Origin: Deltaproteobacteria bacterium
GTDB lineage: Bacteria > Desulfobacterota > Syntrophia > Syntrophales > UBA2210
Reading direction: 5' to 3'
Assembly (NCBI GenBank): GCA_016933965.1
Contig: JAFGTS010000024.1
Coordinates: 1-38,741, forward strand
Length of the DNA: 38,741 bases
Shown here one piece after another: positions 1 to 38,741 of the stretch. Numbering within the stretch: position 1 is the first letter of the stretch; every line of letters starts with the position of its first letter. The translations under genes and the position numbers were made by a program. The notes under the pieces were generated by a model, which saw nothing but the letters and a program-made list of their open reading frames with translations, was not told the origin of the DNA and made no database searches.

Positions 1-87
1 CTTCCCGAGGCGGCGGCGGCGGCGACGGCGATCAAAAGCGAGGACCTCTCGGTGGTCGATGTCGCCGACGAAAGTTTCGCATCATAG
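1..87 (+). CDS. C-terminal end of an unidentified protein (5' partial)
   Basis: Frame 1 is open from the window edge to a TAG at 85-87 and encodes 28 residues with a run of alanines followed by an acidic tail. A strong terminator 10 bases downstream supports this as a real gene end on the plus strand. Too little protein is present to assign a family. Confidence 0.55.
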   Translation, partial: LPEAAAAATAIKSEDLSVVDVADESFAS

Positions 88-97
88 CGAAGAAGCG

Positions 98-127
98 GAA
101 GGGGGGATTTTCCCCCCTTCTTTTTTT
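98..127 (+). terminator. Rho-independent terminator
   Basis: A perfect 9-bp stem (GAAGGGGGG at 98-106 with CCCCCCTTC at 112-120), a 5-base loop and seven T's (121-127). It ends the gene whose tail occupies 1-87 and insulates the acyl-CoA ligase operon downstream. Confidence 0.9.
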
Positions 128-142
128 GAACCCCCGGGTTCA
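127..142. promoter_or_regulatory. Operator-like palindrome upstream of the ligase operon
   Basis: TGAACCC and GGGTTCA face each other across two bases. The palindrome lies right after the terminator and about 40 bases before the first operon gene, a plausible place for a regulator. I see no convincing -35/-10 pair beside it. The GC-rich half sites could also be chance. Confidence 0.3.
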
Positions 143-182
143 TATCAAAACATCCGGGTATCCCCGGTGAAGGGTGGCGGCG

Positions 183-2027
183 ATGGCGGGAAAAGACCTG
201 TCCACGGTATTAAAAGCACTTCCCCGGCTCGTTCTGGCGCGGGAAACGCTGGGTATTATCGCAAGCGTCATTCATCAATGGGGCGCCGCCAATACGGTGC
301 GCATTTTGGTGCGGTCGGCACGACGGATCGGTATCATCAATAACCTGAAACATCTTTTCGCATTCCGCCTTGACCTGATCGTTCCCCACGTCCTGATCGC
401 CATGTGGGATGTCTTCGCCGAACGGGAGGCTATCGTAACGGAAGGCCGGCGCCTGACATACCGGCAGTTGAAAGAACGGGTCTTCAGGCTTGCCAACGGC
501 CTGCAATCACTCGGCATGCAGCCGAAAGACCATTTCGCCGAGCTTCTCTACAACGGTAACGAGTTCTTTGAGGCCCTGCTTGCGGGTTCCCTGATCGGAT
601 GTCCCATGCCGTTCCTCAACTGGCATATGCAGGGAACGGAACTTGCGGAGGCGATCAACAGGGCCTCACCGCGGATTCTCGTATTCGACGAGGAGTTCCT
701 TCCCCGCGTTTCCGCCGTGAGGGACATGCTCCCTTCGGTGGAACACTTCGTCGTGGTCGGCGACACGGTTCCGGAGGGAATGATCGGTTACGAGGACCTG
801 ATCCGCCGTTCTTCGAACGATGATCCCCGGTTCAATTTCATCATCGCCCTGAACCCTTACACGGGCGGGACCACGGGAACGCCGAAAAATGTCAATTACT
901 ACGATACGATCGGATATGCTTTCAGCGACCTCTCCGAGGCGCCGGCGGTTCCCTTCGATGAATACCTGTGGCTTCTTATTAAAGAACTGAGTTTTGTATA
1001 CTGGTTCGGCGCCGCGCGGATAACGGACCCGATCACCCGCAACATGCGGTGCCTGATCCCGGGCCCCCTCTATCATGCGGGGACCGTGGCCGGCTGGGCC
1101 CCTTTTCTGGTGCTTGGTTCCACGGCCTTTCCACTGCGCACCTTCGATCCCGAAAAATTTCTGGAAGTTATAGAACAGGAGCGCATCAACTGGGTCTTCG
1201 TAGTGCCCACCATGCTGGAGCGGGTTCTCCAGCTTCCCGCGGAGGTGCGGAACCGTTATGACCTTCGGTCCATGCATTCGCTCATATGTGCGGCGGCCCC
1301 CGCCACACCGGAACTGAAACGGGCCATCAATGAGTACTTCAGGGAACGGGGCTGCGACAAGAACGTCTTCATGGAATATTATGGGTCTTCCGAGACGGCT
1401 ATTACCTCCGTCCTTATTCCCGAGGATTACGAGGAGAAGCCCCGACGGTATGCGAGCGTGGGAAAGATCCGGTGCGCTGAGACGGGGATCCTCGATGCCG
1501 GCTGCGACCGGTGGTGTCCCCCCGGAACGGAAGGAAAGGTCGTGACGAGGAGTGTCATGACCGTGGGGTTGAAATACCGGGGTACCCCCGAGAAGGCCGA
1601 TGAGGCTTTCCGGACCGTCGACGGCCGGCGGTGGTTCGATGACGGCCTGCGGGGCTTCATGGATGAGGAAGGATTCCTCTATCTGACGGGCCGGGAAAAA
1701 GAGATGATCATCAGCGGCGGTGTCAATATCTTTCCGAATGAAATAGAAACGGTGATCAAGCGTTACGGGAAGGTCGCCGATGTGGGTGTCGTCAGATATC
1801 CCGACGGTGACCTCGGTGAGGTGCCCGCCGCCGTGGTCCAGTTGCGCCGGGGACTGCACGCGGAACCTGGAGAGATCATCGAGCACTGTCGCTCGGAAGG
1901 GCTTCATGGATTGAAGCTTCCGCGGCATGTCGACTTTGTCGATGAACTGCCCCGGCATATCGATGGAAAACTGATCAAGAGAGAACTGGAGGATCGCTAC
2001 TGGCAGGGGATCGAACGACGAGGCTGA
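183..2027 (+). CDS. AMP-forming acyl-CoA synthetase (divergent)
   Basis: This ANL-superfamily adenylating enzyme would activate a carboxylic acid to its CoA thioester with ATP. It is 614 aa, with an N-terminal extension of about 60 residues. The adenylate P-loop YTGGTTGTPK is at about residues 226-235, and YYGSSETA is near 400. The C-terminal hinge region reads GREKEMIISGG, and GKLIKREL carries the expected catalytic lysine. Odd points: the usual TGD motif after the conserved Trp-Phe reads DDGLRG (Leu near residue 489), and there is an insertion after the P-loop (about residues 240-290). I chose ATG 183, about 10 bases after GAAGGG; GTG 174 is in frame but too close to that site. First gene of a seven-gene forward run. 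Substrate unknown. Confidence 0.88.
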   Translation: MAGKDLSTVLKALPRLVLARETLGIIASVIHQWGAANTVRILVRSARRIGIINNLKHLFAFRLDLIVPHVLIAMWDVFAEREAIVTEGRRLTYRQLKERVFRLANGLQSLGMQPKDHFAELLYNGNEFFEALLAGSLIGCPMPFLNWHMQGTELAEAINRASPRILVFDEEFLPRVSAVRDMLPSVEHFVVVGDTVPEGMIGYEDLIRRSSNDDPRFNFIIALNPYTGGTTGTPKNVNYYDTIGYAFSDLSEAPAVPFDEYLWLLIKELSFVYWFGAARITDPITRNMRCLIPGPLYHAGTVAGWAPFLVLGSTAFPLRTFDPEKFLEVIEQERINWVFVVPTMLERVLQLPAEVRNRYDLRSMHSLICAAAPATPELKRAINEYFRERGCDKNVFMEYYGSSETAITSVLIPEDYEEKPRRYASVGKIRCAETGILDAGCDRWCPPGTEGKVVTRSVMTVGLKYRGTPEKADEAFRTVDGRRWFDDGLRGFMDEEGFLYLTGREKEMIISGGVNIFPNEIETVIKRYGKVADVGVVRYPDGDLGEVPAAVVQLRRGLHAEPGEIIEHCRSEGLHGLKLPRHVDFVDELPRHIDGKLIKRELEDRYWQGIERRG

Positions 2028-2086
2028 CAGGGGCGATGCCTCTTATGAACATAGGACTTACGTTGAATTGAAGAAGGAGGTGTATG

Positions 2087-3760
2087 ATGGCGTTCGAACG
2101 CGTGTGGCACAAGTCCTATCCGGCGGGAGTGCCGGGCGAGATAGACATAGAAAAGGTAACCGTCGGGGAAGGCCTGACGAGAACGGCCGGCCGGCATCCC
2201 GACCGGACAGCGTTCATCTACATGGGAAGGCGGATAACCTTCCGCGAACTGGAAAAGCTGGTGAACCGGTTCACCCGTGCATTGATCGACATCGGGGTGA
2301 AGGAGGGAGACACGGTGGGTATGCTTCTTCCCAATGTACCTCCCCTGATTATCGCCAACCATGCCGTCTACCGGGTGGGGGCGACAGCGGCCATGAACAA
2401 TCCCCTCTACACGGAGCGGGAACTCGCGAACCAGCTGAATGATTCCGATGCAACAGTCCTCATCACCCTGGACCTCCTGATACCCCGGGCCCTGAAGCTG
2501 AGGGAACTGACCAAGGTTCGGAAGATCATCGCCTGCCATATCAGCGACTATCTTCCCTTCCCGAAAAAACAGCTCTTCCCCTTCGTGAAGAAGGACATGT
2601 ACCGGAAGATAGAGCCGGGCGATGGCATCTATGAATTCATGGAATTGATAAAGAAATACCCCGATTCACCCGTGGAGAACCGGGCGAAGTGGGATGCCGT
2701 GGCGGCGCTCATTTACACGGGAGGGACCACGGGTGTCAGCAAGGGGGCCATGCTGACCCATGCCAATATATCGAGCGTGGTGCAGATATTCTCGGCGTGG
2801 TTCCCGGAACTGAAAGGGAGTGAGGAGAGTCTGCTGGGAATCTATCCCGTCTTTCACTCGGCAGGGTATTCGGTGAGCCAGAACCTGACAATCTGGAACG
2901 GATGGACCTGCATCCTGATCCCGAGGCCGGAGCCGAATGCCATCATCGAGGCCCTGGAGAAATTCAAACCCTCGTTTCTGCCGGGGGTGCCGACCATCTA
3001 TTCCGGACTTCTGGCGGTGGAGAAGTTCCGCAAGATGGACCTTTCCTTTGTCAAGGGGTACTTCGGCGGGGCCGCTCCCCTGCCCGAGGATACCCTGAAT
3101 CAGTTGCGGGAACTGCATGGTGCCATCATACACGATGTGTACGGGGCGACGGAGAATACCGCCTTCGCTACGACAACGCCCTGGAAGGGAAGGGTAAAGC
3201 TCGGGACCGTCGGAGTGCCCCTGCCGAACACGGACATGAAGATCGTCGATGTCGAAACGGGAACGAAGGAACTGCCTGCCGGTGAACACGGAGAGATCTG
3301 CATCAAGGGTCCCCAGGTCATGAAAGGATACTACAAGAAGCCGGAAGAGACGGAGCGGGCCCTGCGGGACGGCTGGTTCTATCTCGGTGATATCGGATTT
3401 TTCGATGAGGACGGTTATCTTACCATATCGGACCGCAAGAAGGACCTCATCGTGGCGAGCGGTTTCAATATCTACCCGAATGAGATCGACGACATCCTCT
3501 TTTCTCATGCGAAAATTCAGGAGGCCTGCTGCATCGGTGTTCCCGATAAGTACCGGGGGGAAACGGTGAAGGCCTATGTCGTTGTCAAGCAGGGGGAATC
3601 ACTGACTGAGGAAGAAGTAAGGGCCTTCTGCAAGGAACGGATGACGGCCTACAAAGTGCCTACGGAGATAGAATTCATCCAGGAACTTCCGAAGAGCGCC
3701 ATCGGAAAGATACTCCGACGGGAGCTGCGGGAAATAGATCAACAGAAACGGGGGAGGTGA
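2087..3760 (+). CDS. AMP-forming long-chain-type fatty acid-CoA ligase
   Basis: This is a canonical acyl-CoA synthetase of about 557 aa. Visible motifs are IYTGGTTGVSKG (P-loop), YGATENT, WFYLGDIGFFDEDGY (intact Gly-Asp), SDRKKDLIVASGFNIYPNEID and a C-terminal GKILRREL with the catalytic lysine. A strong AAGGAGG at 2074-2080 precedes tandem ATGs at 2084 and 2087; spacing favours 2087. It follows the divergent ligase by about 60 bases and is 4 bases from the crotonase gene, so the two ligases and the beta-oxidation genes are likely cotranscribed. Fatty or aromatic acid specificity cannot be read from the sequence. Confidence 0.92.
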   Translation: MAFERVWHKSYPAGVPGEIDIEKVTVGEGLTRTAGRHPDRTAFIYMGRRITFRELEKLVNRFTRALIDIGVKEGDTVGMLLPNVPPLIIANHAVYRVGATAAMNNPLYTERELANQLNDSDATVLITLDLLIPRALKLRELTKVRKIIACHISDYLPFPKKQLFPFVKKDMYRKIEPGDGIYEFMELIKKYPDSPVENRAKWDAVAALIYTGGTTGVSKGAMLTHANISSVVQIFSAWFPELKGSEESLLGIYPVFHSAGYSVSQNLTIWNGWTCILIPRPEPNAIIEALEKFKPSFLPGVPTIYSGLLAVEKFRKMDLSFVKGYFGGAAPLPEDTLNQLRELHGAIIHDVYGATENTAFATTTPWKGRVKLGTVGVPLPNTDMKIVDVETGTKELPAGEHGEICIKGPQVMKGYYKKPEETERALRDGWFYLGDIGFFDEDGYLTISDRKKDLIVASGFNIYPNEIDDILFSHAKIQEACCIGVPDKYRGETVKAYVVVKQGESLTEEEVRAFCKERMTAYKVPTEIEFIQELPKSAIGKILRRELREIDQQKRGR

Positions 3761-3764
3761 CGAC

Positions 3765-4577
3765 ATGAACATCCCGAACGAATTGAAAACATTGACCTTT
3801 GAGGAGATCGAACCGTCGATCGCTCTGATCACCATGAACCGTCCCGAGCAGCTCAATGCGCAGAGCGTTGAGTTGCTGGCCGAGTTCGATGAACTGTTCC
3901 GCGCCCTGTCCGATTTTGAATCAACCTTCAAGGTGGTCATCATAACGGGAGCCGGTCGGGCTTACTGCGCCGGCGCCGATCTGAACGACGCCGTCGTTCA
4001 CAAGGATACGGATGCCTTCAAGGACCCCGAACTGTTCCTCAAGATTGTCCAGGAACGGTATGCGAACCTTATTCTCGGCATGCGGCGGATTCCCCAGCCG
4101 ATCATATCGGCTATCAACGGTCCCGCCGCCGGCGGCGGGTTTGCCATGACCCTGGCCAGCGATGTCCGTATTGCCGTTCCCGAGGCGTACTTTGTGGCCT
4201 CTTTCATCAATATAGGGCTCTCCGGCGGGGAACTGGGATGCTCCTATTATCTTCCACGGCTTGTGGGACTGGCGCGGGCCAGTGACGTCCTCCTGACCGG
4301 AAGAAAGGTCGGAGCGGATGAAGCGGAGCGCATCGGCCTGGTAAACAAGGTAGTGCCGCGGGAAGACCTGCTTGAAGAGGCCCTTTCCTACGCACGGCTC
4401 ATGACGGCAAAAAGCTACGGAGCACTGAAACTGACCAAACGTGTACTGGACCAGAACATCGATGCGCCGTCCCTTGAGGCGGCCGTCAATGTCGAGAACC
4501 GCAACCAGGCGATCATGGTTTTTTCCGGTGCCTTTTTCAAGCTCATTCAGTCCTTTTTCAAGGGCGGTGAAAAATAA
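3765..4577 (+). CDS. Enoyl-CoA hydratase/isomerase family (crotonase fold)
   Basis: Crotonase-superfamily enzyme of 270 aa acting on CoA thioesters. The oxyanion-hole segments are visible as YCAGADL (residues 67-73) and INGPAAGGGFA (117-127). Aligned by eye to rat enoyl-CoA hydratase, the two catalytic glutamates (Glu144, Glu164) fall on Ala127 and Phe147. An acidic residue instead sits at Glu156, in GGELG, the place where dienoyl-CoA isomerases carry a catalytic Asp. Hydration is therefore not assured; an isomerase or another crotonase reaction is possible. The GGGAGG upstream of ATG 3765 overlaps the end of the ligase gene. Confidence 0.9.
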   Translation: MNIPNELKTLTFEEIEPSIALITMNRPEQLNAQSVELLAEFDELFRALSDFESTFKVVIITGAGRAYCAGADLNDAVVHKDTDAFKDPELFLKIVQERYANLILGMRRIPQPIISAINGPAAGGGFAMTLASDVRIAVPEAYFVASFINIGLSGGELGCSYYLPRLVGLARASDVLLTGRKVGADEAERIGLVNKVVPREDLLEEALSYARLMTAKSYGALKLTKRVLDQNIDAPSLEAAVNVENRNQAIMVFSGAFFKLIQSFFKGGEK

Positions 4578-4597
4578 CGAAAGGAAAGGAAGCGATC

Positions 4598-6484
4598 GTG
4601 GCTCAGAATTTTCTTGTTGATTATCGTGACATTCAATTTACCCTCTTCGAAGCTCTCGAAATTGAGCGGATGAACCGATATCCCCGCTATGAATCCTTCG
4701 ACCGTTCCGTATATGAAGAAACCCTCGACCTCGCCCGGAAGCTGGCCGTGGAGCAGCTTTTCCCTGCGAACACGGAAGGACACAAGGCCGGATGCGTGTA
4801 TGACCGTGAATCGAGATCGGTTACGGTGCCCGGAGGGTACAAGAGTGCCGTCAAGGCCCTGATCGAGGCCGGATTTCTTACCATATCAGACGATCCGGAG
4901 ATCGGTGGGATGGGGATGCCCCTCACCCTTCAGACGGCCTGCTGGGACATGTTCTGCGGCGCCGGTGGAGCGCTCATGCTCTTTTTCATGCTCAACCACG
5001 GCTCGGCCCTCATGATACGGAACCACGGTACGGAAGAGCAGAAGGAACTGTACATGCCGAAACTCCTGTCAGGGGAATGGGGCGGTACCATGTGTCTGAC
5101 GGAGCCCGGGGCCGGTTCCGATGTGGGAGCCTTGAAAACGAAGGCCCTGTCGCAACCGGACGGGACATACCGGATCGTCGGGCAGAAATGTTTCATAACG
5201 AACGGCGAACAGGATATTACCCGACAGATCATCTATCCCGTCCTGGCGCGTATCGAGGGTGATCCCCCGGGTACAAAAGGCATATCCCTCTTTCTGGTGC
5301 CGAAATACCTGATAAACGACGACGGGTCTCTCGGTGAGCGGAACGACGTATACTGTGCCGGTATCGAGGAAAAGATGGGTGGTCACGGTTCACCCACCTG
5401 TTCCATGTCCTTCGGGGAGAATGACGCCTGTGTCGGGTATCTGCTGGGCCGGCGCGGCCGGGGCATGAATATCATGTTCGAGATGCTCAATGAGACGCGC
5501 CTTGAAGTGGGTATCATGGCCCTGGGCGGGTCGGGCGCCGCCTATATGCAGGCCGTCGATTACGCCCACGCGCGGATCCAGGGTTCCCACGTGACGCGGA
5601 TGTTCGAACCGGATGCGCCGAAGGTCCCCATTATCCAGCATCCCGACGTGATGCGGATGCTTCTCTGGATGAAATCGACGATCGAGGCCGAGCGGCTCCT
5701 CGCCTATTACGTGGCACAGTTGATCGATCTTCAGCATCTTCTCGAAGGTGAAGAGGCCCGTGAGGCAAAAGCCATGGTCGAATTTCTCGTTCCCCTGGTG
5801 AAGGCGGGCATTACCGACACGACCTGGCTGGTGACGTCGGAAGCGATCCAGATCCATGGCGGGTACGGGTACTGCGAGGAGTATCCCGTCGCCCAGTTCG
5901 CCCTGGATTCCAAGGCATTGACGATCGTCGAGGGCACAAACGGCATTCAGTCCCTTGACCTGGTGATGCGCAAGCTCCTCATGAACCCTGATCAGTATAG
6001 TTACGGTCTTTTCAAGGCAAGGATCGCCGAATCCATCGCTCAGGCCCGGGGCGTGGTGGATGACGGGCAGCTTGATTCTGTCGAGCGGGGTGTGGTACGT
6101 CTCGATGAAGTGGTCGAGCATATGAAAGGCCTGATGGCCTCCGGCAAGTTCATGGCGCTTCTCATCGATGTCGACCCCCTGAGACGGGCTTTTTTTGACG
6201 TGGTGATGGCCTGGATGCACCTGTGGTCGCTGACCGTGGTGAAGCCGAAGCTGGCTTCACTGACGGGCGGCCTGTCGGGTGAGGGACTGCGCGCACGGCT
6301 GAGGGATGACCGGGAGGCGGCCTTTTACTACGGAAAGGCAGTATGTTCGGAATTCTGGCTCTCAACGGAATTTCCAAAGTTTTTCGGCAAAATTGATGCT
6401 ATACTCAACGCATCACCCGTTGACGTTGAGGCGGGTGAAGCATTTTTCGCGGGTCTTTACGGCCTCGGTGAAGTATCGGCGTGA
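4598..6484 (+). CDS. Acyl-CoA dehydrogenase, long form with C-terminal extension
   Basis: FAD-dependent acyl-CoA dehydrogenase of 628 aa, about 230 residues longer than the 380-400 aa short/medium-chain enzymes. It resembles the roughly 600-aa group that includes DmdC-type proteins. CLTEPGAGSD lies near residue 165 (FAD/substrate loop), KCFITNGEQD near 197, and VEGTNGIQ near 445 supplies the expected catalytic glutamate. Residues 500-628 form the extra C-terminal helical domain of this group. The GTG start at 4598 has an AAAGGAAAGGA-like ribosome site. Electrons would go to ETF, which is encoded at 12029-13813. The chemistry is clear; the substrate is not. Confidence 0.92.
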   Translation: MAQNFLVDYRDIQFTLFEALEIERMNRYPRYESFDRSVYEETLDLARKLAVEQLFPANTEGHKAGCVYDRESRSVTVPGGYKSAVKALIEAGFLTISDDPEIGGMGMPLTLQTACWDMFCGAGGALMLFFMLNHGSALMIRNHGTEEQKELYMPKLLSGEWGGTMCLTEPGAGSDVGALKTKALSQPDGTYRIVGQKCFITNGEQDITRQIIYPVLARIEGDPPGTKGISLFLVPKYLINDDGSLGERNDVYCAGIEEKMGGHGSPTCSMSFGENDACVGYLLGRRGRGMNIMFEMLNETRLEVGIMALGGSGAAYMQAVDYAHARIQGSHVTRMFEPDAPKVPIIQHPDVMRMLLWMKSTIEAERLLAYYVAQLIDLQHLLEGEEAREAKAMVEFLVPLVKAGITDTTWLVTSEAIQIHGGYGYCEEYPVAQFALDSKALTIVEGTNGIQSLDLVMRKLLMNPDQYSYGLFKARIAESIAQARGVVDDGQLDSVERGVVRLDEVVEHMKGLMASGKFMALLIDVDPLRRAFFDVVMAWMHLWSLTVVKPKLASLTGGLSGEGLRARLRDDREAAFYYGKAVCSEFWLSTEFPKFFGKIDAILNASPVDVEAGEAFFAGLYGLGEVSA

Positions 6485-6502
6485 CAGCGCGCCGGAGAGG
6501 AT

Positions 6503-7156
6503 TTGACGATACTGATGGATCCCGACAGCAGTCCCGTTCGGATCGGACTGATAGCCGACGGGCATGGAGATTATGATGCCACGGAGCAATCCCTGAGGGT
6601 TCTTCGTGAGCGGGGTGTGGACCTCCTGGTCCATCTGGGGGATTTCTGCGATTCCGTCCGGAACAACGGTCTCACCGATATGATCCGGCTCCTGAGAAAG
6701 AACGGGGTCTTTGCCATCAGGGGGAACAACGATCATCTGGTGGAGAGGATGCTGCGGGACAGCCGTCCCGAAGGTGACCCGCTGCGTGATGCGATCATCG
6801 GTTTCATGGGCGGCGTTCCCATGAGAATGGTGATCGATGACCTGTGTTTCGCCCACTCACTTCCCTATGACGCGATCCGGTCCTTCTATGAACCGATCGA
6901 TATCGGGACACCGAAACGGGCCCGCTGGCTGTTCCGGGACATTCCGTACCGGTTGCTCTTTTGCGGCCATTCTCATATGCCGGTTTTTTTCCGCTGGAAG
7001 GACGGCGAGGTTACGAGGGAAGGGCTGGAACCCGGTGAGCCCCTCTTCCTGCAGCCCGATGAGCGGTACATCATGATCGTCGGTGCCGCCTATGAGGGGG
7101 AATGCGCCCTGCTTGACAGGGATGCCGGGACCTATGAGCGGATCAGGATATTTTAA
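6503..7156 (+). CDS. Calcineurin-like metallophosphoesterase, YfcE/MJ0936-like
   Basis: A small dinuclear-metal phosphoesterase of about 217 aa. The motifs run in order: LIADGHGD (D-x-H), HLGDFCD (GD), GNNDH (GNxD/H) and CGHSHMP (GHxH). Such enzymes hydrolyse phosphodiesters or nucleotides, but the substrate here is unknown. The start is uncertain: TTG 6503 lies only 2 bases after GGAGAGG (6494-6500), and ATG 6515 lies 14 bases after it. It is 18 bases after the acyl-CoA dehydrogenase and 14 bases before the reductase gene, so it looks like an operon member with no obvious metabolic link. Confidence 0.85.
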   Translation: MTILMDPDSSPVRIGLIADGHGDYDATEQSLRVLRERGVDLLVHLGDFCDSVRNNGLTDMIRLLRKNGVFAIRGNNDHLVERMLRDSRPEGDPLRDAIIGFMGGVPMRMVIDDLCFAHSLPYDAIRSFYEPIDIGTPKRARWLFRDIPYRLLFCGHSHMPVFFRWKDGEVTREGLEPGEPLFLQPDERYIMIVGAAYEGECALLDRDAGTYERIRIF

Positions 7157-7170
7157 ATAAGGAGTGGGTG

Positions 7171-8394
7171 ATGGAAATACGGGGACTGCAGAAGGACCTT
7201 GAGGCATTTTCAAAGCTGGTCACGCAGCGGCAGGAGTATATGAAGCAAGCTCCGGCGGAACCGGACACCGTCGATCCGATCAACGAGCTTTCCCGGAGAA
7301 TGCATCCCGATCGGATCGTCCTGGTACTGAAGGACGTGTTCGATGAAAATGAAACGACCCGGACCTTCCGTTTTGAAGCCGCGCCGGGCGGAGAACTGCC
7401 CTATTTCAGAGCGGGTCAGTATCTGAGCCTGAAAGTTTCCGTCGGTGATGTCCTGATAACGCGGCCCTATTCGCTGTCGTCGGCGCCCGCCGATTCGCTT
7501 TCCCCTGACGGGAGCGGCGGCGGGGTCTATGATGTGACGGTCAGGCGGAAGGATGGGGGATTTCTGACGGACCACATCTGGAAGACCTGGCGGCCGGGGA
7601 CGCCCGTCGTTGCCTCGGGACCTCACGGGAATTTTTATTTCGAGCCGCTCCGCGACGAAAGGGAAATCATCGGTATCGCCGGCGGCAGCGGCATCACACC
7701 ATTCCGCTCGATCATCCGGGAAATGGCCGCGGGCGGTCTCGACATGACGCTTACCCTGCTGTACGGGATAGTCAATCCCGGGGATATCATCTTCGGTGAG
7801 GAGCTGAGGAAGGCGGCCGACGTCCATGCCGACAGGCTGAAGGTGTTCTTCGTCTGCAGTGAGCCCGACGACCGCTGGAGCGGACCTGCCGGTTTCATAA
7901 CGGCCTCCTGCATCAGGGAACTGGCGGGCCCTGTGGCCGGAAAATCGTTTTTCATCTGCGGTCCCCCTGCCATGTACCGGTTTCTCGACGGAGAACTGAA
8001 GGACATGGGTATTGCTCAGAAGAGGATCCGACGGGAGGTTTTCGGCGAATACGACGACCCGGCGGCGGAACCCGGATTTCCGGCGGAGACCGCGGCAAAA
8101 ACATTTTCCCTGAAGGTTCGCATGGGTTCGCAGGTCGCGGTGATACCGGCACGTGGCGATGAAACGGTTCTTGTTTCCCTTGAGCGGGCGGGGATCGGTC
8201 CCGACTCACAGTGCCGCTCCGGTGAATGCGGCTGGTGCCGTTCCCTGCTGATCTCCGGGAACATTCATGTGATGCCTGAAAATGACGGAAGGCGTGCCGC
8301 GGACAAGAAACTGGGATTTTTTCATCCCTGTTCATCCTACCCCCTGTCGAATCTGGAGATACAGGTGCCGCTCACGGGGGCGATGGCTCAATAG
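7171..8394 (+). CDS. Flavin/NAD(P)-dependent reductase with C-terminal 2Fe-2S ferredoxin
   Basis: A three-part electron-transfer protein of 407 aa. An N-terminal extension of about 50 residues is followed by an FNR-type flavin domain with RPYSLSSAP. The pyridine-nucleotide domain shows GIAGGSGITPFRS and FFICGPPAMY. The C-terminal plant-type ferredoxin has a C-x4-C-x2-C motif (CRSGECGWC) and a final Cys in HPCSS. It would pass electrons between NAD(P)H and an acceptor through one flavin and one 2Fe-2S cluster. AAGGAG at 7159-7164 selects ATG 7171 over the in-frame GTG 7168. Only 22 bases separate it from the phytoene-desaturase-like flavoprotein, its most likely partner (inference). Confidence 0.9.
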   Translation: MEIRGLQKDLEAFSKLVTQRQEYMKQAPAEPDTVDPINELSRRMHPDRIVLVLKDVFDENETTRTFRFEAAPGGELPYFRAGQYLSLKVSVGDVLITRPYSLSSAPADSLSPDGSGGGVYDVTVRRKDGGFLTDHIWKTWRPGTPVVASGPHGNFYFEPLRDEREIIGIAGGSGITPFRSIIREMAAGGLDMTLTLLYGIVNPGDIIFGEELRKAADVHADRLKVFFVCSEPDDRWSGPAGFITASCIRELAGPVAGKSFFICGPPAMYRFLDGELKDMGIAQKRIRREVFGEYDDPAAEPGFPAETAAKTFSLKVRMGSQVAVIPARGDETVLVSLERAGIGPDSQCRSGECGWCRSLLISGNIHVMPENDGRRAADKKLGFFHPCSSYPLSNLEIQVPLTGAMAQ

Positions 8395-8416
8395 GATACC
8401 GGAAAGGGAAGAAACC

Positions 8417-9988
8417 ATGGTAACAGGATCGAAAGCTGCAGTCGGATCGGCGGGTCGGTATTTTGAGCCTTCCTATGATGTCATAGTCATCGGCGCGGGG
8501 AACGGCGGTCTCTGCGCGGCACTGAAGCTTGTCCTTGAAGGAGCCAGGGTGCTTCTCCTTGAACAGCACAACCTGCCGGGCGGTTTTGCCACCAGCTTCG
8601 TGCGGGGGCGCTTTGAATTCGAAACGTCACTGCATGAACTCTCGAACGTCGGTTCCCTGGAAAACAAGGGGTTCGTCAGGAAATTTCTCCAGGATGAAGC
8701 GGGTGTCGCCGTTGACTTTGCCGCCGTGCCGGAGGCCTATCACCTCATACTGACCGACAGAAAGGTCAATGTGAAAGTTCCCTTCGGCATCGACCGGTTC
8801 ATCAATACCATCGCCGATGCCGTTCCCGGCAGCAGGGAACCCCTGACCCGATATATGGAGGTATGCCGGGAGGTCTTTCAGGCGATCGGGTATGTGAGTC
8901 GCGCCCAGGGAAAACCGGACCCGTCGGTGCTCATGGAACAATACCGGTCCTTCATGACCACCGCAGGCTACAGCGTCGATGAAGTGACCCGACAATTCGG
9001 TTTTTCCGATGAGGCCCTTGATCTCATCTATCCCTACTGGTGCTATCTCGGTATACCCGTGGACCGGCTTTCTTTCACCATCTGGGCACTGGTGCTCTAT
9101 GACTACCTTGAGCGAGGCGCCTATATTCCGATGATGACCTCCCACGGTATGTCGGCCGCCATCGATGCCAGGATCAGAGAACTGGGAGGACGCACCGAGT
9201 ACAACACGAGGGTCACCGCGATCCTCGTGGAGGACGGACGGGTCGTCGGGGTCGAAACAGAGAGGGGCGAGCGGATCGGGACATCCTGGGTGATTGCCGG
9301 CCTGTCGCCGCATCTCGTGTATAATTCACTTGTTACACCCCGTGCCTCATTGCCGGCGGACGCCTTCAAACTTACCAATGCAAGAAAGATCGGCGCCAGC
9401 GCCTTTGTGGTCTACCTGGGACTTGACGCGTCGCCCGATGACCTGAATATCGAAAGTTACGGATATTTTATCGGGGCCTCCATGGACACCAATAAGGCTT
9501 ATGAGAACTTCTTCACCTTCGAGCCACCGCGCATGCAGGCGTCCATATGTCTCAACAGGGCGAATCCCGACTGCTCGCCTCCGGGGACGACGATCCTTTC
9601 CATGACCGCCCTTGCCGGACCTGATACCTGGAAGGACGTGAAACCTGCGGAGTATTACCGGGTCAAATCCGAATTCGCCCGGGACATAATCGACCAGTTC
9701 AGCGAGGTCGTCGGCTCACCGCTTCGCGAGCACATTGAAGAGATCGAGATCGCCACCCCGCAGACCTTTGCCCGTTATACCGGTTCCTACAAGGGGTCGA
9801 TCTATGCCTATGAACAGGAACCCTGGGATTCGGTCGTCGCGCGCGCCATGACCCTTCCACAGGAGCAGTACGTCACGGGGCTTGAATTCGCCGGCGGTTA
9901 CGCCGCCATGGGGAACGGCTACGAGGCGACCATGCTTTCTGGAAGGACAACGGCCCAGATGGTGATGGCGAAAATGAGGCGTTCCTGA
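8417..9988 (+). CDS. Phytoene desaturase/CrtI-like FAD-dependent oxidoreductase
   Basis: Flavoprotein of 523 aa. The Rossmann dinucleotide motif is VIVIGAGNGGLCAALKL, followed by LLLEQHNLPGGFATSF and a C-terminal AGGYAAMGNGYEATMLSGR segment for FAD. The family includes CrtI, retinol saturase and related desaturases or isomerases. No carotenoid synthesis gene is in the window, so a lipid or acyl substrate is more likely (inference). The frame is open further upstream into the reductase gene, but ATG 8417 is preferred because it follows GGGAAG and starts just before the Rossmann fold. Last gene of the first operon. A distant relative is at 28997-30385. Confidence 0.88.
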   Translation: MVTGSKAAVGSAGRYFEPSYDVIVIGAGNGGLCAALKLVLEGARVLLLEQHNLPGGFATSFVRGRFEFETSLHELSNVGSLENKGFVRKFLQDEAGVAVDFAAVPEAYHLILTDRKVNVKVPFGIDRFINTIADAVPGSREPLTRYMEVCREVFQAIGYVSRAQGKPDPSVLMEQYRSFMTTAGYSVDEVTRQFGFSDEALDLIYPYWCYLGIPVDRLSFTIWALVLYDYLERGAYIPMMTSHGMSAAIDARIRELGGRTEYNTRVTAILVEDGRVVGVETERGERIGTSWVIAGLSPHLVYNSLVTPRASLPADAFKLTNARKIGASAFVVYLGLDASPDDLNIESYGYFIGASMDTNKAYENFFTFEPPRMQASICLNRANPDCSPPGTTILSMTALAGPDTWKDVKPAEYYRVKSEFARDIIDQFSEVVGSPLREHIEEIEIATPQTFARYTGSYKGSIYAYEQEPWDSVVARAMTLPQEQYVTGLEFAGGYAAMGNGYEATMLSGRTTAQMVMAKMRRS

Positions 9989-10035
9989 GGGACAGGACCC
10001 GCGCACAATACATTTCTTTTGACCCTGCCGAGGTT

Positions 10036-10067
10036 TTCGGGTATTTCTATGTACATAGTTACCCGAA
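10036..10067. repeat. Nested inverted repeat, intergenic
   Basis: TTCGGGTA (10036-10043) pairs with TACCCGAA (10060-10067). Between them is the perfect palindrome CTATGTACATAG (10047-10058). No T-run follows, so it is not a normal terminator. It could stabilise the 3' end of the operon transcript or bind a protein. It abuts the palindromic element that starts at 10072. Confidence 0.5.
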
Positions 10068-10071
10068 GAAA

Positions 10072-10283
10072 AATTCCTTTTTCACTGAGCCCGAAACGTT
10101 TTTCAGGGAGCGGGATTCGAAAATCGGGAATCATGATTCGGAAAATCAGCATTGCTTAACCGTTGCATTGGTGTTTTTCTGTTTTACGATTTGTGATTTT
10201 CACTATGGCACTCTGTCGCTTTGCCCCTTTGCCACTGACTGTAAATGTATCAAAAGCGTTTCGGGCCCGGCAAAAAAGGAATT
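10072..10283. repeat. MITE-like element, family A copy 1
   Basis: Imperfect terminal inverted repeats of about 32 bases bound this 212-bp noncoding stretch. AATTCCTTTTT (10072-10082) faces AAAAAGGAATT (10273-10283), and GCCCGAAACG (10089-10098) faces CGTTTCGGGC (10257-10266). Its termini resemble those of the element at about 24797-24939. Inside are a near-direct repeat (GATTCG-AAAATC at 10114 and 10135) and a weak promoter-like pair, TTGCAT 10163 and TACGAT 10185, which could drive the ligase at 10339. No transposase is encoded. Confidence 0.6.
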
Positions 10284-10338
10284 CATATAAAATATGGCTT
10301 TCCAACTATTCAAAAATCACAAAAGGAGGTAACGCGCA

Positions 10339-11970
10339 ATGATGATGGATGTTCCCCTGTTGCTCCGGAGCTTTCTCCTGCGAGCGGCAAAGTTCTTCCC
10401 CAGGAAGGAAATCCTTTCGGTCTATCCCGATGGCATTTTCCGTTACACCTATGCCGACTATTTCAAGCGCACCTGCCAGCTGGCGCACGCACTTGAATCG
10501 CTCGGCGTGAAAAGAGGGGACCGGGTTGCCAGTATTGCCCTGAACAATCACAGGCACCTTGAGCTGTATTACGGGGTGCCCTGCATGGGCGCGGTCCTGC
10601 ATACGGCGAATTTCAGGCTTCCGCTGCACCATCTGGTCTATATCCTCAACCATGCCGAGGACAAGGTGCTCTTTATCGAGGAAGACCTGTTGTTCATCGT
10701 GGAAGCCATCAAGGACCAGCTCAAGACGATCGAGCACTTCGTGGTTCTCAGCCAGAGCGGCAAGATCCCCGAGACGACCCTCTCGCCGGTCTATTCCTAC
10801 GACGAGCTCATTTCGGGATTCCCCGAAGAATATGATTTTCCCACGGATCTCGATGAGCGGTCCCCCGCCATGATGTGTTACACATCGGCTACGACGGGTG
10901 ATCCGAAGGGTGTGGTATACACCCACAGGAGCATTGTGCTGCACAGCTATGCCGGGGGTGTCACCTTTGGCGTGTTGGAAGAAGATTGTGTCCTTCATGT
11001 CGTTCCCATGTTCCATGCCAATGCGTGGGGGTTGCCGCATCTGTGTCTGGGAATGGGACTGAAACATATCCTGCCGGGCAGGGATGTCCTTGATATGGGC
11101 AAGATATGCGGCATCATCGCCGATGAAAAGGTGACCGTGACCTGCGGGGTTCCCACCATCTGGCTCATGCTTTACAATTATCTCGAGCAGGGCGGGGCCC
11201 ATGATTTTTCGTCCCTGCGGGTCATTGCCAGCGGCGGTTCGGCCTGTCCTCTGGCCCTCATGAGAAACCTGAACGAAAAGTATAATTTCCCCATCAGGCA
11301 GGCTTACGGCGGAACGGAAACGTCACCCCTGGCGACGGCGGCCCTGGAGAAAAGTTATATGAAGGACCTTTCCCCTGGTGATCTTTACAGTATCCGCAAC
11401 AGTGCCGGCCTGCTCGCCCTTGGACTCGACATGCGGATCGTGAACGCTGAAACGGGGAAGGATGTTGCCATGGATGGCGAGGAAATGGGGGAGATCTGGC
11501 TCAGGGGACCCTGGATCGCTGATGAGTATTACAAGGAACCGGAACGCTCCGCTCAGTCATTCATTGACGGCTGGTTCCATACGGGGGACGTGGGGACCAT
11601 CGACGAAGAGGGGTACGTCAGGCTTGTGGACCGGACCAAGGACCTTCTGAAAAGCGGCGGTGAATGGATCTCTTCGGTGGACCTGGAGAACATCATCATG
11701 GCCCATCCAAAGGTGATGGAGGCGGCCATTATCGGCGTGCCCGATCCGAAATGGCAGGAAGTCCCCTTTGCCTGTGTCGTCGTCCAGCCCGGTGAGCGTT
11801 TGACCCCCCAGGAAATGCAGGATTTCCTCAAGGACAAGGTGAAGGCGTCCTACTGGATCCCCAAGCAGTATGCCTTCCTTGACGCCCTGCCGAAGACGAG
11901 CGTCCTGAAGTTTGACAAGAAGGAGCTCAGGAAGATGTTCGCTGACGGGAAGCTGGAGGTCATCGAATAA
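10339..11970 (+). CDS. AMP-forming fatty acid-CoA ligase
   Basis: Acyl-CoA synthetase of 543 aa resembling medium/long-chain fatty acyl-CoA ligases. Motifs are CYTSATTGDPKG (P-loop, with Ala in place of the usual Gly), QAYGGTETSP, WFHTGDVGTIDEEGY with the intact Thr-Gly-Asp, DRTKDLLKSGGEWISSVDLE, and a C-terminal SVLKFDKKELR where the catalytic lysine is expected. AAAGGAGG lies 9 bases before ATG 10339. It stands alone after a 350-bp gap and ends at its own terminator, so it is probably regulated apart from the first operon. It may supply acyl-CoA to the nearby dehydrogenases; specificity unknown. Confidence 0.92.
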   Translation: MMMDVPLLLRSFLLRAAKFFPRKEILSVYPDGIFRYTYADYFKRTCQLAHALESLGVKRGDRVASIALNNHRHLELYYGVPCMGAVLHTANFRLPLHHLVYILNHAEDKVLFIEEDLLFIVEAIKDQLKTIEHFVVLSQSGKIPETTLSPVYSYDELISGFPEEYDFPTDLDERSPAMMCYTSATTGDPKGVVYTHRSIVLHSYAGGVTFGVLEEDCVLHVVPMFHANAWGLPHLCLGMGLKHILPGRDVLDMGKICGIIADEKVTVTCGVPTIWLMLYNYLEQGGAHDFSSLRVIASGGSACPLALMRNLNEKYNFPIRQAYGGTETSPLATAALEKSYMKDLSPGDLYSIRNSAGLLALGLDMRIVNAETGKDVAMDGEEMGEIWLRGPWIADEYYKEPERSAQSFIDGWFHTGDVGTIDEEGYVRLVDRTKDLLKSGGEWISSVDLENIIMAHPKVMEAAIIGVPDPKWQEVPFACVVVQPGERLTPQEMQDFLKDKVKASYWIPKQYAFLDALPKTSVLKFDKKELRKMFADGKLEVIE

Positions 11971-12000
11971 TTGCTTTGACCACACTGCTGAAATGGACAG

Positions 12001-12033
12001 AGGCGGGAGCCGTCAGACTCCCGCCTTTCTATT
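12001..12033 (+). terminator. Rho-independent terminator of the ligase gene
   Basis: AGGCGGGAG (12001-12009) and CTCCCGCCT (12018-12026) form a 9-bp GC-rich stem with an 8-base loop, followed by TTCTATTT. The T-rich side serves the plus strand. The hairpin sits between the converging ligase and etfA genes and may also slow minus-strand transcription, though no T-run lies on that side. Confidence 0.85.
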
Positions 12034-13003
12034 TCCGGGAATGGACCGCCTTAACAAATGTCGGAATGAATTGCGTCAGGTCCTCCACGATACAGTAATC
12101 AGATACCCCGAAGATCGGGGCCGACGGATCGGAGTTAACGGCGATGACGAGCTGTGAGCCCTTCATGCCGGCGATATGCTGGCTTGAACCGGAAATGCCG
12201 CAGGCGATGTAGAGCTTTGGTGAAACGGTTTTCCCCGTCATGCCGATCTGGTGACCGTAATCGAACAATCCCGCATCGCAGGCGGCCCGTGATGCGCCAA
12301 CGGCCGATTTCGAAAAGACCGATGACATCTCGTATATCAGAGGGACATTCTCCGCTGTTCCCACCCCCTTGCCCGCCGAGACGATGACGTCGGCCTTTCC
12401 CAGTTCCAGCCCCGCGTATCCTGCTTCCCGTATCGAGACGGTCCGTGTTCCTGTCGGAACGTGGTGAAACGGTACGCGGTCGACCGGTCCCGGTGTATCC
12501 GCCTTTCCAGTGATCGCGGGCCAGGCTCCCGGGAGAATAGAGAGAACCGCCCGCTCGGTCAAAGTGCTTACGACGGCGACGATCTTTCCTCCCCACTGGG
12601 AACGGTCAAAGGTGAGATTCCCGGCTTCCGTTAAGAAGGCTTCAACCCCTGTCACACAGGCTGCGTCGAGACCGAGTGCCAGCAGTGGAACAAGTTCATA
12701 ACCGGCGGCAGCGGTATGGGGGAGGCAGACGAACCGGGGGGGCGCATCCCCGAGAACATCCAGGATGGCGGATGCGTAAGCTTCCGCGTTGAACAGGTCG
12801 AGACCATCTCCCTGAATGTCGATGACGGGAAGCCCGGTGTCTTCGGCGAGTATGCGCGCCGGTCGACTCGATGAGCCGCCTGCGACGACGATCGTCACCG
12901 TTCCATTGATAGCCTGTGCCAGCTCGACAGCGCAGGAGACCGTCTCATAGGTGACCGGTGTGATCTCATCACCGATCCGTTCAGCGATCACGACAATGGA
13001 CAT
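12029..13003 (-). CDS. etfA: Electron transfer flavoprotein alpha subunit
   Basis: EtfA, 324 aa, binds the redox FAD of the ETF heterodimer and carries electrons from acyl-CoA dehydrogenases. It begins MSIVVIAERIGDEITPV and has the N-terminal ETF domain. The C-terminal FAD domain shows CGISGSSQHIAGMKGSQ, then INSDPSAPIF-type spacing (here VNSDPSAPIFGVSDY). GGAGGAAAGGG upstream fixes the ATG at 13003; the frame extends 13 codons further without a better site. It lies 39 bases after etfB. Whether this ETF is of the simple or the bifurcating type cannot be settled by eye. Confidence 0.94.
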   Translation of the reverse strand: MSIVVIAERIGDEITPVTYETVSCAVELAQAINGTVTIVVAGGSSSRPARILAEDTGLPVIDIQGDGLDLFNAEAYASAILDVLGDAPPRFVCLPHTAAAGYELVPLLALGLDAACVTGVEAFLTEAGNLTFDRSQWGGKIVAVVSTLTERAVLSILPGAWPAITGKADTPGPVDRVPFHHVPTGTRTVSIREAGYAGLELGKADVIVSAGKGVGTAENVPLIYEMSSVFSKSAVGASRAACDAGLFDYGHQIGMTGKTVSPKLYIACGISGSSQHIAGMKGSQLVIAVNSDPSAPIFGVSDYCIVEDLTQFIPTFVKAVHSRK

Positions 13004-13042
13004 GAATCCCTTTCCTCCATTATGGCGATCCGGCTCCGGCAT

Positions 13043-13813
13043 TTACAGCATTCCCCGCTCATGAAGCGATACGAGCAGGGCCTGTGCCTTTTCTTCTGTG
13101 GTTCCAGAAAGAAATATACCCTTCGTCCCCTGCGCGGGGTGCCGGAGTCGTGTCACCCGTTCCCTGGCAGCCGGTGGGGACAGTGTTTCCCCCTCGATCG
13201 TCGTGAGTTCCTGGTGACGGGCCCGGAGGACATTCGACAGGGCCGGATATCGGGGTCTGTTAATGCCGGACTGGATGGTCAGCAAGGCCGGCAGGGCCAG
13301 CGTAAGACACACATGCCGGCCCCCTTCGATCTCCCGCTCCACAAAGAGGGTTTCCCCCCGGTCGTCGAGCTCTCGGTGAATGACCGACGCGGCGCAGGGA
13401 TATCCCATAAGGGCGGCGGTCATCTGTCCCACCTGGCAGTGCATGTCGTCTTCCGCCATGACCCCGGTCAGGATCAGGTCGTAACTCTGTTCCCGTGCCC
13501 AGGCGGCTATCATTGAGGCCGTTTCGAGCGGTGTCTCGAAGCGTCCTTCCCCGGTATGAACATGGATACCACGGGAGGCTCCCATTCCGAGCGCCTTCCG
13601 GAGTGTCTCCGTGACACGCGGCGGGCCGACGGAAATAACGTCTATCGTTTCAACGGGACGCTCCTCCCGTATCTTCAGTGCTTCTTCGAGGGCGAACTCA
13701 TCGAAACGGTTCATCCGGTATGTTCCTTCAAACAGGATACGACGCCGTGTTTCGTCGATGTTCAGAAGCCCTTCCAGGTCCGGGACCTGCTTGATGCAGA
13801 CAAGGATGCGCAT
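13043..13813 (-). CDS. etfB: Electron transfer flavoprotein beta subunit
   Basis: EtfB, 256 aa, begins MRILVCIKQVPD, the typical ETF-beta start. The nucleotide-binding segment GVMAEDDMHCQVGQMTAALMG is followed by the family C-terminal INRPRYPALSNVLRARHQEL. It forms a heterodimer with EtfA downstream. Its start is unusual: no good Shine-Dalgarno is visible, and the bases just upstream are an 8-bp tandem repeat (13818-13857) whose minus-strand reading gives only AGG about 10 bases before ATG. The gene runs divergently from the phosphatase/dehydrogenase/kinase cluster starting at 14102, which could be its electron donor set. Confidence 0.94.
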   Translation of the reverse strand: MRILVCIKQVPDLEGLLNIDETRRRILFEGTYRMNRFDEFALEEALKIREERPVETIDVISVGPPRVTETLRKALGMGASRGIHVHTGEGRFETPLETASMIAAWAREQSYDLILTGVMAEDDMHCQVGQMTAALMGYPCAASVIHRELDDRGETLFVEREIEGGRHVCLTLALPALLTIQSGINRPRYPALSNVLRARHQELTTIEGETLSPPAARERVTRLRHPAQGTKGIFLSGTTEEKAQALLVSLHERGML

Positions 13814-13817
13814 GTTC

Positions 13818-13857
13818 TGAATACCTGAATACCTAAGTGCCTAAGTGCCTAAGTGCC
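13818..13857. repeat. 8-bp tandem repeat next to the etfB start
   Basis: Five 8-base units run in phase: TGAATACC twice, then TAAGTGCC three times. The array starts 4 bases upstream of the etfB ATG (13813 on the minus strand) and so occupies its ribosome-binding and leader position. Confidence 0.8.
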
Positions 13858-13868
13858 TGATAAAACAT

Positions 13869-13947
13869 ACCTCCCCTTTGGAAAGGGGGATCGAGGGGGA
13901 TCTTAAATACATAAATCCCTCCCGGCCTCCCTTTACGAAAGGGAGGT
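13869..13947. repeat. Imperfect palindromic repeat element
   Basis: ACCTCCC at 13869 and GGGAGGT at 13941-13947 close a 79-base imperfect palindrome. Each arm has its own hairpin: CCCCTTT/AAAGGGG around 13873-13888, and a perfect 9-bp stem CCTCCCTTT/AAAGGGAGG with loop ACG at 13926-13946. It resembles the G-rich dispersed repeats with GGGGGAT arms seen in many bacterial genomes (from memory, not searched). No T-run follows either stem. Confidence 0.65.
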
Positions 13948-13956
13948 GAAAAAACC

Positions 13957-13998
13957 TAATCCGTAATCCGTAATCCGTAATCCGTAATCCGTAATCCC
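13957..13998. repeat. 7-bp tandem repeat
   Basis: TAATCCG is repeated five times without change (13957-13991), followed by a sixth unit TAATCCC. It is noncoding, lying between the palindromic element and the promoter of the 14102 gene. Confidence 0.85.
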
Positions 13999-14043
13999 AT
14001 TCTCCCTCCTACCCCAGACAGCGTTTTTTTGCAATATAAAAAA

Positions 14044-14053
14044 CGAACGTTCG
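14044..14053. promoter_or_regulatory. Candidate TetR-type operator
   Basis: CGAACGTTCG is a perfect 10-base palindrome placed 12 bases upstream of the TTGACA of the cluster promoter. Short palindromes of this GAACGTTC type are common TetR-family targets, and a TetR-like gene lies in the same operon at 16119-16808. Binding is inferred. Confidence 0.5.
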
Positions 14054-14065
14054 CTCATTTATTTG

Positions 14066-14095
14066 TTGACAAGGAACGGTTCGGCGGACTATACG
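14066..14095 (+). promoter_or_regulatory. Sigma70-type promoter of the 14102 cluster
   Basis: TTGACA (14066-14071), an 18-base spacer and TATACG (14090-14095). A start of transcription near 14102 would coincide with the ATG of the first gene, suggesting a leaderless or nearly leaderless message. No Shine-Dalgarno is visible there. Confidence 0.55.
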
Positions 14096-14101
14096 AATGT
14101 C

Positions 14102-14812
14102 ATGGGCATGATCTACATGATACGGCACGGACAGGCCTCTTTCGGCCGGCGGAATTACGACAGGATCTCCCCGCTGGGTATCAGGCAATCGCGGATTCTC
14201 GGAGAATACCTTGTCCACACAGGGCTCCGGTTCGACGCGGTCTATTCATGGAAACTTGAACGCCAGCAAGCGACGGCACGGGAAGTTATCGCCTGTTATC
14301 GCGAAGGGGGATTGGACATTCCCGATGTCATTTTTTCTGAAGCACTGAATGAGTTCGACTCAAAGGCCGTCATCATGGCCCAGGTTCCGGACATGGTAAG
14401 AGAGAACCCCGGGGTGACGAAGGATATCGAGAACATTTACACCGACAGAAAGTCGTTCCAGAAGGTTTTTGAAGAGGCCGTCCTGCGATGGATCTCGGGT
14501 AAATATCAAAAAACGGGCCTGGAGCCATGGCAGGATTTTTCTTCGCGGGTCTGTGGGGGTATCAGAATGATCATCGCTGAACAGGGCAGGGGGAAGAAGA
14601 TCTCCCTGTTCACATCGGGAGGTGCCATTTCGGCCCTGCTGCAGAATTCACTGTCGTTGCCGGCAGAACAGGCTATCAGGCTGAGCTGGCAGATCATCAA
14701 TACCTCGGTGACTCGTTTCATGTACGATGACGAACGGATCACCCTGGCGGGGTTCAACATGATCTCCCATCTTGAGCTGCAGAAGGACCCATCGCTGATC
14801 ACGTATCGGTAA
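14102..14812 (+). CDS. Histidine phosphatase-superfamily protein with a Ser at the second His site
   Basis: A phosphoglycerate-mutase-like protein of 236 aa beginning MGMIYMIRHGQASFG, with the catalytic Arg-His-Gly triad at residues 8-10. The second catalytic histidine of the superfamily (usually in a His-Gly-Gly motif) is replaced in FTSGGAIS, with Ser at about residue 172. From memory, relatives beside acyl-CoA dehydrogenases share this change; I could not check it. Dephosphorylation of a small phosphate ester is possible, perhaps linked to the kinase at 16805. The chosen ATG matches the usual family start. The frame continues upstream to a TTG at 14063 inside the promoter, which I reject. 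Confidence 0.85.
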   Translation: MGMIYMIRHGQASFGRRNYDRISPLGIRQSRILGEYLVHTGLRFDAVYSWKLERQQATAREVIACYREGGLDIPDVIFSEALNEFDSKAVIMAQVPDMVRENPGVTKDIENIYTDRKSFQKVFEEAVLRWISGKYQKTGLEPWQDFSSRVCGGIRMIIAEQGRGKKISLFTSGGAISALLQNSLSLPAEQAIRLSWQIINTSVTRFMYDDERITLAGFNMISHLELQKDPSLITYR

Positions 14813-14884
14813 GATGCGGGGCTCCATTACCGCGGTCGGATAAGAATCGCCGGCTTCCACCGGCTGAATAACAGGAGGTATTCT

Positions 14885-16093
14885 ATGGACTTTATGGTAC
14901 CGGAAAAAATACAGGTGATCACCGGGATGATCGACGAATTCGTCGACAGGGAATTGATCCCCCTGGAACCGGAATTTCTGAACAGGACCTTCAGGGATAT
15001 GGTCCCGGTTCTGAGTGAAAAGCGGGACATGGTGCGGAAAATGGAACTATGGGCCCCGAACCATCCACGGGAGTATGGAGGCATGGGGCTGAATCTCGTC
15101 GAGCACGCCTACGTGTCGGAATCACTCGGCAGGTCTCCCATCGGTCATTACGTGTTCGGCTGCCAGGCGCCTGACGCGGGAAACATTGAGATCCTGTATC
15201 TCCATGGAACGGACGAACAGAAGGAAACATGGCTCCGGCCCCTTATTGAAGGGAAGATCAGGAGCTGCTTCAGCATGACCGAGATCGACATGCCCGGTTC
15301 CAATCCCATAATGATGGATACTACGGCCGTAAAGGACGGTGACGAATACGTCATTAACGGACATAAATGGTATACCTCGTCGTCGGACGGGGCCGCCTTT
15401 GCCATTGTCATGGCTGTGACGAATCCTGATGCACCGACCTATTTCCAGACGAGCATGATCATCGTTCCCTGCGATACCCCCGGGTTCAACCAGGTTCGCA
15501 ACATACCGGTCATGGGAGAGGCGGGAACGGATTATAACGGCCACGGCGAGATCATCTACCAGAACTGCCGGGTACCGCAGAAAAACCTCCTGGGACCCGA
15601 GGGGCATGCCTTCGTGATCGCCCAGGAACGCCTCGGGCCGGGACGGATCCACCATTGCATGCGGTGGCTGGGTATCTGCAAGCGGGCCTTTGACCTCATG
15701 TGCAAGCGGGCATCGGAACGGGTCATGACGCCCGATGGAAAGACCCTGGGGACCAGGCAGATCATCCAGTCCTATATCGCCGATTGCGCCGCCGACATCC
15801 AGGCCGCCCGCCTCATGACCCTGCACTCGGCCTGGAAGATCGAGCAGTTTGGTGTCAAAGAGGCGCGAGAGGACATATCGCTCATCAAGTTCTTCGTGGC
15901 GAACGTCATGCAGAAGGTCGTAGACAAGGCGCTCCAGGTGCATGGAGGTCTGGGAATGACCGACGATATCATCATCCCCTGGTTCTACCGGCATGAACGG
16001 GCCGCCAGGATCTACGACGGTGCCGACGAGGTTCACAAGGTCACCGTGGCCCGCAGGATCCTGCGTGGTTACGAGGGAAAGAACATACGGTAG
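14885..16093 (+). CDS. Acyl-CoA dehydrogenase, ACAD10/11-like
   Basis: FAD-dependent acyl-CoA dehydrogenase-fold protein of 402 aa with an AACAGGAGGT ribosome site. CFSMTEIDMPGSNP lies near residue 130, and HGGLGMTDDI is near 354. At the site of the catalytic Glu of medium-chain dehydrogenase (Tyr-Glu-Gly-Thr) it reads YDGADEVH, with Asp378. That motif is typical of the ACAD10/ACAD11 branch. In those proteins the dehydrogenase domain works with an APH-type kinase domain to convert 4-hydroxyacyl-CoA, through a 4-phosphate, to enoyl-CoA. The kinase partner here is a separate gene at 16805, two genes downstream. Classic dehydrogenation is the alternative role. Confidence 0.9.
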   Translation: MDFMVPEKIQVITGMIDEFVDRELIPLEPEFLNRTFRDMVPVLSEKRDMVRKMELWAPNHPREYGGMGLNLVEHAYVSESLGRSPIGHYVFGCQAPDAGNIEILYLHGTDEQKETWLRPLIEGKIRSCFSMTEIDMPGSNPIMMDTTAVKDGDEYVINGHKWYTSSSDGAAFAIVMAVTNPDAPTYFQTSMIIVPCDTPGFNQVRNIPVMGEAGTDYNGHGEIIYQNCRVPQKNLLGPEGHAFVIAQERLGPGRIHHCMRWLGICKRAFDLMCKRASERVMTPDGKTLGTRQIIQSYIADCAADIQAARLMTLHSAWKIEQFGVKEAREDISLIKFFVANVMQKVVDKALQVHGGLGMTDDIIIPWFYRHERAARIYDGADEVHKVTVARRILRGYEGKNIR

Positions 16094-16118
16094 GGGAAAA
16101 CAGAGTGGAGCGGTTTGA

Positions 16119-16808
16119 GTGAAGTTCGAAACGTTTAAAAAAATGGTGAGGCTCTCCACGGAAGACATTTCCAGGGAATTGTTTCTGGAAAACAGGGAGC
16201 GGATCAAGATCAAGAAGGAGGACGTGGCCGTCAGGAACCTCGTGAAGATCTTCGAAGCCGTCCTTGTCATCAGCAATCGAAAGGGATTCGCGGCGATGAG
16301 CCTCAGGGAATTGAGCGCGGAGGCCGGCCTCAGCATGGGGGCACTCTATACCTATTTTTCGAGCAAGGATGAACTGCTCGATATGCTGCAGGCGATGGGA
16401 CGCGCTATTACCGGACGGGTTCTGCGGGACCAGATATCCGTGGTCGATGACACGAGGGAAAAGCTCAGGACGGCGATCCAGGCCCATCTCTATCTGAGCG
16501 AGGTCATGCAGTCCTGGTTCTATTTCTCCTATATGGAGACGAAAAACCTGAGCCGGAAGGAACACAAAAAGGCCATCGAAGCGGAACTGTATACGGAGAA
16601 AATATTTTCCGACATCATCGAACAAGGTATCGGAGAAGGAGTGTTCTCCCCTGTCGATAAAGATCTGACGGCCGCCGTCCTGAAGGCGATGCTCCAGGAC
16701 TGGTATCTGAAACGATGGAAATACCGGGGAAGGAATGTTTCCGTGGAACACTACGCGGAATTTCTCACGGAACTTGTTGAGTCTTATCTTTTGTTGACGC
16801 GGTCATGA
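16119..16808 (+). CDS. TetR/AcrR-family transcriptional regulator
   Basis: A regulator of 229 aa with an N-terminal helix-turn-helix near residues 45-95: RGFAAMSLRELS-type helix 1 region (here KGFAAMSLRELS), then EAGLSMGALYTYFSSKDELL, the classic TetR recognition-helix pattern. The C-terminal half is a variable ligand domain. The N-terminal extension of about 40 residues before the HTH is longer than usual. The GTG start at 16119 follows GTGGAG. Its stop overlaps the kinase ATG by 4 bases. It probably senses an acyl-CoA or hydroxy acid and controls its own cluster through the palindrome at 14044-14053 (inference). Confidence 0.9.
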   Translation: MKFETFKKMVRLSTEDISRELFLENRERIKIKKEDVAVRNLVKIFEAVLVISNRKGFAAMSLRELSAEAGLSMGALYTYFSSKDELLDMLQAMGRAITGRVLRDQISVVDDTREKLRTAIQAHLYLSEVMQSWFYFSYMETKNLSRKEHKKAIEAELYTEKIFSDIIEQGIGEGVFSPVDKDLTAAVLKAMLQDWYLKRWKYRGRNVSVEHYAEFLTELVESYLLLTRS

Positions 16809-17887
16809 TGGAGGAGAGAATGGATGTGATCGATAAATCAGTGAAAGTCAGGGAAGGAGAAGAACTTGATCTCAAACCGGTCGAGACCTTTTTGAAGGAT
16901 TCCGTTCCCGGCCTGCAGGGGGAACTGGTGGTCGAGCAGTTTCCTGGAGGATATTCGAACCTGACCTATCTTATACGGGTAGGCGACAGGGAGCTTGTTC
17001 TGAGAAGACCGCCATTTGGCAGAAAAGCGAAATCGGCCCACGACATGGGAAGGGAATACCGGATCCTGTCGGCGCTGCATCCCCTGTTTCCCTATTGTCC
17101 GAAGCCCCTTATATACGCCGAGGATGATTCCGTCATGGGCTGTCCCTTTTACGTGATGGACCGCATCAAGGGCATCATTCTTCGCAAGGACCTTCCTCAG
17201 GGCCTGGCTTTTGAGCCCAAAGATGCTCGAAGGCTCTGTGAGAACCTTCTGGATATCCAGTGCCAGCTTCATTCCATCGATTACCGGGAGGCGGGTCTTG
17301 AAGATTTCGGCAGGCCCCAGGGGTATGTGCGCAGGCAGGTTGAGGGATGGAGTGAACGCTACCGGCAGGCCCGGACGCCTGACGCGCCGGATTGCGAAAA
17401 GGTCATGGCATGGCTTGCCGAGAAGATGCCCGGTGAAATAGACAGGGTTTCCGTTATTCACAATGATTATAAACTGGACAACGTGGTCCTCGACCCCGAG
17501 GACCCGACACGCATCACCGGTATCCTGGACTGGGAAATGGCAACCATCGGGGACCCGCTCATGGACCTGGGATCCTCTGTCGCCTACTGGGTGGAAGAGA
17601 ATGATCCACCGGACCTGCAGGCGATCCGCCTGATGCCGACCAATATGCCGGGGGCCCTTACAAGAAAAGAACTGGTGGAACGGTACGTTGAGAGATCGGG
17701 GATACCCATTGATAACTTCGATTTTTACTACTGTTTCGGGCTTTTCCGGCTCGCCGTCATCGCCCAGCAGATCTACTACCGTTTCTATCATGGCCAGACA
17801 AAGGACAAGCGGTTCCAGATGTTCATCTTCGCTACGAAGATACTCGAGGCTACGGCACTGAGAGTAATGGCGGAATCGAATCTGTGA
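16805..17887 (+). CDS. APH-fold phosphotransferase, ACAD10/11 kinase-like
   Basis: A kinase of the aminoglycoside/choline phosphotransferase fold, 360 aa. GGYSNLTYLIRV is near residues 45-56, and LVLRRPP supplies the ATP lysine/arginine region. The catalytic loop is HNDYKLDN (residues 219-226) and DWEMATIGDP (from Asp242) is the metal-binding motif. This is the pattern of the kinase domain in ACAD10/ACAD11 and of LvaA-type kinases, which phosphorylate 4-hydroxyacyl-CoA. ATG 16805 overlaps the regulator stop (ATGA). ATG 16820 follows GGAGGAG and is an equally good start. Drug resistance is unlikely given the catabolic neighbours. Confidence 0.9.
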   Translation: MMEERMDVIDKSVKVREGEELDLKPVETFLKDSVPGLQGELVVEQFPGGYSNLTYLIRVGDRELVLRRPPFGRKAKSAHDMGREYRILSALHPLFPYCPKPLIYAEDDSVMGCPFYVMDRIKGIILRKDLPQGLAFEPKDARRLCENLLDIQCQLHSIDYREAGLEDFGRPQGYVRRQVEGWSERYRQARTPDAPDCEKVMAWLAEKMPGEIDRVSVIHNDYKLDNVVLDPEDPTRITGILDWEMATIGDPLMDLGSSVAYWVEENDPPDLQAIRLMPTNMPGALTRKELVERYVERSGIPIDNFDFYYCFGLFRLAVIAQQIYYRFYHGQTKDKRFQMFIFATKILEATALRVMAESNL

Positions 17888-17933
17888 AACCCCTCCGGCG
17901 CCGTATCCGCGACTCGAAAAAGGAGGTTTTTCC

Positions 17934-18953
17934 ATGTATGAATTACAGTTTGACCCCGTCCTTTGCGCGAACTGCATGACCGTCGATTGCATCATGAAAT
18001 GCCAGTACATCGACATGGAGCTTGCAACGGCAAAGGAGGAACACGACAAGGTGGTCAGGGGTGAGGATTCGGCGATTCTGAGGAAATGCGTGACCTGCTA
18101 TGCCTGCGAAGAGTATTGCCCCTGTGACAATCACCCCTTTTATCTCATTGTCGAGCGACAGGAACAGCTGGATATTCATCCGGTCCCGAAGCCCATAGAA
18201 AAATCTCAGGTCATCATGATGGCGCCGAAGGGACGGATCGAGCGCCAGGAGGTCAAGGAACCGGTTATCAACCTCTGCTACTTTCCCATGCTGAAGCGAT
18301 CCATCGCGGGAAAACTGTACGAGGGAGCTTCGCTTATCATGGGCAGCGACATCTTCTGCAATCTCATGTTCCTTCACTTCGCCCGCAACTCGGTCATCAA
18401 GGAGCGGCTGCCGGCGATGATGGACAATATCATGGCCTATCATCTGGGTCCGAGCGGCGTGAAGGATTTTGTCTGCTACCATGACGAGTGTTACGGGACC
18501 TATACATCCTGGGCGCCGGCCTTCGGTATGGAGGTCCCCTTCAGGCCGATCCACCTTTTCGATTTTCTTCAGAAGCGCCTGACGGAATTACAGTCACAGA
18601 TAAAACCGCTGGGGATAAAGGCAGCCTATCAGCGTCCCTGCTCGAACCGCCTCTGCCCGGAGACGGACCGGTTCGTCGATGGTATTTTCGAACTGATCGG
18701 CGTTGAACGCGCGGAACGGGAATATGACCATGAAAACGCCCTCTGCTGCGGGGGTGTCATGGAGGCACAGCAGTTGTTCGACCTGGCTGAAGAGGTCCAG
18801 GGTAAGAACGTTGAGGACATGAAAGCCTCAGGCGCGACGCATTGTGTCTTCAACTGTCCCTTCTGTTTTTTCACTCTCATGGGGAAGGTGACCGAAAAGG
18901 GTATGACGCCCATACTGATGTCCGACCTGTGCCGCATGGCGCTGGGCGAGTAA
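17934..18953 (+). CDS. CCG-domain iron-sulfur protein, heterodisulfide reductase-like
   Basis: Redox protein of 339 aa with AAAGGAGG before ATG 17934. The N-terminus carries cysteines 11, 14, 19 and 23, and a normal 4Fe-4S motif at cysteines 52, 55, 58 and 62 (CVTCYACEEYC). The C-terminal half has CCG-type cysteine groups: CYHDECYG, CSNRLC, LCCGG and CVFNCPFC, as in HdrB/HdrD-type proteins that bind noncubane or cubane clusters. It lies 18 bases before the GlcD-like gene, so it is probably part of an electron-transfer complex with the next two gene products. Confidence 0.87.
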   Translation: MYELQFDPVLCANCMTVDCIMKCQYIDMELATAKEEHDKVVRGEDSAILRKCVTCYACEEYCPCDNHPFYLIVERQEQLDIHPVPKPIEKSQVIMMAPKGRIERQEVKEPVINLCYFPMLKRSIAGKLYEGASLIMGSDIFCNLMFLHFARNSVIKERLPAMMDNIMAYHLGPSGVKDFVCYHDECYGTYTSWAPAFGMEVPFRPIHLFDFLQKRLTELQSQIKPLGIKAAYQRPCSNRLCPETDRFVDGIFELIGVERAEREYDHENALCCGGVMEAQQLFDLAEEVQGKNVEDMKASGATHCVFNCPFCFFTLMGKVTEKGMTPILMSDLCRMALGE

Positions 18954-18971
18954 CGGGAAGGGAGGGAATCC

Positions 18972-20357
18972 ATGGACCGGATATATGAAAAACTGGCAGC
19001 CATCGTGGGAAAGGAGTTCATTTCCAATGCCCCTGAGGAACGATATCTTTATGCCCGTGACCAGGGTGTGCAGCAGGCAAGCGCGCCCGACTATGTGGTG
19101 ATGCCGGACTCGACGGAGGAAGTGCGGCAGATAGTGCTGCTGGCCAATGAGGAAAGGATACCCGTTGTACCCATGGGGGGAGCACTGGTGCTTTCGGGCC
19201 TCACTATCCCGCTGCGGGGGGGCATCGTCCTGGATATGAAGCGGATGAACCGGATCCTCGAGGTGAACGAAGCGAGCCATTACGTCGTCGTAGAGGCCGG
19301 TGCGTCACATGGAATGCTTCAGGCCTATCTGAAAAAACACCATCCCGCGGTGAAACACTCAGTGCCCGACGCGCCTCCCGTGGCGACCGTCGGCGGGAAT
19401 ATGGCCATTCACGGTTCCGGCCATCTCTCACAGAGCGAAGGAGGGTTTCATTCCGAGATGGTCACGGGACTCGAGGTGGTCCTCGGTACCGGTGAGGTGC
19501 TGAAGCTGGGGTCCTGCTCCACCGTACCGAAGTGGTTTTCCCGGGCCCCCCTGCCCGACCTGGCCGGGTTGTTTCTCGGATGGAACGGTACGACGGGGGT
19601 CATCACCAAGATCGGCATGAAACTCTTTCCCAGTCCGAAACTGAAGGACGTGATGATGTTCATGACGGAGGATATCGACTCCGTAACGGATATTCTTTTC
19701 CGGGTCATCGGTACCGAAATGGCCGAGGACATCGCCTTCTTCGTGTCCCCCATGCCCGCCTATTTCGACGGCTTTCAGCTGCTCATGGTTTCCGTCGTGG
19801 CAAATTCGGAGAAGGAGATGAGGATGAGAAAAGAGCTCATCCGGGATTCGGTTCAGTCCTATCTCGACGACAAGGAAGCGGGATTCCTTCCCCTCCCGCC
19901 GCATATGAAGGTGAAACTGGTGGAAGCGCCGCAGAAGAACCTGAGCGAGTTCGCAGATGTCATGAAGGGCGGCGGCTTTGAATATGTGGGGGCCATCATG
20001 CCCGTTGAGGCCATTCCCGAGGCATACCGCGCGGGTCTGAAGATCACCGAAAAATATAATATCACCTATTCCATGGGTGCCCGGGTCGTCGGCCGCGGTC
20101 ACTCGGTCATGTTCTATTACGCCTATCCCTTCAATCGGGCCGACAAGGAGAACATGGGAACCGTGGCAAAGGCCCTGGAGGAGACGAATGAAGCGGCCCT
20201 GGAGATGGGCGGCATTCCCTGGAAGACGGAGGTTTCGGGCCAGCAGCTCATACTGGAGCGGATGGAACCGGGGACGTACCACTTGATGACGCAGATACGG
20301 AAGCTTCTCGATCCCAATGGGATCATGAATCCCGGCAACTGGGAGGTGCGGTCATGA
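18972..20357 (+). CDS. FAD-linked oxidase, GlcD/D-lactate dehydrogenase-like
   Basis: FAD-binding PCMH/vanillyl-alcohol-oxidase family enzyme of 461 aa. PVVPMGGALVLSGLTIPLRGG (about residues 60-80) and VATVGGNMAIHGSG (about 137-150) form the FAD domain. The C-terminal FAD-oxidase domain ends NPGNWE, like the usual NPGK ending. Family members oxidise 2-hydroxy acids such as glycolate or lactate; some pair with ETF for electron confurcation. GGGAGGGAATCC precedes ATG 18972. The stop overlaps the next ATG by 4 bases (ATGA), so it is translationally coupled to the HdrD-like subunit. The substrate is inferred only from the family. Confidence 0.9.
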   Translation: MDRIYEKLAAIVGKEFISNAPEERYLYARDQGVQQASAPDYVVMPDSTEEVRQIVLLANEERIPVVPMGGALVLSGLTIPLRGGIVLDMKRMNRILEVNEASHYVVVEAGASHGMLQAYLKKHHPAVKHSVPDAPPVATVGGNMAIHGSGHLSQSEGGFHSEMVTGLEVVLGTGEVLKLGSCSTVPKWFSRAPLPDLAGLFLGWNGTTGVITKIGMKLFPSPKLKDVMMFMTEDIDSVTDILFRVIGTEMAEDIAFFVSPMPAYFDGFQLLMVSVVANSEKEMRMRKELIRDSVQSYLDDKEAGFLPLPPHMKVKLVEAPQKNLSEFADVMKGGGFEYVGAIMPVEAIPEAYRAGLKITEKYNITYSMGARVVGRGHSVMFYYAYPFNRADKENMGTVAKALEETNEAALEMGGIPWKTEVSGQQLILERMEPGTYHLMTQIRKLLDPNGIMNPGNWEVRS

Positions 20358-21514
20358 AACAGGAATACGCCGATATAGTTCACCGTTGTTTCCGGTGCGG
20401 ATGGTGCAAACTGCCGACGAACTACGTCGATTTCAATTGCCCCGCCTACCTGAAGTACCGCTTCGAAACATTCGCTTCGGGCGGGAGGATGTGGCTTATC
20501 AGGGCCTGGCTGGACGGAGATATAGAAACGAGCGAGCGTCTCGGGCAGATCCTCTTTTCCTGCGTGACCTGCAAGAACTGTGTCGAAGCCTGTGCCCTTC
20601 CGAAGATCAAGGACAGCCTGGTCGATATTTTTATCGCCGCCCGGGAGGACCTGGTCGAGAAAGGCGCTGTCCCCCCCGCTGTCCGGGATTATCTGAAGGC
20701 CATGAGCATCAGCGGCAATCCCTATAAAAAGCCCCGGGATGAGCGGAGCGACTGGGCGAAGGGACTCGATCTGCCCGAATTCACCGATCAGGAGTACCTG
20801 TTCTATGTCGGTGACGTCGGATCCTATGACGAACTGGGCATGAAGATGGCACGGGAGGTCGGGAAACTGCTGAGAGATACGGGCCTGTCGATCGGCATCC
20901 TCGGCTCCGCCGAAGTGAGCGACGGCAATGATGTGAAAACGCTCGGGGAAGCGGGACTCGCTTCGCACCTGATGCAGGAGAACATCAGGGTCCTGCGGGA
21001 ACGGGGAGTACGGAAGATCATCACCCTGTCTCCCCACGGGTATAATGCCATGAAGAACGATTATCCTTCACTGGGGGGACGTTTCGAGGTGTATCACTAC
21101 ACCCAGGTGCTCGGCCTCATGGTGAATGACCGGGTACCCAAGGGAACGCTCGACGTGAAGGTGACCTTCCATGATCCCTGCTACCTGGGACGGTGGAACA
21201 GGGAATACTGGGGTCCCCGGTTCCTTCTGGGTTCCGTTCCGGGAGTGCGCCTGGTCGAGATGGACCGTAACATGCAGAATGCCCTGTGCTGCGGTGGCGG
21301 CGGCGGAAATTTCTATACCGATATCCTGGGAACGGGTGCCGATTCGGCAAGCCAGGTCAGGGCGCGGGAAGCCCTTGACACGGGAGCCGACATCCTTGCC
21401 GTGGCCTGTCCCATCTGCCACAAGATGCTCGACGATGCCGTGAAGGCAGAGGGGCTTGAGGGCGCCATCAGGGTCATGGACGTGGCGGGAGTGGTAAATC
21501 TATCGAGAGGCTGA
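20354..21514 (+). CDS. Iron-sulfur oxidoreductase, GlcF/HdrD-like
   Basis: Protein of 386 aa with an N-terminal pair of 4Fe-4S motifs: CFRCGWC plus a later CP, then CVTCKNCVEAC. A C-terminal CCG domain has DPCYLGRW, LCCGGGGGNFY and ACPICHKML. It most likely accepts electrons from the GlcD-like flavoprotein with which it is translationally coupled, and passes them to a quinone, ETF or another carrier. No membrane segments are visible, so it is probably a soluble or peripheral subunit. Confidence 0.9.
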   Translation: MKQEYADIVHRCFRCGWCKLPTNYVDFNCPAYLKYRFETFASGGRMWLIRAWLDGDIETSERLGQILFSCVTCKNCVEACALPKIKDSLVDIFIAAREDLVEKGAVPPAVRDYLKAMSISGNPYKKPRDERSDWAKGLDLPEFTDQEYLFYVGDVGSYDELGMKMAREVGKLLRDTGLSIGILGSAEVSDGNDVKTLGEAGLASHLMQENIRVLRERGVRKIITLSPHGYNAMKNDYPSLGGRFEVYHYTQVLGLMVNDRVPKGTLDVKVTFHDPCYLGRWNREYWGPRFLLGSVPGVRLVEMDRNMQNALCCGGGGGNFYTDILGTGADSASQVRAREALDTGADILAVACPICHKMLDDAVKAEGLEGAIRVMDVAGVVNLSRG

Positions 21515-21524
21515 GGAAAAACAG

Positions 21525-22430
21525 ATGAAGGTTGAAGACATAAGAAAAGTATTGGTCCTCGGGGCAGGGACCATGGGACAGATGATCGCGTTCCAGACAG
21601 CCCTGAGCGGCTATGAGGTGGTCGTCTATGACATCGATGAAGGCGTCTTCGAGAAGGCACGGGCGCGGATGGAAAGAATCGCCTCGTCGCTCGTCAGGCA
21701 GGGAAAGGCCACGCGGGAGCAGGCCGATGAATCAATCGCCCGCGTCCGGATGACGGCGGACGCCGCCGAGGCGGCCTGCGACGCCGATTTCGTGAGCGAG
21801 TCGGTGCCGGAGGACCCCGCTTTGAAAGGACAGGTCTTTGCCCGGTTCAACGAGCTCTGCCCGCCGCGGACCGTGTTCACCACGAACACGTCCACTTTGG
21901 TGCCCTCACAGTTCGCGGATCAGACGGGAAGGCCGGACAAGTTCGCCGCGCTGCATTTTCATGACATCAGAACGAACAATATCGTGGATATCATGCCGCA
22001 CCCGGGGACGGCACCGGAAACGGTGCGGCTCATCGAGGATTTCGCCCGGAGTATCGGACAGACGGCCATCGTCCTTCACAAGGAATGGAACGGCTATGTG
22101 TTCAATACCATGCTTTCGAGCTGGTTCTCGTCGGCCCTTACCCTGGCGTCGAACGACGTCGCGTCTCCCGAGGATATAGACCGCGCCTGGATGGGTGTCA
22201 TGAACGTTCCCGTCGGGCCCTTCGGGGTGATGGACCAGGTGAGCCTCAGCACCGTCTGGTTCATTCTTGAATATTGGGCTTCGAAGAACAACGATCCCCA
22301 GGCGAAACAGAACGCACAGTTCGTCAAGCAGTATGTTGACAAGGGCTTTCTGGGGGCAAAGGCGGGCCGGGGTTTTTACTCTTACCCCGGTGCTGCATAC
22401 CGGCAGCCGGATTTTATTGGAAAAAAATGA
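21525..22430 (+). CDS. 3-hydroxyacyl-CoA dehydrogenase
   Basis: NAD-dependent 3-hydroxyacyl-CoA dehydrogenase of 301 aa, oxidising 3-hydroxyacyl-CoA to 3-ketoacyl-CoA. The NAD fold is VLVLGAGTMGQMIAFQ (residues 9-24), followed by VVYDID. SESVPEDPALKG and the catalytic-histidine region LHFHDIRTNNIVDIMP (His in FH) follow. The helical C-terminal domain ends in AKAGRGFYSYP. GAGGAAAAAC precedes ATG 21525, 10 bases after the HdrD-like gene. It is a stand-alone enzyme and not fused to a hydratase. Confidence 0.92.
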   Translation: MKVEDIRKVLVLGAGTMGQMIAFQTALSGYEVVVYDIDEGVFEKARARMERIASSLVRQGKATREQADESIARVRMTADAAEAACDADFVSESVPEDPALKGQVFARFNELCPPRTVFTTNTSTLVPSQFADQTGRPDKFAALHFHDIRTNNIVDIMPHPGTAPETVRLIEDFARSIGQTAIVLHKEWNGYVFNTMLSSWFSSALTLASNDVASPEDIDRAWMGVMNVPVGPFGVMDQVSLSTVWFILEYWASKNNDPQAKQNAQFVKQYVDKGFLGAKAGRGFYSYPGAAYRQPDFIGKK

Positions 22431-22457
22431 CGGACGGGCGGAAAACCCTCAAAATGG

Positions 22458-22483
22458 TTGACATTGCTATACGAGATTATAAT
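22458..22483 (+). promoter_or_regulatory. Possible promoter for the ADP-forming synthetase gene
   Basis: TTGACA (22458-22463) and a perfect TATAAT (22478-22483) occur in the 73-base gap before the gene. The 14-base spacer is shorter than normal, so it may be weak or dependent on an activator. Confidence 0.35.
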
Positions 22484-22503
22484 TGATCGGTGAGAGAGCT
22501 TGT

Positions 22504-23922
22504 ATGGGAACCTATTCGCTGGAAGAATTGGAACGATATTTTTCACCTCATCACATCGCCGTTATCGGTGCCACCCCGAACAACCAGTGGTTCGGCAACA
22601 TTGTAGCGAACGCCGTCGAAGCGGGTTTTACCGGCAGGTTCTATCCGGTCAATCCGCGGGCTGAGGAGATATACGGGGTCAGGGCCTTTCCGAATATTGA
22701 TGAACTGCCGGCGGAAGTTGATTTCGCCGTCCTTATCGTGAAGAGTTCCCTCGTGCCCGACGCGGTGCGGAAACTCAACAATCGTGGCGTCAAACATGTG
22801 CTCCTTGTTTCATCGGGGTTCGCCGAGGTCGGGGAAGAGGGCAGGAACAGCCAGGTTCAGCTCCGGCGTTACTGCCGGGACGAGGGGATCATCCTCATGG
22901 GGCCGAACTGCCTCGGTTTCGTGAATCCGGCGAAGAAGGTGAGCGTTTTCAGCGGGCGGGCCGTGGAGGGTGCGCCGTTTTCCGGCCATGTGGCCGTTGT
23001 AGGCCAGAGCGGCGCCACTTCAGAGGTGATCGCCACGAAGATACTGAAAAAGGGACTGGGGATTTCCCTCTATGTCACGACGGGGAACGAAGCCCTGCTC
23101 ACGGCGGAAGACTGCATGGAGTACCTCGTTCATGACGACAGGACCCGTGTGATAACCGCATTCATCGAGGAGTTCAGGAATGTCAGGAAGCTGAAGGAGG
23201 TTGCCAGCCGTGCCGCCGAAGAACGGATCCCGATCATCATATTGAAGATCGGCAGTTCCGCGAAAGGGAAAAAGGCGGCCGCTTCCCACACGGGGGCCCT
23301 TGCCGGGAATGACAGGATCATTGACGGCCTGTGCCGGCAGCTCGGGATCATCCGGGTGGAAACCATCGAAGAGCTTGTTGAAACCACCGCCCTGTTTTCA
23401 CGGGTCCCTCGGTTGCCGGCCGGCCCGGGTCTCGGGATCTGTACCTTCTCGGGGGGATTGTGCGGCCTCTATGCGGACCTCTGCGACAGGTACGGCATAG
23501 CCCTTCCGCCCCTGGAGGAAAAAACCCTTTCACGGCTGAAGGAGCTCCTGCCCGCCTTTGCCCTGCCTGATAACCCGCTCGATGTGACCGGCTCTGGGTT
23601 TCTCGGTGGTATGAAGGAAATAGTTCAGTCCATGGTGGAGGACGGGAACCTCGACCTGATCGTGCCCATCTGCATCCCCCCCCAGAACGAAGAGGATTTC
23701 TTCGCTCCCATTATCAATGATTCATTCCTGAAGATCCTGCCCACGGTGAAGAAACCCGTCGTGCCGATCACTTTCAGGGAGATGACGGACTATGCGCGAC
23801 GGTACTTCAATGAGAAGGGATTATTCTATATAGAGAGTCCCGACGTCGGCTTCAGGGCGTTGGCGCACTTCATCGGCTATGGTGTATTTTTGAAAAGATC
23901 GGCCGAAGGGAACGGAAGCTAG
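22504..23922 (+). CDS. ADP-forming acyl-CoA synthetase alpha subunit
   Basis: NDP-forming acyl-CoA synthetase of 472 aa, related to acetyl-CoA synthetase (ADP-forming) alpha. The CoA-binding domain starts HIAVIGATPN near residue 20. GPNCLGFVNP is near 140, GQSGATSEVI near 170, and SHTGALAG near 268 holds the His that is phosphorylated in the family. It would couple acyl-CoA and ADP + Pi to acid and ATP. The beta ATP-grasp subunit is neither fused (only 472 aa) nor encoded nearby. ATG 22504 follows GAGAGA; a TTG 22483 overlaps the TATAAT and is less likely. Confidence 0.88.
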   Translation: MGTYSLEELERYFSPHHIAVIGATPNNQWFGNIVANAVEAGFTGRFYPVNPRAEEIYGVRAFPNIDELPAEVDFAVLIVKSSLVPDAVRKLNNRGVKHVLLVSSGFAEVGEEGRNSQVQLRRYCRDEGIILMGPNCLGFVNPAKKVSVFSGRAVEGAPFSGHVAVVGQSGATSEVIATKILKKGLGISLYVTTGNEALLTAEDCMEYLVHDDRTRVITAFIEEFRNVRKLKEVASRAAEERIPIIILKIGSSAKGKKAAASHTGALAGNDRIIDGLCRQLGIIRVETIEELVETTALFSRVPRLPAGPGLGICTFSGGLCGLYADLCDRYGIALPPLEEKTLSRLKELLPAFALPDNPLDVTGSGFLGGMKEIVQSMVEDGNLDLIVPICIPPQNEEDFFAPIINDSFLKILPTVKKPVVPITFREMTDYARRYFNEKGLFYIESPDVGFRALAHFIGYGVFLKRSAEGNGS

Positions 23923-24072
23923 CCCTGTGGTCATGAGAAATTTTTCTTGGGATCACCGCCGACCGGAGCCGTTACAGTAACAATGCCGGTGAGACATTCC
24001 CGGTGCAGTAGCTGGACGCCGGTACATATCATATCTCCGGGCATCTGAGAGCCCTGCAACTACTGAGGCCTT

Positions 24073-24738
24073 ATGGATTCAGGAAGGATCGCAGCTTTTT
24101 TTGATTTTGACAGAACGCTCATCGTGGAAGAAAGCGGCAAGATGGGTTTCCGGTGGATGCTGGACCAGCGGATGATCCTCCCCGGGTTCATGATCAAGGT
24201 CCTGTTCTCCAGCCTTTTCTACCGGTTGAACCTGCTCTCCGAAGAACGCATGGTCCGGATAATGTTGAGTTTTTACAGAAACCGGCGCCTTGAGGAGTTT
24301 CAACCGGGTTCCAGGGATTTTTACCGGGAATACCTCAGGCCCCACTTGGCACCGGCGATCGTGGCGAGGCTCGAAGAGCACCGGGAGAGGGGACACCTGC
24401 TTGTCCTCGTATCGGGCTCGCTCCGGTATCTCCTGGAACCGGCCGCTGAGGACCTCGGGTTTGACCTGCTTCTCTGTACCGACCTGGAGGTGGACGCCGA
24501 CGGCTTTCTGACGGGGAACCCCGAAGGCCCCGTCTGTGTTCAGGACAACAAGAGACGGGCCACCCTGAAAATAGCTGAGCAGCATGGCCTCGATCTCGGG
24601 CGGTCCTATGCCTACGGAGACCATCATGCCGATATTCCGCTGCTCGAGTTGGTGGGATATCCCCATGCCGTGGAACCTTCAGGAACACTGGAGAAGGTCG
24701 CCCGTGAACGGGGATGGCCCATTCTGCGATACCGGTAA
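24073..24738 (+). CDS. HAD-IB phosphatase, SerB-like
   Basis: Haloacid-dehalogenase phosphatase of 221 aa. FFDFDRTLI near residue 8 gives the nucleophile Asp and second Asp. VLVSGSLRYLLEP near 117 is motif II. KRRATL (about 160) and AYGDHHADIPLLELV (about 180) are motifs III and IV. The family includes phosphoserine phosphatase and related phospho-lipid or phosphoester phosphatases. ATG 24073 follows GAGG. It stands alone after a 150-base gap. Human ACAD10 also carries a HAD domain beside its kinase and dehydrogenase domains, so a link with the 14102 cluster is possible but speculative. Confidence 0.88.
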   Translation: MDSGRIAAFFDFDRTLIVEESGKMGFRWMLDQRMILPGFMIKVLFSSLFYRLNLLSEERMVRIMLSFYRNRRLEEFQPGSRDFYREYLRPHLAPAIVARLEEHRERGHLLVLVSGSLRYLLEPAAEDLGFDLLLCTDLEVDADGFLTGNPEGPVCVQDNKRRATLKIAEQHGLDLGRSYAYGDHHADIPLLELVGYPHAVEPSGTLEKVARERGWPILRYR

Positions 24739-24796
24739 GTGCCTACGGAAAAGATGAAACTTCATATTCATGGACTTTTCATAGATTAATGCTCAG

Positions 24797-24939
24797 ATCC
24801 CTTTTTCGTTGGCCCGAAGCGTTTTTGACACATCTAACGGCTTGCTTCAGGCGATCTCAAAACTCGCCTGCGGCTCAGACAGTTGAGATCGCTTATCTTC
24901 CGCTTCGCCAAGATGTATTGCAAAAACGTTTCAATGGCC
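24797..24939. repeat. MITE-like palindromic element, family A copy 2
   Basis: A 10-bp perfect stem, GCGATCTCAA (24851-24860) with TTGAGATCGC (24883-24892), is flanked by weaker matching arms. CGTTTTTG (24820-24827) faces CAAAAACG (24921-24928), and GGCC (24811) faces GGCC (24936). The left end, ATCCCTTTTTC then GCCCGAAGCG, resembles the left end of the element at 10072. It fills most of the 276-base gap between the HAD gene and the DUF4870 gene. No coding capacity is apparent. Confidence 0.6.
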
Positions 24940-25014
24940 GCTTCAACAGAGATGTGAGCATTAGTCAGGCCATCCACGTTTTCAGATCTCACATTAATTA
25001 CACGCTCCCAGTCG

Positions 25015-25368
25015 TTACGTCAGGAACCGTATCGTGAAGGGATAGCGGAAATGTTCGCCCCTGCTCGTCTTGACCGAGGCAATGATGATCAGAACAATGT
25101 CGGTAATGATGACGATGGGCAGCAGGACGAACCCGATGAGAATAACATAGAGAAGCCCCGCGATCAGTGCGTAAATGGTCATGGAGATCTGGAAGTTCAG
25201 TGATTCCCTTCCCTGTTCGTCCACGAAGGGGAATTCATCTCTCTTGACCAGCCAGATGATGAGCGGTGCGATAATGTTTCCCAGGGGAAAAACATAGGCA
25301 CAAAGGGCGGTCAGGTGACAGAGCATGGCCCAGGTTGTGTCGCGCTTGTCCTCGGCTCCAGTGTTCAT
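25015..25368 (-). CDS. DUF4870/Tic20-like small membrane protein
   Basis: A small integral membrane protein of 117 aa. TTWAMLCHLTALCAYVFPLGNIIAPLIIWL gives the first two helices (read in pieces), followed by a charged KRDEFPFVDEQGRESLNFQ loop that is typical of DUF4870. Hydrophobic stretches then run from about residue 70 to 100. Function unknown. GAAAGGG before ATG 25368 favours this start over the ATG 7 codons earlier (25389). It runs away from the cyclase gene upstream (52 bases apart), possibly in the same transcript. Confidence 0.85.
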   Translation of the reverse strand: MNTGAEDKRDTTWAMLCHLTALCAYVFPLGNIIAPLIIWLVKRDEFPFVDEQGRESLNFQISMTIYALIAGLLYVILIGFVLLPIVIITDIVLIIIASVKTSRGEHFRYPFTIRFLT

Positions 25369-25420
25369 GGGTTCATCCCTTTCTTTCATCGGTCATCGGA
25401 AAATCCCCATGACCGGTATG

Positions 25421-26182
25421 CTATTCATCAAGAATCGCCACCACTCGTGCCGGTCCGGCGCTGCCGCCCTTGATCTTGAGAGGGAAACAGGCCACCTTGA
25501 ACCCGAAGGGAGGCAGGGGGGCGAGATTCATGAGCCGTTCAATATGACAATAGGGAACACCTGCCTGGTGGGCCGCCCAGAAAATTCCCGTTTCCTGTTT
25601 TTCAAGGGCCTCGGCTACCTGAAGGTTCAGCGGCCGGTCCCAGCCCCAGGCGTCGATGCCCACGACACGGATACCCTTTTCGTAGAGCCATCGCGTTGCG
25701 TCAGCGGTGACACCGCATCCCTTGAACATGTAATCGGGTTCGAAGTAGAACCGGTCCCTTCCCGTGTACATCAGAACGATATCAAGGGGCTTCAACTCGC
25801 GGCCGATCCGCTCCAATTCCTTTTCGACATCATCGACTGTCACCGGGTTGCCTTCCCCCTTACCGGTCATGTCCAGCTTTACCCCGTCGCTGAAAAACCA
25901 CTCAAGGGGCAGTTCATCGATGGTGGGGGCCTTTTTGCCGTCGATGGTGCTGTTATAGTGCCACGGTGCGTCCACATGGGTTGAGTCATGGGTTCCCAGC
26001 CGCGTGATTATTTCCATGGACCAGCCCTCGCCGTCGCGGAGAAGATGAGACGGCAGACCCAGGAGGTACTCCACCTGTTTCGCCCCCGATGCATGATCCT
26101 GATACTCTATCTGTGTTTTCAGAATATCGAGCGTTCCTTCGGGGCTGTTCTCTATTGTCGTTGAAAGGTCAATGATTCGCAT
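25421..26182 (-). CDS. Cyclase family protein (kynurenine formamidase-like hydrolase)
   Basis: Metal-dependent hydrolase of the cyclase/KynB family, 253 aa. The hallmark metal-binding motif is LGTHDSTHVDAPWHY (H-x-G-T-H-x-D-x-P-x-H pattern) near residues 62-77. Further conserved parts are IVLMYTGRD and AWGWDRPL. Members hydrolyse formamides, lactones or related amides; the substrate here is unknown. A lactone or hydroxy-acid role would suit the window but is only a guess. GGGAGGATACCC precedes ATG 26182. A MITE-like element lies directly upstream. Confidence 0.9.
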   Translation of the reverse strand: MRIIDLSTTIENSPEGTLDILKTQIEYQDHASGAKQVEYLLGLPSHLLRDGEGWSMEIITRLGTHDSTHVDAPWHYNSTIDGKKAPTIDELPLEWFFSDGVKLDMTGKGEGNPVTVDDVEKELERIGRELKPLDIVLMYTGRDRFYFEPDYMFKGCGVTADATRWLYEKGIRVVGIDAWGWDRPLNLQVAEALEKQETGIFWAAHQAGVPYCHIERLMNLAPLPPFGFKVACFPLKIKGGSAGPARVVAILDE

Positions 26183-26198
26183 GGGTATCCTCCCTTAT

Positions 26199-26375
26199 GA
26201 AATATGACGACTTTGTAAAAAGTCCATATGCTGTGTTACGCTTCATCCTACGTCATTGCGACGTACAAAAAAGTACGCCTCATTCCTCAGGATTCGCGCG
26301 CCTTGCCTCTGGAGCTTTTTACAAAGCCGCTCCATCCGCTCAGGTTTTACGACTTTTTACAGGGTCGTGAAATAT
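26199..26375. mobile_element. MITE with terminal inverted repeats and target duplication
   Basis: ACGACTTTGTAAAAAGTC (26207-26224) faces GACTTTTTACAGGGTCGT (26351-26368), matching at 16 of 18 positions. The direct repeat GAAATAT lies immediately outside both ends (26199-26205 and 26369-26375), as expected for a 7-bp target duplication. The 163-bp body has no gene and contains a small GTAC hairpin. A transposase supplied from elsewhere would be needed. Confidence 0.8.
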
Positions 26376-26570
26376 AATGCGTGTATTCTTACCCATGATT
26401 GCAAAATAATCAATACCCGACCGCTTTTTGCCTGCATCTCCCGCCTGCCGCGGCTGGTATGTTCCAAAACGCCCCGGCACAGGTGTTCCTTGATTTTTCC
26501 CACTGCTGCCATTATGATGCCCTCTGAGTCCTGAAGGAAAACTTTTTGAAAGGCACGGTGGTCATTGACC

Positions 26571-27155
26571 ATGGAAGTACCGTCATTCTTCGAATCCGGT
26601 TTTTTTATCTGGGTGGTGATCCCGCTGCTCATATTCTTCGCCCGGATAATCGATGTTTCGATCGGGACGATGCGTATCGTCTATATCGCCCGCGGCTTCA
26701 AGTTCCTGGCACCGATCTTCGGTTTCGTCGAGATACTCGTGTGGCTTCTGGCAATCGGCCAGATCATGAGGAACCTGACGAATCCCCTCTATTACGTGGC
26801 ATACGCGGCCGGCTTCGCGACGGGGAATCTCTTGGGCATGTATATCGAGGAGTGGCTCGCCGTGGGCCGGGTAATCATCAGGATCATTACCCAGAGAGAT
26901 TCCTCGAAACTCGTTCAATTCCTTCGGTCATCAGGATACGGTGTCACTACCGTCGATGCCGAGGGTGCAACGGGCAGTGTGAAATTGATTTTCACCGTTG
27001 TCGACCGGGAGAGTGTGGAGTCCATCATTCCCGTGATACATAAATATAATCCGAGAGCATTCTATTCGGTCGAAGATGTCAGACTTGCCCGCGAAGGAAT
27101 ATTCCCGCCGTCGAGACGCCTCACCGACCTCCTGAGGCTTCGAAAAAAAGAATAG
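26571..27155 (+). CDS. UPF0316-type membrane protein (DUF5698 + DUF2179)
   Basis: Membrane protein of 194 aa. Three hydrophobic segments cover about residues 8-100, including ARIIDVSIGTMRIVYIARG, the DUF5698 signature region. The C-terminal cytoplasmic DUF2179-like domain starts VGRVIIRIITQRDSSKLV and contains GYGVTTVDAEGATG. The function of the family is not established; related DUF2179 domains occur in YitT-like membrane proteins. ATG 26571 is chosen; a TTG 26565 is also in frame. No strong ribosome site is seen. Single gene between the MITE and a noncoding gap. Confidence 0.88.
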   Translation: MEVPSFFESGFFIWVVIPLLIFFARIIDVSIGTMRIVYIARGFKFLAPIFGFVEILVWLLAIGQIMRNLTNPLYYVAYAAGFATGNLLGMYIEEWLAVGRVIIRIITQRDSSKLVQFLRSSGYGVTTVDAEGATGSVKLIFTVVDRESVESIIPVIHKYNPRAFYSVEDVRLAREGIFPPSRRLTDLLRLRKKE

Positions 27156-27544
27156 ACAATCGAGCCTGGTGCCGCACGGCGTAATGTTAAAAATCAATCC
27201 ATTCCCACCATCGTTTATTGTATTGTGAGATCTATCATAATATCTTCAATAATTACGGTAGAATCCTCATGATGAATTAGCAACCGCATGTTCACCTGCA
27301 TTACGCGGGGAGTGAACTCACCGAGCTCATCCCGGGTCACGCGGGGCGGTGGAAGCGGCCGTTCTTGGAGTGGGGGAAAAATACCTCAGGCAGAGCGACG
27401 GGATCTTCGGTTTCGTCAAGAAAACATTGAACGGGGACCAGTCAGCGAACCCGAGGGCGGCGGTCACCGCTCGCACAAACGGCACGGGAAGCCATAAAAT
27501 CGCTCTGGGCCAACCTGAAGACCTGAATGAACGGTTCTCAGTTC
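27156..27544. other. Intergenic region with no recognised gene
   Basis: The first 130 bases are AT-rich. From about 27290 the base composition becomes GC-rich and coding-like, with short open frames in more than one plus frame (for example 27349 into the next gene's end). None has a ribosome site, and I recognise none of the translations. It may be a decayed gene remnant. The first GC-rich part reads, in one frame, HYAGSELTELIPGHAGRW before a stop. Confidence 0.3.
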
Positions 27545-28522
27545 TCAGGCCGATGCGGAGATTCTCCGCAGACGGGAGATTGTTACTTCGGCTTCCTCGA
27601 CGATATCGCGGATAATGACCCCGATACTCTTGATATCCTGTATCAGGCCGATGCCTTCACCGGCCGAGGCGATACCGTACTCCACGTTCCCCTTCTCATA
27701 CACCGTTTTTCCGAAGTTGCCCTCCAGGGCGCTCATCAATTCCTCGAGGGTGCCGCCTCGTGATTCGATTTCCTGGATCTTCGCCGTTGTGGCGTTCCGG
27801 ATCATCCGTGCCGAGTTGCCGACGGATTTCATCAGCACTGCCGTATCGGTTTCGCTGATCTCGAGAAACCGCTTTTTCCAGTTCTCATGAAGGGGGGCTT
27901 CCGTGGATGCCAGAAAGCGGGTGCCCATGAGAACCGCCTCTGCGCCCAGGGCCAGCGCTGCCACGAGCCCCCTGCCGTCGACGATGCCACCGCCGGCGAT
28001 GACCGGGATGGAGAGTTCACGTGCCGTCCTGTTGATGAGAACCATGGATGTTGTGTCCGACATGCCGGTGAAACCGCCGCATTCATATCCGACGACGATG
28101 ACCGCATCAACGCCGATGCTCTCGGCTTTTTTTGCGAACCGTGCCTGGGGAACTTTATGGATCAGAGGAATACCGGCTTCCCTGATGCGCGGTGCGATCT
28201 CGACGGGGAGCCGGCCGGCCGTTTCAAAGGCGGCGACCTTCTCTTCTATTGCCGTCTCCAGAAGATCGAAGAGCGCCTCTCCGGGGTTGATAGTGGAAAG
28301 CATCGAGATGTTCACCCCGATGGGTCCATCCGTCAGGGCTCTCGCTTTCCGTATTTCCGACTTCATCGTCTCCGCGTCGGCGAAGGTCGCCGCGGGCAGG
28401 AACCCGATACCGCCGGCCTCGGCCACGGCTGCCACCATTTCGGCGTTCGATACCCAGTGCATCGCTCCCATGAGGATCGGATGCCGGATCCCCAGCAGTT
28501 CTGTCACTCTTGTTTTGATCAT
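27545..28522 (-). CDS. Nitronate monooxygenase / enoyl-reductase-like FMN enzyme
   Basis: TIM-barrel FMN protein of the 2-nitropropane dioxygenase family, 325 aa. The start MIKTRVTELLGIRHPILMGAM is typical. VAEAGGIGFLPA, IPVIAGGGIVDGRGL and AEAVLMGTRFLAS are the phosphate/FMN-binding loops. The same fold covers nitronate monooxygenases and FabK-type enoyl-ACP reductases. In an anaerobe a reductase-type role is more plausible than oxygenation (inference). GGGAGAG before ATG 28522 fixes the start; the frame runs on for 63 unrelated codons upstream, which I reject as leader. A palindrome-covered promoter lies about 200 bases upstream. Confidence 0.9.
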   Translation of the reverse strand: MIKTRVTELLGIRHPILMGAMHWVSNAEMVAAVAEAGGIGFLPAATFADAETMKSEIRKARALTDGPIGVNISMLSTINPGEALFDLLETAIEEKVAAFETAGRLPVEIAPRIREAGIPLIHKVPQARFAKKAESIGVDAVIVVGYECGGFTGMSDTTSMVLINRTARELSIPVIAGGGIVDGRGLVAALALGAEAVLMGTRFLASTEAPLHENWKKRFLEISETDTAVLMKSVGNSARMIRNATTAKIQEIESRGGTLEELMSALEGNFGKTVYEKGNVEYGIASAGEGIGLIQDIKSIGVIIRDIVEEAEVTISRLRRISASA

Positions 28523-28715
28523 GTTCTCTCCCGCGGTACCCGTGATATCGGCACATTCGATCCAGGTGCCTCTCCGGTCAGGGCATGAATCGGAGTGTGA
28601 TCGCCCGCGGACCGGTGTGATTTTGATCAGGGGCCCTGTTTTTCGTTGTGGCTGATTCAACTGAAGGGCATGACGGTAATCACCGCGCTCAACCGCCAGC
28701 GGTCTCCACACTATG

Positions 28716-28763
28716 ATTCCATCAAATGATGGAATATGTAAATAAAATCAACCGGAATGTCAA
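28716..28763 (-). promoter_or_regulatory. Minus-strand promoter overlapped by a 20-bp operator palindrome
   Basis: On the minus strand TTGACA (28763-28758), a 17-base spacer and TACATA (28740-28735) form a promoter pointing to the nitronate monooxygenase-like gene. The perfect palindrome ATTCCATCA-AA-TGATGGAAT (28716-28735) covers the end of the -10 and the expected start site, which suggests repression by a dimeric regulator. The leader to the gene would be about 200 bases. Confidence 0.55.
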
Positions 28764-28830
28764 GCAAAAGTTGACGGTTTTGTGAGAAAGACCATATGGG
28801 GTGCCTGAAGATGCAACCGGTTCTTTCTCC

Positions 28831-28862
28831 TTGACAATCTTCTAGAAAACGATATTGTTTTC
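28831..28862 (+). promoter_or_regulatory. Promoter with overlapping inverted repeat, upstream of 28997
   Basis: TTGACA (28831-28836), a 16-base spacer and TATTGT (28853-28858) point to the flavoprotein gene at 28997. The inverted repeat GAAAAC-GATATT-GTTTTC (28845-28862) overlaps the -10 box and could be an operator. The leader would be about 130 bases, in which I see no other feature. Confidence 0.45.
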
Positions 28863-28996
28863 AACAGGTTTCAACTTTTCGTCGCGGCCGGTGAAAATCC
28901 CGGGCGCAGGGATCGAGCTGGGAAATGCCCGTGGCGGAGGATCGGCCGGCCGTCTCATGTAATTGATGCAGTAGAATATGTCGGGGGAATGTCGAA

Positions 28997-30385
28997 GTGG
29001 CCGGGAAAGTCGTTGTCATCGGTTCCGGGATCGGGGGGAGCGGTGCGGGAGCCCTCCTCGCGAGCGCGGGGTATGACGTGACGCTTTTTGAGTCTCAACC
29101 CTTTTCAGGTGGAAGGTGCGCCTCCCTTGAAAAAGGCGGGTTCCGCTATGATATCGGGGTCCATATGTTCAGCCGGGCCGACCGGGGGCCAATCGGTGAG
29201 ATCAACAGGTGCCTCGGTGGTGACCTGACATGGATACACCGGAACCCTCCCTGCAGGGTCATGGGCAGGGTTGAATTTGATTTTCCTCTTGACATCAGAC
29301 CACTGGGAACACAGATCAACATCGCCAGGAGCCTGGGGGTGAAACCGAAACATTACCTGGGGGCCTTCCGCCTGTTCCGCTCGCTGTTGAGGGGCACCGG
29401 GGTGCAGCGTAACGATGAGATCATGCTTCGTGATTACATACATCGATACACCGATGATGACGTTATTCATCTTTTCATGAACTGCATTTCCCAGCTCTAT
29501 TTCGCCCTTTCCTACAATGAATCGAGCGCCGGCGAGTTCATCTGGAGCTTTTCCCGCATGTTCAATGATGCCGCTTTCGGATATCCCACCGGCGCCGGAG
29601 GTGAAATAACCGATTCCTTTCTGCGCTCCGGCGGGCGATGGGGAATGAAAGTCCGCTTTGAAGAGCAGGTCCGCCGGATCATCGTGAAACGGGGTCTTGT
29701 CTGGGCTGTGGAAACCGACAGGGGGACCTGCCGTGCTGATATCGTCGTTTCCAACGCGGGATTGCTGAACACGATCAGACTGGCCGGTGAGGAGCATTTC
29801 CCCGATGATTATGTGGCGAAAGCGGAAGGATACGTGGATTCGAACGCCTATGTAACGATCAAGTACGCGCTGGAACGGCCCGTTATTTCTTACCCCGTAG
29901 TATTTTACATGCCCTCCGGTGATCCCCGGGGGGTCTTCGATTACATTCGCCAGGGCCGTGTTCCGGAAGACCCCTATATTTTCATGCCCGTCCCGTCCAA
30001 TCATGATCCACGGCTGGCGCCGCCGGGAATGCAGCTTGTCATCGCCGGAACGGCGGTTCCCTCTGATGCTTCCGATGAACTCTGCCGGGCGGTGCAGGAC
30101 AGTATCCATCGCAAGGTGTGTGAACTGTTCCCCGATCTGGAAGGGGCCATTATCTGGCAGCTTCGTTCAACGGGAAGAGATGTCGCCGAACTGACAGGGC
30201 ACCGGCGGGGTGAATGCATCGGCCTCGGACAGACACCCTCACAGGTGGGTGAATTACGGCCGAGCATGAAGACCCCTGTTCAGGGGCTCTGGCTTGTCGG
30301 AGCCGATGCCGGCGCCCGGGGCATCGGTACGGAGATCGCCGCGGGGAGCGCTCTGAGCCTGTCTGCCGTGCTCAATCCCCGGTGA
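28997..30385 (+). CDS. Phytoene desaturase/CrtI-like FAD-dependent oxidoreductase
   Basis: Flavoprotein of 462 aa with VVVIGSGIGGSGAGALLASAG (Rossmann motif, residues 5-25), FESQPFSGGRCASLEKGG and FRYDIGVHMF. The C-terminal FAD segment is GLWLVGADAGARGIGTEIAAGSA. It is distantly like the protein at 8417-9988; the two are not recent duplicates. The GTG start at 28997 follows GGGGGAA. No isoprenoid genes are present, so the substrate is open: a desaturase, isomerase or saturase of a lipid-like compound. It is convergent with the dehydratase operon, whose last gene ends only 17 bases away. Confidence 0.87.
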   Translation: MAGKVVVIGSGIGGSGAGALLASAGYDVTLFESQPFSGGRCASLEKGGFRYDIGVHMFSRADRGPIGEINRCLGGDLTWIHRNPPCRVMGRVEFDFPLDIRPLGTQINIARSLGVKPKHYLGAFRLFRSLLRGTGVQRNDEIMLRDYIHRYTDDDVIHLFMNCISQLYFALSYNESSAGEFIWSFSRMFNDAAFGYPTGAGGEITDSFLRSGGRWGMKVRFEEQVRRIIVKRGLVWAVETDRGTCRADIVVSNAGLLNTIRLAGEEHFPDDYVAKAEGYVDSNAYVTIKYALERPVISYPVVFYMPSGDPRGVFDYIRQGRVPEDPYIFMPVPSNHDPRLAPPGMQLVIAGTAVPSDASDELCRAVQDSIHRKVCELFPDLEGAIIWQLRSTGRDVAELTGHRRGECIGLGQTPSQVGELRPSMKTPVQGLWLVGADAGARGIGTEIAAGSALSLSAVLNPR

Positions 30386-30389
30386 AGTT

Positions 30390-30418
30390 CCGCCTGTTGT
30401 TCCTATTTATCCAGGCGG
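30390..30418. terminator. Possible hairpin at a convergent gene end
   Basis: CCGCCTG (30390-30396) pairs with CAGGCGG (30412-30418) around a 15-base loop that contains the stop codon of the minus-strand SCP2-like gene. There is no T-run on either side, so termination activity is uncertain. Confidence 0.3.
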
Positions 30419-30846
30419 TACGCATCATAACCGTGATCGATGAGATACCGATCGTAGATGGGAAAAACCCTTTTCGCCGCCGGAAGTACTTTGAGCATGC
30501 GATGAACGGGACCCTTCAGGACGACCCGTTTTTTTATGAGCGCATTGGGGAGGTTCAATCCACCGAGCCAGAAGCGGTGCCCGTCCTCGGCGCTCACATA
30601 GAAAACAGCGGTGGGTTGTTTCGGATTTTCGTCGTTGAAACTGATCTGTATCGGTTCTTCCTCACAGTCTATGATGATTCGAAGGTCAGGGTCCTTCAGC
30701 TCGAAATGAACGACCAGGCGGGTGTCGTTCAATTCCTTTCCCGGTTTTTCCACGACGGGATCTCTCTCTTCCATGCGTCGTGTAAAATCGACAAAAAACC
30801 CTCCCAGGACTTCCTTTAATTCCTCAGTCGATTCGAATTTTTTCAT
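30403..30846 (-). CDS. SCP2 sterol-binding-domain-like protein
   Basis: Protein of 147 aa resembling the bacterial SCP-2 lipid-binding domain. It has an amphipathic N-terminus, LNDTRLVVHFELKDPDL and FYVSAEDGHRFWLGGLNLPNALIKKRVVLKGP, like the strand-rich core with a hydrophobic cavity. SCP2 domains bind lipids or fatty acyl-CoA. Its ATG overlaps the stop of the activator gene by 4 bases (ATGA), so it is translationally coupled to the dehydratase system. A role in presenting a hydrophobic acyl-CoA is inferred. Family assignment is by overall pattern and less certain than for its neighbours. Confidence 0.7.
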   Translation of the reverse strand: MKKFESTEELKEVLGGFFVDFTRRMEERDPVVEKPGKELNDTRLVVHFELKDPDLRIIIDCEEEPIQISFNDENPKQPTAVFYVSAEDGHRFWLGGLNLPNALIKKRVVLKGPVHRMLKVLPAAKRVFPIYDRYLIDHGYDAYRLDK

Positions 30847-31694
30847 GGTTCCCGCTCCCTCGATTCAGTCGTTTCTTCCCTCCCCGCATTTTCCTCCTTC
30901 AGGAGTCTCCGGTGAGCCAGGACGGCGGCGCCCAGGGCCCCGATCAGCTGGGGATCGATAGTGCCGTCAAGAGAGGTGATCGCACTGCCCAGCTTCTGTC
31001 CCAGGGCGGCAACGACGCCTCTGTTTTTTGCGACGCCGCCCGTAACGACGACCTTCTCACGAAGTCCGACACGATTGACGAGAACGGCCACGCGATTCGT
31101 GAGCGATATGTGCAGGCCTTTGATGATGTCTGGGATGTTGGCGCCTTCGTTGATCAGATTGATAACCTCCGATTCCGCGAAAACGCTGCATACGTTCGAA
31201 ATGGCGACGGGACTGGTGGATCGTCCGTCAAGGGCGCCCAGGTCTTCCACGCCGACCTCCAGTATGCGGGCCATCATTTCGAGAAAACGTCCCGTTCCGG
31301 CGGCGCACTTGTCGTTCATCGCGAAATTCTTGAGCCGGCCCCGTTCGTCGATGGCGATCGCCTTGCAGTCCTGCCCGCCGATATCGATGACGGTCCGAAC
31401 ATCGGGAACGAGAAAATGAGCGCCGGCGGCGTGGCAGGATATCTCGGATGCATTGTCGTGGGCGAAAAGGACCTTCGCCCGTCCGTAACCGGTGCCGATG
31501 ATCGACGCCACTTCCGTCGGAGAAACTCCCGCCATTTCGCAGGACTCATGAAATACCCGCTCCGCCGTTTTTACCGGATTGACCGTGCTTGGACCGATAA
31601 CTGAGGAAAGAATGTTCCCGTTCTTCATGATGAGCGATTTTGAAGCCGTGGACCCGATATCGACGCCGGCGGTGATTTTCCCGGATGAGCTCAT
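30843..31694 (-). CDS. 2-hydroxyacyl-CoA dehydratase activator (HgdC/FldI-type ATPase)
   Basis: ASKHA-fold ATPase of 283 aa that would transfer one electron to the dehydratase at the cost of ATP. GVDIGSTASKSLIM (about residues 8-21) is the phosphate-1 loop. GTGYGRAKV and VIDIGGQDCKAI follow. The two cluster-ligand cysteines are in NDKCAAGTGRF and SNVCSVFAESEVI; each monomer gives two ligands to one bridging 4Fe-4S cluster. VVTGGVAKN is the adenosine loop. GGGGGAGAG before ATG 31694 sets the start; the frame extends 18 codons upstream. It lies 13 bases after the dehydratase subunit gene. Only one activator is present, unlike the paired subunits of class I benzoyl-CoA reductase. Confidence 0.93.
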   Translation of the reverse strand: MSSSGKITAGVDIGSTASKSLIMKNGNILSSVIGPSTVNPVKTAERVFHESCEMAGVSPTEVASIIGTGYGRAKVLFAHDNASEISCHAAGAHFLVPDVRTVIDIGGQDCKAIAIDERGRLKNFAMNDKCAAGTGRFLEMMARILEVGVEDLGALDGRSTSPVAISNVCSVFAESEVINLINEGANIPDIIKGLHISLTNRVAVLVNRVGLREKVVVTGGVAKNRGVVAALGQKLGSAITSLDGTIDPQLIGALGAAVLAHRRLLKEENAGREETTESREREP

Positions 31695-31707
31695 TCTCTC
31701 CCCCCAT

Positions 31708-33021
31708 TCATGCCTGATCTCTGCCCGGTATGACGATATCCTCAACAAAATTCTTGATCAGGACCTCCACATCATCCCGGGGAGTGACACGCGGGTCCAG
31801 CATGTCGAATTCAAAGATGAGCAGGGGAAGCCCCATGCGTTCCGATTCCTCCCTCACGAGGCCCGATGCCCCCCAACTGTGAGTGCACCCCAGGTGCCCC
31901 GGTATGATGCCGAAGTCGGCGCCATAGAGTTTACACAGGGTCCGGTAATCGGAAAGATAATCTTCTATGCTGCCGAGGAGTTGCCGCGTCATGGGGAAAT
32001 TACGCAGGGCGTTGTATGCGATACCCTCCAGGGTTCGCTCTCTGGATGACAGGTCGATCAGGTTGCCGGCGTTGAAGAAACCGAACATGTCCATGGGAAT
32101 GGTGACCTTGCACTCCATTTCGAGCCAGTTGTAGAAATTCAGGTCGGTCCAGAAGGGGGTACCGTACCATATTGCCCGGACTTCCTCCCCGTCAACGGCC
32201 CGGTTTCCGCGCTCGATGAATTCCTTCTGTTCCTGGAGGGTCTCCAGGGCATACTCGACGCCGCTTTCGTGGCCGGAGAACACCGTTACCACAGCTGCCA
32301 TGATGGACAGGGTCTCGCAGGGCTGGGCCGCCGGCCGTATCTGCCGAAGGTCCGCCCATTCGGCCACCGACTCCATCATTTCGTTGTACAACCGGCAGGC
32401 GTGACCGAGACGCTCATAATCGTATGTTATATGCAGGGTGTCCTCGAGGAACTGTATGACGCTTATGAACTGCCGCGCCACGTATTCGATCTGTTCGCGG
32501 CCCGCCGTCGAGGGCATGTCGAGAACAATGGTTGGTTTTTTTGTTTCGGCCACCATGTTGTTCACCAGGCATGTCTGGGAATCACAGGGCGTGGTCAGGT
32601 AAAATCCCGCGTCGGGCTGGGGGATTACCCTTTCTATGTAGCTGCCGTGGGCGATGCGGTCCACGGAACATATCTCCGGTGCCATTCCGGCGGCCTCGGC
32701 CGCATCGGCAAGCCGGGCGTTCCACACACCGGGTTCGCCCACCAGCGACTGGATCACCGGCAGCGCCTCGAGCTGGTACCAGAAGACCTCGTCCGTATTG
32801 AAGCCCCGCATGAGGGTGCCGGGAACGGCGAAGTTGCCGTAGATGATCTTCTTTCCCTCGTCCATGGCCCGAAAGACCTCATCGATATAGCGGCGGTATA
32901 TTTTCAGAACGGCACCATGGGTGCGGTCTTCTGATTCCTCCGAAAAGATATCCTGAAGGATATCTATGGATTCGTATACCTCTTCCCATATTTTCCATCG
33001 CTCTTTTCCGAGAATGGCCAT
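31708..33021 (-). CDS. 2-hydroxyacyl-CoA dehydratase-family subunit (HgdA/BcrB-like)
   Basis: Protein of 437 aa of the 2-hydroxyglutaryl-CoA dehydratase D-component family. Recognisable parts are IIYGNFAVPGTLMRGFNTDEVFWYQ (read in pieces), TTPCDSQTCLVNNM, IPMDMFGFFNAGNL and GIIPGHLGCTHSWG. Cysteines in PEICSVD, TPCDSQ and LGCTHS are candidate 4Fe-4S ligands. It would pair with the product of 33039-34178. GAGGGAA precedes ATG 33021. Compared with characterised subunits the exact substrate cannot be told; 2-hydroxyacyl-CoA dehydration or a related reductive reaction are the options. Confidence 0.88.
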   Translation of the reverse strand: MAILGKERWKIWEEVYESIDILQDIFSEESEDRTHGAVLKIYRRYIDEVFRAMDEGKKIIYGNFAVPGTLMRGFNTDEVFWYQLEALPVIQSLVGEPGVWNARLADAAEAAGMAPEICSVDRIAHGSYIERVIPQPDAGFYLTTPCDSQTCLVNNMVAETKKPTIVLDMPSTAGREQIEYVARQFISVIQFLEDTLHITYDYERLGHACRLYNEMMESVAEWADLRQIRPAAQPCETLSIMAAVVTVFSGHESGVEYALETLQEQKEFIERGNRAVDGEEVRAIWYGTPFWTDLNFYNWLEMECKVTIPMDMFGFFNAGNLIDLSSRERTLEGIAYNALRNFPMTRQLLGSIEDYLSDYRTLCKLYGADFGIIPGHLGCTHSWGASGLVREESERMGLPLLIFEFDMLDPRVTPRDDVEVLIKNFVEDIVIPGRDQA

Positions 33022-33038
33022 ATCCGGATTCCCTCTTG

Positions 33039-34178
33039 TCAGTTAAATTCCTTCCTGGCGTTGATGAGTTCCACGAATGCCTGCAGTCTGGTCTTCATCT
33101 GGCCCGTGGAGAAGAAGCCGTATTCGCGCTCGAGCTGCAGGAGCGGTATGTCCAGTTCTTCACAGTAAGGCCGCATGTTAAGGACATCCACGCCCCAGAG
33201 TTGGCAGAACTTCAGCTTCTGGAAAATAATGCCGTCTGCGCGATACTCCCGGTACGTTTCCATGATCGCTTCGAGACGTTCGGGAAAGGAATCACCGATA
33301 CGGGCACAGGGGAAATGTGTCAGATAACGGCGGGACAAGGCCGTCAACGGCTCTTCGTTCACATTCACATCGTCCCGGTATGACCGTAGTCCGAAACAGA
33401 CAGGGTCGGCAACCACGTCGATCCCCTGTTCTTCCACGAAGGTCATGTAATCGGGTTCATCAAGAAGGCTGCCGGCAACCAGGACCCTGACGGCTCCATT
33501 CCGGCCGGTGGCCGATTTTCTCGATTCGAGCAGCGTTTGTGCCGCATCGATGAAATCATCGATCGGCATTTGGTGGAAAGCGATCGCGACGGTAAGCATC
33601 TCGGCGCCGCTGATCGGCGGGGCGTCGTTCCGGCGGAGTTCCGAGAGCTCCCGCAACAGTTTCCTGCCACGGTTGTACAGGTCTATGGCGGATGACAGAT
33701 CATCGTCCCTGATGCGGAAGTTGAGCCATTCTTCAATGCCGGTTTTCAGGGAGGTGAGTTCCTCGGTGAAATAGGAAATGTTTTCCTCCCGCTCGACTCG
33801 CGGGACATGGATCACATCATGATAGGAAGGCGGGTTCTTCACCATCCAGTTTTGCGTTGCCCGGCGGATCTGATCGCAGGTGTTGCAGCCGATCACCCCG
33901 TCGATGAAAGAGAGGTCGTTTTCGAGGGCGAGTGTCAGGACATTCCGGCAATAGGTGCAGGTGCGTGCACTCAGGTAGGTTGTTCCGGCACCGATATCCC
34001 TTCCGGGAATACCGGTTATCCGATAGGGGATGGCACCGGCCGCGTAAATGATCTCCGCAGGCAGGTAGGAGCAGAAGTAGCCGATTATCTTGTTTCCGGC
34101 GTCCTTTTCCTCTCTGATGCGTCGATTATAAGGGTTGGCGACGACCTCCCGAAAGGGTTCCATGGCTTCCGTGCTCAC
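33039..34178 (-). CDS. 2-hydroxyacyl-CoA dehydratase-family subunit (HgdB/BcrC-like)
   Basis: Protein of 379 aa with the family start GNKIIGYFCSYLPAEIIYAAG and IPYRITGI. ARTCTYCRNVL and IGCNTCDQIRR carry the cluster-ligand cysteines, and the C-terminal QKLKFCQLWGVD is also typical. It is the first gene of the four-gene minus-strand operon: subunit, subunit, activator, SCP2-like. GTG 34178 is chosen because GGGGAG lies 8 bases upstream; ATG 34163 is an in-frame alternative. A promoter is seen at 34408-34380. Together with 31708-33021 it should form a heterodimer with one 4Fe-4S cluster per subunit. Confidence 0.9.
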   Translation of the reverse strand: MSTEAMEPFREVVANPYNRRIREEKDAGNKIIGYFCSYLPAEIIYAAGAIPYRITGIPGRDIGAGTTYLSARTCTYCRNVLTLALENDLSFIDGVIGCNTCDQIRRATQNWMVKNPPSYHDVIHVPRVEREENISYFTEELTSLKTGIEEWLNFRIRDDDLSSAIDLYNRGRKLLRELSELRRNDAPPISGAEMLTVAIAFHQMPIDDFIDAAQTLLESRKSATGRNGAVRVLVAGSLLDEPDYMTFVEEQGIDVVADPVCFGLRSYRDDVNVNEEPLTALSRRYLTHFPCARIGDSFPERLEAIMETYREYRADGIIFQKLKFCQLWGVDVLNMRPYCEELDIPLLQLEREYGFFSTGQMKTRLQAFVELINARKEFN

Positions 34179-34379
34179 GATGATCGCTCCCCGGGTCCTG
34201 TTTATGATTCCGGATTTTCAGTGAAAGGCCGATCCGCATTTTCAACGGGTCTGTGAGGGATTGTAAGAATTCGTGAAGATGTGACGTGCCGTCAGGCGAG
34301 ATTCACCATTGCAGTATCCCTCCCCGGAATGTTCGAGGCCCCCACCAACATACTGACATTGTGAATAAATATAAGACGA

Positions 34380-34408
34380 AGTATAGAGGAATGAGCGGTG
34401 AAAATCAA
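34380..34408 (-). promoter_or_regulatory. Promoter of the dehydratase operon
   Basis: On the minus strand TTGATT (34408-34403), a 17-base spacer and TATACT (34385-34380). The leader to the GTG at 34178 is about 195 bases and shows no clear riboswitch. The promoter starts only a few bases from the 3' end of the HD-GYP gene, for which I see no separate terminator. Confidence 0.6.
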
Positions 34409-34418
34409 TTTTAAAAAT

Positions 34419-36062
34419 TCAGTTTGCTTCTTCCGCCGCTGCATCCTGTTCCCTGGCAAGCCCCGCCAGGGCCTCTTCCACATATTTCCAGTTGAAGTGA
34501 CTTCCACGGTACTTTTCAAGTGCATCGGGGACACATTCAATGAATGCTTCCACTACGTCTGGTTCGAAGTGGGTCCCGGCGTCGGTTCGCAGGATTGAAA
34601 GGGCCTGCATCACCGGCATGGGGTCCTTGTTGAGGGTTTCACCTTCGGTGTACTTGGGATAATCGCGCTTCGAGGTAAGAGCGTCGAACACGTCGGCAAC
34701 GGCCATGATCCTGGAACCAATATGCAGCTGCTCGCCTTTCAGTCCGTCGGGATATCCCTCGCCGTTTATTTTTTCGTGGTGGTGGGCAGCTATATCGGGG
34801 ACATCCCTGAGGTCGCTGGGAAAGTGGAAGTTCTCAAGGATTATTTTTGTTTTCTTTGCGTGGGTGTTCATTTCAGCCCGTTCAGAAGGAGAGAAGACCC
34901 CATCTTTCAGAAGGATCGTGTCGCGTATGCCGATCTTGCCGATATCGTGAAGCAGGGCGGCAAGCTTCAAAGACTCGATTTCTTTTTCACTCATCCCCAT
35001 CTTTCTCGCGATGAGAAGGGAGTATTCCTTGACCCGCTCCGAATGGCCCGCCGTCAAGGGATGCCGTGCGTCCACGGTGGCTGAAAGGGTGTTGATGGCG
35101 CTCTCAAAAGACAGGCGGATTTCTTCAAGGAGAAAGGAATTTTCCAGGGCAATACCGATCTGGGCGGCAAGGGCCTTGAGCAGGATCTCATCCTCATAGT
35201 CGAATTGCACCTTGTCCTGCTTGTTGATAACCTGAAGAACCCCTATACGCTCACCCTTCAGGTTCTTGATGGGAACGCATAACACTGATCGCGTTCGGAA
35301 CCGGTTCTTTTTATCGAAGGCCCGATTGAAATAAGGCAGCTTCCAGGCATCTTCCACATTTATGATGATGCCCGATTCCGCGACGCGGCCGCTGATCCCT
35401 TCCCCGATGGGCAGGCGTATCTGGCCCACTCCTTCTGCCACCTTGGTCCATAGTTCGCTCCTTTCCCAGTCTATGACATAGAGACTTGTGCGCTCGGCGG
35501 CCATGACCTTCGTGACCCGGGAGATGATCATGGAGAAGAGATTGTCGAATTCCAGTTCCGAGGAGAATTCGACCCCCACGGCGATCAGATTATACAGAAT
35601 GTTCCGCAGTCGCTTGTATTCCGTCTCGTTATGGAGGGCCTGGTTGAAAAGAATATTGAACGAGTGGACCAGGCTGAGGACCTCGTTCTCCTCATGGTTG
35701 AAAACGGCGGAGCCGTTTCCTTTGGCCTGACCCGACCGGGAGCCGATGATGTTAAACTGTGTTGACTTTGATCTCAGGAGATTGGCCGCCCGCTCCAAGT
35801 ACGCCACCATGCGCGCGATAAGCAGAAAACAGAGAAAGGAGATCAGAAGGATCGCTACCATGCCTCCCTGGACCGGTTTTGTAAGCTGCTGGACCTGGTT
35901 CTCCGTGAGCAGTGGCAGTATATACTGAGCGATCAGGAGGATCAGTATCAGGAGAGGGATGATCGACGTCAGGGCAAAGAGCACCGTGAATATAGTCCGG
36001 GTCCTTTCCGTCAGAAGTGACCGGAAAGATGAACGCAATGTGCTCTGAATTTTTTGAACCAT
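34419..36062 (-). CDS. Membrane-anchored GAF-HD-GYP protein, c-di-GMP phosphodiesterase
   Basis: Signalling protein of 547 aa. Two transmembrane helices lie at about residues 25-52 and 68-88. A GAF sensor domain covers about 160-320 (AERTSLYVIDWE, LPIGEGISGRVAESG, RSVLCVPI). The HD-GYP domain follows, with GHSERVKEYS, LLHDIGKIG near 369, HHHEKINGEGYPDGL near 430, and AVADVFDALTSKRDY. The key HD and GYP residues are intact, so c-di-GMP hydrolysis is expected. GGAAGAGAG precedes ATG 36062, with TTG 36065 in frame. The acidic alanine-rich tail ends at 34419. Its target is unknown. Confidence 0.93.
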   Translation of the reverse strand: MVQKIQSTLRSSFRSLLTERTRTIFTVLFALTSIIPLLILILLIAQYILPLLTENQVQQLTKPVQGGMVAILLISFLCFLLIARMVAYLERAANLLRSKSTQFNIIGSRSGQAKGNGSAVFNHEENEVLSLVHSFNILFNQALHNETEYKRLRNILYNLIAVGVEFSSELEFDNLFSMIISRVTKVMAAERTSLYVIDWERSELWTKVAEGVGQIRLPIGEGISGRVAESGIIINVEDAWKLPYFNRAFDKKNRFRTRSVLCVPIKNLKGERIGVLQVINKQDKVQFDYEDEILLKALAAQIGIALENSFLLEEIRLSFESAINTLSATVDARHPLTAGHSERVKEYSLLIARKMGMSEKEIESLKLAALLHDIGKIGIRDTILLKDGVFSPSERAEMNTHAKKTKIILENFHFPSDLRDVPDIAAHHHEKINGEGYPDGLKGEQLHIGSRIMAVADVFDALTSKRDYPKYTEGETLNKDPMPVMQALSILRTDAGTHFEPDVVEAFIECVPDALEKYRGSHFNWKYVEEALAGLAREQDAAAEEAN

Positions 36063-36136
36063 CAACTGTACTCTCTTCCATCACGCGATGATCTGAGAAA
36101 AAGTTAAGTTAAAATAGCGCAGTAACACCATCCATG

Positions 36137-37447
36137 TCAATTGGAGATTTTCTTTTCTTTTTTATGGCCTTGCCGATAGAGGAATGCCCGGTACAGTGAA
36201 ATGATGTCAAGTCCGAAGTAGTACCGATGCCAGAGCAAAAGAGACGCCGTCATATCTTGTAATTTCTGTAAGCCGCTCACTTTCCGGGGAAATCCGTGCC
36301 TCAGGCGGGCCGCGTCCTGAAAGGTGTCGACCTTTACCATACCTTCGGCGCCGGGGACGACGATGCCTGACGTCATGAGCGTTCTGTACCGCCTGTTCGT
36401 TTCTTCCGGCGTGGGCCCGCATATGATAGCACAGTGTCCGCAGACGACAGGGATCGGGTACGAGTCGATCCCCCGGACCCCGACGCGGTGAAGGATATCG
36501 GCCAGAACCCGATAACGCTCCCCTTCCTCCGCGGGGAAGGACTCAAGACCGTCGACCTCTTTCGTTACCGTGTCCTCCGGCCACAAAAAGAAGCACAACT
36601 GCCGGAGGATGTTGAAACGGGGTTCTGAATCCCCCGTCGATAATCCTTTTTTCAGAAGCGTATACACAAGTCGGACCTTGGATATTTTTTTCGGTTGTTC
36701 CCGTATCCATCCGTCAATCCAGTGCAGCCCCCAGTTCGACCATTTTTTGTCGGAGCTGAGACTGTGAAGGCCGAAACAGGAAATATTGCAGCGGTCTATG
36801 CCGTGTCGTTTCCCCCTGGAATATAATTCATTATTGTAAAGAAGGTGTTCTTCCTCGCTGCTGTCAAACATTTCCGAAGGGCACACCCGTGCGCACCGTT
36901 TGCAGTCCCGGCAGCGGGTTTCAATGAAATGACGGGGGTGCATGAGAGGATCGCTCGCGAAAGCGGCATCGGTCACGACCGTTCCAAGGTACTGAGCGGC
37001 ACCGTATTCCGTCGTCATCACATTGCCGGACCAGCCGAGACCGGCGATCCCGGCGGCAATTGCCCCGAAGCGGTGTGAAAAAAACGGCCGCGTGGCAAAC
37101 ACATAGGGTAGTTTGCGGTAGTCGGCGCTGAGCGGCAATGCCTTCGCCCGGAAACCGAGCGACCTGAGGTAGCCGGCAATATTCTCCTCTATTCTGAAGA
37201 GTTTCTGGTATTTCAGGAACTGGTCGAAGTTGTGCGGCGCCGGCGATCTTTTTCCAAGGAAGTCATATATTGCCGGGACATCCATGGGCAGGGCCAGGGA
37301 AATGATCGATCTCCCTCCGGGCATGCTGTACGCGAGATCAAGTGACGGCATGCGTGCGCCCCTGAACCGGTCCGGTCCGGCTATCCCCGCGACCGTGACA
37401 CCCTGCTGCGCGATAAACTCCTTAATTTTTTCTTCAATATGTGCCAT
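36137..37447 (-). CDS. QueG-like iron-sulfur oxidoreductase, atypical
   Basis: Protein of 436 aa. The N-terminal half resembles the DUF1730/epoxyqueuosine reductase fold: PGGRSIISLALPM, SAD YRKLP-type segment and GLGWSGNVMTTEYGAAQYLGTVVTDA. A first 4Fe-4S motif CRDCKRCARVC is near residues 185-195, and a second C-x2-C-x4-C group, CGHCAIIC, is near 345. The spacing between clusters is far longer than in QueG (about 150 residues instead of about 50), and the HEAT-like C-terminus is absent. It is therefore probably not a tRNA enzyme; a relative of corrinoid iron-sulfur reductases is possible. Weak ribosome site AGGGAAACC. It lies 25 bases after the TauE-like gene. Confidence 0.8.
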   Translation of the reverse strand: MAHIEEKIKEFIAQQGVTVAGIAGPDRFRGARMPSLDLAYSMPGGRSIISLALPMDVPAIYDFLGKRSPAPHNFDQFLKYQKLFRIEENIAGYLRSLGFRAKALPLSADYRKLPYVFATRPFFSHRFGAIAAGIAGLGWSGNVMTTEYGAAQYLGTVVTDAAFASDPLMHPRHFIETRCRDCKRCARVCPSEMFDSSEEEHLLYNNELYSRGKRHGIDRCNISCFGLHSLSSDKKWSNWGLHWIDGWIREQPKKISKVRLVYTLLKKGLSTGDSEPRFNILRQLCFFLWPEDTVTKEVDGLESFPAEEGERYRVLADILHRVGVRGIDSYPIPVVCGHCAIICGPTPEETNRRYRTLMTSGIVVPGAEGMVKVDTFQDAARLRHGFPRKVSGLQKLQDMTASLLLWHRYYFGLDIISLYRAFLYRQGHKKEKKISN

Positions 37448-37472
37448 GGATGGTTTCCCTGGTGATCCGGGG

Positions 37473-37835
37473 TTATCTCGTAAAGATCATTTTGAGGGAA
37501 ATGAACAAAAGGGCCACGCCGAACACCTTTTCCAGTACCGTGCTGGAAAGTTCCGTTGCCAGTTTTGCACCGAGAAAGCTGCCCACCACAAAACCGGCAC
37601 AGATCAATACCGCGATCCTCATGTCCACGAATCCTTGGCGATAGTATGCCCAGGCGGCAAGAATGCCGATGGGGGGGATCATCAGCGCCAGGGTCGTGCC
37701 CTGTGCCTGGTGCTGGGAAAGTCCGAAAAGAAATACCAGCGCCGGCACGATGATCACGCCACCGCCGATACCGATCAGACCGCTCAGGGCGCCGGCGGCG
37801 AATCCCAGCATTATGTAAAGCCATATGTTGACCAT
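37473..37835 (-). CDS. Half-size TauE/SafE-family membrane protein
   Basis: Membrane protein of 120 aa with about four helices. GFAAGALSGLIGIGGGVIIVPAL near residues 11-33 is the first-half signature of the TauE/SafE sulfite-exporter family, whose full-length members have about 250 residues and two such halves. GALLFISLKM-type residues (here VALLFISLKMIF) end the protein normally, and GGGAGG precedes ATG 37835. It therefore looks like a genuine half-size form that would dimerise, and not a truncation. It may export a sulfur-containing or organic anion. First gene of a minus-strand pair with the QueG-like protein. Confidence 0.85.
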   Translation of the reverse strand: MVNIWLYIMLGFAAGALSGLIGIGGGVIIVPALVFLFGLSQHQAQGTTLALMIPPIGILAAWAYYRQGFVDMRIAVLICAGFVVGSFLGAKLATELSSTVLEKVFGVALLFISLKMIFTR

Positions 37836-37867
37836 AGGGTTTCCTCCCTTTCATGGTTGGAACTTTC

Positions 37868-37905
37868 GCACCGATCCCGGGTGTTACCAGTGTTACAACC
37901 GGTGC
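37868..37905. promoter_or_regulatory. Direct repeats inside an inverted repeat
   Basis: GTGTTAC occurs twice, 9 bases apart (37881-37887 and 37890-37896). The pair is framed by GCACCG (37868) and CGGTGC (37900-37905). It lies 33-70 bases upstream of the TauE-like gene and could be an activator site. No clear promoter is seen. Confidence 0.35.
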
Positions 37906-38013
37906 GCGCTTTTCAGCTGCCGTAACGGGAGGTGATGACGACACCCATCCCCGTCCGGTGGAATGAGGTTTCTCTACAGTATATGTGGGGAATTGTCCTG
38001 ATTCAACAGCTAA

Positions 38014-38220
38014 ATGTCACAAAATATCAAAGGTATTCAGGTGGCATTCTGTTGAGACCCTCCGGATTTGGATTTGTTGTGACATGAGGATTTCCCCATA
38101 GCTGCCATGTGATGCGGGTGGTATGTTCTATCTGATGATCCTAAAGGGGAGATCTCTGACTTTTTATAAGGGGAGCCGGAGGTTTTGCTTGGACATGAAA
38201 CATGACTTGAGGTGTCACAA
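38014..38220. promoter_or_regulatory. Three copies of TGTCACAA upstream of the repeat protein
   Basis: ATGTCACAA at 38014-38022 faces TTGTGACAT at 38077-38085, and a third TGTCACAA is at 38213-38220, just before the ribosome site. The first pair lies in a larger imperfect palindrome (about 37985-38097, with GGGGAA facing TTCCCC). The half sites look like CRP/FNR-family targets. The rest of the roughly 400-base gap (37836-38238) shows no gene. Confidence 0.4.
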
Positions 38221-38238
38221 AGGGAAAAGGAGGATTTC

Positions 38239-38741
38239 ATGAAGTCAAAGGGAATAATCATCGTTTGTATTTGTGCGGTTCTACTGGCACTGTTTTCCTT
38301 CGGTGCATGGGCAGTGCCTCCCGATACCGATACGGATGGCGATGGTGTGCCTGATAAGAGTGATAACTGTATTTACATCTGGAATCCGGATCAGACTGAC
38401 ACTGATGGCGACAAAGACGGTGATGCCTGTGATAATTGTGTGAACACGCCCAATCCCAGTCAGTCAGACACTGACAATGACGGTGTCGGCAATGCTTGTG
38501 ACAACTGTCCCAATGATGCGAACGTAGATCAGGACGATACCGACGGAGATGACGTCGGTGACACCTGCGACAATTGTCCGGCCGTTTCAAATACCAATCA
38601 GGCCGACGTTGATGATGACGGCATAGGGGATGCTTGTGACAACTGTCCCAATGATGCGAACGCAAATCAGGGTGACTCTGACGGTGACGGCATAGGGGAT
38701 GCTTGTGACAACTGTCCCGGGACGCCCAACGCTAATCAGGC
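38239..38741 (+). CDS. Secreted thrombospondin type 3 repeat protein (3' partial)
   Basis: The reading frame starts at ATG 38239, 5 bases after AAGGAGG, and runs off the window after 167 codons. Residues 1-25 are a signal peptide (KSKG, then a hydrophobic stretch ending FGAWA). The mature part starts with aspartate-rich thrombospondin type 3 repeats: [14 protein letters not shown], then units of the pattern [18 protein letters not shown]. At least five repeats are visible. Such repeats bind many calcium ions and usually form rigid stalks in secreted or cell-surface proteins. The repeats are near-identical at DNA level (for example around 38488, 38630 and 38698), so copy number may vary. Confidence 0.9.

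Follow-up and report, generated by a model that had tools for sequence, protein, structure and literature searches.

A predicted TetR-controlled divergon for 4-hydroxyacyl-CoA catabolism, with ACAD10/11-type kinase and dehydrogenase encoded as separate proteins, in a Syntrophales genome

The window, i.e., the whole stretch of 38,741 nucleotides that was analysed (contig JAFGTS010000024.1 of assembly GCA_016933965.1, from a deltaproteobacterium of the order Syntrophales), carries on its forward strand a cassette of four genes, all of which were confirmed where the original prediction had placed them (14102-17887), both as open reading frames and by their Pfam domains. The first encodes a histidine-phosphatase-branch-1-like protein of 236 aa (14102..14812; PF00300, E 4e-17), whose start was chosen by aligning relatives. 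It is followed by an acyl-CoA dehydrogenase of the ACAD10/11/LvaC type (402 aa, 14885..16093; PF00441/02770/02771), a TetR-family regulator (229 aa, 16119..16808; PF00440, PF17932) and an APH-fold kinase (360 aa, 16805..17887; PF01636, E 4e-56). The motifs pointed out earlier are located at residues 377-384 of the dehydrogenase (YDGADEVH) and at residues 219-226 (HNDYKLDN) and 242-244 (DWE) of the kinase. The intergenic gaps are 72, 25 and -4 bp, the last being the predicted four-base coupling of the TetR and kinase genes (16805-16808), and they leave no space for an LvaB-sized gene, in agreement with the reported lack of such a small partner. With none of the four products did an NCBIfam equivalog score above cut-off.

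As an operon of four genes the cassette stands, yet the range first given to it is too narrow, since the run of genes on this strand goes on, with short gaps, as far as 23922. It includes genes for a cysteine-rich (CCG) iron-sulfur protein (17934..18953; PF02754), a FAD-linked oxidase (GlcD/LctD-like, 18972..20357; PF01565, PF02913), a GlcF-like iron-sulfur CCG protein (20354..21514; PF02754, PF13183), a 3-hydroxyacyl-CoA dehydrogenase (21525..22430; PF02737, PF00725, NF006143 above cut-off) and an ADP-forming acyl-CoA synthetase alpha-like subunit (22483..23922; PF13607, PF13380), all on the forward strand. The 3-hydroxyacyl-CoA dehydrogenase, an enzyme of the step after hydration of a 2-enoyl-CoA, recurs next to the cassette in relatives. 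On the other side, the conserved unit extends to a predicted TetR operator at 14045..14056 and to two genes on the opposite strand, divergent from the cassette, that encode the electron transfer flavoprotein subunits EtfB (13043..13813; PF01012) and EtfA (12029..13042; PF00766, PF01012). Upstream of this divergon, on the forward strand, lies a gene for an AMP-forming fatty acyl-CoA ligase (10339..11970; PF00501, NF004837 above cut-off), a possible source of substrate activation. No SDR of the LvaD type is present among the genes read at 10339-23922.

The gene order of the cassette is repeated in tens of genomes that belong to several phyla, and is kept in Desulfobacterota, Spirochaetes, Syntrophomonadaceae and Myxococcota; the arrangement is therefore not a matter of chance. 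Clusters of kinase, dehydrogenase and histidine phosphatase are widespread, so that the system cannot be regarded as a peculiarity of the source organism. In 24 related loci SDRs come after the kinase gene. Another kinase gene, on contig C55, is adjoined by a gene for a DUF6285 protein, of what is probably the LvaB family.

Among proteins of solved structure, the closest relatives of the dehydrogenase are 4hr3 and ACAD11 (276-256 bits), while the best ordinary acyl-CoA dehydrogenase reaches 175 bits. In a tree that covered ACAD11, 4hr3 and ordinary dehydrogenases, the protein joins the first two at 100/100, as a sister branch to the ACAD11/4hr3 clade; it is 39% identical to ACAD11 and forms its own separate branch within the type. 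The expected grouping was thus recovered: the protein does not fall among ordinary chain-length dehydrogenases, nor with the 19 paralogues of the same genome. Mutagenesis of mouse ACAD11 established that R626, H634, R637 and D753 define the type (for the function of the signature residues see PMC12440821 and PMC11342911). In the alignment, ACAD11 R626, R631, H634, C635, M636, R637 and D753 correspond to R249, R254, H257, C258, M259, R260 and D378, which are identical in 75/75 related cassettes. The phosphate-holding Arg/His/Arg set of the HCMR motif is accordingly present (R249, H257, R260), and the catalytic Asp, D378 within YDGADEVH, replaces the Glu of ordinary acyl-CoA dehydrogenases, which is also found in the paralogues with a readable motif; none of the 19 paralogues read has the R-LGPGR-HCMR motif. 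Judged by these features, the dehydrogenase is an ACAD10/11/LvaC-type enzyme, predicted to eliminate phosphate from 4-phosphoacyl-CoA.

The APH kinase is matched by the kinase part of ACAD11 at an E of about 1e-51 and with 32% identity. Its catalytic Asp and Asn and its CoA-contact Arg residues are retained: D221, N226, R83 and R177 correspond to ACAD11 D220, N225, R86 and R176 and are kept in 81/81 sequences; D242 is also present in the protein. The kinase tree places it outside the ACAD11-kinase clade; it groups there with other kinases of bacteria, in a clade supported at 100/99, on long branches. The assignment of the pair to the ACAD10/11 or LvaA/LvaC type was therefore borne out for the signature residues of both proteins and for the clade of the dehydrogenase, but not for that of the kinase, whose substrate could differ because of this separate position. 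It is predicted to be a 4-hydroxyacyl-CoA kinase. Mammalian ACAD11, a kinase-ACAD fusion (PDB 8v3u/8v3v; PMC12440821), shares with the cassette both folds, the phosphate-holding residues, the catalytic Asp, the kinase Asp/Asn and the CoA-contact Arg; in the window the two parts are encoded by separate genes, the kinase belongs to a separate clade, and a bacterial regulator, an ETF and a phosphatase-like partner are added.

The predicted operator between the divergent gene sets, GAACGTTCGCTC, is a palindrome with A-tract and T-rich flanks (consensus GARCGNTCGYTC) and is the sole such site in the window. Across 1.03 Mb of related loci, 49 of the 57 matches lie within 350 bp upstream of a cassette, and the presence of the TetR gene correlates with that of the operator. 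This conserved palindrome is predicted to mark a TetR-controlled divergon. A wide TetR regulon in the source genome was considered and rejected: most matches to the 12-mer are inside genes and lack A/T flanks, and thus look like chance, so that only two survive. The second is an A/T-flanked intergenic site before genes for an acyl-CoA ligase and a second kinase. A scan for sigma-70 promoters gave no more matches than shuffles did. A dedicated regulator had been proposed, and the TetR gene agrees with this; its scope is likely to be wider, since it very likely also controls the divergent etfBA.

The gene content, the signature residues, the clade of the dehydrogenase, the conserved order and the operator form the basis for the proposal that the locus is probably a TetR-controlled catabolic divergon, which brings 4-hydroxyacyl-CoA into β-oxidation by ACAD10/11 (LvaA/LvaC) chemistry with the activities on two proteins. 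From these features we infer the activities and the substrate, presumably 4-hydroxy fatty acids or lactones, and the best reading of the route would be 4-hydroxyacyl-CoA to 4-phosphoacyl-CoA to 2-enoyl-CoA. An acyl-CoA ligase would activate the acid, and the resulting CoA ester would be phosphorylated at its 4-hydroxyl by the APH kinase. The protein of dehydrogenase fold would then expel the phosphate with the help of FAD and Asp378, while Arg249, His257 and Arg260 hold it, and the products would be 2-enoyl-CoA and some 3-hydroxyacyl-CoA, which could pass to the downstream 3-hydroxyacyl-CoA dehydrogenase. TetR bound to the palindrome would repress etfBA and the cassette until a putative acyl ligand arrives. 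The histidine-phosphatase-like protein would most likely act on, or sense, the 4-phosphoacyl intermediate and so limit its build-up.

The last component departs in one respect from its assigned name. It resembles histidine phosphatases of branch 1 (PhoE, PGAM5, RosC, phosphoserine phosphatase) in its full fold, the RHG motif (R8, H9, G10, with the nucleophile), the second Arg (R54) and the acid Glu (E84), of which R8, H9, R54 and E84 are invariant. Its AF2 model (pLDDT 93.7) has the full histidine-phosphatase fold and matches PhoE, PGAM5 and RosC at Z of about 21 (VIA fold matches: 8s6r, Z 21.4 with an rmsd of 2.7 for 187 residues; 1h2e, Z 21.1). Unlike in these enzymes, the second catalytic His, which solved catalytic relatives have in the alignment, is replaced by Ser172 (TSGG), and Ser occupies the position in 48/48 homologues. 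With one canonical catalytic residue invariantly lost, the name phosphatase is only putative. The change is not special to the anaerobic cassette, as Ser is also found in the aerobic homologues read and in a second copy in the same genome (contig C23). Neither is the protein tied to one kinase clade, for its gene adjoins kinases of the ACAD11-type clade in Sulfitobacter, Caballeronia and Azoarcus. The pairing as such is not new, since a phosphatase gene instead of lvaB was earlier noted next to lvaA in P. citronellolis (PMC6692424).

Two roles may be considered for this protein. That it is an active phosphatase hydrolysing 4-phosphoacyl(-CoA), either to repair a stalled intermediate or, as suggested for the P. 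citronellolis homologue (PMC6692424), as the phosphate-removing step itself, has close to an even chance; the invariant residues and the complete modelled fold are consistent with it. Yet the Ser in every homologue inspected speaks against it, the dehydrogenase alone should release the phosphate, and simple hydrolysis would regenerate 4-hydroxyacyl-CoA and waste ATP. A serious possibility, although short of even, is that the protein has little or no catalytic activity and instead regulates the kinase, standing in for LvaB as a phosphoacyl sensor or as a partner. The invariant loss of His points this way, as does the strict linkage of the gene to those of kinase and dehydrogenase, both of which are present in 15/15 genomes that hold it among 148 sampled. 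In P. putida LvaB binds LvaA, and in P. citronellolis a protein of this family takes the position of LvaB next to the LvaA homologue (PMC6692424). A parallel is provided by ACAD10 (HAD-kinase-ACAD), whose third, phosphatase-fold part also has a degraded active site: it lacks one of two Asp, is all but inactive as a phosphatase and holds the kinase in check (PMC11342911), although it is a HAD domain and not a histidine phosphatase, and ACAD10 is fused and proteolytically split. Against a regulatory role, the nucleophile His9, both Arg and Glu84 are fully retained, which is unlike a typical dead pseudo-enzyme, and the gene is missing from 15 of the 55 related cassettes with enough upstream sequence (about a quarter), so it is not essential everywhere.

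The role of the ETF bears on the chemistry of the dehydrogenase. Divergent EtfB is found in 36 of the 42 cassettes that carry TetR and have sufficient upstream sequence, and a single operator separates the two gene sets. Since ACAD10/11 work without an external electron acceptor (PMC11342911), the plain scheme leaves the conserved etfBA unexplained. The dehydrogenase of the cassette clade might be a genuine ETF-linked oxidase, passing electrons to the adjacent ETF and yielding 2,4-dienoyl-CoA instead of 2-enoyl-CoA, and ACAD10 is thought to proceed via 2,4-dienoyl-CoA (PMC11342911). This is nevertheless improbable, since all signature residues of the acceptor-independent ACAD10/11 are retained, the ETF may serve later rounds of β-oxidation, and no ETF was seen next to this kinase and dehydrogenase in aerobic clusters. 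In a comparison meant to tell bifurcating from non-bifurcating ETFs, EtfB scored highest with human ETF and EtfA with one from C. difficile, each by a narrow margin. As for the substrate, it may instead carry its hydroxyl at C3 or C5, or be a ring-bearing hydroxyacyl-CoA. That the dehydrogenase is an ordinary short- or medium-chain enzyme merely located next to an unrelated APH kinase is hardly credible: it has the fold, the domain families and the β-oxidation neighbourhood in common with ordinary dehydrogenases, but the tree, the signature residues and the conserved linkage contradict it.

The proposed phosphorylation-elimination route can be set beside two described bacterial systems. The P. 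putida lva operon (LvaA-LvaB-LvaC-LvaD-LvaE) likewise has a split kinase, an LvaC-type dehydrogenase and an acyl-CoA ligase; here, unlike there, no LvaB lies between kinase and dehydrogenase, the operon in the window has no LvaD-type SDR, TetR stands in place of the sigma54-type regulator LvaR, and etfBA is present as a divergent pair. The levulinate cluster of P. citronellolis LA18T has LvaA and LvaC homologues with a histidine-phosphatase family protein for LvaB, but it belongs to an aerobic pseudomonad, is induced by levulinate and has an LvaR homologue, with no etfBA or TetR cassette reported (PMC6692424). The new aspect is an ETF- and TetR-linked version of a known system, with a phosphatase-like partner, from a clade of anaerobes. 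A broader reading, rather doubtful as a whole, would be that a third protein recurs alongside 4-hydroxyacyl-CoA kinases to hold back or sense the phospho-intermediate (LvaB in P. putida, the degenerate HAD domain of ACAD10 and, in the present case, a histidine phosphatase with a fixed Ser for the second catalytic His), and that in anaerobes a single TetR operator governs this unit together with a dedicated ETF, by which the dehydrogenase flavin is maintained in a working redox state.

Genes that in many bacteria are annotated merely as 'phosphotransferase', 'histidine phosphatase' and 'acyl-CoA dehydrogenase' thereby become candidates for a defined pathway. The mammalian ACAD10/11 route was elucidated only in 2024-2025. 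For the role of the third partner, a compact bacterial counterpart that has its activities on separate proteins, an active-site substitution throughout the family and a candidate operator would offer simple reagents. The predicted route now extends to a clade mostly from anaerobic lineages, in which, owing to the adjoining ETF, the redox cycling of the flavin becomes testable.

In homologous systems 4-hydroxyacyl-CoA is phosphorylated and the phosphate is then eliminated to yield 2-enoyl-CoA, an external acceptor not being needed, and the kinase and dehydrogenase encoded in the window would, judging by these homologues, carry out the same conversion. The original prediction placed four genes here, all of which were found in position and matched the assigned families: a PF00300 phosphatase-like gene (14102-14812), an acyl-CoA dehydrogenase (14885-16093), a TetR regulator (16119-16808) and an APH kinase (16805-17887), whose start overlaps the TetR stop by the anticipated 4 bases. 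The same-strand run goes on past the kinase with short gaps as far as 23922 and includes, in order, a CCG iron-sulfur protein, an FAD-linked oxidase, a second CCG protein, a 3-hydroxyacyl-CoA dehydrogenase and an ADP-forming CoA-synthetase subunit, while etfBA (12029-13813) lies on the strand opposite to the cassette. A HAD-family hydrolase (PF12710; 24073-24738) follows 150 bp past the end of the run, a possible parallel to the HAD domain of ACAD10. The whole window is a single contig from a 2.85 Mb assembly, and both relatives and gene content are in line with an anaerobe; the 2-hydroxyacyl-CoA dehydratase/benzoyl-CoA reductase-like subunit (HGD-D) at 33039-34178 fits this lifestyle.

The dehydrogenase is indeed of the ACAD10/11 type. 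Its closest solved structures are Mycobacterium abscessus 4hr3 and ACAD11 (276-256 bits), with ordinary acyl-CoA dehydrogenases all at or below 175 bits, and it is 39% identical to mouse ACAD11, in which R626, H634 and R637 bind the phosphate and D753 serves as catalytic base (PMC12440821). These residues align with R249, H257, R260 and D378 (chain numbering offset by one), which are unchanged in 75/75 cassette dehydrogenases; the R-LGPGR-HCMR motif occurs in none of the 19 same-genome paralogues read. A maximum-likelihood tree built from 53 sequences, own-genome paralogues included, joins the protein to ACAD11 and 4hr3 at 100/100, away from every own paralogue; inside this grouping the protein, those of other anaerobe cassettes and one from Gemmatirosa make up a sister clade. 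For the kinase, likewise predicted to be of ACAD10/11 type, the assignment holds in part: the ACAD11 kinase domain matches it (E about 1e-51), and catalytic D221 and N226 (ACAD11 D220, N225) and CoA-contact R83 and R177 (R86, R176) are each kept in 81/81 relatives, but its clade is distinct from that of the ACAD11 kinase, and it is therefore not assigned to that subgroup.

Scanning one genome per species returned 80 loci (kinases 59-73% identical) from Desulfobacterota, Spirochaetes, Syntrophomonadaceae, one Myxococcota MAG and others. The shared order is divergent etfBA, phosphatase-like gene, dehydrogenase, TetR and kinase, with an SDR, a 3-hydroxyacyl-CoA dehydrogenase or a hydratase coming next. 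Where at least 3 kb was available upstream of the dehydrogenase, the phosphatase-like gene was present in 40/55 loci, and divergent etfB in 36/42 TetR-bearing versus 2/13 TetR-less loci. Among 148 sampled genomes of the phylum, 15 carry the phosphatase-like gene, 23 the dehydrogenase and 25 the kinase, and all 15 also have the other two genes (hypergeometric p about 4e-15 for the dehydrogenase and 2e-14 for the kinase, the genomes not being independent). Clusters of ACAD, SDR, kinase and histidine phosphatase are also present in aerobic bacteria. On plasmid pHME132 of the haloarchaeon Haloferax mediterranei (L142:4791-7950) a kinase, an ACAD11-type dehydrogenase and a HAD hydrolase adjoin, the ACAD10 domain set thus occurring as separate genes.

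The phosphatase-like protein has the family assignment, a confident predicted model (pLDDT 93.7) matching PhoE, PGAM5 and RosC over the full-length fold (Z about 21) and invariant R8, H9, R54 and E84, but where solved relatives have their second catalytic His, the aligned residue is Ser in 48/48 cassette proteins, and in all aerobic homologues read. Two roles are about equally likely. The protein may be a weak or specific phosphatase, since in P. citronellolis a histidine phosphatase gene adjoins lvaA, replacing lvaB, and phosphate removal was proposed (PMC6692424). Equally, it may be a sensor restraining the kinase, as does the HAD part of ACAD10, whose similarly degraded site has negligible phosphatase activity (PMC11342911). 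A second histidine-phosphatase-like protein of this genome (C23:56146-56838; L114), with TSGN for TSGG, adjoins a RuBisCO-like protein gene.

A candidate TetR operator, GAACGTTCGCTC, lies at 14045-14056 between etfB and the phosphatase-like gene, flanked by an A-tract and a T-rich stretch, and is the sole match to the consensus GARCGNTCGYTC in the window. The same intergenic stretch has, at 13817-13997, hairpins and short tandem repeats (CTGAATAC, CCTAAGTG and TAATCCG x 5.9). Of 57 consensus matches across 1.03 Mb of related loci, 49 fall within 350 bp upstream of the cassette, a descriptive count, since the consensus was derived from these very loci; independent support is the association with TetR presence (36/58 cassettes with TetR versus 2/16 without; p 5e-4). 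Just one further intergenic, A/T-flanked match occurs in the genome, 413 bp upstream of an acyl-CoA ligase gene; next to it comes a second kinase copy sharing 61% identity with the window kinase (C13:79427-82218; L025:8427-11219), and no ACAD11-type dehydrogenase adjoins this pair. A related genome has an additional site ahead of an SDR and 3-hydroxyacyl-CoA dehydrogenase pair. Elsewhere, C55:40500-45600 (L026:9003-14101) carries DUF6285, a third APH kinase, DUF7064/DUF7065, an AMP ligase and a phosphotriesterase-family gene, possibly a lactonase; no acyl-CoA dehydrogenase match was found anywhere on contig C55, and the cluster may represent another hydroxyacyl or lactone route.

Both the chemistry and its division between separate proteins are already known, and a histidine phosphatase beside LvaA is already published; as far as the open-licence literature was searched, what is new is the anaerobe clade that carries etfBA and TetR, the operator together with a second target, and the replacement of His by Ser throughout the family. 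Chain length, TetR ligand and the role of ETF are what we infer, and the ETF link is the part of the scheme explained least: ETF may serve subsequent β-oxidation rounds or, alternatively, may reset the dehydrogenase flavin upon escape of a dienoyl intermediate. The extra sites before the ligase and second kinase, and before the SDR pair, suggest a small regulon supplying the missing ligase and β-oxidation steps.
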